A DNA stretch of 64,000 nucleotides, taken from contig JAYKYS010000002.1 of the NCBI GenBank assembly GCA_036924285.1, positions 38,610,501 to 38,674,500 of the forward strand. Direction: 5' to 3'. Below are positions 1 to 64,000 of the stretch, piece by piece (position 1 is the stretch's first letter; every line of letters begins with the position of its first letter). The notes beneath the pieces are model-generated. The model was given only the letters and a program-made list of their open reading frames with translations, did not search any database and was not told the origin of the DNA. A program made the translations under genes and the position numbers. The stretch is from Asterella californica. Taxonomy: Eukaryota; Streptophyta; Marchantiopsida; Marchantiales; Aytoniaceae.

Positions 1-1152
1 CTCGGATGTTGGAGTTGTGACCTTGACCCTGATAGACCCACTAGTGACTACTGGAAATCTGATACGGAGGATGATCAGAGTGTCTTAGAAGTAGATACCG
101 GAAATTCTTACGATCAAGAATCCTTGTCTGAGGACGAAGGATTTGATCGAGATGAATCATTACATCAGCTTAGTGCTATTGACTTGTTGCCTCGACCAGC
201 AGTGGAGAAAGATCATGACAAAGAAGAGTTGAGTGAGGCAGAGATTGTGAAAAGATTCTCTACCCTGAAGTTTGGTATCAATGTTACTCAGGAGGAGAAA
301 AGTAGATTCTTAGATATATTTCAAAAATATATCCATGTGTTTGCTTTCAACTACAAGGATTTGAAGGAGGTGACTCTCGAGACTCATCGAATCGAATTGG
401 AGGAAAACGCAAGACCAGTTCGACAGAAGCAGAGAAGGGTCAATCCTACAACGGCAATGATGGTCAAGGAAGATATAGACAAGTTGAAGGAGGCGAGTTT
501 CATCTATGAGGTGGAGAACTCAGAATGGGTTTCACCCATTGTGATTGTCAAGAAGAAGAATGGTAAGCTGCGAGTGTGCATAGACTATAAGAAGTTGAAT
601 GCAGTTACCAAGAAGGATTACTATCCTCTATCATTTATAGATGAGATTTTGGAGGAAGTTGCTGGTCATGAGTGGTACAGCTTTGGTGATGGTTATAGTG
701 GATATAACCAGATCAAGATAGCACAGGAGTACCAACAGTTGACTACTTTCACTACTCCTTTGGGAACATTTGCATTTCGGGTGATGCCATTCGGATTGTG
801 TAATGCTCCGACCACGTTTCAGAGGTTCATGAACAAGGTGTTTGAACCATTCATAGGAAAGTTTGTCCGTGATTTTATTGACGATTTTTGCGTGTACGGA
901 CGAAAGGAGGATCACTTTGATCATGTGATCAAAGTTTTGCAGCGGTTGGAGCAAGCCAACGCTTCTCTAAATCCAGAGAAGTGCATCTTTGGTTGCGAAG
1001 AAGGTCTGCTGTTAGGGCACATCATTTCCAAGAATGGGATTGCGGTAGATCTTGAGAAGGTGAAGAAGATTGTGGATCTTTCATTTCCGATCAACTTAAC
1101 ATGGTTGGATATTATCGTAGGTTTGTCTTTTCCTTCTCAAACAAAGCAATAG
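1..1152 (+). pseudogene. pol: RT-A reverse transcriptase (partial pol)
   Basis: The frame is open from base 1 to the stop at 1152 and clearly begins upstream of the window. It holds an acidic linker followed by a complete RT core: the fingers segment with SPIVIVKKKNGKLRVCIDY, then the palm motifs LGTFAFRVMPFGLCNAPTTF and FIDDF. The catalytic YxDD is here FIDD, at about 877-888. Homology to the RT thumb runs to about 1110, where the frame shifts to the third frame and continues as RNase H. The tail of this frame after about 1100 is therefore a frameshift artefact. It would copy the element RNA into cDNA. Confidence 0.9.
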
Positions 1153-1583
1153 CTTTGACTATGTATATGAAGAAGAGAGTTGATTTTGACTTGATAGTGC
1201 ATGATCAGAAGACAAAGGAAGCATTTGAGGAGCTGAAAAAGACATTAGTGATAGCTCCTATACTTGCTAAACCTGAGTGGAGTAAAGCATTTATTCTGTA
1301 TACGGATGCCTCCAATGTAGCAATCGGATGTACATTAAGTCAGTTAGATGGAGATGGGCATGATCATCCTATAGCTTATGCTAGTAGGCAGATGGTTCCA
1401 ACGGAGAAGGATTACTCCGTGACTGAACGAGAAGGATTAGAGGTGATCTTTGGATTGAAGAAATTTCGACACTACTTGCTAGGAGGGAAAGTTTTCATAG
1501 TTACAGATCACAAGGCTTTAAAGTATATCTTTAATAAGCCTAATGCCGAAGGTCGTATTGCTCGTTGGAATACGATTATATGA
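1101..1583 (+). pseudogene. pol: RT-A RNase H domain
   Basis: This continues the RT-A pol in another frame after a frameshift near 1110. The start still holds the RT/RNase H connection (YYRRFV). It is followed by a Ty3-type RNase H: LYTDASNVAIG with the first catalytic Asp, a Glu in VTEREGLEVIF, and the motif TDHKALKYI near 1505-1530. The domain degrades the RNA strand of the RNA-DNA hybrid. A second frameshift near 1570 moves the reading into the integrase frame. The length and order are normal for Ty3 elements, and only the frame breaks are unusual. Confidence 0.85.
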
Positions 1584-2515
1584 TCGAAGATAGACCAGGG
1601 AAAAAACATGCGAATGTTGATCTTTTGTCGAGGGCTTATGATGATGAGGGAGAAGAACGGTTTGATGATTCATTTCCAGACGAGCATCTGATGACCATCA
1701 CAAGCATTGAGGATATAACGGACGAGTACAAGGAAATCTGGAGTTTCCTTGCAGATGGCTCTTTTCTAGAAGGTATGCATACCCGAGAACGTAACGCGTT
1801 GATCAAGAGATGCAAACTTTACACCATGGTGGAGGGAATTCTATTTCATCAAGGAGCAGATGGATTACTAAGGAGAGCAGTTGGTCAGAAGGAGACGTTC
1901 AAGCTGATGTACGAGTTTCACGATGGCACTGTTTGCGGAGGTCACTTTGCTGGTAAGATAACAGCTTTCAAGATTTTGGATGCGGGTTATCACTGGAGAG
2001 GGATTTTCAAGGAGTGTTTAGACTATTGCAAAACTTGCGACGTATGTCAAGCATTTGCTCTGAAGTCTACTATGACACCTCCGTTAAGATCAATTCCGAT
2101 ATTAGGACCATTTGAGAAGTGGGGTATTGACTTTGTAGGTCCTCTTAATAAGACATCTCGAGGCAATAGATACATTGTAGTCGTCACTGACTATTGTATC
2201 AAGTGGATAGAGGCTAGACCTTTGAAGGAGACTAATGAAACAAAAGTCGGTAGATTCCTATGGCAGAGGATCATCACCAGATTTGGATGTCCGTTAGAGT
2301 TGGTCTCAGATAGAGGAGGAGAGTTTGTAGGGAGCATGACTACTGCTATGCTACAACACTTTTCTATCAAACCACGAGTAACGACCTCATACAAACCAAA
2401 TGCTAATGGTCTTGCGGAGAAGACCAATCTTACACTTTGTATGATGCTCGCCAAAGATGTTGGTGTTGAGACTGCAAAACATACTTGGGATAAGAGGCTA
2501 CATGCCATCTTATGA
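1565..2515 (+). pseudogene. pol: RT-A integrase, zinc-binding and catalytic core
   Basis: The end of the RNase H connection (RPGKKHANVDLLSR) is followed by an HHCC zinc-binding domain, with GGHFAGK and later CKTCDVC. The rve catalytic core follows, with D in WGIDFVGP, D in SDRGGEF and E in NGLAEKTN, so all three acidic residues survive. The enzyme inserts the cDNA into the host genome. A TGA ends the frame at 2513-2515. The next 250 bases are degraded before the C-terminal domain becomes readable in the same frame at 2771. Confidence 0.87.
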
Positions 2516-2770
2516 GAGTATCGAACGACAACAAAGACTTCTACTGGGTACTCCCCATTTCGACTGGTTTATGGAGTGGAGTCCAAGTTGCCGATCCAAT
2601 TTGAATTGGATACTTTTCAAACTATTCAACGAAAGTTGAAGAGGTCGAGAGGAGAAGACGTGGTCAGATCAAGAAGGGAGTAACTCATGGAGTTGGAAGA
2701 GACCCGAGCGGTAGCAATGATCCGAATGGAATGAGCTCAGGCGTATCAAAAGAAGAGTTACGACAAACGG

Positions 2771-3028
2771 TTGGGCAAGAAGGAGATAAAATCTTTTCAA
2801 GTCGGAGATTGGGTTATGTTGTATGATGTTATCAGATTCAAGAGGGCTAGGAAGAAGTTTCTTCCGAGATATTTTGGTCCTTTTGTTATAGATAAGGTGT
2901 GGAGCAACTTCACATATGACCTTCAGGAGTTGGGAGGAAGGAGATTTGATCGGGTCAACCATGACAAGTTGAAGTTATTTCATCGACGAAAGTTCTCTCT
3001 TCACTTCGAAGACGGAGTGAAAATTTAG
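2771..3028 (+). pseudogene. pol: RT-A integrase C-terminal GPY-type domain
   Basis: FQVGDWVMLYD, RYFGPFVIDKVW and a LFHRRKF-like ending are characteristic of the C-terminal integrase region of Ty3/gypsy elements. The stop codon at 3026-3028 directly precedes the polypurine tract. No chromodomain, PHD finger or other targeting module follows, unlike RT-E in this window. The stretch 2516-2770 between this piece and the catalytic core has lost its frame. Confidence 0.8.
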
Positions 3029-3041
3029 TCCGGGGGTAAAA
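3028..3041 (+). other. RT-A polypurine tract
   Basis: The purine-rich run GTCCGGGGGTAAAA lies immediately upstream of the TG that starts the 3' LTR. In LTR retrotransposons this tract primes plus-strand DNA synthesis. Its position between the integrase stop and the LTR is the expected one. Confidence 0.7.
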
Positions 3042-3955
3042 TGTAACGACCTATGTTACACATAAGAAGTTTGTCTATTAGTAAGGTGTTTAGTTATAAC
3101 TAAGTGTTGAGAATGTTTATTTGCTGCCAAAGTACTTTAAGGAGGTATCAAGTTAGTCATGACTAGCTAAAAGTTAGTTATGGTTAAACTTAGCTGTACT
3201 TTTGACAGAATTCAGATATTTGCTAAAGAGTGAGCACTACTATCTTGTCATCTTGTCTAAAAGGTAGAAAGAAGGTGGAAAGTATCCCTATCTCCTTTTT
3301 GACTTGATATTAGTGGTTGGATTAAAGTTGTGGACTTTGTGGGCATTAAAAACAAGAAGAGATTCCACATGTTTCCTTTTTAGTGGGTCCTAGTGTAGAG
3401 GGGGGTTGGAAATTCGAGATTCCTTGAGAATATTCTGGAATCTTTCTAGAAGTTGTTGACTTTAAAGGAATAAGCCCATGTGAAAAGGTAAAAAGCCCAT
3501 GTGATTAATTCTTTTACCTTAAGTAATATCTTAGTAAAACTCGGTAAAAGTAGTTACGGCTGAGTTAGGGGAGGTACCAAAGTAAAAACCTAGAATGTAT
3601 AAATAGAGAAGTAGAGAAGAGCTCCTCATGCTTGTTTTCACATCGTCGTAATGACAACTTGAGTAATATAGAGAGTGTGGGATATTTTTAGCATGTGAGA
3701 ACTTGAGAGACGTCGTTAGAATGGAGGATTTTAGTTGATGAGTTTATGGAAATTTTTAGTTGATAAGTTTGTGGGTGTATGCATGAGTGAACTTAGCATT
3801 TTTTCCTTCAAGATTCATGGTGTGCTTCCATCAAAGCCATCAGAGGTGACCCTTGAGTGAGAGACATGCCCGACATTTGCAGATTCATCGATGACGATCG
3901 TGGTGGTTGAGAGATCGAGGGGGTAGTTGATCGATGGGATCGTGAAGGGTTTACA
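3042..3955 (+). repeat. RT-A 3' LTR
   Basis: The sequence starts TGTAACGACC and ends GGGTTTACA, matching the 5'-TG...CA-3' rule. The boundaries are confirmed by an inverted second copy at 4733-5638 whose homology begins and ends at the same bases. A TATA-like stretch (GTATAAATAG, about 3597-3606) is a candidate promoter within the LTR. The length is 914 bp. Confidence 0.9.
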
Positions 3956-5902
3956 GGTCAGAAGCAGAGAACCGTGAGTACAAGCTGGAGAAGAAGATCC
4001 TAACAATGATCTCTGGGAAGTGGTATGTACATGGAAGCACCACATGCCTCTTTCTGGAAGACAAACAAGAGAGGAACGGATGGAAGGTGGAAGCTTTCCG
4101 AAAGTTGAGAAGGCGTCTTTCTGAAGACGTTGTACCTTCACCTTTTTCCCAAGGGAAAGGTCCAGAAGGTGAGATATCTTGGAGACCAAGACGTGGAGTT
4201 CCTGGAAGTGGTTTGGACAGGAGAAGTCGTCAACTAGGGCGCCTTCTTCCACACATACATCCAAGCCGAGCTAGTGTACTTGGGCATCCCAGCAGGAGGG
4301 CACCTTACTCCCTTCTTTTGTTATCTGTACGTGTTGAAGAGAGACTTGAAGGAAGACCATTTGGTCAAGTATGGACCAGCAGAACAGCGAGAGGTGAAGG
4401 AAGAAACCCTGGAGGAAGAAGACCCGGCATATGTCATGTCTTCCCCTCCCACTTTAGTGCTTCAGATAGGACCGAGCACTCAGCAGAAGACGATCACGAT
4501 GCGGGAAGACGACACCAGCGACACAAAAGACACGTTGCCACTAAGGAGGATGTGACCTAAGAGTGTGTCTCGGAAGAGCACATCCTTCCTTATCATCCAT
4601 TCTAGATCCGAGCTAGATTCACAAGAGGACATGCCGAGCACCCGGATCGCATAGAAGACAGCTTCTGCAACTACAAGGAGTCTTCCAAAGACTCCAAAAG
4701 CAAAGACATGGGTTGATGTACCAACTGCGAACTGTAAACCCTCAGTGGTCTTATCGATCAACTACCCCCTGATCTCTCAACCTCCACGATCATCATCGAT
4801 GAATGTACATCATGTCGAGCATGTCTCTCACTCGGGGGTCATCCTTGATGACTTTGATGGAAGCACACCTTGAACTTGAAGGAAAAAATGCTAAGTTCAC
4901 TCATTCATACACCCATAAACTCATCAACTAGAATTCTCCATAAACTCATCAACTAAAATCTTACATTCTAACGACGTCTCTCAAGTTCTCACATGTTAAA
5001 ATATCACACACTCTCTATATTACTCAAGTTGTCATTACGACGATGTGAAAACAAGGATGAGGAGCTCTTCTCTACTCTCTGTTTATACATTCTAGGTTTT
5101 TACTTTGATACCCTCCTTAACTTAGCCGTAACTATTTTAACTGGGTTTTACTAAGATATTACTTAAGATAAAAGCATTAATCACATGAGCTTATTACCTT
5201 TTCACATGGGCTTATTCCTTCAAAGTCAACAACTTCTAGAAGGATTCTAGAATATTTTCAAAGAATCTCAAATTTCCACGCCCCCTACACTAGGACTCAC
5301 TAAAAAAGAGACATGTGGAATCTCTTCTTGTTTTTAATGCCTACAAAGTCCACAACTTTAATCCCACCACTAATATCAAGTCAAAAAGGAGATAAGGGAT
5401 ACTTTCCACCTCTCTACCATTTAGACAAGATGACAAGATAGTAGTGCTCACTCTTTAGAAAATATCTGAATTCTGCCAAAAGTACAGCTAAGTTTAATCA
5501 TAACTAACTTTAGCTAGTCATGACTAACTTGATACCTCCTTAAAGTACTTGGGCAGCAAATAAATATTCTCAACACTTAGTTATAACTAAATACCTTACT
5601 AATAGATAAACTTTCTATGTGTAACATAGGTCGTTACAGAACAGAGGAAGCGCAACGAAGAGGATTGCTCCAGCGGTGGGAAGAGATCTTCCACCTCGGA
5701 AGACAATGAAGATAGCGTCTTCCCGTGCATAGAAACAGAAGACTATGGTGGTAGAAGAGACATCCATGCCTCTGGAAGACATGGAAGCCACCGTAGGTCA
5801 CTTTGTGGGGATGAACTTGTCTTCTGCAAGAAGAAGGTTGGAAGAGTTCAGCGCCTACTTCAGTTTGGAGATCCAGCCAGCCATGGAGTTGATTGAGAAG
5901 CG
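3956..5902 (+). pseudogene. RT-B LTR fragment with broken LTR-encoded ORF
   Basis: Split by a solo LTR at 4733-5638, this is the plus-strand counterpart of the coding region inside the RT-B LTR at 35168-37510. Matching segments include GSTTCLFLEDKQERNGWKVE (about 4033-4092), AGGHLTPFFCYLYV (about 4292-4332) and, after the solo LTR, MNLSSARRRLEEFSAYF (about 5812-5862). Several frameshifts and a stop separate the pieces. The reading passes from VDVPTAN directly to RGSATKR across the solo LTR, so the host sequence was continuous before that insertion. The fragment is cut on the left by RT-A and on the right at about 5902. Confidence 0.8.
4733..5638 (-). repeat. Solo LTR of the RT-A family
   Basis: This is the reverse complement of the RT-A 3' LTR over its full length, TG to CA, 906 bp. 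It is flanked by the 4-bp direct repeat GAAC at 4729-4732 and 5639-5642. It sits inside the RT-B LTR coding sequence, which reads through on both sides. This is the structure left when the two LTRs of an inserted element recombine and delete the interior. Together with the RT-A LTR it forms a pair of inverted repeats about 0.78 kb apart, which arose from two separate events. Confidence 0.9.
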
Positions 5903-6360
5903 TGTTGTCGTAAGGCGTGAAATATGATCTGGGAATACACGGGGTATCTGGCTGTAGAGAGATACAACTGGATCTACGACATAACCGATGAAAACTTATG
6001 CTCTCGCTATCTAATCTATTAGTCTTTTTTGTAGGTTACTAGCGATCTAACTTGACCCAAGTGCAACACATGTGCATCGCACAAATGACTCGGAGCTCGA
6101 TTCCACTCTAGATAAAGACAAGGCTCATACACGGTACGTGTCTGCTTTAGATCCCAAGCACTTTTCATACAATCTCTCATCAACATCCGCTTCACTACTT
6201 CTTCTCGACAAACTACCTAAATTGTAGACTCTGACCTTCTATTGTTTGCTGATACGAGTTTGCTCAGGAAGATGTCCACAGCAAGGACCGTCTACTACAC
6301 AAGCTTCCCAACGATACAAGACATATCGGCAGCAAACAGCTAGAAACTCGGGGCGTGACA
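5903..6360. repeat. Possible LTR (TG...CA, 458 bp)
   Basis: Homology to the RT-B LTR stops at about 5902. The following 458 bases start TGTTGTCGTAAGG and end GGGGCGTGACA. Read on the minus strand the end becomes TGTCACGCCCCGAG, a start common among plant LTRs. No second copy lies in the window and I find no target duplication, so this is a weak call resting on the terminal bases and the position. Confidence 0.3.
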
Positions 6361-7821
6361 CCGAGGATAACGGTACCTCAGCTTCAACAAGACGTGGCAC
6401 CCCCACTGAGCGTGATCGCCGTACCAATCTCACAATACAGCCTCCTTGTCATCCACACAACACCTCCAAGAAGCACACCTCTCATCTTCAAGTCGTTTTT
6501 TGTTCAACTCCAACCAAGAGATTTAAGCAAAATCTCTCTACGTCTTTCTCGTCTCGCTGCAAACTGAACTTTGACAATCTCGTGCCTTCACCTCGATTAT
6601 CCAATCAGGCTCAAACTTCACAGGACATCCCCTCTGACCCTTCTCTACTACTGTATGAAATTTCAGTCTCAGATCTGAACCCAACTGTCCGCGATGAACC
6701 AAACCACCCGCCTGTGCTAACTTATGAGCTTTACAGATCTCGATTGCCAAAATCCTAGATCTCCACACATTCTCTTACCCAATTGAACTGAAATTTCACA
6801 TGTGACTAGCTGATAAGGCACACTCTCATCCTGGAAAGTTTCACTCAGAGATCCAATCCCATGTGCACGGGGCAACTCAAGCTTTGAATCCAAAGAAAGC
6901 GGTTTTACTCATACCTCTCAACTGTAACAGCCAACTTCAATCGATCATTTCAGGAGCAAATCCAACCCAAATGTAGGATTGTTTTACATCAATACAACCA
7001 GCACGGAGTGAACTACTCGATCCCATTGACAGCTCCTAAAGATCACCTCTCAAACTCCCAGATCACTCCAAAACGTGGCTCGGGGTACCGATTTGACCCC
7101 TTGACTTTCAACGTCCATCACTCTCTCCTCAGAACTCCAAATCGCCCGATCTTTGTCTCCAGAGTGTAGCCCGTCTCGAGAGCTTTCCAACAAGACCACT
7201 CACTCCTCAAATGACCCCCGGGAAGACCTCCAAAACCCTAAAGCCGTCTGCAGATCTGGAATGGAGTTGATTGGTCGAAAATAGACCAATAAGAAAACAG
7301 ATCTGGAAACCTCTTTTGTCCTCTACTTGGTACCCTATAACAACTATAACCTTACTACCCTCTCATGCCTTCAAGGCATCGGCCCCAACCTTAGGTTAAT
7401 TACACTCGTCAAACTATAGAGATCATACTTAACATTTAAGATTCAGTACAAGGTCAAGATGACGACCTGGAACCGATTTACGATGAAAGGTACTACAAAC
7501 GGAAATGGAGAAGCCATCACTTGATTACAGTACTCCTCGTCAAAGTTCCTTGCGATCCACGCACGATGATTGATCTTCCGCCGACAATGACATCGAACAT
7601 CCACCCAGACGTTGAAAGGGATGTTGGCTGGATAATTCAAGTCCATTGGTCCTTGTCAAAGTAAGATGTACACTGTCAAGTCTCAGTCCTCTCCATACGT
7701 CACGATTGGTAAGATCACCGGAGTAGGCGAGTCCATCATCCTCCCCATGAACTCTTCTCCAAAGTAGGCGACGAACCACTGTCAAAAGTGATCGCGGTGG
7801 ATCAAGTGAAGCTTGATATGA
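6361..7821. other. Unassigned non-coding stretch, probably degraded LTR or leader DNA
   Basis: No convincing gene is seen. The minus strand at 7443-7646 has a 67-codon frame with protein-like composition (MDLNYPANIPFNVWVDVR at its start), but I cannot assign it. The part near 7240-7340, with alternating phrases such as 'agaccaataagaaaac' and 'ctacttggtaccc', resembles in style the RT-D LTR at 28510-28590. This suggests old LTR sequence. Confidence 0.4.
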
Positions 7822-8090
7822 AACTCTCCGGAGTAGAAATAGCTTTATTTCAGTGTCAACTGCTTCACTGTTTAAGAAAATATCTCTCTCCTCCTCTCCT
7901 GAGTTTGTCTCAGCTGAAAATTCCAAGGAATTTGATCTCACGACAACCAATCCTTATCAAAAACAATCCCCTTCAAATAAACCGCCCTGTCCGTTCAATT
8001 CTACCTCCAAACCTCAAAACTGTGCAACATATGAGGTTCTTGTCTCCAAAACACTTTCCTGTCTCTCTCACGATCTCCCCTGCTCACTCT

Positions 8091-8300
8091 ATTCAATTCT
8101 GTCCGAAAAATTGATCCTCACTCAGCCTCCAAGCTTCTCAGCGTCTCCTCTCCTCAATCCACTCAATTCTGTCAGAAAAATCAATCCCTGCTCAGCCTCC
8201 AAGCTTCTCAGCGTCTCCTCTCCTCAATCCACTCAATTCTGTCAGAAAAATCAATCCCTGCTCAGCCTCCAAGCTTCTCAGCGTCTCCTCTCCTCAATCC
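8091..8300. repeat. 70-bp tandem repeat, three units, in the LTR
   Basis: Three consecutive 70-bp units with only a few substitutions lie here, each containing CAGCCTCCAAGCTTCTCAGC. The homologous array in the RT-C 3' LTR has four units, so the array has changed in number between copies. Confidence 0.9.
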
Positions 8301-8665
8301 CTAATTTTGCCTTTTTTTCTCCTTCCGTCTCAGTTCTCTCCGGAAACTCTCTTGAAAGTGTCCCCGATCTCCAGCCGCCGCAGGTATTAAACCTAAAAAT
8401 TAAGGCCCCAGCTTAAGCTGCCCCCCTGCTGTCCTTATAAGTGCAATCACTTATCACAAGCAGGACCCTAGCTTAAGCTGCCCCCCTGTTGTCCTTATGC
8501 GTACAAAGCATTTTTTACAAAGTTGACCCCGTCTTAATATAAGTTTCGCAGTTGTCTCTACAAACTCTATCTCTACACTGATAAAGGTTCACATAACCTC
8601 ATTCCCCATCGCAAGCCTACTCGATGATTATTTAACTATTTAGCAAAAGTTTCCTGTGCTCTTGA

Positions 8666-8794
8666 TGCCATCCTGAATATACTACAAGCCATCCAATGTA
8701 GGCCGAAGCCCCTACACTTATGAGGCTGCCCCACAGGGCTTACAGCCCCCCCATATGCGCACCAGGTATCTCCCATAGTATATTCAGGATGGCA
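8666..8794. repeat. 129-bp module with 19-bp perfect inverted termini
   Basis: TGCCATCCTGAATATACTA at 8666-8684 is the exact reverse complement of 8776-8794. The same module is present in the RT-C 3' LTR at 18615-18743. It could be a hairpin in the LTR RNA or an old miniature inverted-repeat element captured by the LTR ancestor. No target duplication is obvious. Confidence 0.75.
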
Positions 8795-9492
8795 TGCGGA
8801 GGCTTAGGCCAGGAAGCCCACGATTAAGAGAGATACCGGTCTCCCGCCCCTAGGTATACAGGACATGGCTGAATACCCAACATAGACTCCCATCCGGGAG
8901 GCCAACACGCCAGAATAGGAACCAGAGGCCAGGAGGGATTGATCCTGAGACCACTTCCCTCCTAGGCAGGCGCCCTATCACTAGGATGGCCTCTAGTTCC
9001 GTTCAAAAAGCTTTTACAGTTTGTACATATGCTTTACTAAGGAAATTTTCCTGTAAAGTCTTTACTAGCCTTTTCTGTGCTAACTTCTCTATACAACTCC
9101 GTTTTTAATGAATAAGGAGTCAAAACTATAGTATTCAGGAACACCTACACACCCACGCTATCAGATTCTGAGTTCGAGTCTTGAGTCAGAATCGACGAAT
9201 TTCCCTCTTTCACATATTTCGTAGCCTAAAACTCGTACTAACTATTGCTTAAAACACTTTCTGTCAAAACTAGAAGCATGAGGTCGCTCTCCTCGTCGAG
9301 CTTTACATCCTGGTGTCTTTCGACTCCCTTAGGGGTGATACTCCAACCCAAGCTAGGGGGCAGCTTGTCAAGCATGGCCCCAGCTTAGCTCCTGCCTAGC
9401 TTGTTAAGCTGCAGGACAGCTTCCTTTACACAATATAGAAAAAAACCTCTTTACATTACTTTTCACTGTACAGACCTATGTACAATACGACA

Positions 9493-11085
9493 ACGGTGAG
9501 ACAAGCTTGGATCCTGCACAACTTCTAACAATCACCGCCACTCAAGAAGAAGATTTCTCATGCACAATTGGGTAAGAATTCGAGGAAACCCACTACTCAG
9601 AAGACACAGACAAAGCTTCTACAATCAAATCTGAAATCAATTCCCCGAGAAGAAGGTACATTGGCTTTTGGAAGCTCACTCCATCCACTTATTGTCTCTA
9701 TTCCTCGACACACCAACCTAGAAACAAGACTACACGATGATGCCATTCTTTGTCTATGTTGTCTACTACTGCTGTCTACATCCTTCGATCTTTTGCTGGG
9801 AGCGGAAGTGCAGACCTACCTTTTGTGTAACCCAACTCTGCTCGTGCAATGTACGTATGTGTGCGTGTGTAGTGTGTGTAAAATCTTACTTTGTGATCGA
9901 TCTTATACTATCGTCTTTGAGTCGTAGGAGGGAGATCCCTTCCAATCCCAACTCACAGCCAAGGAAAATGAGGCGCTGTCAGAAGGCCACCACCTCCAAG
10001 GCATTCGATTCTCTTCTCAGTTTAGAAATGCTTTCCTACTCCTACCATTGCTTCTCCTGCCACATGAGCAATTATCTAAAAATACAAAGAGAGGTGCACT
10101 TTCTCAAAATAGCATAATCTATTTTCTACCAACTTTAATCAGGTCAACTGTCTACTTATCTCTACTGTCTACTCCCGATCGTCAGATGTGATCTCCACTG
10201 AATCCTCACCTACTTGATCTCCTAATTCGGCTTCTGATAAAGTGAGAAGCCCTGCTGGTATCTCTGGTACGACTGAGGTGGCTTCCTCTTCGATGTGGGC
10301 TTCTGGTGTGGCTTCAGAAGACAAAAGAGGTTTTTGGGAAGCTGAGTCCACTTGCGCTTCTTGACTCCTCTGCTCCACCGGTTCGATGCTGGGAGCTGGG
10401 ATGACCTCACAGTGATCGAAGATAGTCACCTCCTCCACTCTAAACACCTGAGAAGACACCTCTGCTTCTTGTCTTCCTTGTCGAGATCCTTGTCAACTGT
10501 TGGTCCTGATGCAGGAGAAGACGTGACTGCATGCGAGAGAAGACCATAAAGAGTCTTCAAGCCCTCGATCGGTCGATCCAGATAGCGAAACATGTCTCCT
10601 TGCAGTCCACTAACTTGTCCTTGGAATAGTTGTCCCACTCACGAGCTAGGGTGAGAAGCTTCATATCCGCAGTGAAGTTGAACTTCTTGCGAAGCGCTTC
10701 TCTCATTTGTGCCATGATCTCCTTGGCTCGAGCTTCTGCTTCTTCCCGCTTCTTCTTCTCTGCTGCGACTTGAGCTTTCGCGGCTTCCTGCAATGCATTC
10801 CAAGTCATCTTCTCTTCTGCGAGACCGGTGAACTTACCCTTGATTCGTAGACCTTCCTGCTCGCGCTGCTGAAGTCGTGTTTGCAACTCCTAGTTGCTCT
10901 TCTGCAGCTGCATCAACTCCTTGGCAGAAGGAGAAGCTTCCGCCTTGGATTTCATTACGATCTTCTCCGTGGTGCGGAGGTTGGCTTCTAGAGCTTCTAC
11001 CTTCTTCTGGACCTCCTCTTGTTGCATCAGGATTCGAAGATCAAACCCAGACTGTAGTGGCTTGTTTTGAGCCATCACGCTGTCG
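9493..11085 (-). pseudogene. RT-B LTR fragment with 3' part of LTR-encoded ORF
   Basis: This stretch has the same orientation as the RT-B LTR and is homologous to about 34420-36215 of it. The coding part (10169-11085, minus strand) matches the coiled-coil half of the LTR-encoded protein. Examples are LRTTEKIVMKSKAEA, ALRKKFNFTADMKLLTLARE and the acidic, Ser/Pro-rich end finishing ITSDDRE. A stop near 10889-10891 and a frameshift near 10560 interrupt it. The 9493-10168 portion corresponds to the non-coding LTR 3' region. It is bounded by the inverted RT-C-type LTR on the left and the RT-C 5' LTR on the right. Confidence 0.8.
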
Positions 11086-11620
11086 TGTTGTGAGACGTCC
11101 CACATGTGAATTCAGTGTAGAACGGGTGTTGTGTTTTCTTTTGTGTTCGGTGAACCTTTTGTGTAGTTCGCATGAGAGAGTATTAGGTGTCATGTTCACA
11201 GAGATCTGGATGTGAGATCGCACGATAACAAGATGTGCCGACTCAATGATCCGTGAACGTTCGCGTGAATGGCTCTTGTTGTCAAACATAGGTATAAGAT
11301 AGTGGATTGGGGGTTTGTGAGGCATTCTTCTTGAGTGGATTTCATGAGTACGTCTTAGTGTCATAAGAGATAAGTGGAGACTACAAGAGTTGTATTTATG
11401 GATGGAGGATTGAATCGAGTTCCAAATCTGCCATTTCCGAACAGATCTATTTGTGTACCTTAGTGCGTGATTGAGTGTTTGTTTTGCAATTGGTGAGCAC
11501 AAGAGGCTGTGTTTTGAGATTTCATCATCTGCAGCGACCTATCTTCCTTTCTGGTCATTTCTCTCTGATCTATCACAGTTAGGAGGTCCGCCCTCCCCAA
11601 GAAAGACTCTCAACCCGACA
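11086..11620 (+). repeat. RT-C left LTR
   Basis: It starts TGTTGTGAGACGTCCCACA, just after RT-B LTR homology ends, and finishes CTCTCAACCCGACA directly before the primer site. Positions 11443-11620 match 19654-19831 of the right LTR closely. The preceding 357 bp do not match the right LTR at all. The left boundary rests on the TG and on the homology edge. Confidence 0.7.
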
Positions 11621-11622
11621 TC

Positions 11623-11640
11623 TGGTGCTTCCACTGAGAG
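11623..11640 (+). other. RT-C primer binding site
   Basis: TGGTGCTTCCACTGAGAG lies two bases after the LTR end, the normal place for the tRNA-binding site. The same sequence follows the RT-G LTR on the minus strand at 56869-56886. It begins TGG, as needed to pair with a CCA tail. I could not match it with confidence to a particular tRNA. Confidence 0.65.
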
Positions 11641-11685
11641 AAATTGGGGTGATTGATTGGAGAATTGACTAGATTGAGAGAGAAA

Positions 11686-12990
11686 ATGGATCACAGTGCT
11701 GCTGTACAGGGTGTGGCTGCTGCTCAAGGTGCCCCTGTTCAAGGGACTCCTGTTCAGGAAGGAATTGGTTCTCAAGGAGGACCTACGGTGGTTCCAGCAA
11801 TAGCACAACCTGCTGTAGACACGTCTCAGATTCTTCAGGCGTTGGCTGCCTTGATTCAGCAGCAGCCTGCAATTGGGGGAGCTGAGCAGAAGTCCACAAG
11901 AGCATTACAAGCAATTGTTGGTCGATGTGGACGATTCGATGGAAGAGACGTTACTAGGTACCTGCGGGAGTATGTGGGTGAGATGGAGTTGGTCAGGGCA
12001 CCTGAAGTTGAGGTAATTCTGAGCTTTGAGTTGACTGTTGTCCCTGAGTTGAGAGAGAAGGTTAGAAATTTACAGAGAAGACATTTAGGTGGGTGGACTC
12101 TGTTTGAACGTGCATTGAGAGAAGAATTTCTAGAAGAGGACTCTGAAAGAGTCTCCAGAAGAACTCTCATGGATTGGATAGAGCGTCAGCCTGGACGTTC
12201 CATGGGATTGAATGAAGTGATCCGTGAATTTGAGAAGAGGTACTCTCAGCTTTCTGGTCTGGAGAGGTTGACGTTGGATGCTAGGAAGACAGAGTTGTTC
12301 TTAGGGGCTCTGGATGAGTTCACAGCAAATAGGCTTTGTTTCATGTTGGCTGATCGAGGGGCTGAAGGGGGAGTTACATCTGATTGGAGGAGAGTAGAAG
12401 AAGTAGTATCTACCCTTGCTAGACAACGTCGTGGTAGGATGGTACTGCAGCCAGAGACCTTGCCAGAGCAGAGAGTAGCTCCTCATGTTCATGTAGCTCC
12501 TCCTGCAATACCTCAAGCACCTATTGTGATTCCTCAAGCACCTATAGTGGTTCCCCAAGTGGTTCCTCAAGCGCCTGCAGTACCTATCCCAGCACAAAGA
12601 GGACCTAGACAGCAGCAGCGACCTGTTGAGAACCGAAATCAACATAACTTGATAGAAGAACTTACTCAACAGTTGAGAGATTTGAGGGTTGAGATGGCAG
12701 ACTTGAGGAGAGATCAACGACCTGTTGCACCAGGTGCTCGACCTGTAGGAGGAACCTTTACCAGGAGATGTATTTGGTGCGATAGTCCAGATCATCTCAG
12801 AGGAGACTGTCAAGACTTGGCGGTTGCCTTGCGAGAGGGCGTAGTCAACTATCAGAACAAACAGATTGTATCTAACCGCCACTGGGCAGCCTCTGAATAC
12901 ATATTTTGGAAGAGGAGGAATGAGGAGTTCTCTTCCAGCACTTACTGGTGCGAATACTACAGCGATGACTGCGGGTCCTACGGAGGCTGA
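11686..12990 (+). CDS. gag: RT-C gag
   Basis: The ATG at 11686 is preferred over the earlier one at 11653, because the related RT-G gag begins at the equivalent MDRK/MDHS position. The order is: a low-complexity N-terminus rich in Ala, Gln and Val; a capsid-like region (TRALQAIVGRCGRFDGRDVT, then LREYVGEMELVR and ELTVVPELREKVRNL); a Pro/Val/Gln-rich linker; and a zinc knuckle CIWCDSPDHLRGDC (CX2CX4HX4C, about 12772-12813). After about 12850 the frame departs from that of its relatives, so the last 40 or so residues are a frameshift product. The protein packages element RNA in virus-like particles. Confidence 0.85.
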   Translation: MDHSAAVQGVAAAQGAPVQGTPVQEGIGSQGGPTVVPAIAQPAVDTSQILQALAALIQQQPAIGGAEQKSTRALQAIVGRCGRFDGRDVTRYLREYVGEMELVRAPEVEVILSFELTVVPELREKVRNLQRRHLGGWTLFERALREEFLEEDSERVSRRTLMDWIERQPGRSMGLNEVIREFEKRYSQLSGLERLTLDARKTELFLGALDEFTANRLCFMLADRGAEGGVTSDWRRVEEVVSTLARQRRGRMVLQPETLPEQRVAPHVHVAPPAIPQAPIVIPQAPIVVPQVVPQAPAVPIPAQRGPRQQQRPVENRNQHNLIEELTQQLRDLRVEMADLRRDQRPVAPGARPVGGTFTRRCIWCDSPDHLRGDCQDLAVALREGVVNYQNKQIVSNRHWAASEYIFWKRRNEEFSSSTYWCEYYSDDCGSYGG

Positions 12991-13012
12991 TGTATAGACT
13001 GGGAGGGTTGAG

Positions 13013-14272
13013 GTGCGCTCTAATCCAACTATGGTTGAGCAGGCTGTTGAGGTTCCGGTTGAAATGATGAAGAGAGGTGCTGAAAGCATTAGGAGAGCTA
13101 CTGGATGGAGAGACCCAATAGATGCAACTTCTATTCGAGCGTTTTTAGAGACGAGTGGTGAACAAGATGCCATGATCGAAGACAAAAGAAGACGGGACGT
13201 TTCCGATTTAGATGCAGGAGTACCAGAGGACAGTGACCGTCGGAGGGTTACAAGAAGGAGAGCAGCAGAACCATCACCATCTGTACCAGCTGGAAGATTT
13301 CCTGCTGCAGAGGATATACCTTCTACCTCTACAGCTGCACCACCTGCAGTAGATCCTATGGAAGGTGTGCAAGATTTGCCACAAGAGACTACTGCTACAG
13401 ATAGAGTACGAGGAAAGAGGTTTACAACACAGGAGAAGGGGAAAGCTCCAGCTTACAAGTTAGCGGCAGACATCGAAACAACAACAGACTTGCGTGCTGT
13501 TCTAGAGCAACGCATTTTGGATGCTAGAGTTGAGTTTACTCTTCGTGAAGTGCTTGGTATCGCAAAGAGAGAGTTTCATGAGTTGATAATAGATATCATG
13601 AAGAGAAAGAGACAGGTATTGACTGAACAAGTAAGTAGTCAGATGGTTGGAGCAGTAGATGCTATTGGTGTTGATCAGTTCAGAGATGATAAGTATGAGG
13701 CATGGGTTGCTGGTCCTGCTGTTATTGAGAATGAAGATGAAGAGTTTGAAGAGGATGGGTCAGGCGCAGACAGTGATTTCAAGGAGAAGCACTGGGCAAG
13801 AGCGACAACAAAGACGCAAGTTCGACTTGGAGGACTTTCTGAGCCAGTACCTGCACTTGTGGATCACGGGTCGGAGATCAACATCATTTCCAAGGAGGTG
13901 TATGAAAGAGGACAGTGGCCAATCGAAAGGAATCATGGTTGGGTACTTCGAGCTGCAAATAACCAAAAGGGTGAGTTATACGGAGCTTGTCCCAATATGC
14001 GTGTAAGGATTGGGGATGTAGAGGTTGATCAGCATTTCTTTGTACAGTCATCTGCCTCCTGTCCTATCATACTGGGCCAACCATACATCACCGCTGTTCG
14101 GATGGAGACAAAGGTGATGAACGATGGGTCTCATTATGCTAGAGTTCGGAGTCCTGATGACAAGTACTCAGTACAGTTTTTGATGGTTCGTTCAAGACAT
14201 GAGCGGAACAGACAAACCCTTAGAGATTCTCAGACGAAGAGATGTAAGGTTTTTCGCAATCCACTCCTGTAG
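13013..14272 (+). CDS. pr: RT-C protease region (retropepsin with DHGSE active site)
   Basis: This frame is reached by a shift from gag. It starts with a gag-end segment (EVRSNPTMVEQ-like at about 13013) and a charged linker. The aspartic protease follows at about 13830-14140, with active site ALVDHGSEINIIS and later CPIILGQPYITAVRMETKV. Retropepsins usually have D-S/T-G at the active site, and here the second residue is His. RT-D has the same DHGSE, so this is a lineage feature rather than damage. The enzyme would cleave the gag-pol polyprotein. Confidence 0.82.
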   Translation: MRSNPTMVEQAVEVPVEMMKRGAESIRRATGWRDPIDATSIRAFLETSGEQDAMIEDKRRRDVSDLDAGVPEDSDRRRVTRRRAAEPSPSVPAGRFPAAEDIPSTSTAAPPAVDPMEGVQDLPQETTATDRVRGKRFTTQEKGKAPAYKLAADIETTTDLRAVLEQRILDARVEFTLREVLGIAKREFHELIIDIMKRKRQVLTEQVSSQMVGAVDAIGVDQFRDDKYEAWVAGPAVIENEDEEFEEDGSGADSDFKEKHWARATTKTQVRLGGLSEPVPALVDHGSEINIISKEVYERGQWPIERNHGWVLRAANNQKGELYGACPNMRVRIGDVEVDQHFFVQSSASCPIILGQPYITAVRMETKVMNDGSHYARVRSPDDKYSVQFLMVRSRHERNRQTLRDSQTKRCKVFRNPLL

Positions 14273-14319
14273 GGCGGGAAGACAGGGGTGTAGAACCTAC
14301 TGTTGAGGTCCCGTCAGAG

Positions 14320-17300
14320 TTGGAAGCGAGACATGTACAAAGGTCTGGATACATGTGTGGTGTACAGAGTTGGCAGTTTGGATTGCTGATGTTTGAGACA
14401 GATGGGTGGAGTCGATTTACAAGAGTTGAAGATATGGAGGAAAATACAAAAAGATGGATGGTGAAACAGGTATCAGGGTTGTGGCGTGTAGGAGTTCTAT
14501 CTGAAGACGAAGTGGTTTCTGGTTTGTTTGAAGAGTTTATGTCTGTACAGTCAACTGTTGGTTGGTTAGACAATGTGAGTAGATTGATGGAGGGGAAAAA
14601 TAGTGTGGTGGTGATCCCTATCCACTCTCGATGCATATATAAGGAGATTGCTACGTACCTGCAGTTCTTTCCTCATCCGATGCAGAATAATGAAGGGAGA
14701 GAAGCAAGTTGTTGGTGTGCACTCCCTCAAGAAGCAGACGTCCATGCGAAGTACAAATCTGTACTGAGAAAGGTAAGACCGGTAGCAGCTCAACTACCTG
14801 CTAACTCCCAGCAGCAAGTACAGTTAGTGAGGACTGAGTCTATATTGCGTGATCATAGACGAGTAGGACACCAGTTTACTGAGGAGACATTGAAGGAGCT
14901 CCAGATAGGAGGGGGTGAATTCTTGACTGAGGTCGAGAAGATAGTGTTTGAACAGATGGTAGTAAAGCATGGTAAAGCATTCTCTTTTTCAGCAGAGGAG
15001 ATAGGTTGTGTGGACCCGCAGGTTATAGCACCTATGGTTATATTCACAATCCCTCATGTGCCTTGGGACCTGAAACCGATCCCAGTTCCTCGTGCTTTAT
15101 TGCCTAAACTCATCGAGTTGTTGAAGGAGAAGGTACAGATGGGGATACTTGAGCCGTCTATGGGACCATATTCTAGCAGGTGGTTCACTGTGCCCAAAAA
15201 GTCAGGAGCTTTGCGTTTTATTCAAGACCTACAGCATGCGAATAACATAACCATTCGTAACGTTGGGACGGGTCCTGTGATTGAAGAGGTAGCAGAGGCA
15301 TTTGCAGGGAGAGCTATCTATTCGACAGGAGATCTATATTCTGGTTATGATCAATTCCAGCTGGCTGTGGAGAGTAGGGATTTAACTACTATGCGTACGC
15401 CCCTGGGATTGATGCGAATGTGTACTCTTCCACAAGGAGCGACGAACTCGGTGGCTCATATGCAGAATGCGATGCATAAGGTACTAAGGGAGTTTGTGCT
15501 TGATGTTACCATTCCATTTCTAGATGATATTCCTATAAAGGGTTGCGCGGTTGAAGACAAGGATGAAGCAGTACTTGCGAATGGATGTAGAAGGTTTGTT
15601 GCAGATCATATCAGGGATGTAGAACATATCTTGACTCGTCTGGAGGAGGTACATCTCACCTTGTCAGGAGCTAAGTCCAAGTTTGGCGTGTCTGAGATTT
15701 TAGTGGTTGGACATCTGTGTGGCGCTTTTGGAAGGCGACCAAACCCCGAGAAGGTTGAAGCCATAGCAAGGATGGCAGATTGTAGGAATATCACAGAGGT
15801 TCGACGTTTTCTAGGTGCTTGTGTATTTTATCGCTTATCCATTCCTCATTATGCTCATGTTGCTGAGCCTTTGTATGCATTATTGAGGAAGGGTAAGAGG
15901 TTTATATGGACCTCAGTCCATCGAGAAGCTATGAATAGGTTGAAGGAGGCTCTACAGTCTCCGCCTGTTTTGAGAAGAGTAGACTATGGATGTGGGAGAC
16001 CTGTCATTGTCACAGTAGATACTAGTCCAAAGGCAATTGGCTGGGCGATAGGTCAAGATGATGCGGATGGATTGCGGCTTACCTCTAGGTTTGGAGCTAG
16101 GATCTTGACAGACAGACAACGAGATTATCCTCAGGTGAAGCGTGAGTTGTGGGGAGCGGTGACAGCAATGAAGACAGATCGTGAGTTTCTGATTGGTGCT
16201 CATGTAGTCCTAGAGACGGATTGTCTACCTCTACTAGGCATGATATCCAACTGTAACACGCCAGACATAGCGATGTTACGTTGGATTGCCTATATTATGA
16301 GCTTGAATCCAGAGCTGAAGCATATAAAGGGAAAGGAGAATATGGTCGCAGATATGTTGTCGAGAGCTCGATTTGTAGATGAGGATGTCATGATTTCAGA
16401 AGCTGAGGAAGAAGAGAGACAGGATGCTCAGTGTCAGGTTAATCGACGGGCTACAAACTTGGAGCCGTTGATGTTTAGAGAGGAGCTCTACACAGGTAGA
16501 CTTCGTGACATAGGATATTATCTGAGCTTGTTGGAGAGGCAAGAGAGGTGGAGCAAGGTTGAGTTCAGAGAGATAAGGAAACAAGCTTACAACTATCTTC
16601 TGCATGATGGGTATCTTTGGAGACGACCACAGAGGAGAGATGGGATGTTCATACGGGTAGTGGACGATCAAGAGACTAAGCAGCAACTAATGAAAGAGTT
16701 CCATGATACCTTATGGGCCGGACATCGAGGGATTTGGGCTACCTACACCAAGTTGAAGGAGAGGTACTGGTGGAAAGGTCTGTATCAGGATGTGGTGAAC
16801 TACGTCAGCTCCTGTTTGCATTGTCAGTTCTACTCAAAGATCCGGTATAGGGACGGTCTTGTGCCAACTTATCCGCCTTGCATTCACTTCCAGTGGGTTC
16901 TCGACTTGGTGGTAATGCCTCTGGGGTTATGGGGCATGTGATATTTGGTTCTGGCTCGTGAGGATCTCTCCAACTTTGTAGAAGGGCGAGCTTTGAGGAC
17001 GAAGACCACAGAGGGGATATGTAAGTTTGTTCTTGAAGATATTATCTGCAGGTATGGGTCTGTAGGAAGGCTACGGGCAGATAGGGGAGAACTACGGGGG
17101 ACGGAAGCGAAAGAGTTTTTTGCTTGATATGGTGTGAAGCTCAAGCTTACTACTGCGATGAATCCAGAGGGGATTGGCAAGAGCGAGCGAGGGCATCCAT
17201 CGATAGTTCAGGCTTTGGTGAAGGCGTGTGATGGTAAGCATAGAGAGTGGCCTAGGTTACTCCCTTTTACTTTATGGGCGGATAGAACAACACATTGTTC

Positions 17301-17871
17301 TACTACAGGGTACATGCCTGTTGAGTTAATGTTAGGACAAAAACGATTGATGCCAGCAGAAGAAGACTTTCCTACCTGGGCTACCTTGCCATGGGAGAAC
17401 AATATGGACCGTGTGCAGCTTCTCTCATTACGAACCAGACAGCTAGAATGTAGAGAAGAGGATCTCGCTGAAGCGCATCGACGGCTGAAGGCGGCTCGAC
17501 TAGAGAACAAAGAGAGGTTTGATAAGACTCATAGACTTCGACCAAAATTGATACAAGTTGGGGACTGGGTGTTGGTATACGATAGCACGTTGGAGAACCA
17601 ACACTCTACAGTTCGAAAGTTTTCGAGAAGGTGGTTCGGTCCGTACCTTATCTCTGATGTACATCAGAATGCTACTTATTCCTTGCAAGAGCTAGATGGC
17701 ACGCCCTTAAGACTCCCAGTTGCTGAGAAACGAGTGAAGTTATTCAAGAAGAGAGGGGAGGCTGTGGAGCTAGCTGAATTCTTAGGTTCAGAGCGGACAG
17801 GAGCAAATGAAGACCTTTCTGAGGCGGTCGAGGAGAGCGAAGACGATTTGGAGGACCACGAGGGTCAATGA
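14320..17871 (+). pseudogene. pol: RT-C pol: RT, RNase H, integrase
   Basis: A single frame is interrupted by TGA at 16939-16941 and 17125-17127. The RT core lies at about 15030-15560, with CTLPQGATNSVAHM and FLDDIPIKG (FLDD for the usual YxDD). RNase H is at about 16000-16360 (VTVDTSPKAIGWAIG, ETDCLPLL, ADMLSRA). Integrase has the HHCC domain (FHDTLWAGHRG, CLHCQF) and the catalytic Asp, Asp and Glu in VLDLVVMP, ADRGEL and GKSERG. A GPY region (RRWFGPYLISDV) follows. The RT-D protein has Arg at both TGA positions, consistent with CGA to TGA. An acidic tail with no chromodomain ends the protein. Confidence 0.9.
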
Positions 17872-17900
17872 CGGATTGGCACATACCAGAGGATGTGCAG

Positions 17901-17916
17901 GTTTGGAGGGGGTGAA
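17901..17916 (+). other. RT-C polypurine tract
   Basis: GTTTGGAGGGGGTGAA sits directly before the TG of the 3' LTR and 29 bases after the pol stop. It is the expected plus-strand primer. A very similar tract lies before the RT-D 3' LTR on the minus strand. Confidence 0.75.
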
Positions 17917-19831
17917 TGTTGTATTGTACATAGGTCTGTACAGTGAAAAGTAATGTAAAGAGGTTTTTTTCTATATTGTGTAAAGGAAGCTGCCCTGCAG
18001 CTTAACAAGCTAGGCAGGAGCTAAGCTGGGGCCATGCTTGACAAGTTGCCCCCTAGCTTGGGTTGGAGTATCACCCCTAAGGGAGTCGAAAGACACCAGG
18101 ATGTAAAGCTCGACGAGGAGAGCGACCTCATGCTTCTAGTTTTGACAGAAAGTGTTTTAAGCAATAGTTAGTACGAGTTTTAGGCTACGAAATATGTGAA
18201 AGAGGGAAATTCGTCGATTCTGACTCGAGACTCGAACTCAGAATCTGATAGCGTGGGTGTGTAGGTGTTTCTGAATACTATAGTTTTGACTCCTTATTCA
18301 TTAAAAACGGAGTTGTATAGAGAAGTTAGCACAGAAAAGGCTAGTAAAGACTTTACAGGAAAATTTCCTTAGTAAAGCATATGTACAAACTGTAAAAGCT
18401 TTTTGAACGGAACTAGAGGCCATCCCAGTGATAGGGCGCCTGCCTAGGAGGGAAGTGGTCTCAAGATCAATCCCTCCTGGCCTCTGGTTCCTATTCTGGC
18501 GTGTTGGTCTCCCGGATGGGAGTCTATGTTGGGTATTCAGCCATGTCTTGTATACCTAGGGGCGGGAGACCGGTATCTCTCTTAATCGTGGGCTTCCTGG
18601 CCTAAGCCTCCGCATGCCATCCTGAATATACTATGGGAGATACCTGGTGCGCATATGGGGGGGCTGTAAGCCCTGTGGGGCAGCCTCATAAGTGTAGGGA
18701 CTTCGGCCTACATTGGATGGCTTGTAGTATATTCAGGATGGCATCAAGAGCACAGGAAACTTTTGCTAAATAGTTAAATAATCATCGAGTAGGCTTGCGA
18801 TGGGGAATGAGGTTATGTGAACCTTTATCAGTGTAGAGATAGAGTTTGTAGAGACAACTGCGAAACTTATATTAAAACGGGGTCAACTTTGTAAAAAATG
18901 CTTTGTACGCATAAGGACAGCAGGGGGGCAACTTAAGCTAGGGCCCTGCTTGTGATAAGTGACTGCACTTATAAGGACAGCAGGGGGGCAGCTTAAGCTG
19001 GGGCCTTAACTTTTAGGTTTAATACCTGCGGCGGCTGGAGATCGGGGACACTTTCAAGAGAGTTTTTGGAGAGAACTGAGGCGGAAGGAGAAAAAAAGGC
19101 AGAATTAGGGATTGAGGAGAGGAGACGCTGAGAAGCTTGGAGGCTGAGCAGGGATTGATTTTTCTGACGGAATTGAGTGGATTGAGGAGAGGAGACGCTG
19201 AGAAGCTTGGAGGCTGAGCAGGGATTGATTTTTCTGACAGAATTGAGTGGATTGAGGAGAGGAGACGCTGAGAAGCTTGGAGGCTGAGCAGGGATTGATT
19301 TTTCTGACAGAATTGAGTGGATTGAGGAGAGGAGACGCTGAGAAGCTTGGAGGCTGAGTGAGGATCGATTTTTCGGACAGAATTGAATAGAGTGAGCAGG
19401 GGAGATCGTGAGAGAGACAGGAAAGTGTTTTGGAGACAAGAACCTCATATGTTGCACAGTTTTGAGGTTTGGAGGTAGAATTGAACGGACAGGGCGGTTT
19501 ATTTGAAGGGGATTGTTTTTGATAAGGATTGGTTGTCGTGAGATCAAATTCCTTGGAATTTTCAGCTGAGACAAACTCAGGAGAGGAGGAGAGAGATATT
19601 TTCTTAAACAGTGAAGCAGTTGACACTGAAATAAAGCTATTTCTACTCCGGAGAGATCTATTTGTGTACCTTAGTGTGTGATTGAGTGTTTGTTTTGCAA
19701 TTGGTGAGCACAAGAGGCTGTGTTTTGAGATTTCATCATCTGCAGCGACCTATCTTCCTTTCTGGTCATTTCTCTCTGATCTATCACAGTCATGAGGTCC
19801 GCCCTCCCCAAGAAAGACTCTCAACCCGACA
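17917..19831 (+). repeat. RT-C right (3') LTR, chimeric
   Basis: It runs from TGTTGTATTGTACATAGG to CTCTCAACCCGACA, 1915 bp. Positions 17917-19653 match the inverted LTR at 7822-9492. Positions 19654-19831 match the end of the left LTR of RT-C. The join at about 19650 therefore separates two LTR types. Inside are the 129-bp inverted module (18615-18743), a 60-bp tandem duplication near 18910-19010 and four 70-bp units. No coding function is inferred for the antisense open frames in it. Confidence 0.88.
19111..19390. repeat. 70-bp tandem repeat, four units, in RT-C 3' LTR
   Basis: Units start at 19111, 19181, 19251 and 19321, each with GAGGAGAGGAGACGCTGAGA near its beginning. This is the reverse complement of the three-unit array at 8091-8300. 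Confidence 0.92.
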
Positions 19832-19900
19832 CCGTGGAGCACTTCGGATCCACGTACGGACAGATATATGAGAGAATGATCTCTGAAGTCAGAGCAGTCC
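19832..19900 (+). repeat. Small RT-B LTR fragment
   Basis: Read on the minus strand, the segment up to about 19865 contains TACGTGGATCCGAAGTGCTC, similar to TACGTAGATCCCAAGTGCTC in the RT-B LTR near 34402-34421. Relative to the other fragments it is inverted. It joins the RT-C LTR end directly to the reversed gag-protease piece. Confidence 0.5.
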
Positions 19901-20949
19901 GAGCAACGACTATCTGTGCTTGACTTATCTTCCTCAAATTCTTCATCTTCATTCTCAACAACAACAGGACCAGCAACTCATGCTTCATACTTGACATCTC
20001 CAATTCCATCAACGCCGATAGCATCGACCACTCCAACCATCTGACTAGTTACTTGCTCTGCCAACACATGTCTCTTTCTCTTCATGATATCAATTATCAA
20101 CTCATGAAATTTTCTTTTTGCGATACCAAGTACCTCACGAAGAGAAAACTCAACTTTGGCATCTAGAATGTGTTGCTCCAGAATAGTATGCAAGTCTATT
20201 GCTATTTCGTTGTCTACAGCTAACTTGTAAGCTGGAGCTTTCTCCTTCTCTTGTGCTATAAACCTCTTTCCTCGTACTCTATCTGTAGCAGTAGTCTCAT
20301 GTGACAAATCTTATACACCTTCTATAAGATCTACTGTATGTGGTGAAAATGTAGAGGTAGAAGATACATCCTCTGCAGTAGGAAACCTACCAGTTGGTAC
20401 TGATCCATATGGTGATGGCTCAGCTGCTCTTCTTCTCGTAACTCTCCGATAATCATTGTCATCAGCTGCTCCTGCATCTAAATCAGAAGCATCTCGTCGT
20501 CTTTTGTCTTCCACCATGGCATCTTGGTCACTGCTTGCTTCTAAAAACGCTCGAACAGAAGTTGCATCTACTGGGTCTCTCCATCCAATAGCTCTCCTAA
20601 TGTTCTCTGGACCTCTCTTCATCATTTCAACTAGAACTTCAGCAACTTGCTCAACCATAGTTGGATTAGAGCGCACCTCAACTCTCCTAGTATATACATC
20701 AGCTTCTGCAGAACCCGTAGTCATCGCTGTAATGTTCACACCAGTAAGTGTTGGAAGCAAGCTCCTCATTCCTCCTCTTTCAAAATACGTGTTCAGAGGT
20801 TGCCTAGTGGCGATTAGATGCAACTTGTTGTTCTGATAATTGACCACGCCCTCTCGCAAAGCAACCGCTAAGTCTTGACAATCTCCTCTGAGATGATGAA
20901 GACTATCACACCAAATATATCTCATGGTAAAGGTTCTCCTACAAATCAA
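19901..20949 (-). pseudogene. RT-C-type gag-protease fragment, reversed
   Basis: Minus-strand frames match RT-C from the zinc knuckle (IWCDSLHHLRGDCQDLAVAL, near 20920) through the linker (RSNPTMVEQVAEVLVEMMKR). They continue to the start of the protease leader (MKRKRHVLAEQVTSQMVG), ending near the acidic stretch before the active site. Stops near 20310 and frameshifts near 20000 break it. This copy keeps a continuous frame across the region where RT-C itself shifts (about 12850-13013), so it shows what RT-C has lost there. No protease active site or pol remains. Confidence 0.8.
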
Positions 20950-23900
20950 GCACTGATCCAGGTTGAAGAGGCTTCTCTTGGACCTTAGCCCGCTTCTCCA
21001 TCAACTCCATAGCTGGCTAGATCTCGATGCTGAAAAAGGCACTGAACTCCTCCTGTCTTCTTCTCGTGGAAGTCATGTTTATATCGACATAACAATCTTC
21101 GGCCGCTTTCTTGTCTTCCCGAGGTATCTATACCTCTTCCATCATGGTGATCTTCTCCTTCTACACTCGAGAAGATGCTACTCTCAGTGTGTTTCTGGGT
21201 GGAAGATCTCTTCCTACCGTAGAGATAGACGTCTTCTCTGTGCAACCACCTGTCGTAGTCAGAACATCGATCTAGAGTCTTTGGAAAACTCCATGTAGTC
21301 GTAGGAACTGTCTTCCCAAAAGGTCTTAGTGCCGAGGTGGTGGTGGGATAGAGCTTTCCACCGACATGAATGTGAGAACCTCGGTTATGAGCTAGAGAAG
21401 GGGAAGATTTCAACAATCACTTCAGAGAAATGACATGTACTTGAGAGTAATACATGCCTCTCCTGGAAGATCGACATGGGAGGAATGGATGGAAGGTGGA
21501 TGCTTATCGAGAGCCGAAGAAGCATCTTCTGGGGAAGCTGTATCTTCATCTTTTCTCCAAGGGAAAGGCTCAGAAGGTCCGACCCCTCGAAGATCAAGAT
21601 GTGGAGTTCCTAGAAGCTGTTTGGGCAGGAGAAGTCGTCAATTAGGACGTATTCTTCCATGCTTCGTCCACGCCGAGTTAGCTTACTTGGGCACCCTAGC
21701 AAGAGGACATCTCACCCCTTTCTTCTACTACATGTATGTGTCCAAGAGAGATCTGAAAGAGACTCAGTTGGCCAATTATGGACCAGCGGGACAGCAAGAG
21801 ATCAAGGAGGAGACCTCGGAGGAAGAAGATCGAGCAGGTGTCATGCCTTCCCTCCCCCCTCCCACTCTGTTACACTAAACCACAACATACTTGTTATGAG
21901 CCTAAGGCTCAGTCGTTACCAAGTCCTCACAGTCCAGCTTCCACTCTCAGAAGACGAATCTAGTCTTCCAGAAGACAGCTATTCCGTCTTTCGGGATTCT
22001 AACAGTGCTTTCTAAGTATCTCTCGTCTTCCGTGCTATATCTAAGCAAGCAAAACATCGCATGGATTCCTAAGAAGACAATCCATCTTGTAATTCATCCT
22101 ACTTCCTAATAGAAGATGAGAAGATACATGAGAAGTTAAGTCTACAAAAGGTTCAAAGGAAGGCTGGGGACTCTTGCGGTGATAGTGATCTCCAAGAAGA
22201 CCCTCGGGACAGCTTCTAGTGAACTGACGTCTTCAGAAGACTTCCCGCAATTAGACTTCTCATCACTGATCTCACATGTCATCAGCTTCCTACACTCAAT
22301 CTAACCTCACAAGAGTGCCTCAGGAAAGACCGGACACTAATCAGAAGATGATCATCGTTCGGGAGGATGATTCCAGTGACACGGAGGACGCGTCATCACC
22401 AAGGAGAATGAGACCTAGGAGCATTCCTAGGAAGAGCATCCTCTGACGACCTCTGCCTTGACAAGTACATGGTTTCGAGAAGGCAGGGCTACCCAGACCT
22501 CTTCCAGCAGACCTTGTCGATGAATTCCAATCCCACGTGAAGAAATCGAGGCCCAACTCCTTGATGAAAGGTTTGACCACGATCAGCTCTACTTGTGATA
22601 ACACAAGCCCTCGCGGATGCATTGTTATTTCGGACTTCTGTTACACTATACCACATATGCTTGCTATGAGCCTAAGACCCAATCCTTACCAGGCCCTCAC
22701 AGTCTAACTTCTACTCTTAGAAGATGAATTTAGTCTTCTAGAAGACAGCTATTCTGTCTTCCAGAATTATAATAGTGCTTCCTAAGTGCATCACATCTTT
22801 CGATCTACATCTACGCAATCTTAACTAAGCAAGACATCTCATGGATTCCCAAGAAGACAATCCACCTTGCAATTCATCCTACTTCCTAACAAAAGATGAA
22901 GAGATACTTGAGAAGCGAAGCATGCGAATCAATCAGAAGAAGGTTGAGGACTCCTGTTGTCACAATGACCTCCAAGAAGACTCCCGAGATAGCTTCTGGT
23001 TAACTAACATCTTCAAAAGCCTCCCCGCATCTAGGCTTCTCATCACTGGTCTCAAATGTCTACATGCAATCTATCCTCACAACAGACACTGAACATTCGC
23101 ACTCTATCTTACGACTCCTCACCTCGCATACGAAGAAGCTTGCTCCGTAAAGAGAAGACATGACCCTTGACATTGCTCTCTAGATTTTACCAGCAAGACT
23201 TCTCACAATTTTCATCTAAAGTTTGGGAAAAAGAAAGAACAAGCTGTTATGGATCAGATAGAAGAGACCCGTAGAGGACCCTCACATCTTCCTACGCATT
23301 CTACCAGCCTTTTCAATCTTCTAGCTCTCTAGGAAGATGTGGATTTGAGAAGTCAAGAAGCTTGGGAGGCACTGGCCTGATTCTCAATTTCCTGCTTCTT
23401 GAAACAATCATCAACTCTCAGTTTCACTATGGATTCACATCAAGCTTCTCACAATTCGATTCCAATCCAATCCAAGCTACTTGATGTGAATTCAAAAATT
23501 TAGCTTTTGGGAATGTCCAGACATTCAAACGAGTCTTCTGTCTATGGATTCTGGAACAGAACCACATTGGGGTAAGAAAATTGATAGACAGAACAAAGGA
23601 TTTTGTAACAAGGGGGAGAAGAAGCTCAAATTCGAGTCTTCGGGAAGAGATTGGGAAGAGGGCTCTCGAAATTTGGATAGCGCTTCCGTGTCCAATTCTC
23701 TCTAGAGAAATTTCAAGGAAGGAGAGGGATCGGTAGACTCCCTGCAAGCAATCGAGGAAGCGTGGAAACACAAGAACAAAAAGGACGGAAGCGATGAAAA
23801 AAGAAAAAGAAGCGAGAAGAACCTCAATATTGCGCTTCCAATGTGCTATCCTTCTGCTTCACTTCTTGAGACGTCTTCTACGCACCTAAGTAATTCGATT

Positions 23901-24540
23901 CTGCTCATGATGTCTTTGTCTTGCTATGATCCTCTTTTCATCTTCGACTTCGAGCTGCTGCGATCTTGAAGCTTCCAATCCTCGATTCTTTTTTTCGGTT
24001 CCTAAATTTTCAATCTTTGATTCTCTAGGAACTCATGCCTTCTTCTAGTTTGAGTTCTCTTCTTGCTGGAAGACGATTATCCTCAATCTCGCACTGGAAT
24101 TCTCTCTACGTGCCTCCATTGTCTCCCTCGATTTTGAATTGAGTAGAGAAGAAGAAGAAAAAGATACGATGCCTCTTCTCATGAGCTTCTTTGTCTACTC
24201 CCTCGCATTTTAGATAAAGGTGTTGTCAGTCCTGGTCCTACCTACTACGGCGTGGCTGTCTTTTAGGTGCACCACACAGTTACATGTTCACCCAGTTGGT
24301 GCGAGGTTGGTGCTTCCAGCAGTTACAGTCACAGTCTTCTTGGGAAGCACACTTTGTCTTCTGACTTCCGTGTTCCGGCTTCAGAAGAAGTTGACTTCTT
24401 CTCACGAATTCGCCTTAAGTTCATGTTCTCGCTAAGCATAGTGTAAACTTAAGTAATAAGGTTACTTCAATTATATAGAAACATCATTAACTTAAAAGAT
24501 TTTGAGAAAATCTCAAATCTTGTAAATTGTGGACACCACA
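20950..24540 (-). mobile_element. Scrambled RT-B LTR pieces
   Basis: Five abutting pieces of the RT-B LTR alternate in orientation: about 20950-21360 (-), 21362-21875 (+), 21876-22320 (-), 22325-22445 (+) and 22446-24540 (-). The plus pieces encode LEDRHGRNGWKVDAYREPKK (21463 on) and REDDSSDTEDASSPRRM (22360 on). The minus pieces encode NIQPAMEL-like residues near 21020 and HPRGLVLSQVELIVVKPFIK (22620 downward). The right edge ends ...GTGGACACCACA at 24540. On the minus strand this is the TGTGGTG start of the LTR, the same edge as 39514. The frames are broken everywhere. Confidence 0.78.
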
Positions 24541-26060
24541 CCTACCTATGCGTCTCATTTCTCCCACCTACGCCAGCGCGCTTCTCCCGCTTGGACTTTT
24601 TCTTCCTCGGATGGATGTTCGCTTTGGATGTACCACTATTCCAAACCGGAAAAAAGATTTACATGATGACACTAGCTACCAAGAAAACCAATCGCCCTTG
24701 AATTCTCCCAACATGCATCCAAAAAGTGTACTTCTGGTCGAGTGAGAGAAAATGACAACCATTGATGTAATGAAGTGAATGTAAAAGATATTGGCTCTGG
24801 ACTTGGCTCTTGACTTGAGAAAATTACGTGAAAAAATAGAATGATCATTGAACTTACTACATTGACTTACATATTTATTAAGAAGCTGGAATACAATACT
24901 GGTTCTAAGACATGTTTATAAAGAAACAGGAATACGGTACATGTTAGAGTTGACTATTGTTATTTATAGAAATCACTAAGATCAGCATATTTAAATATTG
25001 ATAACTATTCTGTACAAAGCACACTTGGATGTTTTCCAAGAAAAAACAATAAATAAAACAAGCAGAACAGTTCTCCTTCTGCCATAAAATAGAGTCTGCG
25101 AACAATAAAAAATAATGTATAACTTTTAAATTTATTAACCAACCCTTTCCACATAAAGGTTAGAGAATAAATTAAATGTCCTTGTATATTCCCCTCTTCC
25201 GGACTTGGAAGAGGGGAATATGCAATGAAGTCAAGAATGAAAAGTCCAGAATTCCTGAAAGTCCCTTGTTCAGATTCGCGCTTCGCACCATCAGTCATCA
25301 ACTAGTTCGTCATTAGTCATACTGCATTTTGCACGTTTCAACCTTCTAGGCTCCTTCTTGTTTACAGTCGGCTACTACATTTCCTCCATGTTTGAACTAC
25401 TTCAGTTATACAAATTATTGGTTGAACCCTAGTCACAATATTCCGAATAGAGAAAATTAGATGATACTGTTCAATTTTGTTATTTTTCCAATCAATCAAG
25501 TATCATTTACTCAGGGTAGATGTTATGTTTTATCACTATGTGAACATTATTTTGTTTACTCCAAAATAAAAATATCTATCATAAAAAAAAGCTATAACCC
25601 AGAGTTTCAAGTGAAATATATTTTGACTCTTAAGGTTGTTCTTGATATCGTCACATACTTGCCTCGAAGTACTGACGAAAAAGAAGCTCTTAGACGTTTT
25701 AAGTTTCCCCATGACGTTTGTGATAGAACTTACTTCAAGAAGACAATAGTTCACATAAACAGTATAACTTTGTTTCGTGGTACTACAAGAGGCATAAGGT
25801 ATTTAGTTCATTACATCTTATCACATTAACTCTTCATTTCAAGAGTTGCATGTTAGTAACAAGGAACCACATGTGATGGCTGGGTTAATTATGGAGCATA
25901 CTTTTGGTATTTAAAATATCAGTTCCAAAATGTTGTCACTTGGGCATCATAGTTTTGTGTTGCACAGTATATTACTCAAGAACAACATTATATGTAAGAT
26001 ACAATTATTTCTTTTAGAGTCGAAGTTACAGAAATGCATATTAACTTGGGTTCAGTTCGT
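24541..26060. other. Unassigned AT-rich stretch
   Basis: No repeat partner within the window and no recognisable protein. A plus-strand open frame at 25461-25829 (122 codons) has no motif I know and AT-biased composition, so I do not call it a gene. A perfect hairpin lies at 25186-25221. This may be the older host sequence into which RT-E was placed. Confidence 0.5.
25186..25221. repeat. Perfect 15-bp hairpin
   Basis: ATATTCCCCTCTTCC at 25186-25200 pairs exactly with 25207-25221 around the 6-base loop GGACTT. It stands in AT-rich DNA with no gene next to it. It could act as an RNA hairpin or be a remnant of a small inverted-repeat element. Confidence 0.7.
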
Positions 26061-26349
26061 TGTCACGTCAGTTTGGGCACCTTGGTTAGGTTGACCAAGT
26101 GCGAAGTGGCGCATCCCGGTAAGGCCCTTAGTGCCGTCAGGACGAGTTGGTGAGAGAGCCCACTAGGGGTAAACTTCGCAGGTAGGGCTTGGAGGCCTTA
26201 GTTCTTTGAGTTGAGCCTTCAAACTCCAGGCTATGGTGGATAGTCTAGTTGAGTGTAACCCGGATTCTCTTCGTGCTTAGAGTGGGTTTGGCTTGACCGT
26301 TTGTGAGTAATCCTTGTTGTGGTGTTGGAGATGGTAATTTCTCTATTCA
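26061..26349 (+). repeat. RT-E left LTR
   Basis: It begins TGTCACGTCAGTTTGGGCAC and ends TTCTCTATTCA. Similarity to 53814-54096 starts exactly at TG and ends a few bases past CA, apart from one 6-base gap. I read these as the paired LTRs. Alternatively the right LTR begins at 53597 and this left copy is truncated. The flanks show no clear target duplication. Confidence 0.65.
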
Positions 26350-27631
26350 GATTACTCAAAGAACTGAGTGCAGGTCGAGGCGGAGTTCAGTAAGAGCTCG
26401 CTGATCTGAAATCTGAAATCGTCCGCTGGTATCTTCGAGTGTTGTCGTTCGTGGTTGATCGTTTGGTGTTATGATCGAGGAGTGTGGATGCATGCTACAT
26501 TGCTGGTCGCAAATCGAATTGCTGTTGTTGGGATCGAGTGGAGATTTCTGTCATGCGGAAGCGCTGCAGAAATTTTGCGGAATGTTCTTGAAGTGTGTTG
26601 TTGGAGCCGGATTGCGCGTTTGGGCATGGCAGCTGAAATACTTGTCAATGTTGGGCCGGAGTGGGCTCTTTGGAAGCGCATTGGAGAGACGAATCTAGTG
26701 CACTAAGTTTCGTGGAGTTTGGCCAAGGACTGAAGAAGTTATGGCATGTCGAAGTAGAGGCTTCGAGGAGCAGAGGTGCGTGAGTGCGGAGGCGTGAGAG
26801 CGGAGTGCGAGAGTGCGGAGGCGGAGCGGAGCGGAGCTGAGCCTGAGCCCGCGCCCGCCGCAAGCCAGCTTGCTGGCGTGCGTGAGAGAGGTATCCAAGT
26901 TCTAGTGTGTGGGAAGTGTAAAACCAGCTGGTCACCCATCCCAACACTATTTCTGGACCTGGACTCCTGACTTTGTAGTCTTAGCTTTGGCTTTACCACT
27001 AGACCAATAGCTCTTGGTGTCCTACAGGGATGCGTGCAAGTACTTATGGACTTGTTTAAGGTAGTAGGAGATCTTCTCGCACGTTCCTAGAGGAGTGGTA
27101 GGGCGACCCCATAGTATTAGGGGTAAGCTATAGTTGTGGTAGTGTTTGCCTATATCGTAGAGACGCGTATGTAGGCAGTTGGTGGCAGTTGTCTTGGATG
27201 AGCTAGTAGAGCTACCACGTGGATGTTTTTGGAGCTACTAGAGGTGTGGACATCTAGTTAGTGACCTCCAGTGTCAGTTACAACAGTTGGTGACCATATA
27301 TTGTGCATGTGGTCACCGACGAGGAGACGTCAGTCCGGGTGGGGCTGGGTTTCTCTTTATGTGAATGTTTGAGTGTGGAGGGTTATCGTTTGGACTTCTT
27401 GTGGTTGGAACCCCTCCATATTCTGCTTCCTGTTTGTGCGCCGCGTTTGCTTGTGTTGGTGCTTGATTTCCGGAGTGAGTTCACTCCAGTGTGCTGTCGA
27501 TAGTGAGGTTGGAGTTGCGGACCAGTCAGACTATCTTTGTCTCTCTCACGGTGCGGTTGGAGTGACGACCAACAGACCGTGAGAGGCTGCCTGTGGTGAT
27601 GGCAGGTACAGGTTGCCCTTACCTTGACCGT
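26350..27631 (+). other. RT-E leader region, first part
   Basis: This lies between the left LTR and the point where RT-D was inserted. It is GC-rich in places (26760-26880 is a low-complexity run of GGAGCG-like words). Short open frames on both strands have no recognisable motif. It probably represents the 5' untranslated leader and perhaps the start of gag. No clear tRNA primer site was found, though a partial match to the initiator-tRNA-Met site (TGGTATC) lies at 26427. Confidence 0.45.
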
Positions 27632-28919
27632 TGTCGGAGTGTAATCCGTCTACCTAGGAAAGCGCCGGGCTTCTGGCTGTGGTTGTTCACTCAAGAGGTT
27701 GGCTTTCAGGTCACAATAGGGCTATAAACACTCACACAGATGTGTAAGATGTAGTAATATACCCAGAAGGCGAAATTCAGGTCTAGCTGGCAATAATAGG
27801 ATTCGGCGGTGAACTTTGACACTCACGGAGAGGAAAACTATGAAGGTTTAGACCTCTAAACTTCCCCTACATGCAAATGAGGTACTACTGAACTCACAAA
27901 CGAAATTTCAGCCTGAGATCAAATTCTGACACGGAGATATGAACAGAAAAGTTTTGAGCAAGAAAACTACGGCAATTTCTGGTACCTAGCTGGCTATTTC
28001 AACCTATAACAGGAGTTTGGCTCGATCAATTTCGAAGTTTCTTACAGGATTTGCAGTCTACAGGGTGCTGAACATCCCTGTGAAGTTGGGACTCCTGAAT
28101 GTACACAGAACTGTAGATCTCCTCCTCTGAAGTCGCTGCTCTAGATTAAGAGCTTTTCAGACCCCCTCAGCTTCAGCGGCCGCCCTGAATTACTCAGTTG
28201 CTCAATCGATATGAAACTTTTTGTGAAATCGTAGCCCTGCTGGCGGAGAACACAACCTCGAAGTTTTGAAGCAATTTCCTCAAATCTGCTGCGAGTGACA
28301 CTGAAAACCCTAAATCCAACCAAAATGATTCAATTCTAGCACAATCCGAACTTCAATTGCTCATAACTCCGTCTTTATTGACTCAAATCGATCGAAATTT
28401 TCACTGGAAGTGCTTGGCATGACGAGACCTCTCTCCCTGTGCTCTCCGATTTTGAAGATCCCTCACCAAATGCTCGAACTCCACTCTAGAGCTCTGTTTC
28501 TAAATTTAGAGTTTAACAAAAGACAAAAATGGACCAATGGGAGTTCATAGCTCCACTTGGTTGTCCTTTAGTACCCTAAACCATGTGGCAACTTAGTTTT
28601 ACTCATAGGCTACCACGTCAAGCCCCCTAGAGTGCCAACGTAAAACTTAAATTACTTAAAACGACACGTAGCCCCGAAAAATAAAATAACTTAAATCAGC
28701 TAGAAAGCGTGCACGGGCGACACGCAAATACAAACCATGAGCTTAACCCCTATCAACATGGTAATCAACCTACTTAGACTCAAAATAGTGTTAACACCGT
28801 ATGCAAAGGTGTCAAACATATACATAAACGACTAAAAGTAATATAAGCTAACTTCTAGAACTACTAAACTCAAGCGTCGGAGTAGAAATATAACATGTAG
28901 CCGCCAAGTAGCGCGACAT
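27632..28919 (-). repeat. RT-D 3' LTR
   Basis: 1288 bp, nearly identical to 44916-46197. On the minus strand it begins TGTCGCGCTACTTGGCGG after the polypurine tract and ends ATTACACTCCGACA. RT-G carries a related, more diverged LTR at 56889-58324. Confidence 0.95.
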
Positions 28920-28934
28920 CCACCCCCTCTGAAT
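28920..28934 (-). other. RT-D polypurine tract
   Basis: On the minus strand TTCAGAGGGGGTGGA directly precedes the TG of the 3' LTR. Its core resembles the tract of RT-C (GGAGGGGGTGAA). Confidence 0.75.
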
Positions 28935-28964
28935 CTGCACATCCTCCGGTATGTGCCATCTAGA

Positions 28965-29585
28965 TCAAGACTCTTCAGCTTCGACTTCAAACTCATCTTC
29001 AACCTGCATTGAGTCTTCAGCTTCATCCTCTGTAAACTCTGCAACGTTCCGATCCTCCCCTCTCCTTCTAAAGAGCTTGATTCTCTTTCCTGCGACTGGT
29101 ATCTTGAGCACTGCACCATCTAACTCTCTCAAGGAGTATGTGGCATTATCATAAACTTCTAACACCACATAAGGTCCAAACCATCTCTTGGAGAACTTTC
29201 TGATAGTGCTATGCTGATTATCAAGACTACTATCATAGACTAACACCCAATCACCTTCTTTAACTGGTTTGGGTCGTAATCTATGCGTTCTATCAAATCT
29301 GCCTTTGTTTCTCTCTCTAGCAGTCTTCAACCTTTCCACAACTTTGGCAACATCCTTAGGTCTCCGTTCTAACTGTTGGATCCTTAATGCAAGAAGATCC
29401 TCCGTACTTCTACCATCTTCCCATGGCAAAACATTCCAAGTAGGCACAACCTCCTCAATCGGCATCATAAGTTTTTGCCCTAGTATCAACTCTGCTGGCA
29501 TGTAACCTGTAACGGTACTATGAGTTGTACGATCTGCCCACAAAGCAAATGGTAGCAGTCTAGGCCAATCACGGATCACGGCCAT
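28965..29585 (-). pseudogene. pol: RT-D integrase C-terminal part
   Basis: This continues the integrase cut at 39515 by the RT-B insertion. It starts within WPRLLPFALWADRTTHSTV, which is also present beside the right-hand junction because 103 bp are duplicated. It then carries the GPY-type region (DWVLVYDSSLDNQHSTIRKF, RWFGPYVVLEVYDNATYSL) and an acidic tail that ends without a chromodomain. The first three residues of the frame come from the junction and are not native. The equivalent part of RT-C is 17245-17871. Confidence 0.88.
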
Positions 29586-29595
29586 CCGTTACAGG

Positions 29596-31464
29596 TTACA
29601 TGCCAGCAGAGTTCATCCAAGGAAGATCACGGATCAACGGATCGATCACCTTGGAAAGCTTCAGCTTCTTCCCATGAGCAACCTCCATCTCTTGGAGATC
29701 ATCCGGGTTCACCATTCCTTCAGTGTGACTGTACTCACTAGCATCGAAATATTCCGATTTGGGAGCTTCTTCTCGTTCAGATTCGTCTTCTGGAAGACCA
29801 ACTGTTGGACCTTTCGAAGAGAAGACGGTATTCTCGTCTTCTGGAAGACCAACTATCGGATCTTCCGAAGAGAAGACGGTATTCTCGTCTTCTGGAAGAC
29901 CAACTATCGGATCTTCCGAAGGGAAGACGGTATTCTCGTCTTCTGGAAGCTCTTCTTCCGCAATCTCGTAGCACTCAATGTATCCACATACCACATCTTC
30001 TACTTTCTCTGCTACTTCTGTAGTACACACGTTATTCACCATAAACTCATTATACCGTTCATCACTGTCAGAAGACGCAGCCGAGTCTTCTGAAGTGTAC
30101 CCCTCTGTTGTAGACGGTGTTTCACCTTGGTGTCCAATCTTGATCCAAGGAAGCGAGACTTTACTCTTCTCATCAGACTTGGGTGTAAGATTGGGAAATC
30201 TCAAACGATGCCTTCTCCAGTCGGTATTCACATTTGCAGCATACAGCCATGGTCTTCCTATCAACACCTGATATCCAACCTTAGCTACAGGTCGCAAAAT
30301 GATGTAAGTGAGGTAAAAAGATACTCCACCAATTACCGTCAAGACATCTTTTAGTTGCCCCAAAGGTCGTCTTCTGGTCTGGTCCGTCATTCTGAGAATT
30401 CTCGGAGTAGGCTGGAACTCAGTGAAGCCTAGGGCATGCGCCGTTTCTTCCGTCATGATGTTAACTCCAGAGCCGGAATCAATGGGTACCTTCTTCAGAA
30501 GACAGCCATGGATCTCCATATCAAGTTCTGGGGCTGCCAAGTCCTCATGCTCTATTCTTAAGATCGGGGTGCTCTTGGGAAGTTTAGCTGCCCTCCTCTT
30601 CCTCGATCCTCGAAGCACAGATTGTAACAACTTCCTGTAACCAGCGTTGTCATCCAACAGCTGTTGGAAGGTTACATCCGCCTTCTGATTCCACAAGTCT
30701 CGCAAGAAGTCGTAAGGAGATCTTTTTAGAAGAGTGACTGGTGTTTCCAACAGAGAAGATGTAGTAGCTGCTTCCTTGGGTGGAAGACCAGAAGAGTGTC
30801 TTCCCTCGACTGGAGGCTGTTCCCGTGAGACAGGTGTTGCCCTAGTCGGTGTAGGAAGCTGCTGTACTATCTTCCGTCTCTTCTCCAGCTCTTCTTGCAT
30901 GATCGCTTCAACCTCTTGTCTTATGTCAGGAGCAAAGTACTTCGGATCTTCTCGGTCGTAAGTAGGAGAAGACGGCCGCTCGGGAGAAGATGACCTCTCC
31001 TTACGCTGCTTCTTCTTCTTGACGTCCTTCTGGCGAGATTCTAACTTCCCTTTGCTTCTGGTACTTACCTTGAACACAGCTTCATCCAAAACTTCCTCCG
31101 GAGGCCAACTATCTGAATTCGGGTCAGGATTCCAAACAGTACCATCCGTCAAAGTGAGAGATGACGCTTCTTCAGGTGTCTTCATCTTCTGAGCTGCAGT
31201 CGTCTTCTGCAGCTGAGGTTCCTTTCCTTCGCGCTTCCCGGGGTCTGGTTCGTCTTCCTCGATATGGAGACAGTCCGTACAATCCCTAGGATCTTCTTCT
31301 TCTACCGTGATGTGCTGTACCACTGCTAACTCGAGCTTAGAAGATGATGCAGCTTCTGCAGGAGGTGTGGTATCTGCAAATCTCACCATTTGTCGTGGTC
31401 GTAAGGTGTGAGGACAATTCCTTGTGAAATGACCGGCTTCCTTACAGTTCCCACACAAGGGCAC
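29596..31464 (-). CDS. pr: RT-B gag-end and protease, truncated at 3' end
   Basis: This is the same frame as the upstream gag, separated from it by one TGA at 31579-31581. It starts near a zinc knuckle (CGNCKEAGHFTRNC), followed by a long acidic Ser/Glu/Pro-rich spacer. The aspartic protease lies at about 30250-30560, with active site PIDSGSGVNIMTEETA and the flap-side segment YQVLIGRPWLYAANVNTDWR. A 17-residue repeat (SEDPIVGLPEDENTVFS-like) occurs three times near 29805-29957. The last native residues are near VIDPLIRDLPW. The remaining six codons are filler, so RT is missing. Confidence 0.85.
   Translation of the reverse strand: MPLCGNCKEAGHFTRNCPHTLRPRQMVRFADTTPPAEAASSSKLELAVVQHITVEEEDPRDCTDCLHIEEDEPDPGKREGKEPQLQKTTAAQKMKTPEEASSLTLTDGTVWNPDPNSDSWPPEEVLDEAVFKVSTRSKGKLESRQKDVKKKKQRKERSSSPERPSSPTYDREDPKYFAPDIRQEVEAIMQEELEKRRKIVQQLPTPTRATPVSREQPPVEGRHSSGLPPKEAATTSSLLETPVTLLKRSPYDFLRDLWNQKADVTFQQLLDDNAGYRKLLQSVLRGSRKRRAAKLPKSTPILRIEHEDLAAPELDMEIHGCLLKKVPIDSGSGVNIMTEETAHALGFTEFQPTPRILRMTDQTRRRPLGQLKDVLTVIGGVSFYLTYIILRPVAKVGYQVLIGRPWLYAANVNTDWRRHRLRFPNLTPKSDEKSKVSLPWIKIGHQGETPSTTEGYTSEDSAASSDSDERYNEFMVNNVCTTEVAEKVEDVVCGYIECYEIAEEELPEDENTVFPSEDPIVGLPEDENTVFSSEDPIVGLPEDENTVFSSKGPTVGLPEDESEREEAPKSEYFDASEYSHTEGMVNPDDLQEMEVAHGKKLKLSKVIDPLIRDLPWMNSAGM
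29805..29957. repeat. 51-bp tandem repeat inside RT-B protease frame
   Basis: Three units of 51 bp (GAAGACGGTATTCTCGTCTT at 29821, again at 29872 and 29923) encode a 17-residue acidic repeat in the spacer after the protease. The frame is kept, so the array has grown or shrunk by whole units. Confidence 0.85.
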
Positions 31465-31578
31465 TTGCCCAATCTGTCTTCTCGGATGAGGACAGGTGGA
31501 CCACCAGTGTCCTGTCTCTCCACAATTATTGCACGCTCCAGGAAGAGGGTTGAGAGGTCGTTGTGATGAAGAAGGTTG

Positions 31579-33159
31579 TCAGGGTGTCCTGGTCTGTACA
31601 TTGCTAGCTCTATCCCTCGGTACATAACGATTATATTGGGCGGGAGGCGTAGGAGTGAAGGGTTGTATCGTCTCGATCCTATAGCAAGTTTCCCCACTGG
31701 GATCGTGTAGATATCCCTCATCGTCTTCTTCCCATCCTGCCCAGTTGACAGCTTGGTCCTGCGTACATTGATCTCTGGTGTGTCCAGAAGAGTTACAAAG
31801 GTTGCACCAAAGGTTTGGCCGGGAAGCCGTAGGCTGCTTCCGCTTATCCTTCTGATTCAGAAGATGAACTTTCAGGTCGGCAAACTGCTTCAGAACCTCA
31901 TCGATGCGGGGATCAGGTGCAGACTGAATGATCTGAGTTTGAGACATCTTCTGCACAACTTCCTCCCTTGCTCGCGTCTTCTCCTTCTTCTTCTTCCGCG
32001 TCTTCTTCTCTTGTTCAGATTCGGGTTCTGAACTTTCGACAGTAGACTCTTCAGAAGTAGAGGCTGCTTCCGAATCACTGTTATCAGTTTCAGTGGACTT
32101 GGACTTCTTCTTGGACTTCCGGGAAGACTTCTTGGACTTCTTGGACTTCTTCGAGGTCTTCCTTTTGTCTTTCGTCATATTCCGAGTGATGCTCGAGGTT
32201 TCATACTGCTCGGCATGCTTCTGTACCTCCGCTAAATCATCACCTCCTCCTCTTCTGCAGTACAATTCCATATCCTGAGACAATCCTCCCAAGTACCAGT
32301 CCACAGCTTGCTGAGCACAGTAGCCGGGTCTTCCTTGGTTCTGAGGGATGTGATCCAAGAGATCTTCAAACCTCTCGGTGTAATCCCGCAGTGTCTCTTT
32401 CTTCTTCCGTTCGAGCCTCTGAAGCTCTATGAGGGTCATACGATCGTAGCCCACTCCTCTGAATCTCTTCAGAAAAGCTGCCTTCAGAGTAGCCCAAGCG
32501 GCCATTACTACAACATCATCCAACGTTTTACTCATCCACTTCCTTCCTTTCCCTTTGATCAAACTGGGAAATACACGGAGTCTGTCAACATCAGCGTCTT
32601 CCTTGTTGGATCTAGAGATGGTTTCGAACATCGTGATGAAGTCGTCCGCATCATCATCATCGTCGTACGGATGGTACTTCTGCCGAGTGTGGGAAGCCAT
32701 GTTGACTGCCGGCTGGTGCGGCTGCCAACTTCTTTCTTCCTCAGGTCCAGGTGGTGGAGATGGTCTTCTCGAAGGTCCAGGCCTGTCTGAATCACGAAGA
32801 TCGTCTTCTGAGTCAGAGCTACTGTCACTGCTACCTCCCGAGACGTCTGGAACAATCTCCTCCAGTCTTCCCTCACCTTGAGAAGCTTCTCCCGCACTTG
32901 GGAAGACGTCTTCCGAGTAACCAGTACCGAAATCTACTTTATACACGTGATCACCCGGTTGGCTTCTGTCTTCGCCAAAGATTATGCTCGAGATGGAAGG
33001 CTCTTCCAACTCTACCGATCGGATCTTCCTGAGCTCTTCTTCTTTCCTTTGGTGTCTCAGGGATATCCGCTGCTCTCTAGAAGCGATTCGCTGGGGTGAG
33101 TTAACCCACTCAGGATCTTTACCCGTGCGTCTTCTGCTTCTTCCTCCGGTCGGAGGCAT
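31579..33159 (-). CDS. gag: RT-B gag
   Basis: A 526-codon frame begins about 340 bases after the tRNA-Asp primer site. The order is a basic N-terminus, an acidic Ser-rich region and a capsid-like domain (FPSLIKGKGRKWMSKTL, AAWATLKAAFLKRFRG, LQRLERKKKETLRDYTERFE). It matches the general retrotransposon gag pattern with the W..LK..F..RF and Y...F signatures. A long Lys/Ser/Glu-rich stretch and a zinc knuckle CNLCNSSGHTRDQC follow. The frame stops at TGA 31579-31581. Beyond it the same frame gives two more knuckles (CNNCGETGHWWSTC, CGNCKEAGHFTRNC), so the stop is secondary damage or a readthrough point. Confidence 0.88.
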   Translation of the reverse strand: MPPTGGRSRRRTGKDPEWVNSPQRIASREQRISLRHQRKEEELRKIRSVELEEPSISSIIFGEDRSQPGDHVYKVDFGTGYSEDVFPSAGEASQGEGRLEEIVPDVSGGSSDSSSDSEDDLRDSDRPGPSRRPSPPPGPEEERSWQPHQPAVNMASHTRQKYHPYDDDDDADDFITMFETISRSNKEDADVDRLRVFPSLIKGKGRKWMSKTLDDVVVMAAWATLKAAFLKRFRGVGYDRMTLIELQRLERKKKETLRDYTERFEDLLDHIPQNQGRPGYCAQQAVDWYLGGLSQDMELYCRRGGGDDLAEVQKHAEQYETSSITRNMTKDKRKTSKKSKKSKKSSRKSKKKSKSTETDNSDSEAASTSEESTVESSEPESEQEKKTRKKKKEKTRAREEVVQKMSQTQIIQSAPDPRIDEVLKQFADLKVHLLNQKDKRKQPTASRPNLWCNLCNSSGHTRDQCTQDQAVNWAGWEEDDEGYLHDPSGETCYRIETIQPFTPTPPAQYNRYVPRDRASNVQTRTP

Positions 33160-33500
33160 CCACCAGAGTACTGAGAACAGATGTCTCTATTCTTCTACCA
33201 CTAGATCTGGTAGACCAAATGACTGAACAACCAATCACAAGTTCAGAACGTCTTCTTCTCCTGCTTCTGGTTGCACTCACTGCAATCTTCCGAGATCGAG
33301 TCTTCCAAGGAGTTCTTGGAAGCAGGAAGCGGCTTCTTCCAACTCCCCTGAGGTATCTTATCAGCTTCTGGTTGCGGTTCCCGTCTTCTAGCAAGATAGA
33401 GTCCCACAACACATTCAACTACAATCGAAGTTAGTTCGAAACGAACCTAACTAATGGCACACAGATCCAGGAAGCTTAGAACAGAAGTTACTAAGATGAA

Positions 33501-33519
33501 ATCCCCGGCAGCGGCGCCA
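33501..33519 (-). other. RT-B primer binding site for tRNA-Asp
   Basis: On the plus strand ATCCCCGGCAGCGGCGCCA matches, with one difference, the 3' end of plant tRNA-Asp as I know it. On the minus strand this is TGGCGCCGCTGCCGGGGAT, lying five bases after the LTR end. Athila/Tat-type plant Ty3 elements typically use this primer. It fixes the inner boundary of the long LTR. Confidence 0.88.
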
Positions 33520-35167
33520 AAAATGGTTCCTCACTATATGTAGTGACGAAGGATTTCTCCTTTTGCTCATTTAGTATACAAGATATCGTTCCCACAGAGG
33601 ATTTGCACAAGTAACGCTGCTCTAAGTTCTAAGATCTGTTAGAACTTAGAACACGAGTTTTGTCTAAAAAGCCCGTCTTCTCACAAAACCACACAAACCA
33701 ACACGTCTTCCAGACACGCAAAAGGGTGCTCTGGACCTAAACAAACAACTACCAATTACAATATCACACAACTATTCACAAAGAAGCTCGGGAAGACGAT
33801 CTTCCTGCTTCCAGGTTGCTTCTTCCGGTCTTCTCGATACCGTCTTCCCGAAGCGATTCTCGTCTTCTGGGGGTTTAGCTCGTCTTCTCACACCTCCAAA
33901 AGGCTGTCCTGCTTCGCAGAAGTCGACTAGTAACAGTCATTACACCTTATTCTCACACTCACATTCCAATCGGGTTAGATCAATCACAGGGTGTACGCCC
34001 CCTGTAGCCTTCCCAGGCTTCTGCCTACGGAAGTTGTCTTCCTGCAGCGCTACAACGACATTCACCTTCACGGAAGCTCAATAGAAGTATCAGAAGCTCA
34101 CTAGAAGAAGATAAGAAGATGGGGAAGATGAGGGAAGATGGGAAGAAGAAGAAATCCAAACAAGAGAAAACAGGATGAAAAAGGGCAATTAAGATTCCGA
34201 CAGGCTTCTAGTCCGGATCCTGACTAACAAGCCATCCCTGCTTGTAATAGTTTGGGGAGGAAGACAACGAACGTGAGTACTGTAGCACCGTCTTCTACTC
34301 GAGGATGTCGTCTTCTGTTGCGGGAAGAAGTCTTCTTTCTTCTTCACTTCGCTGCTCTGACTGCTCTGTCTTCTGTGATCACTTACCCAGAAGACCGTTC
34401 GTACGTAGATCCCAAGTGCTCTACTGAACGAGTCAAGCTACACTCCACAACTGTTGACATTCACCGCCACTCAAGAAGAACACTTCCCATGCACAATTGG
34501 GAGCGAATTCAATACATTCCACCACCCAGAAGACATGAGCGAAGCTGCTGCACTCAAATCCACAATCTATTCTCCGAGAAGAAGTCACAATGGCATTGGG
34601 AAGCTCACTCCCGCTACTTCCTGCGTCTACTCCTCGACACACCAGCCTAGCTAACAGGACTGCACGAGGATGCCGTTCCCTGTTCCTGGACTGTCCACTA
34701 CCTCTATCTACATATTCGAATCACTGCTGGTGCGAGTATGCAGACCCCTCCGGTATATTCCAAGACTATTCGTATGTTTCCAACAACGGGTGTAGTGTGC
34801 TAAGACTGTCTCTGCTCTAATGTGTCTCGCCTGTCTGTAGAATCGGTGTGTATGTTCAGTTATTGCCGAATTCTACAGAACTGGCAGAGCTCTCAGAGAG
34901 ATTTTCTCCTATCCTGCTATCCTACTTAACCATCTGCCTCGAGAGTCAGGGGAGGCGACCACCAGGGAGAGAGAGAGAGAGGCGCTGACAAGAGGTTGTC
35001 ACCTCACATGCATGCGGTCCCTCTTCCCAATTAGCCCTCCATTGTGTTACTCCTACGCTACCTATGCTGCCACATGGGGTCCTAACTATTTTTACATGGA
35101 AAACTGCCACCCTTAAGATAGCATGTCCAATCCTACTAAATCTGGAAGTGTCAATTGAGTTTGCTAA

Positions 35168-37510
35168 CTACTCTGATTGCTCGGTGGCAATCTCTACATG
35201 ATCTGCTCCTACCGGAGCTACTACCTCGACTTCTGATGGGCTGGGAAGCCCTACACTTACCTCGGGTACCACTGAGGTAGCTTCCCTCTCCTCGCTCTTC
35301 GCTGGCCCTGCTGTTTCTGCGGCTGCATCTTCTTCGGCTTCGACTTCGGAAGACGGAATGGTCTTCTGGGAAGACGAGTTGAATGGTGCGTCTACGGTCT
35401 TCTGAGGCACAGATGCAGTACTAGGGACCATGGCGATCTCATAGGGGTCCGGGGAAGTCGCTTTCTCCACGCGGAATACCTGGGAAGACGGCTCGTCTTC
35501 CTGTCTTCCAGAAGACATCATGTCTTCCGGGGCGTCTTCTGGAGTCTTCTCGTCTTCCAACGCTGTCACCACCAAGTGTACAGCGAGATCCAACTCCTCC
35601 TTCTCCATTCCGGATCCAGTCGAGGGTGCTGGGGCTTGGGAAGATGCGGTTGCAGGTGTCGGAAGTGAAGGAAGACCATAAAGTATCTTCACTCCTTCTA
35701 TCTGTCTATCCAGGTACCTGAACATGCTATCTCTGCATTCCACCAACCTCGTCTTGGACTCGCTGTCCCATTCCCTAGCTAAGGTAAGTAACTTCTTACC
35801 CGCGGTGAAGTTGAACTTCTTCCGAAGCGCTTCTACCGACTGAGCTAGCATCTTCTGCGCACGGACCTCCGCTGCTTCCCTCTGCGTCTTCTCTACTGCA
35901 GCTCGCGCTTCTGCGGCTTCTCGCTGCATTTTCCAAGTGGTCTGCTCTTCTGCGAGGGTAGTGATCTTCTCCCGTACTCGGAGAACTTCCTGATCACGCT
36001 GCTGTACTCGCGTCTGCAACTCCTGGTTGCTCTTCCGAAGTTGCATCGACTCCTTGGCAGAAGCGGCTGCTTCCGCCTTGTACCTGGCTGCAAGCTTCTC
36101 CGTGGTGCGGAGACTAGCTTCCAGCGACTCCGTCTTCTGCTGGCTGTCTTCTTGTCGCAGCAAGGTGCGCAGGCCGAATCCAGGCTGTAAGGGCTTCTCC
36201 TGTGTCCTCGCTCTCCTTTCCAACAACTCCATAGCGGGCTGGATCTCCTTCTGGAAGTAGGCACTGAACTCCTCCAGTCGTCTTCCTGCGGAAGACAAGT
36301 TCATCCCCACCACTCGCTCGAGGGTGTCGACTTCGTCTTCCAGAGGCAAGGGAGCCTCTTCCACCACTACGGCCTTCATCTTCTGCGCACGAGAAGAAGC
36401 TACTCTTCTCATCTTCCCGGGTGGAAGACTCCTCGTGGCAGGAGCGGCTCTCCTCTTTGCGCTTCCTCGCATCGCAATAGGAGTGCTCATCCATCCTTCG
36501 TCTTCTGGAGTCTTCGGAAGACTCCCAGGTGTTACAGAAGCTGTCTTCTGCTCCGATCGGGTACTCAGCAAGTCTTCCTCCGAGTCCGACTCCGATCCTG
36601 AATGGATGAGGGAGATGTGTGTCCTCGGTACACTTCTGTGACTCATCTTCCTCACTGGCGTGGCGTCTTCCGACCCACTAGACTCGTCTTCCCTCACCAG
36701 AAGCGTCTTCTGGTGAGAGCCGGACCTCAGTTGTGGCATCAGAGTGGGAGGGGGCGTTGCTGCTACCTCTCGGTCATCGTCTTCCGAGGTCTCCTCCTTC
36801 ACCTCCTGTCGCTCCGTTGGTCCATACACTGCCAGCTGATCTTCCCTAAGATCCCCCATGGCTACATACAAGTAGCAGAAGAAGGGCGTCAGATGTCCTC
36901 CCGCCGGGGTAGCCCAAGTATGCTAGTATGCTAGTACATAGTTGTGGATATACGCGCCCCAGTAGATTGGCACTCTGTCATCCCACACTGATTCCAGGAA
37001 CTCCACGTCCTGATCTCCTAAGTACCTTGTCTTCTGCGCTTTTCCCTTGGGGAAAAGATGCAGAAACAACTTCGCCAGAAGTCGCTTCTTCGGCTCCCGG
37101 TAAGACTCTATCTTCCAACCGTTCCTCCCCTGCCTGTCTTCCATGAAAAGGCAGGTGGTACTCCCAGGTACATGCCATGAACTCACAATCCTAGGTAAGA
37201 TTTTCTTCTCGTACCAATATCCTCGGTTCTCGGTCTCAGGCCTGTGAAACGCCTTTCGCCACCAGTCTTCTGTCCAGGAAGATGATCTTCCTGGAGCAAC
37301 TCCTGCCTTCGCAGGTACACGGTTATGCGGTGGTAACGCGACCCATACTTCCTCCAGAAGCCTTTGATCTGCGAGGTTCCAGTCCCACAGGAAGAAGTCG
37401 AGACCCAACTCCTTGAGGAAAGGAGTGGCCTCGGCCAATTCTGCCGCTGGTAACACCAAGCCTCGCAGATGCATCGACATACCTGGAAGATCTGCTGCAC
37501 TAAACCACAA
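35168..37510 (-). CDS. LTR-encoded coiled-coil protein of RT-B, one in-frame stop
   Basis: A 781-codon frame is interrupted only by TAG at 36923-36925, beside an 8-bp duplication (ctagcata). No domain I recognise. The N-terminal third is rich in Trp and Leu (HLRGLVLPAAELAEATPFLK, ELGLDFFLWDWN, PGSTTCLFMEDRQGRNGWK). The middle is acidic and Ser-rich with Lys/Arg clusters. A long coiled coil runs at about residues 430-600 with heptad-like Leu/Ala/Glu (EEQTTWKMQREAAEARAAVE) and ends at RKKFNFTAGKKLLTLAREWD. An acidic Pro/Ser tail finishes the protein. It has no zinc knuckle, protease or RT. Protein-level similarity persists in the three other copies. Either the upstream ATG or MSMHLRG (13 residues on) could be the start. 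Confidence 0.65.
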
Positions 37511-38385
37511 GCACCTACTATGAGCTGAAGGCTCAGTCCTTCCCGAGTGCCCACAGTCTAGCTTCCACTCTCAGAAGACGAAACTAGTCTTCCAGAAGAC
37601 AGCTACTCCGTCTTCCGGGATTCTAACAGTACTTCCTAGATAGCTCTCGTCTTCCGAGCTATATCTAAACAATCCTATCTAAGCAAGGCCTCGCATGGAT
37701 TACCAAGAAGACAACCCACCTTGCATTACATCCTACTTCCTATCAGAAGATACAAGATATGCGAGAAGTAGAGTATGAGAAAGGTTCAGAAGATGGTTGC
37801 GGGCTCCTGCGGTGACAGTGGCCTCTGGGAAGACACTTGGGACAGCTTCCGATTCAATGTCGTTCTCGGAAGACCTCCCGAAGTCAGACTTCCCTTCACT
37901 GGTCTCACCTGTCTTCTTCTTCCTACGCGCAATCTATCCTCACAACAGACTCAAAACATGTGCACTCTGTTCTTCCGACTTCTCACCTCTCATACGCACT
38001 CAGAAGAAGTTTGCTACATGATGGGAAGACATGACCCTCGACCATTCTCTCCGGATTCTGCCAGCAATACTTCTCACAACTCTCTTCTAAGTTCGGGAAG
38101 AAGAAGGAATAGGCTGCTAGGGGTCGGACAGAAGAGACCCGAAATGGACCCTCACGTCTTCTCGCTCATCTTGCCAGTCTTTCAGTCTTCTAGTCTCTCT
38201 AGGAAGATGTGGAGTTGAGAAGCTTGGAAGATCGGGAGGCACAGGCCTAGTTCCCGAGTTCTAACTTCTCGAAATAACACAACAACTCACCACACCACTC
38301 AGGCTTCGTACCAAGTCGCTCTAAACACAAAAGCAAAGCAAATCCACTCTTGATACGAATTGTGTTCAGTCGACTTCTGAAGACA

Positions 38386-38425
38386 GTCTTCCGAAGATGT
38401 CTTCCGAAGATGTCTTCCGAAGATA
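38386..38425. promoter_or_regulatory. Tandem GTCTTCCGAAGAT words in RT-B LTR U3
   Basis: Three direct 13-bp units of GTCTTCCGAAGAT follow each other, and further partial copies lie to 38480. A second cluster lies at 39271-39365, including the 14-bp palindrome GTCTTCCGGAAGAC at 39271-39284. The clusters lie upstream of the LTR coding region in the sense direction, where enhancers would be. Any protein binding is inference. Confidence 0.4.
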
Positions 38426-39514
38426 GTCAAGTTCAGAAAGCGTCTTCCGAAGATGTTCCCATCTTCCGAATCGTCTTCTATTCCAAGTTTCGGGGGTAGA
38501 GAGGTAAGGGGGTAGAGAAATTGATAGTTGGGTTCGCCAATTTGTAGACTAGGGGTAGGGAAGCTCGAATTGAGCTCGGGAAGAAGCAAGGAGATATCTT
38601 GACAGAAATTGGGCAGCGCTTCCGCGCCCAATGTCTCAAACAGAAAGAATGGGGGGTGAGGTAATCGATCAGGCTGCCTGCACACAATCAAGGAAGCGCT
38701 GGGAGTACCAAGAAAATGGCGAGAAGAAGTGGGAGGGGAAAAGAACAGGGGGAAGAACCTCTACAGTCTTCTTCGGCTCCCGAGTTGCCTTCGACCTCCG
38801 CGCGCTTCTGGCTCTTGTCCTAACTTCCAATGCGACTCCTCTCGAATGCGTCTGCTGTCACTTTCGGTCCACACCTCGATTCTACCTTCGCTTCTACTCG
38901 CCACTCTCCACTGTCAACTTCTCGGAAGCTCCACAGAAATGCCTTCGCTCTCTCTGCTGTTTGTGCTCCCGCAATCCGATTTCACCCTTCGTCTAGCTGC
39001 CAACGTACTCTCTACTACTTCGATGTCTTACTCGATTCCTCTCTCAATGCTAGCTCGAAGTTCACTCTCTCAATCGATCTTCTTCAGGCGCACTGTGCTG
39101 TGGGAAGTTGGAAGGTGGAAGGTGGCTAATGTGCTTCCTCACGCATCTTCCCCGCAGATTAGGGGTTCTCGTCCTTGGTGTCTTCCTGACCTACCTACCT
39201 ATTCGGTGCGCTCCAGTAGGTACACCTACTTGTTTATCCGAAAACTCGTGGTCAGGCCTTCGTGATCGCTGTCTTCCGGAAGACAGGTGTCTTCCGCCGT
39301 CTTCTCATCTTCCGAAGACGCAACTGAGAAGATGATCTTCCGAAGACGGTCGTCTTCTGAAGAAGTCAACTTCTTATTACAAACAGCTCTTAAGATCATC
39401 TTCCTGTTAAGGAAGACGTAACCTTAAGTAACAACGCTTCTTCAGTTATATAAACAAGTCATTATTCTGAAAAATTTCAAAAATTCGTGCATCCTATAAT
39501 TTGTGGGCACCACA

Positions 39515-40624
39515 TTGCCCTAGTATCAACTCTGCTGGCATGTAACCTGTAACGGTACTATGGGTTGTACGATCTGCCCACAAAGCAAATGGTAGCAGTC
39601 TAGGCCATTCACGGATCTTACCCTTGCAAGCTTTTACCAAATCTTTGATGATTGGCGGATGACCTCTTTCGCTCTTGCCATTCCCTTCAGGATTGTAAGC
39701 AGTGGTTAACGTCAACTTGATTCCCAATCGCTTGAAGAACTCAACTGCTTCTTGTGAATCCATCTCACCCCTATCTGCAGTGATCTTTCCCACACACCTA
39801 TATCTACAAATAACATCTTCAAGTAGAAAGCGGCAGACACTAGCAATGGTCTTCGTCCTCAAGGCACGGCCTTCAACTTGGTTAGATAGATCTTCTCTAG
39901 CCAAGACTAGATACCTCATTTGTCCAAGCCCAAATGGCATAGTTACCAGATCCACTACCCATTTGTAATGAATGGCTAAAGGATAAGTAGGATGCAATCC
40001 ATCACGATGACGTACGTTGGAATACATCTGGCAAGGTATACAGGATGAAACAAACTGTACTACATCCTTATACATACCCTTCCACCAATACTTCTCCTTC
40101 ATCTTGGCAAATGTAGCCCAAACTCCTCTATGACCGGCCCATAGACTCTCATGAAACTCCTTGATCAGCTGCCGCTGCAATTCCAAGTCACATACCACCC
40201 GTTGCGGTATACCTCCTTGTAGCTTAGGACGCTTCCATAGATGTCCTCCATGTAAAAAGTAACCATAAGCTATTCTACGGATCCTCTTGAAATCTGCATC
40301 AGACCAGCCTTCTTGCCTTTCCAGTGAACTCAAATAGCGTCCAAGATCCAACCACTCGCCATCATACATAGTTTCCTCAAAAAACTCCAACGAGGCTGCA
40401 AAACAGCTTCTATCTCTTCTAGCAAGAGCACTAGAATAGAACTCTGTTCCCACATCCTCTTGATCATCTATCATTTCTTTCTCATTGTAATACCTAGCCC
40501 TTGATAACATATCTGCCACAGGATTGTCTTTTCCTGCAATATGTCTAAACTCTGGGTTCAAGGACTTGATATATGCTATCCACCTCAACATGGCAATATC
40601 TGGAGTTGTACAGCTAGTGATCAT
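39515..40624 (-). pseudogene. pol: RT-D integrase, N-terminal and catalytic part
   Basis: It begins within the RNase H connection (PDIAMLRWIAYIKSLNPEF, VADMLSRARY). The HHCC domain (FHESLWAGHRGVWA, CIPCQM) and the catalytic core follow, with D in VVDLVTMP, D in ADRGEMDS and E in NGKSERG. Reading stops at 39515, where the RT-B LTR begins, so the residues beyond GYMPAELILGQ are foreign. A TGA at 40625-40627 separates it from the RNase H part. The sequence retains Arg at both positions where RT-C has TGA. Confidence 0.9.
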
Positions 40625-40627
40625 TCA

Positions 40628-42408
40628 TAAGAGAGGTAAACAATCTGTCTCCACAACCACAGGTGCTCCTATCAAGTATTCCTTATCACTCTTCATCGCA
40701 GTAACTACTCCCCATAGTTCTCTCTTGACCTGAGGGTAGTCTCTCTACCGTGAACTTAATACCTTAGCACCAAAATGCACCACATATCTATTTCCTTCCT
40801 GATCATCTTGTCCTATAGCCCATCCAATGCCAATAGGACTAGTATCAACAGTAAGGATAACAGATCTGCCCAACTCATATGTTACCTTCCGTAGAGTTGG
40901 TGGTGAAGTCAAAAGATCCTTCAACTTCCTCATAGCCTCGCTTTGCTCCTCTTGCCACTGAAATCTTTGCCCCTTCCTCAGCAGCTTGTACAACGGATCT
41001 GCTACATGAGCAAAGTGTGGAATCCATATATGATAAAACACACATGCACCTAGAAATCTTCTCACCTCGGTAACTGACCCACATGTTTCCTTCATCCTTC
41101 GAATGGCATCAACCTTGTTCGGACAAGGTTTCCGACCATAAGATCCACATAGGTGCCCCACTATTAACACCTCCTGTTCTCCAAATATAGACTTTGCTCC
41201 TGATAAAGTCAAATGAACCTCCTCCAGTCGACTCAATATCTTATCGCAGTCAACTATATGATCTGCAACAAACTTACGGCACCCCCTCTGATCCATTACC
41301 TCATTCTTCTCCTCCTCAGCACATCCTTTGATCGGCACATCATCAAGGAATGGCATAGTTTTTTCAGGAATGAAGTCCCTCAAAACTTTGTTCATGTCAT
41401 TCATCATATGTGCTACAGAATTGGTAGCACCTTGCGGCAAGGTGCACATCCTTAGTAACCCCAAAGGTGTCCTCATTGTAGTCAAGTCTCTACTATCAGA
41501 GGATAACTGAAACTGATCATAACCTGAATATAAGTCTCCCATGGAATAGATAGCACGACCAGCAAAAGCCTCTGCAAACTCGTCTACAATAGGTCCTATA
41601 CCCATATTCCTGATAGTCACCTTGTTCAATGGCTACATATCTTGGATAAATCTCAAAGCTCCACTCTTCTTCGGAACAGTAAACATCTGCTAGAGTAGGG
41701 AGCTATAGATGGTTCCAAGATACCCATCCTAATCCTCTCATTGAGCAAGTCTATCAGATTTGGTAGATGAGCTCTAGGTACAGGGATAGGACGTAGATTC
41801 CAAGGCACATGCGGTATAGTAAAGATTACCATAGGTGCAACTACACTTGGATCTACACATCCTACTTCATGTGACTCAAACGCAAACGCCTTACCATGCC
41901 TAGATAGCATCTCCCTGAAGCTCTTCTTCTCTTGCTCAGTAAGAAATCCATCGCCTCCAATCCTCAGCTCCTTTAGTGTTGTTTCTGTGAACTGGTGCCC
42001 AATTCTTCTCGGTCCTCTGAGCGTCGGTTCTCGTGCAGCTTGCTCCATCTTCTGATTGTAATCGAGTGATAAAGACAAAGCCACTGGTTTGACTTTCTTT
42101 GCCACTGACTTGTACTTGGTCTCCACATACACCTCTTGCCGATCTATAAACTTATCAATTACATCATAAAGCTCCTTGGAGCTCACTCTCACCACTCTAT
42201 CTACACCATCTATAGAACTTTCTACTATAGATTTCAACTCCCCTATAGTATCTACCAAATACTGCTCTTCAAACACTCCAGATATGTATTCATCTCTTGC
42301 TAACTCTCCAATATCCCACAAAGACTGCTGTACATACTTCACATGTTGCCTCTCAAACCTCTTCAGATTCTCAACCTTCCTATAACACACTGATCCACAT
42401 GAAGTCAA
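40628..42408 (-). pseudogene. pol: RT-D reverse transcriptase and RNase H
   Basis: Read downward from 42408: a pre-RT region, then VIFTIPHVPWNLRPIPVPRA and the RT core with CTLPQGATNSVAHMMND and FLDDVPIKG (near 41340). RNase H follows (LTVDTSPIGIGWAIGQDD). A one-base deletion after PYSSR (about 41690) shifts the frame, TAG at 41633-41635 replaces a Gln seen in RT-C, and TAG at 40745-40747 replaces another Gln. The lesions are scattered, so the enzyme was lost by slow decay. Confidence 0.88.
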
Positions 42409-42467
42409 CCCTAAGAAGCTAGTGGATAAAGCTTCATGCTCTACTGGATCAGGCGAGAATCCTATCT

Positions 42468-43393
42468 CTACTGTACCGTTGAAGTCTCGCTCTTCAATGG
42501 TACTCTGCCAAAACCCCTAGACTCTCTAAACTCCTGAGTAATCTTAGGTAGTGGACGGTCTCTCAAGCTATCACGATTCCTCTCATGTTCTGCAGCAACG
42601 GTAAAAAACTGAACAGCTCTTTTGCCGTCTCTACTACGTATCCTAGCATAAGCTGAACCATCATCCATAACTCGTGTCTCCATTCTAACAGCAGTAATGT
42701 AAGGCTGCCCTAGAATGATAGGATAGGTTGACATGTCTTGTACAAAGAAATTCTGAACATCACTGATGTCACCCACAGTTATCTTGATGTTGGGGCAAGC
42801 ACCATAGAGTTCTCCCCGCTGGTTGTTGGCAGCACGGATAAGCCATCCATGGTCGGTGTCTATGGGCCACCTCCTACGCTTGTACAGCTCCTTAGACATC
42901 AGATTAATCTCTGAGCCGTGATCAATCAATGCCACCACAGGTTCCTCTAGATCTCCCAACTTCACCAAGGTCTCTGTGGTTGCTCTTGCCCAATGGTTGT
43001 GAGAGTAATGGCTCTTCGCGATGGCTTCATCTCATCTTCAAACCTCACGTGCTGATACGATCTCCCTTCTGATACTTGAGAGCAGTAACCAGCAATCTCA
43101 TCTTCCTCATCCTCCGACAGTTTGGTCCCTAGAGCGTTAAGCGTAGCTGCTTCACCCAAAATCTGACGTTTCCTCTTGATGATATCTATGATAACCTCAT
43201 GGAACTCACGCTTTGCAATCCCAAGAATCTCACCCAAAGTAAACTCAACCTTCCCATTCAAGATACGATTCTCTAACACCTGCTTCAAGTCTGTAGCAAT
43301 CTCAATGTCAGACTGAAGTTTGTATGCAGGCATCTTACCCTTCTCCTTGCTTCTCTCCTTCTCCTTTGGTGTTGTAGGTGGTAGATCCTCCAT
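42468..43393 (-). pseudogene. pr: RT-D protease region
   Basis: The leader (LPPTTPKEKERSKEKGKMPA, then RKRQILGEA) and an aspartic protease ALIDHGSEINLMSKELYKRR (near 42930-42870) are followed by TYPIILGQPYITAVRMETRV. A frameshift near 42990 separates leader and protease. The active site DHGSE is the same as in RT-C. Homology to RT-C continues to HERNRDSLRD. Confidence 0.85.
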
Positions 43394-43429
43394 AGTCTCC
43401 TCCCGAGTAGGTGTTGTCTCCTGCCTTGC

Positions 43430-44839
43430 CTATGGTCTAGCCCTTTCACTCCTTGTAGCAAGCCGTTTGGCTGTAGAAGCCTCACCTGCATCCTCCCTCC
43501 TACGTTTTTCTTCTAGTACAGCTTCATGCTGACTTCTTGCAACATAAGCATGCACTGACATAGTATCTACAGGGTCATTCCATCCAGTAGTTTCTCTAAT
43601 TGAGTTGCCAACCCTTCGTAGCACATCCTTGTCTAGCTCTGTTCTAGCTACGGACCGCACTACATCTGACCACAACCCAGTAGTCCCTTTCTCTCTCTCC
43701 ATTTCCACTTTCACTCCACACGTAGCAGCATTCACAAGAGAAACAGCATGTGATGCTGATATATCATTCACAAGTCTCTTCATACCACCCTTGCCAAAGT
43801 TGGTTCCCAACATCATCCCAGTCTCTCTCAGATGGATCTTACCATCTTTGAAGAAGATCAGATCCTTCCTCAATGCATCTGAAAACTCCTCACAATCTCT
43901 TCTTACATGGTCTAGGCTATCACATCATATACAACGATGAACAAAGCCTTCTCTCATCTGAGGTCTCTGCATAGCAGACTGTACATTCTGCTCCTTCTCT
44001 TCTAACCTAGTGAGCTTAAGCTTAAGCTCCTTCATACCCTTAATCAACTCATCAAGCGGTGAGTCTTCCTCTCTAGCAATTACCAAAGCGGGCTTAGCAG
44101 GCAACTGCTTGACAGGAATTATCAGAGGTGCTGCTTCACTTACCACCACCTTGTCCCTTCTTCTCTGTCTCTTGGTCAGCAAAGAGACAGCCTCTTCAAC
44201 CTCCTTCCAGTCAGTCTTCAATCCTCTCTCCTCACTCTTGTCTTCCAGCAACAGCTCAAGCTTCTCCTGAATAGTCACGTCCGCTGCTTGTAGGAAAAGC
44301 TCGGTCTTCTCCACCTCTAATGTAAGCTTTTCTGTCCTAGAAAGCTGAGCATACTGACGATCAAATTCCCTTAACAACTCATTTACAGACAAACCTTTGT
44401 TGGGCTTAACCACCCACTCCAAGAACGTTCTCTTGGTCACCCTCTCTGAATCTTCAGTGTAGTACTCCTCCTTCAAAGCTCGCATAAAGCTCTCTCAACT
44501 CTGTCCTTGCTGCTGCTTGAGCTCCTTCACACGCCCACGAATCTCAGGGACAACAGCAAGCTCAAAGTTCTCCACCATCTCCTTCTCAGGCACCTTGTTC
44601 ACCTCCATCTCCCTAGCATAGTATCGCACATACTTGGAAATATCTGTACCCTTGAACAGGTCCATCTGGTGCACCACAGATTGCAACGCCTTGGTTGCTA
44701 ACACCTCCTTCCTCTTTGTGCTCTGCTGCTGCTGCATGAACATGGAAAAAGCCTGGAACATCTTCATCGTAGCAGCATCAAACTGAATAGGTTGCTGAGC
44801 AGCAGCAGCACCTCCACTTGATGATCCTTGGTTGGCCAT
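43430..44839 (-). pseudogene. gag: RT-D gag
   Basis: The ATG at 44837-44839 starts MANQGSSSGG. The capsid-like region has LATKALQSVVHQMDLFKGTD and YAREMEVNKVPEKEM. The zinc knuckle CI-C-DS-DH near 43930-43890 has its Trp codon changed to TGA (43925-43927). Another TGA at 44495-44497 stands where RT-C has Trp in GGWTLFERA, and TAG at 43430-43432 ends the linker segment. A frameshift lies between 43925 and 43873. Function and order are as in RT-C gag. Confidence 0.85.
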
Positions 44840-44890
44840 GATATCTGATCCTGTAACACTCTTAAGAAAACTCCCACCCTAGGTGTTTCA

Positions 44891-44906
44891 CGTCGAGTTC
44901 ACCAAA
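44891..44906 (-). other. Possible RT-D primer binding site
   Basis: On the minus strand TGGTGAACTCGACGTG follows the 5' LTR after a spacer of about nine bases. It begins TGG, but the spacer is longer than usual and I cannot name the tRNA. Confidence 0.4.
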
Positions 44907-44915
44907 AAGAGAGTA

Positions 44916-46197
44916 TGTCGGAGTGTAATCCGTCTACCTAGGAAAGCGCCGGACTTCTGGCTGTGGTTGTTCACTCAAGAGGTTGGCTTTCAGGTCACAA
45001 TAGGGCTATAAACACTCATACAGATGTGTAAGATGTAGTAATATACCCAGAAGGCGAAATTCAGGTCTAGCTGGCAGTAATAGGATTCGGCGGTGAACTT
45101 TGACACTCACGGAGAGGAAAACTATGAAGGTTTAGACCTCTAAACTTCCCCTACATGCAAATGAGGTACTACTGAACTCACAGACGAAATTTCAGCCTGA
45201 GATCAAATTCTGACACGGAGATATGAACAGAAAAGTTTTGAGCAAGAAAACTACGGCAATTTCTGGTACCTAGCTGGCTATTTCAACCTATAACAGGAGT
45301 TTGGCTCGATCAATTTCGAAGTTTCTTACAGGATTTGCAGTCTACAGGGTGCTGAACATCCCTGTGAAGTTGGGACTCCTGAATGTACACAGAACTGTAA
45401 ATCTCCTCCTCTGAAGTCGCTGCTCTAGATTAAGAGCTTTTCAGACCCCCTCAGCTTCAGCGGCCGCCTTGAATTACTCAGTTGCTCAATCGATATGAAA
45501 CTTTTTGTGAAATCGTAGCCCTGCTGGCGGAGAACACAACCTCAAAGTTTTGAAGCAATTTCCTCAAATCTGCTGCGAGTGACACTGAAAACCCTAAATC
45601 CAACCAAAATGATTCAATTCTAGCACAATCCGAACTTCAATTGCTCATAACTCCGTCTTTATTGACTCAAATCGATCGAAATTTTCACTGGAAGTGCTTG
45701 GCATGACGAGACCTCTCTCCCTGTGCTCTCCGATTTCAAAGATCCCTCACCAAATGCTCGAACTCCACTCTAGAGCTATGTTTCTAAATTTAGAGTTTAA
45801 CAAAAGACAAAAATGGACCAATGGGAGTTCATAGCTCCACTTGGTTGTCCTTTAGTACCCTAAACCGCGTGGCAACTTAGTTTTACTCATAGGCTACCAC
45901 GTCAAGCCCCCTAGAGTGCCAACGTAAAACTTAAATTACTTAAAACGACACGCAGCCCCGAAAAATAACTTAAATCAGCTAGAAAGCGTGCATTGGCGAC
46001 ACGCAAATACAACCCATGAGCTTAACCCCTATCAACATGGTAATCAACCTACTAAGACTCAAAATAGTGTTAACACCGTATGCAAAGGTGTCAAACATAT
46101 ACATAAACGACTAAAAGTAATATAAGCTAACTTCTAGAACTACTAAACTCAAGCGTCGGAGTTAAAATATAACATGTAGCCGCCAAGTAGCGCGACA
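44916..46197 (-). repeat. RT-D 5' LTR
   Basis: 1282 bp, matching 27632-28919 with about 20 substitutions by eye and one 6-bp gap. It begins TGTCGCGCTACTTGGCGG on the minus strand at 46197. The right flank CCGT (46198-46201) repeats the left flank of the element. Confidence 0.95.
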
Positions 46198-48858
46198 CCG
46201 TCCTAGTAGGGGATAGGTGAGCTCAGTAAGAGCGGGGTTAGGCAAGTGGTGGTTACGGTGGTGACGGGGATTGCGACATTCCAGTTGGAGAGTGTGTTAG
46301 CGGGATTCTCTCATCACGGAGTTCTCGGGAGGTTCTGGTGGGGACTTCTCGGACAGTGGGTATACACGGAGTGGGGTGAGGTACCGACTACCTACACCAT
46401 TACCGTCGGTTGTTCCAGAGGACGAGTCAGACGCAGACATCGCGTTTTCTGGTGGTGAGTCTAGTGTCGCCACACCGTTGTTGTGGGACATGGACGAGAT
46501 CTATGGGGCCACGAAGGGGCCTCGTCGTTACTCAGGTACAGTTGGTACCATTGAGCTGGATGACTTCATCCAGGAGTTCGACAGTTGGTGCGATCTGCAG
46601 CAGATGCGGACCCACAGCTGTTTACACTCTTCATGGCGTGGAAGGGTTTGTTCCAGCACTTGGAAGGACCGCCGATGGACGATTATCATGAGTTCAGACG
46701 AGATTACAGTGTTGAGATCGAGTTGTGGAGACAACATTGGTCTCCCAACTACGTTTCTATCACTACTGGCACAGTTTCGGGAGGCATAGCACCTGCGAGT
46801 TCGGGTGCTAGTAGCAGTGGTACAGTCGCAGATGGCGGAGTACCTACTACCAGCGGTGCGTCCACAGGTAGTGGAGCAGGTGGTAGTGTGAGTGGGATAC
46901 CACCAGGGTTTAACCATGTGGTTCAGTTCTTCCAATGTTTGAAGAAGAACTATCAGGGTGTGCGGACCGACAAGTTGAAGAGTCTGCAGGAGTTCCAGCG
47001 GAAGACTGGAGAGAGCCTACGCGAGGCGTTTACTCGCATGAGGTGGTTGATCAGCGTTACCCAAGGGGTGACGGAAGCACAGGCAGTCCAGTTCTCGTAT
47101 GGGATACTAGACCGGGAGCTGCGTAGGAGAGTTAGAGATGCTACTCTCCTTAGAGATACCGCTCCGACGTTGGCGGTTGTCTTTAGTCTGGCTGAGCGGA
47201 TTGAGCTCAACATGGTGGAGGAGATGGTGGTGGTTGCTGGGTTCAGCAAGGAGACACCACATGGAGCGACCACCTCTTCTCGAGGATCACAGGCTACGCA
47301 ACAGCGTGGTGGTGGTGGTGGTAATGATCGTGCGGAGCAGTCACGATCTCAGGGAGGTGTTGGAGGATCTGGTGGGCAGAAGCCCATGCCGTCCTTCTCT
47401 AGTCAGCAGCAAGCGGGTCCTTGCTGGACGTGTGATGGTCCTCATCAGCAGAGGGATTGTCCACAGAGGAGAGGTTATGAGAAGTCATGGACATCAGGGA
47501 CGTCTCAAGCAGTACCTAGGCAATGTGAGCATTGCGGACGACCTGGTCACAGTAGTGACCGTTGTTTTGATCTCCATCCCGAGTTGCGGCAAGGAAAGGC
47601 TGATCGTGGACGAGGCGGAGGAGCTCAGGGAGGCCTTGGTGGTCGAGCTGGAGGTAGAGGTCCAGCACCTGGGAGAGGACCGGTCGCTCCACCGCCTGCT
47701 ACGACGTCAGAAGCAGGTATGGCTGCTCGGATTGAGCAGTTGGAGCAGAGGATAACTAGTATGGCTATGGCTCAGCGGAGATCAGGTGGAACAGAGACTT
47801 CCACATCTTATGGAGGAGAAGGAGGTGACTTCGACTTCATGGCTGGTGTGGCGCAGATTGAAGCATCTGCGGCAGTGACTAGAGGTGCAGTACGTGCCTC
47901 TGAGCCACGAGGTGCGTCAGTGGAGTTGGATCCACAACACGGGGAGGCTGGTAGACAGACCAGGCTTCCTCAGTCGTTCACGTTATCGGAGGCGTTGAGG
48001 ACCACATCTATGGTTCCTAAACGGCCTACCGATGGTGTAGTAGAGTTGGAGGCATGGACATCCAGGAGTGGGTGTGATGTGAGTCCACGTTCGACGTCTG
48101 TGGATGCGACGTCAAACCCGATGTTGGGGGCGGCTACAACAGTTTTGAGAGCCCCACTATTCTCAGCCACGGATATGAAGGCATTGGGAGTCAACTTGGC
48201 TCCAGTGTTCCGGTTGGCGGCCACGCTCAGTGAGAACGAGGATGTAGTTACCTCTAGTGCTGAAGTAGTTCAGCGAGAGACGGTAGACGTGTCCATGGAG
48301 TCGAGGATCAGGACAGCTACCAGTGGTACTTGGCAAGCGGCGGCTGCTAGGTTAGATGAGTTACCAGCTAGGCCGGCGATTGACCGTGCTGGTTTGGCAC
48401 CAGGTGTGGTGTTGTTGGACAACAGAAGTGGTATCTTCTGTTTGGTGGCACCTTCAGGGAAAGTGTATCGACCTCAGAAGGTCTTGTTAGACTCTGGAGC
48501 CCAACCGTTGATGTTGGGAAAGGCGGCGTGTATTGGTTTGGGTCTGAAGAAGTCCGAGATAGAGAGATGTCCATTCCAGTTGCAGACATCTCTAGGGGGA
48601 TCAGGAGGTACGGCTCTAGACATGACACGTGAGAAGTTGACGATGAGAGTTTGGCCAGATCACCCCACGGATGGCTCTATGGTGAGGACCAAGATCATAG
48701 TTACAACCGCAGAGTCTTATGATGTATTGGTGGGAGGTGCTGTGTTGTACCCTATGGGGTTCGTGATCGACTATTGGGCGGAGACAACATCTTATAGACC
48801 AGGTTGGCAGTCCGGTGAGAGACGAATGAGCCGCTTTACCAGTGCGGTTCAGTGCTAG
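46198..48858 (+). pseudogene. gag-pr: RT-E gag and protease
   Basis: The second frame is readable from about 46300 (DESDADIAFSGGESSVATPL, then TIELDDFIQEFDSWCDLQQM). Near 46600 it shifts to the first frame (PQLFTLFMAWKGLFQHLEGP), which stays open to TAG 48856-48858. The capsid-like domain ends near 47220. Zinc knuckles are CWTCDGPHQQRDC (CX2CX3HX4C) and CEHCGRPGHSSDRC (CX2CX4HX4C) at about 47420-47570. The protease active site is VLLDSGAQPLMLGK (about 48483-48524), with YDVLVGGAVLYPMGFVIDYW near 48718-48777. It assembles particles and cleaves the polyprotein. Confidence 0.85.
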
Positions 48859-49084
48859 AGTTGGGACGACGGAGCCTACACCAGGGACGATGGCATCCGT
48901 TGCAGGGTTCAGTTCGGTCATCACTTGGCCGAGCGAGTTGTTGGAGGGCAATGCCCATGCGGAGGATACTCCGGTCTTTGAGGAGGTGGAGGACATGCCT
49001 AGCATGTCTACGTTAGTACTATCTGCCTTGGATGTTCCACTCTAGAGTTCGAGTGGAGAGTTGCAGTAGTATGCTGATCAGTGG
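48859..49084 (+). pseudogene. RT-E linker between protease and methyltransferase
   Basis: After the protease the meaningful frame is the second one. It reads ARVGTTEPTPGTMASVAGFS and an acidic Val/Glu/Asp stretch, interrupted by TAG at 49043-49045 and 49067-49069. The second TAG follows GELQ, just before YADQWVQQAW. No domain is recognised. It probably spaces the protease from the methyltransferase in the polyprotein. Confidence 0.6.
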
Positions 49085-50277
49085 GTGCAGCAGGCTTGGA
49101 GTGAAGCCTTTGTACCACCAGTAGAGGAACAAAGGGTTGTTCCTGCTACTGGCCCTGTGACCTTATCACCGTTGGATACGACTCTCATTGTGTGGCAGTA
49201 TCCAGAGGAGGGTATATGTGTGCTGGAGCTGTTTGGAGGGATCAGTACAGGTTTGGCTGCGATATTGCAAGCAGGTATACAAGTACAGCGATACTTGTAT
49301 GTGGAGAGAGATGAGATTGCAAGACGCATCTCATTGCGACATGTGGCACGTTTGGTGCAGAGATATCCTGAGTTGTTGCCCATATCAGCTGTTAGAGGAT
49401 ACCAGCAAGCATTACCGTCGGATATTTCGCTGCTGGGGGCGTAGGATCTTACGTTGGTGGGCACCATTCACTTGGTGATAGTCGGATGGCCATGTCAAGG
49501 TCACACGCGTGCTGGGAGAGGTCAGGGTTTACATGATCCGCGATCTAGGATGTTCTGGGAGATGTTACGGATCTTACGACATCTCCAGATGCATCAGGTG
49601 GATTCTCCAACGTACATCTTGGAGAACGTTCCTTTGTTGGGTGATGCTCGTACACAGATGATGGCGAGTGTGCACCAAGTGCTGTCTTGGATTGGACCAG
49701 CAGTGTTGTTGGATGCAACGAGAATAGGATCTCGTGCACATCGTCCACGGTTGTGGTGGACGAACTTGTTACCGAGAGAGGTGCTTAAGCGAGCACACGA
49801 TGGAGTGAGACGACCAGCACAGTTGATAACATCTTGGATGCAGGACGACGATCTCAAGTAGTGAGAGTCGTCGATAGGTCACCCATGACAGTGGTGAACC
49901 TAGTGGGACGACCCATGGTAGCGTTACCCACTTTGGTAAGCTTTCCAGCGTCACATGCTTATAGAGATGGAGGACCTGGGCTTGTGTGGGATGCTCAATT
50001 ATGGCAGTTGGTGGAGCCCAATGCCGATGAGAGAGAGCGAGCGATGGGTTTCGCTACGGATACGACGGCAGTAGCTTCGGTGTCGGAGGCTTCACGTCGT
50101 CAAATATTGGGTCAAGCAATGGACTTGAATTGCTTGACATGGATTGTTAGCCTTGGATTGGCTGAGCAGCGTCGGATGCGATCGACGGGTGTTACTGCTC
50201 GGACACTCTTGAGCTCTTTGCCTACCGGGTCGGTGGAGGCAAAGGCTGGGGGCGAGGCACATGGAGTTCGTCATCCT
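49085..50277 (+). pseudogene. RT-E C5 cytosine DNA methyltransferase, DNMT3-like
   Basis: Motif I is VLELFGGISTGLAAILQAG (about 49211-49267, AdoMet binding). Motif IV is VIVGWPCQGHTRAGRG with the catalytic Cys at 49493-49495. Motif VI is YILENVPLL (ENV at 49622-49630), and the motif VIII region is GSRAHRPRLWWTNLLP. After a frameshift near 49857 come a target-recognition-like part (LPTLVSFPASHAYRDGGPGL) and motifs IX/X, ERERAMGFATDTTA and RRQILGQAMDLNCLTWI. The spacing and VSAAHRAR-like motif VIII recall DNMT3. TAG at 49442-49444 and the frameshift disable this copy. It sits between protease and RT, so it would be a polyprotein product that methylates cytosine in DNA. Confidence 0.88.
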
Positions 50278-50436
50278 TAGACATCATGGGATGTCGTAAG
50301 AGAGAGTGTGGAGTTTGCAGCTAGAACTGCAGAAGTTTTACGCACAGTAGCGGTGGAGGTTGTTGGTGGTGAGCAGAAGGAAACTGCTCCAGAGGCTGCA
50401 AGATAGCAGTCAACGACTTCGTCTTCTACCTCTAGC
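50278..50436 (+). pseudogene. RT-E linker between methyltransferase and RT
   Basis: This is the same frame as the methyltransferase end and the RT, with TAG at 50278-50280 and 50404-50406. It reads ESVEFAARTAEVLRTVAVEV and a Ser/Thr-rich stretch. The stops would end translation of this copy. Reading through them joins the two domains without a frame change. Confidence 0.6.
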
Positions 50437-52200
50437 ATGGTGACAGAGGATACTTGGGAGCCGGAGATTGGACCCAAGCTTATAGGAGAGGAGAGACGAA
50501 GAGTCCAAAGATTCCTGAAGAGCTACAGGAATTGTTTTGCCTTCAGTATGAAGGATTTGGGTACCTTGAAGGGACCTGGTATACGGATCGACTTGGCTAA
50601 TGACACGTCAATCTTTCGACGTCCTTACAGGTACAGTGACATGGAGAGAGCCCTGATCCAGAGTCGGACTCAAGACTTGTTGGAGGCTGGGTTGGTGGAG
50701 ATGTCGCATGGAGAGTATGCATCTGCCACAGTTATGCCAGCCAAGAAGGATATGTATGGCAACTACACGGATAGACGGATGTGTGGAGACTACCGTCCTA
50801 TCAATCGGCAGACGAAGTCCGATAAGTATGTCATGCCGACACCTGAGGAGATCTTCGATGCAGTGGGGCATGTGAAGGTCTTCAGTACTTTGGATCTTCG
50901 AGCAGGGTATCATCAGTTGCCAGTGAGAGAAGAAGATAAGTCCAAGACAGCATTCTGGGGAATTGACTCTCGCGGCAAGGATTGTTTGTATCAGTGGCGG
51001 TTCTTATCATTTGGGTTGAAGAACGCCCCTGCTGAGTTCCAAAGGGTGATGGACAGAATCCTAGCAGGATTGGATTTTGTCAGATGTTATATTGACGACA
51101 TCTTAGTCTATAGTGCTACAGTGGAGGAGCACGAGAGACACTTACGGGATGTGTTTGAGCGGTTGAGAGCTCATGGGTTGAAGTTACACCCTGGGAAGTG
51201 TAAGTTCTTCCAGGAGTTGGTAGAGTATCTGGGCCACATCATCTGTCCAGGTGGATTGGGTGTTCAACAGACGAAGGTTGAGGCTATTGCACGTATCCCG
51301 CGTCCCACAGATGTGAGTCCAGTTCGAGCATTTGTTGGTTTGGCGAACTTTTATCGTCGGTACGTGAAGGGTTTTAGTGCAATTGCGAAGCCGTTGACCA
51401 AGTTGATGAAGGTGGACCAGGAGTGGCAGTGGGGAGATGAGCAGGAGCGAGCTTTTGTAGAGCTCAAGGATAGATTGACATCTGCTCCCATCTTGAGAAG
51501 ACCCGTTAGGGGGCGTCCTTTCCAACTGCACACAGATTGGAGTATGTTGGGACTTGGAGCAGTGCTGACTCAGCATGATGATGAGAAAAAGGAGTTCGTG
51601 GTGGCGTATGCCAGCCGCTCTAACAATTCAGCGGAGGCAAGGTATAGTTCGTATGAGGGAGAGTGTTTGGCGGCAGTGTGGGCTGTTGCACACTTTCGAT
51701 GTTATCTGTTTGGGAACCCCTTTACTCTCATCACTGATCACCAGCCGCTCAAGTGGTTGATGGAGTCCGACAAGCTTCCAGAGAAGCTTGCACGATGGGC
51801 TCTGATCTTACAGGAGTATGACTTCCAGGTAGTACATAGACCTGGAGTTGCAAACCTAGATGCCGATGGGTTGAGTCGCAACCCGTGCACGAGTCAGCAG
51901 GATCAGACTGGGGCTCGATGGCATGACGAGGTTGATGAGGAGATAGTGCCAAGGTGGCATGCATCTGCCTTTCTTTGTGTGTTGGCCATGAACTCTAGTA
52001 TGGAGGGCCAAGTCGTATCTTTCTCTGGTCAGAGAGTAGATGATGAGTCTCCAGATCCTGAGGGTGGAGATGGTGTTCCAGATCAGCGAGATATCCATGA
52101 TGATGTGACCGTGATGGAGTATCTACGTACTGATGTGGTAGTAGGCACAGTAAGTGCCAAGGAGCGAGATCGTGTCCTTCAACGAGCGAAGAGATTTTGA
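50437..52200 (+). CDS. pol: RT-E reverse transcriptase and RNase H
   Basis: A 587-codon open frame. RT core: VEMSHGEYASATVMPAKKD, YQWRFLSFGLKNAPAEFQRV and the catalytic RCYIDDILVYS (about 51082-51114). The thumb and connection include ARIPRPTDVSPVRAFVGLAN and FYRRYVKGFSAIAKPLTKLM. RNase H: QLHTDWSMLGLGAVLTQHDD, YEGECLAAVWAV, TDHQPLKWLM and NLDADGLSRNP. It is the best preserved enzyme in the window. TGA at 52198-52200, next to another CGA codon, separates it from the integrase in the same frame. Confidence 0.92.
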   Translation: MVTEDTWEPEIGPKLIGEERRRVQRFLKSYRNCFAFSMKDLGTLKGPGIRIDLANDTSIFRRPYRYSDMERALIQSRTQDLLEAGLVEMSHGEYASATVMPAKKDMYGNYTDRRMCGDYRPINRQTKSDKYVMPTPEEIFDAVGHVKVFSTLDLRAGYHQLPVREEDKSKTAFWGIDSRGKDCLYQWRFLSFGLKNAPAEFQRVMDRILAGLDFVRCYIDDILVYSATVEEHERHLRDVFERLRAHGLKLHPGKCKFFQELVEYLGHIICPGGLGVQQTKVEAIARIPRPTDVSPVRAFVGLANFYRRYVKGFSAIAKPLTKLMKVDQEWQWGDEQERAFVELKDRLTSAPILRRPVRGRPFQLHTDWSMLGLGAVLTQHDDEKKEFVVAYASRSNNSAEARYSSYEGECLAAVWAVAHFRCYLFGNPFTLITDHQPLKWLMESDKLPEKLARWALILQEYDFQVVHRPGVANLDADGLSRNPCTSQQDQTGARWHDEVDEEIVPRWHASAFLCVLAMNSSMEGQVVSFSGQRVDDESPDPEGGDGVPDQRDIHDDVTVMEYLRTDVVVGTVSAKERDRVLQRAKRF

Positions 52201-53532
52201 CGAGAAGGACGACATGTACTTCGAGTGTGGGGTGATGGAAGGGTACGGATAGTGCCACATCCATCCCAGAGGGCACAGTTAGTACGACATGCCCATGAGG
52301 AGTTGGGACATTTTGGAGTGAAGCTTACACATAGCTTACTCCAAGGACAGTATTGGTGGCGTGGTATGCACATCGATGTGCAACAGTTTGTCGCACGATG
52401 TGTGATTTGTGATCGAGTAAGAGCATCGTTTAATGCTCCTACTCCACAGTTACACCCCTTACCGATTATGAGGTTGGGTTACCGTTGGAGTTTGGATTTT
52501 GCGGGACCCTTATCGTTGATCGTACGTCACCACCGGTATGTGTTGGTGATGGTGGAGCACTTCTCCAAGTGGATTGAGTTGGTGGCATTACCAGACAAGG
52601 CGAGTGAAAGGACAGCGTACGCGTTCTTAGATCGAGTGCTGAGTCGTTTTGGAGCACCAGCTGAAGTGCTGACAGACCAAGGTACAGAGTTCCTTGGTGA
52701 GTTTCAAGCCTTGTGTGATCAGGCGCTGATTGATCATCGGACTACATCTCGAGATCATCCTGAGGCGGATGGTTTGGCGGAGAGGGTAGTTCAGACGGTG
52801 AAGAGAGGATTGCGCAAGTATGGCTTGCAGAAGGGCCACTTGGGAGACTGGGATGTGCAGTTACCATGGTTGGCTATGGGTTACCGTTTCAGCCGACAAG
52901 CGTCTTTGGCTTCCTTCTCACCGTATTTTCTATTGTATGACCGAGATCCAGATCTACCTTCGGCCATTCGTCGTGATTCTGCTGAGGTGCTGAACCTTGA
53001 TGACCCGGATATGTGAGTGAGAGCATGTTCTCAACGAGCAGAGACATTTCGGAGAGTTATGCCTATGGCTTTTGAGAACCTAGCGATTGCTCAGCATAGA
53101 GACACGTTGCGATATGCGACTATCCGAGGAGGAGGTTATCGGCCGTCGATTCGCAGGTTTCATCCTGGCGATTATATCTATCTACAGCAGACTGCACCGA
53201 CGACGTTGGATGTGACAGCAGGGCGCACTATTTTACGAGTGCGTGAGGTGTTACCTTCTGGAGTACTCATGTTAGAGGGCCGTGATGGTGTTGTTTGGAA
53301 GGACCATGTGCGTAATTGCGCGCCATGTCATCTTCCCAACATTGATGGTACCGTTGACCCAAGCTTAGCAGTTGTACGCGCGGGCTTGAGGTGTATGTTG
53401 TGTGGGTCTGCTGGTGGAGCAGCCCGTATGTTGGTGTGTGATGGTTGTTCGAGAGATTGGCACATGTCATGTTTGACTCCACCTCTCAGTGTAGTTCTTA
53501 CTGGACGGTGGGTTTGTCCTCGATGTATATAG
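52201..53532 (+). pseudogene. pol: RT-E integrase with C-terminal PHD finger
   Basis: In frame with the RT. The HHCC domain (HAHEELGHFGVKLTH, CVICDRVRA) is followed by the rve core with D in SLDFAGPL, D in LTDQGTEFLG and E in EADGLAERVVQ. A TGA at 53014-53016 interrupts the frame. A GPY-like region (FHPGDYIYLQQTAPTTLDVT) is followed at about 53390-53527 by CMLC, CDGC, DWHMSC and WVCPRC. This is a complete C4HC3 PHD-finger pattern, and the protein stops one residue later at 53530-53532. Many Ty3 integrases end in a chromodomain, and here a PHD finger stands in its place. It may guide insertion to particular chromatin. Confidence 0.88.
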
Positions 53533-53586
53533 CGGAGATAGTCGATTAGATCTTTGCGTGATATGGATTGCAGACAGGCGACTAAC

Positions 53587-53596
53587 GATGGGGTGA
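53587..53596 (+). other. Candidate RT-E polypurine tract
   Basis: GATGGGGTGA directly precedes TGTAGCACCCGG. This resembles the tract-LTR junctions of RT-A and RT-C and would put the start of the 3' LTR at 53597 rather than 53814. Confidence 0.45.
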
Positions 53597-54096
53597 TGTA
53601 GCACCCGGTCTCCTGATCCTTGCACCCATGAAGGTGTGTATCACGTAGTTGGGATATGGAGCTATCTGGAGTTAGAGGGACCTAACCGCCAGTTAGGGAG
53701 GCGATTGTGGTACACTTGTGTATGTGTATGACATCGTCCATGTGTTATGTGTATGTGTGGTGTATCTCTGACAGCGATGTATGTTGTGTAGCGATGTGTA
53801 TGCGCACGACAGCTGTCACGTCAGTTTGGGCACCTTGGCTAGGTTGACCGAGTGCGAAGTGACGCATCCCGATAAGACCGTTAGTGTCGTCAGGGCGAGT
53901 TGGTGAGAGAGCCCACTTGGGATAAACTTCGCAGGTAGGGCTTGGAGGCCTTAGTTCTTTGAGTTGAGCCTTCAAGCTCCAGGCTATGGTGGATAGTCTA
54001 GTTGAGTGTAACCCGGATTCTCTTCGTGCTGGGTTTGGCTTGACCGTTTGTGAGTAATCCTTGTTGTGGTGTTGGAGATGGTAATTTTTCTATTCA
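53597..54096 (+). repeat. RT-E 3' LTR region
   Basis: The part 53814-54096 matches the left LTR at 26061-26349, with the match beginning exactly at TGTCACGTC. The part 53597-53813 has no left-hand counterpart in the window but follows a purine tract and starts TG. Two readings are possible: a 500-bp LTR whose left copy is truncated, or a 283-bp LTR preceded by 3' untranslated sequence. Confidence 0.6.
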
Positions 54097-54208
54097 GATT
54101 ATTGTGGTACACTTGTGTATGTGTATGACATCGTTCATGTGTTATGTGTATGTGTGGTGTATCTCTGACAGCGATGTATGTTGTGTAGCGATGTGTATGC
54201 GCACGACA
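53704..54208. repeat. 108-bp direct repeat flanking the RT-E LTR core
   Basis: Copies at 53704-53811 and 54101-54208 differ at one position and both start ATTGTGGTACACTTGTGTAT. They bracket the 283-bp TGTCACG...ATTCA segment. The downstream copy is probably a partial second LTR left by unequal recombination. Confidence 0.85.
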
Positions 54209-56219
54209 TCGTTCTCTGTATTATAATTATTATTATATCATGCTCCAGACCAATCATATACTGTTCTTTTAGGATATAGTGACAACCAAAGTATAAACGG
54301 ACCCATCTAACTCCATTGTAACAATTCATTCTGTTTCTAATCATAAGCGGCATATCTAATTCTTTTGGAACTCTTGAAAAGACCATTATTTAGTCAACTC
54401 TAAATAGAAGTATTTCTGCCTCCGAGGTCTAGGACTGGGTTGGAAGAGTCTCCATACATAACCTCTTTCGACTGTAACATTCTATTCTATAAGCAGAAAC
54501 ATTTCACTTCCACTTCATAATTATTAGCTTCAGCCTTCACTTTCTCAACGTGCCGAGATATATGTACTATGTATAACTTCCGTACAAACAATCTTGAGGA
54601 AGTAACAATCGTCCTACAAACCCAGAACGGATAAAACAAGTTTCTCTAATCCGTGTTATCTTTTTTGAACCCAGAAGCGTAGCCCATGATTAGGAAATAA
54701 TAAATAACTCTGAAGGACAATGTAAAACCATTGTTCCTTTCAATCCTACATGAAGATTTAGTTCCGTCCCGTGTTCCACACTGTTCCTCTTTCGCCACGT
54801 TGTTTATTTGCTTATTCAAATATTCACCTGGATGCTTATTCCGGTTTCACGGTTTTCACACGCGTCCATTAATTTTTTTTGAGCTTGGATATAGTCTTCG
54901 TGGTAATTCTGGTTCGGTTCATTTTTTATTCTAGTTCATTGCAGCTGTTCGAAAAAAATTCTGTACGGGTTCTGTGAGAAAAATGACGATTTGTAACTGC
55001 CGAACTTCGTGCCAGTTTTTGTTGCCATATTTATTGTTTCCACTCCGGGCTCCTGTCATATTCCGATATACTCTTTGCCTTATACCCGTTCGCTCATCAT
55101 GAAGAAGCTCGTTCGTTTCTAGAGGAAAACTAAAACTACAGTTGCAGGAATTAAAGAGACGGGCAAGTAAATAACAAAAAATTTCTTTTATTCACAGCTG
55201 CAGAAGTCACGTACATACAACGCTATGACTGTGCATACCTTCAATCCACGAGCTGAGAACTGAGAAGTATTTATTTCCGTGAGAGGTACGAAGGAAATCC
55301 AGCAAGAAATTTATGTACAGAGTTTGAAGTCGGTTGATAACGTTTACTGTGTTCATAACAGTGAAGCTAACATTTACAAAATATTCAGTACACTTCTACA
55401 TAAAGCTCTGAATTTGTGTGCAGCACTGATGTGTGACTGGCCGTGATGATCCGCTGCACGCGCCGAAGTTTCATCCGTTCACTGCTGTTTCCTTTGCAGA
55501 CGGCGAACATATTAGCTACAGAATAAAATCTATGTACAGCAAAAGATGGTGTATAATATCTTCAGTAGTCCCTAGACATAGCCCTGAAGACAAGTAGTAA
55601 TGATTAGAAACAAAATGACATCACGACGACAACAGCAAGAAGATGAAATTACTACAGCCGGTGCAGCAGCGGTAGAGCAGACATTAGTAAGAAGGGAGAA
55701 GAACCAAGGCATGTGAAGTCCTGCTACATTGTGAAGTGCTCGTCTTCCCTTCTAAGGCAACATTAACATGAATTGAGCCCAGTATCCACATGAGGAGACT
55801 AACGGACTAGACGCCAAGAGGAAATATATGTCGGATAAGAATGTATGTTGTTGCATGAAGAAACCGACATATCTCTTCACTAAACAGCGATATGCGATGA
55901 ACTGAACAGCCTTTAGTGAAGAGAAAGTTTAGGTTTTCCTTGAGTAACGCTGCTCGGGCCGGACAGTGTTGAAGAGCGACAGTCCGTTCGAAAGATCACA
56001 GAAGTATAAACACGCATGACAGCAGCAACAGACGAAAGAAAGAACGACGAATCGATGACCATCACAGCAATCCCCGAGCAGAAACACAAAAGAATTGAAG
56101 AATTCCAAGAAAAGAAGTCGACAGTCTCTGCAGCAGATCTCGAGCACGAGAGCAAAGCTCGACGAATGCAGAGGAAGAACGAAGAGGAGAAGAGCAGACC
56201 GACGACGAGGACTGACCGC
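54209..56219. other. Unassigned AT-rich stretch
   Basis: No repeat partner in the window and no protein family recognised. A minus-strand frame at 54135-54386 and a Lys/Glu-rich plus-strand frame at 56016-56219 (EEFQEKKSTVSAADLEHESK) might be exon fragments, but nothing supports this. RT-G cuts the stretch at 56220. Confidence 0.4.
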
Positions 56220-56527
56220 TGTCGGGTTGAGAGTTTTCCTGAGAAAGGCAGAACCTTCTGACTGTGATATGATCTTGAAGGCTGTGTTCAGTCAACTCAG
56301 GGAAGCGTTGGGCTCCTGGCTGTGGCTGGTTTACTCAAAGGATAGGCTTCAAGTTACAAAGTGATACTGAAAAACACTCATACAAGTCTCTTGGCTCTTC
56401 TGATATGTTCAGGAAGCAAGGTTCAGACTTAACTAGCAATGATAAGATCAGACGGCGAACTTTGGCACTCAGGATTGAGAAATATGTGAAGGTTCAGGCT
56501 TCAGAACTCCTCCTACATGTCAATGAG
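56220..56527 (-). repeat. RT-G partial 3' LTR
   Basis: It matches 56889-57196 with very few differences, from TGTCGGGTTGAGAG to CAATGAG. The remaining 1.1 kb of this LTR copy is absent. Confidence 0.9.
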
Positions 56528-56852
56528 TAACCCTAACCAGCTCCATCTCTCCTCTATACTCACGCAGATATCTAGAAATATCTCTATCTTCAAACCTTTC
56601 ACATCTGTTCACAATAGCTTGCAAAGCCTTGGTGGATTTTAACTCACCCCCTCCAACGATCGTATGCTGTTGGACCAAGGCCGCAAGCGTCTTCAGAATC
56701 TCAGTCGTATCCAGACCAGGTACAGAGGTCGCTGCAGTCACAGGTGCTACAGAAGGTGTTGCAGTAGACGTAGATGCAGCAGCCATAGAAGTAGCAGCAG
56801 TAGCGCTCTTGCGATCCATCTTCTCTCCTTGTAATAAACTCAACCTTCTCAA
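56528..56852 (-). pseudogene. gag: RT-G gag N-terminal fragment
   Basis: The likely start is MDRKSATAATS (ATG at 56817-56819), with an in-frame ATG further upstream at 56852. An Ala/Thr/Val-rich N-terminus is followed by LAALVQQHTIVGGGELKSTK and RYLREYRGEMELVR, aligning with RT-C gag. It ends at the deletion joint after Arg, and the last codons are LTR sequence. It is far too short to form a capsid. Confidence 0.85.
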
Positions 56853-56868
56853 TCAATCACCCCAAGAG

Positions 56869-56886
56869 CTCTCAGTGGAAGCACCA
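56869..56886 (-). other. RT-G primer binding site
   Basis: On the minus strand TGGTGCTTCCACTGAGAG lies two bases after the LTR end. It is identical to the RT-C site. Confidence 0.65.
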
Positions 56887-56888
56887 GA

Positions 56889-58324
56889 TGTCGGGTTGAG
56901 AGTTTTCCTGGGAAGGACGGAACCTTCTGCCTGTGATATGATCTTGAAGGCTGTGTTCAGTCAACTCAGGGAAGCGTTGGGCTCCTGGCTGTGGCTGGTT
57001 TACTCAAAGGATAGGCTTCAAGTTACAAGGTGATACTGAAAAACACTCATACAAGTCTCTTGGCTCTTCTGATATGTTCAGGAAGCAAGGTTCAGACTTA
57101 ACTAGCAATGATAAGATCAGACGGCGAACTTTGGCACTCAGGATTGAGAAATATGTGAAGGTTCAGGCATCAGAACTCCTCCTACATGTCAATGAGGTCC
57201 TATTGGATACACATACGAAGTTTCAGCTTCAGATCAATTCAGAGCACTAAGATATGAGTAGAAACCTTCTGAGTAGAGAAATTACGGTAATTTCTGGTAC
57301 CCAGACAGCTATTTTGACCTATAACAAGAGATTGGCTCGATCACTTTGGGAAATTCTTACAGGATTTGCAGTACACAGCTTGCTGAACACTCCTGTGAAG
57401 TTGGACCTCCTGATTGCACACAGAACTCCAAATCTCTTTCTCTGAAGTCGCTGCTCTAGATTAAGAGCTTTTCAGACCCCCTCTGCTTCAGCGGCCGCCC
57501 TGAATTACTCAGTCACTCAAATGATTCGAAAATTTTTGGACAGTCGTAGCTCTCCTGACAGTGAACGCAACCACAAAGTTTTGAAGCGATTTCCTCAATT
57601 CTGCTGCAATTGACACCGAAAACCTCAAAATCAACCAAAATGATGCAGTTTTGGCACAATCCGAACTTCAATTGGGCATAACTCTTTGTTTATTGATCCA
57701 AATCGATCAAGAATTTCACTGACAGTGCTTGGCTTGACGAGCTCTATCTCCTTGTGCTCTCAGATTTTGCAGTACTCTCACCAATTGCTCGAAATCTCCT
57801 TTAGACCTCTGTTTTCTAAACTTAGAATTACACAAAAGACAAAAATGAACCAATGAGAGTTCATAGCTCCATTTGGTTGTCCTTTTGTGCCTTAAACCAT
57901 GTGGTAACTTAATTCCACTCATAGACTACCACGTCAAGTCCCCTAAAGCGCCAACATATAACCTAAACTACTGTGTAAAATGACACATAGCCCTGAAAGT
58001 AAACTAAAACCAGCTAAAAGCGTGCATGGGCAACACGTAGGTACAACCCATGAACTAAAGCCCTATCTACATGGCAAATCTAAGTCATGTACATTGAATA
58101 TCATAGATAAGTATGAATTCACTTGCACAAGCGCACGAATGCTTGAACAAGATAAATAACATACTTCCAACCTACTAGGACCCAAAATATATAACAGAGT
58201 TAATACCATATGCAAAAAGTGTCAAACATAAGCATAAAAGACTAAGAACAGTACAGAGCTAGCTTCTAAGACTACTAAACATCAAGTGTCGGAGTAGAAG
58301 TAACATGCGCCAAGTAACGCGACA
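56889..58324 (-). repeat. RT-G 5' LTR
   Basis: 1436 bp. On the minus strand it runs from TGTCGCGTTACTTGGCGC to CTCTCAACCCGACA. It is recognisably related to the RT-D LTR along most of its length, including the shared block TCAGCGGCCGCCCTGAATTA near 57487-57506. Confidence 0.9.
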
Positions 58325-58747
58325 GCAGTGGTCAGTGAACCATTTACTATGTCAAATGATTCACATCACGACACCGCCGAGAAGGAGCGCGGAACACGCA
58401 TGCCCCCAAAATCACAGCCCCGTCGTCCAGCACATTGCAAAGATGCATGCCCCCAAAACCGCGGCCCCGTCTTCCTTCGTCCCTTGACTTTGATACCTCA
58501 CCCGCGAAAAAAGACTGCGGCTCCGTCGTCTTTCACCCTTCCATTTTTATACCTGATCCCGCGAAAAAAGACGTTTGGATGCTGCCGAAACGAGCGGCGG
58601 AAGAAACGAGGCAAAAATATTTTCTATCACTAAACCCCACTGAGCCAACGGGCGTTCAAGAAACATCCAACAGTCCTACCTGACGACCTCGAAATGCTCT
58701 TCCCGATTAGGGATGCTTATTCAACTCTTCCATCGAGGTTGCTTATT
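58325..58747. other. Unassigned GC-richer segment with short repeats
   Basis: Near-repeats GCATGCCCCCAAAA (58399 and 58444) and CCCGCGAAAAAAGAC (about 58501 and 58559) occur here. Overlapping short open frames exist in several frames, none recognised. No gene called. Confidence 0.4.
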
Positions 58748-58778
58748 CACCTCATGTACACTTCGTGTACATGAGGTG
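58748..58778. repeat. Perfect 14-bp hairpin
   Basis: CACCTCATGTACAC at 58748-58761 pairs with 58765-58778 around the loop TTC. It directly abuts the next hairpin. Confidence 0.85.
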
Positions 58779-58830
58779 TTTAATATATATCCTAACCCTT
58801 CCGGCGGGAAGGGTTAGGATATATATTAAA
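58779..58830. repeat. Perfect 24-bp hairpin
   Basis: Positions 58779-58802 are exactly complementary to 58807-58830 around the 4-base loop GGCG. The arm contains ATATATCCTAACCCTTCC. Two perfect hairpins in direct contact are unlikely by chance, and together they occupy 83 bp. Confidence 0.88.
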
Positions 58831-61800
58831 GCCTCTAGTAAATGACGCCTATTGACTATTCCTGTCCCGGACTTATACCCCAAGGAACGCTTCAGCCCGC
58901 TCTCGACTTATGGGTTCTGTATGCATCAATTAGCTGCTCCCGGAGAGGTTAACATTTAACATTTATAAATAATTTTAATTTTTCATTATAGCTTATTATA
59001 ATATATTTTTATAACACTTACATGTTTTCCGTTAAGAAAAAACGATTTTCACTGTACAAGTACGTTGGGGATGCCTATTCAACTCTTCCATCTGAGGATG
59101 GAAGAGTGCTGTTTTTTTCCTCGTAATGTTAACTTCCTATCTTCGTTAGGGATGCCTATTCGCCATTCTTGTGAAAAGTTCAGGTGAAATGCATATTGGA
59201 TAAAATTTTACTTTGAACAACAGTTAAACTAAAGGTATAGTCGAGTATTTAGAAATCATGGTAGACAATGACCTTTATATACTCGTGAATTACAGGCTGA
59301 ATGGTGTTGATGAATCATTTGAGTTTTGAGGTCCAAGGTAGTCTCCGATATCCCTTAATTCACTCAAGAACTCTCAGGTAGTATTTGAACATGACAAAAG
59401 TCACCAAACAAATACCAGACTGGAGCTTGATCCATCTATTATACCTCTGAACTAAAATAAAAGTCTATACGAAAGTGAACGATCATGGTTATCAAGAGAC
59501 TAAACTCGTTCTTTAAAGAAAGATTATACAGTTTGTCATGAAATTCAAATCATTCTTCTCTACCTATTATGATGAGAAAAAATAAAATATTATAAGCTAA
59601 ATTTATGCTTGTCCAGCAAAGCCATCCGAATCTAATCGAGAAGTGGAATTACCATATGATGCCATCCAAATGCCAACCATCGTTTGGTAAACGTGCATAA
59701 TCACCTGACTCAGCTAAGTTCATGTATTAGAGTGTTCACTTATTTTTGAAAATAAAATATTCTCGATGAGAAAGAATCAGACGTCATGTTGGAGTGATTT
59801 AAGTACAATTTAATATTAAAGACACTCATCTAAATTTTCTGAGAAAAATGATACATTCATTTCACAGAAAACTGTGTTTTGATCATGTTTCCATTAATTC
59901 TCCTCAGAAACAAGAATGATTTCTCCTCGACTCGAACGCTTTACGTCTACCTTCTTAACCAGCACAGTAGTCACTATGCGAATTTAAATATTTGTAAAAA
60001 CAGAGTTCATTTGATGTGAAATATGGCCAATATGATAATGGGTCAGTTTCAGGGACAAGTCTTTGGACATACCTTGAAAATATCTGATAGTATCCAAAAA
60101 TATCTGAGAGTACCTGTATACAGAAATCTTCATACACATTGAGTATATATAACTTGTAAAATTAATTTACAGTAAGATTGACATAACGAGGTCCTGAAGC
60201 CCGAATAAGAAAACACGAATTTTATTTCACAAAAATCCGCTTATCATTTTCCTTTCCCCGGCCAGAACTGCATTCATATTATAAGCTAGGTAAGCGCCAA
60301 ATAAACTTCAACATATTGTTATTAGGATTGGCAAGAGCCAAACATCAACTGTATTTGAAATGAATGTAAAGTGAAATAAACTTAACATCAACTGTATTTG
60401 AAATGAATGTAAAGTGAAATAAACTTGACCTAGAAGCCAAGAATGAGTACGATATCTGGATGACAGAATCGACATATGGTATTAGGGACGAAAGTTCATG
60501 TAAATTAAATACACCTTCAATCGAGACGTAGCGTAATATGCATCTAAAAGTTTACATCTAGTCAGGGAAGAAAAACAAGCAGATTTATGAGATAAAAAAT
60601 TAGAGTTCCTCATTCCTTGAGTAATTCGTTATGCGACTAGAAACTGAATAATATGCATATGTATGGAAGTGTACTTACACAAGTTAGAGAAAGTTTTCCC
60701 TTAAAATACACTTTGAGTGGACTAACAGTGATATAGATTTCAGGAGGAAGAGAAATCTTCTTATTTATCTCACTCTCTCTAAATATAATAACGAGTAATC
60801 AAAGTATACACTAATTATTTATGTACTATACTTAGAGTAGAATACTTAAATCAACAATCTGAGGTTATCACGATGATAACTGGACTGGTTAACACTTCAA
60901 AAGTAGAGTGTTCGAGCCAGACTGAGGAGATTTAAAAAGAATTCTTGTATTAACACGATAATATATTATTAATACAGAGATATTAGTGAGACATAATAAT
61001 ATAACTCTTTATATATCTAATAATATCTAAACTATTAAATAGTGTCCAAAGCACATCAATAGCACATCTGATTCATTCTCAATACAAATAATTCACTATC
61101 AATAATAAGAAGATACTAATACATGAACCGAAGTGGGTTAAGGTGATAATAATGCAAGGATACTGTACACGCTCAGGCGTAAATGCAAGGTGAAAAACCG
61201 GCGTCATATATATTATGGGACACATTTCGTTGCAAAATAGGTAAAAGTCACGGCGGAACGAAACAATGAGGAAGAAGCTACGGAACTTCTACTACTGGAC
61301 GTGCATTTCCCTCGTGTAGCAAGAGAGATGAGACGTTCAGAACCTGCGCGCAAACTGTAGTCTGCGCTCGAAAGATCATGGAGTTCAGAATGCGAAGAAA
61401 GAGTAACAATTTTAGACAAGACACTGAGTGGCTGTGGGAAGACATTGTTCCTTGACACAGCGTCAGATGAAAAACTAGCCCATTGGTGGGTTCGAAAGGT
61501 TTGGAGAGACAGGAAACCGATAATAACATGCTTGTGGGGATAGTGCCTAACTGTTTCGTGGGGCACCTACGTTGCGCTTTGTTCAATCCTCCGTTAGGAG
61601 AACGCTGCCCGGCCACAGTTCTCCTCGAAACATGGCACTTGCTGTAACTCGATTCCGCTTATCTAAATAAATGTAGTCTTCAATTTGGTTAACTGACAAG
61701 AAAACTCCCGAGAACTTGCAAATGCAGGAATGCTCTTCTCTCCCTTGGGACATAGAAGATCACGTCCCCACATGGTTTAGCTTACATTCCTCTAAGAGAA

Positions 61801-62133
61801 AGATCGTGGGTTCAATCTCTTGGGCATTGAAAGTGCATGCTGTTGCAAACTGTTAATGAAGCTTCTAGTCCGAGTCTCACTTGGTGGATTCACCTGGAAA
61901 GTCTCATGGTCCTTCTAGACCCCAAAGAACAGGTAACACCATTTACCATTTATCTAGACAAGGGTAAAGAGTACCAAGTTCACGGAACACAGCGACAAGA
62001 AGCAGAAAGATTACCGAAGGATAAATGACCGCCACAAACATGTTACCGACTTTGCAATATTAACTCTACTATGATCTTTATCACACTTTAACAGCGGGTG
62101 CTTGTGGGAATAAATTCCTTGCACAGCCGCCAG
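58831..62133. other. AT-rich stretch without a recognisable gene
   Basis: Mostly AT-rich single-copy-looking DNA. Notable points are a 10-bp hairpin at about 59083-59108 (ACTCTTCCAT...ATGGAAGAGT), a word family GGGATGCCTATTC near 58708, 59068 and 59150, and a 43-bp duplication at 60341-60426. Minus-strand open frames at 61213-61616 are not recognised. Promoters or exons of a host gene cannot be excluded. Confidence 0.45.
60341..60426. repeat. 43-bp perfect tandem duplication
   Basis: AACATCAACTGTATTTGAAA begins at 60341 and again at 60384, and the two 43-bp units are identical. Probably a recent slippage or repair duplication. Confidence 0.9.
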
Positions 62134-63036
62134 GTTCTAAATTCCATAAAGTAAACGAGCGTAAAAACCTAACGAAAAGTATTAGGACCGAAGCAGGATA
62201 AAATTGATTATCTCGGTACGACGAAAAAGATTTAACTCAAAGACGATGAAGCCTACAGACACCAACAAATATGGTTTCCTTTTTGACATGTGCTTGGTTA
62301 TTAATTTCATCAATAAGAATACATTTTGCGCTAAGCCTGGATATAAGAAACCAGAAACTTTAGCTTGCTGTTACAGCGCATCTGCGCATCTAACTTCCCT
62401 CACCTTCCTTCACCAAATTCAACTGCTTATCACTCACTCACCGAAGTATGTATTCAGGTGTAACTAATTCGTGAACATTAAGAAACGAGCTCTTACCGTT
62501 CAACAGGTGGCTTTTCCAGGAATTTCTCGGCAAGTTGAGAAGTAGATATTCGCTCCATCCCGTTACCGTTGGTATCCTCATTAGGAACCAATTTCTACTT
62601 CAAATTCAGTCCTTGAGCAAGGTCAGAGCACTCCCCTGTTGCCTGATATGTCGTAGGCTCTTCACCGCCCTGTGCATCATCTCCCAACGAAAAGACTTCC
62701 CATGGAAAAACAGCACCGCATCTAGTTCTTCACACTCTTCACAGTTGCCTTGAAATCCAACAATGGAATTCTTCAATAACAGGTTATTGAAGAATTCCAC
62801 TGTTACTTTATTCTCGGCACTATGGTGCAGAGTTCCTAAGTGGGAGACGTCGATGGATCTGGTTTGAACTCATCTGCATCAGACAAACTCTGCCTCAAAA
62901 AACTATAGATACAAGGTTTCAACCATATCCAAAACCTTAAGTGAAGTTGAATTTCTCAGGAGACCAGAGACAAACATCGCGTAACCGGAAGTCATGCAAT
63001 GGAACAAGCAAATCAGTTTGAAGGACAGAAAATATA
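62134..63036 (+). repeat. Left arm of large inverted repeat
   Basis: The arm is complementary to 63098-64000 with only a few mismatches, for example near 62840. The arm boundary shown is set by the window end and not by loss of homology. The arm contains its own short palindrome (GAATTCTTCAATAA and its complement) around 62764-62800. No recognised gene. Confidence 0.92.
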
Positions 63037-63097
63037 TCCACAGCACTCCAAGTTGGAAGTTGGTAACCAAGTGTTAAGGGACTTGGCGTGCTGTGGA
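63037..63097. repeat. Centre of the inverted repeat
   Basis: The outer part still pairs (CCACAGCAC with GTGCTGTGG) with one mismatch. The unpaired spacer is about 27 bases (about 63054-63080). A short spacer of this kind is typical of a fold-back duplication. Confidence 0.85.
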
Positions 63098-64000
63098 TAT
63101 ATTTTCTGTCCTTCAAACTGATTTGCTTGTTCCATTGCATGACTTCCGGTTACGCGATGTTTGTCTCTGGTCTCCTGAGAAATTCAACTTCACTTAAGGT
63201 TTTGGATATGGTTGAAACCTTGTATCTATAGTTTTTTGAGGCAGAGTTTGTCTGATGCAGATGAGTTCAAACCAGATCCATCGACGTCTCCCACCTAGGA
63301 ACTCTGCACCATAGTGCCGAGAATAAAGTAACAGTGGAATTCTTCAATAACCTGTTATTGAAGAATTCCATTGTTGGATTTCAAGGCAACTGTGAAGAGT
63401 GTGAAGAACTAGATGCGGTGCTGTTTTTCCATGGGAAGTCTTTTCGTTGGGAGATGATGCACAGGGCGGTGAAGAGCCTACGACATATCAGGCAACAGGG
63501 GAGTGCTCTGACCTTGCTCAAGGACTGAATTTGAAGTAGAAATTGGTTCCTAATGAGGATACCAACGGTAACGGGATGGAGCGAATATCTACTTCTCAAC
63601 TTGCCGAGAAATTCCTGGAAAAGCCACCTGTTGAACGGTAAGAGCTCGTTTCTTAATGTTCACGAATTAGTTACACCTGAATACATACTTCGGTGAGTGA
63701 GTGATAAGCAGTTGAATTTGGTGAAGGAAGGTGAGGGAAGTTAGATGCGCAGATGCGCTGTAACAGCAAGCTAAAGTTTCTGGTTTCTTATATCCAGGCT
63801 TAGCGCAAAATGTATTCTTATTGATGAAATTAATAACCAAGCACATGTCAAAAAGGAAACCATATTTGTTGGTGTCTGTAGGCTTCATCGTCTTTGAGTT
63901 AAATCTTTTTCGTCGTACCGAGATAATCAATTTTATCCTGCTTCGGTCCTAATACTTTTCGTTAGGTTTTTACGCTCGTTTACTTTATGGAATTTAGAAC
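63098..64000 (-). repeat. Right arm of large inverted repeat
   Basis: Reverse complement of 62134-63036, continuing to the last base of the window without loss of match (the end GTTCTAAATTCC on the minus strand equals 62134 on). A 64-codon frame at 63334-63528 appears in mirror image on the left arm (62606-62800). It has no recognised family. Confidence 0.92.

What the first reader, a model, noticed from the sequence alone, without database searches (positions are those of the whole stretch)
49085..50277. DNA cytosine methyltransferase carried inside a Ty3/gypsy polyprotein
Motifs I, IV (catalytic Pro-Cys), VI (ENV), VIII, IX and X of a C5 methyltransferase lie in order between the protease and the RT of RT-E. 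The motif VIII region and overall spacing are DNMT3-like. From established knowledge, retrotransposons with cytosine methyltransferases have been described in charophyte algae and dinoflagellates and proposed to methylate their own DNA. Inference: RT-E belongs to or is close to that charophyte-type family, and an element that writes its own silencing mark may trade activity for tolerance by the host.
Basis: partly seen in the sequence, partly recalled or inferred. Interest (0 to 1): 0.95.

Follow-up and report, generated by a model that had tools for sequence, protein, structure and literature searches.

The report
Liverwort retrotransposon carrying a DNA methyltransferase
A jumping gene with at least 150 copies in a liverwort genome carries its own DNMT3-like DNA methyltransferase domain, kept by selection and shared with elements in Marchantia, Sphagnum and the alga Klebsormidium, and it is predicted to mark its own new DNA copies, although that activity is untested.

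Summary
Confirmed. Window 49190-50178 is a C5 cytosine methyltransferase domain of DNMT3 type (not rearranged like DRM), between protease and RT of a Ty3/gypsy element. The window copy is dead: one stop and one frame change in the domain, and an 18.6-kb nested LTR element splits it. The family is not: at least 150 genome places match the catalytic piece, intact frames exist, and pN/pS is 0.21 (wrong frames 1.06 and 1.55). By matK the host is a complex thalloid liverwort, not a charophyte. Relatives occur in Marchantia, Calypogeia, Sphagnum, a chlorophyte, environmental contigs and Klebsormidium, so KnitGypsy-Dnmt3 (2018) is the known kind. New here: land-plant hosts, said in one review to lack such elements; the domain on the Gag side of an invariant TAG-CAG-TCA stop; a PHD finger ending the integrase; DIRS-like split repeats together with TG..CA ends and 4-bp target duplications. 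Most likely mechanism (inferred): the enzyme rides with Gag into particles and methylates the new cDNA before integration. Activity, substrate and benefit are untested; the window copy's decay shows no CG-specific footprint.

The parts
26057..26060 (.). target-site duplication TCGT, left (right copy 54209-54212)
   Evidence: read; 4-bp duplications in 7 of 7 copies with both ends found, of 10 looked at
26061..26354 (+). terminal repeat A1 (begins TGTC)
   Evidence: matches A2 at 276 of 288 ungapped positions plus a 6-bp gap
26354..26368 (+). primer-site-like stretch at the end of A1, complementary to 26197-26211 inside A1 (12 nt perfect, 15 nt with one mismatch); possible self-primer
   Evidence: function inferred
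27632..46197 (-). nested 18.6-kb LTR element that splits this copy (not part of the element); flanking CCGT at 27628-27631 and 46198-46201; LTRs from 27632 and from 44916
46564..48858 (+). gag with two CCHC knuckles, and protease (about 48365-48754, LDSGA); the open frame ends early in this copy, against a 1370-1371 aa gag-PR-DNMT frame in L067 and L068
49190..50178 (+). DNMT3-type C5 cytosine methyltransferase domain, broken here by one in-frame stop and one frame change
50404..50412 (+). TAG CAG TCA between the DNMT and RT frames (same reading frame in L067 and L068): probable leaky stop of the UAG-CAR-YYA type
   Evidence: invariant in the 55 of 58 loci where the site was found; readthrough inferred
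50407..52200 (+). reverse transcriptase and RNase H
   Evidence: RVT_1 2e-31, RT_RNaseH 3.6e-36
52201..53016 (+). integrase zinc-binding domain and rve core
   Evidence: 7.1e-17 and 3e-15
53392..53526 (+). PHD finger at the integrase C-terminus
   Evidence: PHD 6.6e-11; nearest solved PHDs are those of CHD4, MLL3, ubi-d4 (DPF2), KDM5B, PHF12, DPF3
53690..53703 (+). purine-rich stretch directly before B1 (likely polypurine tract)
   Evidence: function inferred
53704..53811 (+). repeat B1
   Evidence: 107 of 108 identical to B2
53808..53817 (+). palindromic B1/A2 joint GACAGCTGTC, holding both element ends head to tail with GC between
53814..54100 (+). repeat A2
54101..54208 (+). terminal repeat B2 (ends GACA)

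Best explanation
It is a Ty3/gypsy retrotransposon of a liverwort that carries a selected DNMT3-type cytosine methyltransferase domain next to its protease, and the enzyme would likely be packaged with Gag and methylate the element's own new cDNA before integration. Shown: domain identity and order, at least 150 matching places in the genome, purifying selection, the conserved TAG-CAG-TCA stop between the methyltransferase and RT frames, the integrase PHD finger, split A..B-A-B repeats with TG..CA ends and 4-bp target duplications. Inferred: stop readthrough giving much Gag-PR-DNMT and little full-length product; self-primed reverse transcription with an LTR equal to B+A; an intermediate with the two ends joined, opened at the GACAGCTGTC joint by the integrase; cytosine methylation of the cDNA in the particle or nucleus; reading of unmodified H3K4 by the PHD; a new copy that arrives already marked.
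For: DNMT3 identity by HMM and fold. 150 genome places match the catalytic piece (150 scored of 2785 first-look candidates); unbiased by the domain, 8 of 8 RT-fetched loci hold it. pN/pS 0.21 over 30 distinct stop-free, gap-free frames out of 58 loci (31 passed, 9 had stops, 18 were not full-length and gap-free), wrong-frame controls 1.06 and 1.55. Recent insertions exist: A1=A2 and B1=B2 identical in L067 and L068, two copies picked for their long frames. Gag-PR-DNMT in one 1370-1371 aa frame, then TAG, then a 1041 aa RT-RH-INT-PHD frame, same frame, in both; TAGCAGTCA invariant in 55 of 58 loci. A place on the Gag side implies Gag-like dosage in particles, where the cDNA is made (inference). 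An enzyme of another retrotransposon class (SymbioDIRS-Dnmt3) methylates CG de novo in yeast (PMC5890265 section 10).
Against: No activity data here; the K. nitens relative gave no methylation in yeast, judged inconclusive by its authors. The window copy's private changes show no CG-specific decay: C:G transitions 3.6% at CG, 3.4% at CHG, 2.7% at CHH; A/T transitions 1.2%. CpG observed/expected is 0.74-0.76, higher than the window's 0.64. The element is abundant with recent insertions, so any self-silencing is incomplete. MTase pN/pS (0.157) is higher than that of the RT frame (0.081) in the same 7 copies, and picking stop-free frames favours conserved copies. Five Marchantia gene models run DNMT on into RT (P0007, P0010, P0013, P0014, P0016), which may be model artefacts but does not support a conserved stop there.
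Confidence: 0.55

Rival explanations
1. The enzyme methylates cDNA not to silence it but to make it look like host DNA (hiding from nucleases, sensors or deaminases); silencing is a side effect.
For: Fits purifying selection and a successful family with recent insertions. De Mendoza et al. raise the same idea for dinoflagellates.
Against: No host sensor of unmethylated DNA is known to me in liverworts; the other Gypsy RT frames of the window have no such domain near them (no other window piece hits the DNMT profile) and their elements multiplied all the same.
Confidence: 0.25
2. The domain acts on RNA (element RNA or tRNA) or only binds nucleic acid as part of Gag.
For: It sits on the Gag side; the K. 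nitens enzyme gave no DNA methylation in yeast.
Against: Catalytic Cys and ENV strings kept in 53 and 55 of 58 loci; sequence and fold nearest DNMT3, with the tRNA enzymes only at 2e-4 and 3.5e-4 in the profile search.
Confidence: 0.12
3. A passenger domain without function, captured once and drifting.
For: This copy is broken; higher pN/pS than RT.
Against: pN/pS 0.21 against 1.06-1.55 in wrong frames; kept in liverwort, Sphagnum and algal relatives.
Confidence: 0.03
4. The enzyme acts in trans on the host genome, altering host methylation to the element's benefit.
For: High copy number would give dose; suggested for Symbiodinium in print.
Against: Nothing here tests it; the K. nitens methylome was plant-like.
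Confidence: 0.05

Closest known systems
KnitGypsy-Dnmt3 of Klebsormidium nitens (de Mendoza et al. 2018, PMC5890265; abstract and sections 6, 9, 10, 11 read, other passages by term)
   Same: Gypsy domains, non-rearranged DNMT3, DIRS-like repeat layout, purifying selection. A partial K. nitens protein (P0090, KFL_014220010) has gag, PR and the start of DNMT in the same order; its environmental kin P0048 (67% over 95 residues) joins this element in the RT tree at 100/99.
   Different: Host is a land plant; DNMT 40% identical to P0048 and 28% over 89 residues to P0090; this element has a stop between DNMT and RT, which the K. nitens-like proteins P0048, P0062 and P0071 lack; the word PHD does not occur in the 2018 main text (figures and supplements not seen).
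SymbioDIRS-Dnmt3 (Symbiodinium; same paper)
   Same: DNMT3 in a retrotransposon with A-coding-B-A-B repeats.
   Different: Tyrosine recombinase and DIRS RT there; DDE integrase, Gypsy RT and 4-bp target duplications here.
Host DNMT3 and DRM genes of the same genome (L063; L064, L065, L066)
   Same: DNMT3 superfamily catalytic motifs.
   Different: Over one common region of about 100-135 residues every pair among eight retrotransposon domains scores 48-206 bits, and every pair of one of them with host DNMT3, host DRM or human DNMT3A 0-47 bits: not a recent capture from these genes.
Tf1/sushi self-priming Ty3/gypsy elements (recalled)
   Same: A sequence at the primer site pairs with a site in the terminal repeat, the likely RNA 5' end.
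   Different: Here only predicted, from a 12-nt perfect match; no transcript data.

Membership tests
KnitGypsy-Dnmt3 type elements | Ty3/gypsy pol with DDE integrase | tested here: met
   RVT_1, RNase H, H2C2, rve
KnitGypsy-Dnmt3 type elements | DNMT3 domain, motifs not rearranged, between PR and RT | tested here: met
   that K. nitens has it between PR and RT rests on P0090 and P0048
KnitGypsy-Dnmt3 type elements | A-coding-B-A-B repeats | tested here: met
KnitGypsy-Dnmt3 type elements | purifying selection on DNMT (Ka/Ks below 0.2 in K. nitens) | tested here: met
   pooled pN/pS 0.21 (30 sequences) and 0.157 (7 sequences), well below wrong-frame controls though not all below 0.2
KnitGypsy-Dnmt3 type elements | DNMT and RT share ancestry with the K. 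nitens element | tested here: inconclusive
   RT clade 100/99 with P0048, P0062, P0071 (11 rows), P0048 being 67% identical to K. nitens P0090 over 95 DNMT residues; no K. nitens RT sequence was in hand
KnitGypsy-Dnmt3 type elements | DNA methylation activity | not testable with these tools
   inconclusive in print for K. nitens
Canonical Ty3/gypsy LTR element | two like LTRs, tRNA primer site starting TGG after the 5' LTR (recalled) | tested here: not met
   split repeats; the stretch after A1 reads CTCAAAGAACTGAG
Canonical Ty3/gypsy LTR element | TG..CA ends and short target duplication | tested here: met
   4 bp, 7 of 7 copies with both ends found, of 10 looked at
DIRS elements | tyrosine recombinase, no target duplication (the latter recalled) | tested here: not met
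   rve integrase, 4-bp duplications
DNMT3 methyltransferase | motif order I to X with catalytic PC and ENV, DNMT3 fold | tested here: met
DNMT3 methyltransferase | de novo CG methylation | not testable with these tools
   needs an assay
DRM methyltransferase | rearranged motif order | tested here: not met
   host L064, L065, L066 have the C-terminal motifs before motif I, the element's domain has not

The most novel reading that the evidence does not exclude
A portable, split DNMT3: the element pairs a Gag-dosed DNMT3 catalytic domain with an integrase-borne PHD finger of the class that reads unmodified H3K4, rebuilding from two retrotransposon proteins the writer-plus-reader logic of animal DNMT3 (catalytic domain plus ADD). 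New copies would be methylated before or at insertion and steered to chromatin lacking H3K4 methylation, so that the element installs its own silent state. One ancestral capture would have been kept across green algae, mosses and liverworts.
Probability: 0.18. Interest if true: 0.92.

Novelty: new variant of a known kind. Interest (0 to 1): 0.66.

Why it matters
[quoted passage not shown] Here they are abundant, with recent insertions, in a liverwort, and present in Marchantia polymorpha, Calypogeia and Sphagnum protein sets. The open question of what a transposon gains from a DNA methyltransferase thus becomes testable in Marchantia, a genetic model. A M. polymorpha methylome paper counts five methyltransferase genes of three classes (PMC5784723, passage), without these. 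Shared ancestry with K. nitens-like and chlorophyte elements would suggest one old capture with a later move of the domain within pol, instead of a capture limited to the K. nitens lineage.

Tried and rejected
Recent capture from a host gene: rejected; over one common region retrotransposon domains are closer to each other than to the host DNMT3 exon, a host DRM or DNMT3A. A first comparison used host pieces shorter than the retrotransposon domains and was not fair, so it was redone. One-copy capture: rejected. Contamination: unlikely; copies lie on many large contigs and the assembly's matK is liverwort. Host as charophyte: rejected by matK; rbcL only said streptophyte, by my recall of such sequences. 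Methylation footprint by decay: looked for, no CG-specific excess. Rfam scan of the window at gathering thresholds: nothing. DNMT tree rooted with DNMT3A: root not trusted, long branch. Second-layout monophyly: supported in the DNMT tree (100/98), unresolved in the RT tree (one-clade in 16% of bootstrap trees); P0050 and P0064 were put in that layout only because an integrase follows DNMT. Flank fetches missed the ends of two copies through my coordinate error; one search corrected it. Searches for PHD fingers in Gypsy integrases (listing only) and passages of liverwort genome papers showed no report of such elements. Brown-alga and fungal papers seen by passages concern other methyltransferases.

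Full report
What is in the window. Open frames at 49070-49444, 49445-49861 and 49789-50280 carry, in order, motif I (LELFGGISTG), the PCQ of motif IV, ENV, the RAHRPRLWW region and GQAMDLN. Pfam calls DNA_methylase on the middle piece only, and RT, RNase H, integrase and a PHD finger downstream. Against a profile of relatives these three pieces hit at 1.3e-31 or better and none of the other window pieces does (3 of 1228 at E up to 10). The domain in this copy has one in-frame stop and one frame change; intact open frames of the same family exist elsewhere in the genome.

The whole element. Two other copies (L067, L068) show that the window copy begins at 26061 and ends at 54208, split by a nested 18.6-kb LTR element at 27632-46197. 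Without the insert it is 9578 bp; L067 and L068 are 9975 and 9816 bp. The repeats are A1 (294 bp) at the start and B1-GC-A2-B2 at the end, the DIRS-like layout already noted for the Klebsormidium element. Yet the ends are TGTC..GACA, and the seven copies with both ends found all have 4-bp target duplications, all different (TCGT in the window; TCTT and ACCG for L067 and L068; GAGA, ACAG, ACGC, ACAT). Three further copies lacked one or both ends at the expected place. The joint B1-GC-A2 is the palindrome GACAGCTGTC, both ends head to tail. A purine-rich stretch lies before B1 and, at the end of A1, 12 nt (15 with one mismatch) pair with a site inside A1 (in L068 the 12-nt stretch after A1 is kept). 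I infer an LTR equal to B+A, self-primed reverse transcription, and integration from a form in which the ends are joined.

Frames. In L067 and L068 a 1371 or 1370 aa frame (gag, protease, DNMT) is followed in the same frame, after one TAG, by a 1041 aa frame (RT, RNase H, integrase, PHD). The context TAG CAG TCA is invariant in the 55 of 58 loci where the site was found with at most 5 mismatches in 29 bases; by my count from that output the 20 neighbouring bases show 19 differences in the same 55 loci. The 58 loci hold 56 distinct copies: L001/L009 (the window copy) and L016/L042 are the same places, and copies are related, so these are not independent events. UAG-CAR-YYA is, from recall, the tobamovirus-type readthrough context. 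Among relatives, K. nitens-like P0048, P0062 and P0071 run DNMT into RT without a stop, so the Gag-side position belongs to part of the family. Marchantia P0001 ends after DNMT, but five Marchantia gene models run on into RT (P0007, P0010, P0013, P0014, P0016); I had no Marchantia DNA to settle it.

Abundance, age and selection. The RT search scored 73 matches and the search with the catalytic piece 150 (of 2785 first-look candidates); both are lower bounds, ranked by match, so biased to good copies. Stops lie inside 11 of the 150 by my count. A1 and A2 differ at 12 of 288 positions in the window copy and at 0 of 294 in L067 and L068, which were picked for their long frames: some copies inserted recently and this one is older. 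In 58 loci, 31 have an uninterrupted gap-free domain frame (30 distinct), 9 have stops, 18 were not full-length and gap-free; pooled pN/pS is 0.213, against 1.06 and 1.55 in the two wrong frames. In 7 copies with an intact second frame, DNMT gives 0.157 and RT-INT-PHD 0.081. All five motif strings are intact in 34 of 58 loci.

Relatives. One search listed 75 rows, 72 of them new; 36 of the 72 hold the DNMT domain by profile. Two are named Klebsormidium nitens: P0090 with the start of DNMT, P0112 without it. Two layouts exist: of proteins with both domains, 12 have DNMT before RT and 5 after it. In the DNMT tree (67 rows) an 18-row clade at 100/99 holds this element, 11 Marchantia, Calypogeia, Sphagnum and four unnamed rows; the second layout forms a clade at 100/98 (7 rows plus 2 unassigned). 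Over one common region every pair among eight retrotransposon domains (48-206 bits) outscores every pair of one of them with host DNMT3, host DRM or DNMT3A (0-47 bits). In the RT tree (11 rows) nine DNMT-bearing elements separate from two other Gypsy RTs of the window at 100/100. This favours one old capture and one move of the domain; but few host DNMT3s and only two other Gypsy RTs were included, and horizontal transfer is not excluded.

Host. matK is nearest to Wiesnerella (83%, 96% covered), then Dumortiera (86%), Riccia and Conocephalum (82%) over 71-73% of the length, complex thalloid liverworts from recall; Lunularia is at 76%. The species is not identified.

Function. I favour methylation of the element's own cDNA. 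Position with Gag, selection on the domain and activity of another retrotransposon's enzyme support it. Against it stand the lack of any assay, the inconclusive K. nitens test, and the absence of a CG-specific decay footprint in the window copy. The PHD finger's nearest solved relatives (CHD4, MLL3, ubi-d4, KDM5B, PHF12, DPF3; then PHF21A, UHRF1, AIRE) include, from recall, many readers of unmodified H3K4, which is the basis of the bold reading only.

Literature. Full-text searches returned de Mendoza et al. 2018 as the only primary report of such Gypsy elements that I recognised; a 2025 phylogeny refers back to it for streptophytes and dinoflagellates (PMC12344493, passages). No title or passage I saw reports them in liverworts or mosses; I read passages, not whole papers, and subscription papers and preprints are mostly not held, so this does not prove absence in print.

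Noticed in passing
window 27632-46197: Nested 18.6-kb LTR element, two LTRs of about 1.28 kb (99% and 97% over the two stretches compared), TGTCGG..CGACA ends like those of the element it splits; an RT frame on the minus strand.
   Followed up: partly
window 14248-16938 (+) and 40748-41632 (-): Two further Gypsy RT frames, 69% identical to each other and outside the DNMT-bearing clade; RT fragments also at 1-1580 (+).
   Followed up: partly
P0038, P0046, P0052, P0055, P0061: Relatives with GWECQ instead of GWPCQ at the catalytic motif: Glu in place of Pro while the Cys stays; worth an activity test.
   Followed up: no
P0027: A 'bacterial' metagenome protein (Obscuribacterales bin) falls inside this eukaryotic retrotransposon family: probably a mis-binned contig.
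   Followed up: no
P0058 and P0064: Environmental relatives with long extra C-terminal regions: 358 residues after the PHD in P0058, 508 after the integrase and no PHD detected in P0064.
   Followed up: no
contigs C367, C773, C713, C732 and others of G000: Several plastid gene copies (rbcL, matK) sit on small contigs: plastid contigs left in the assembly.
   Followed up: no
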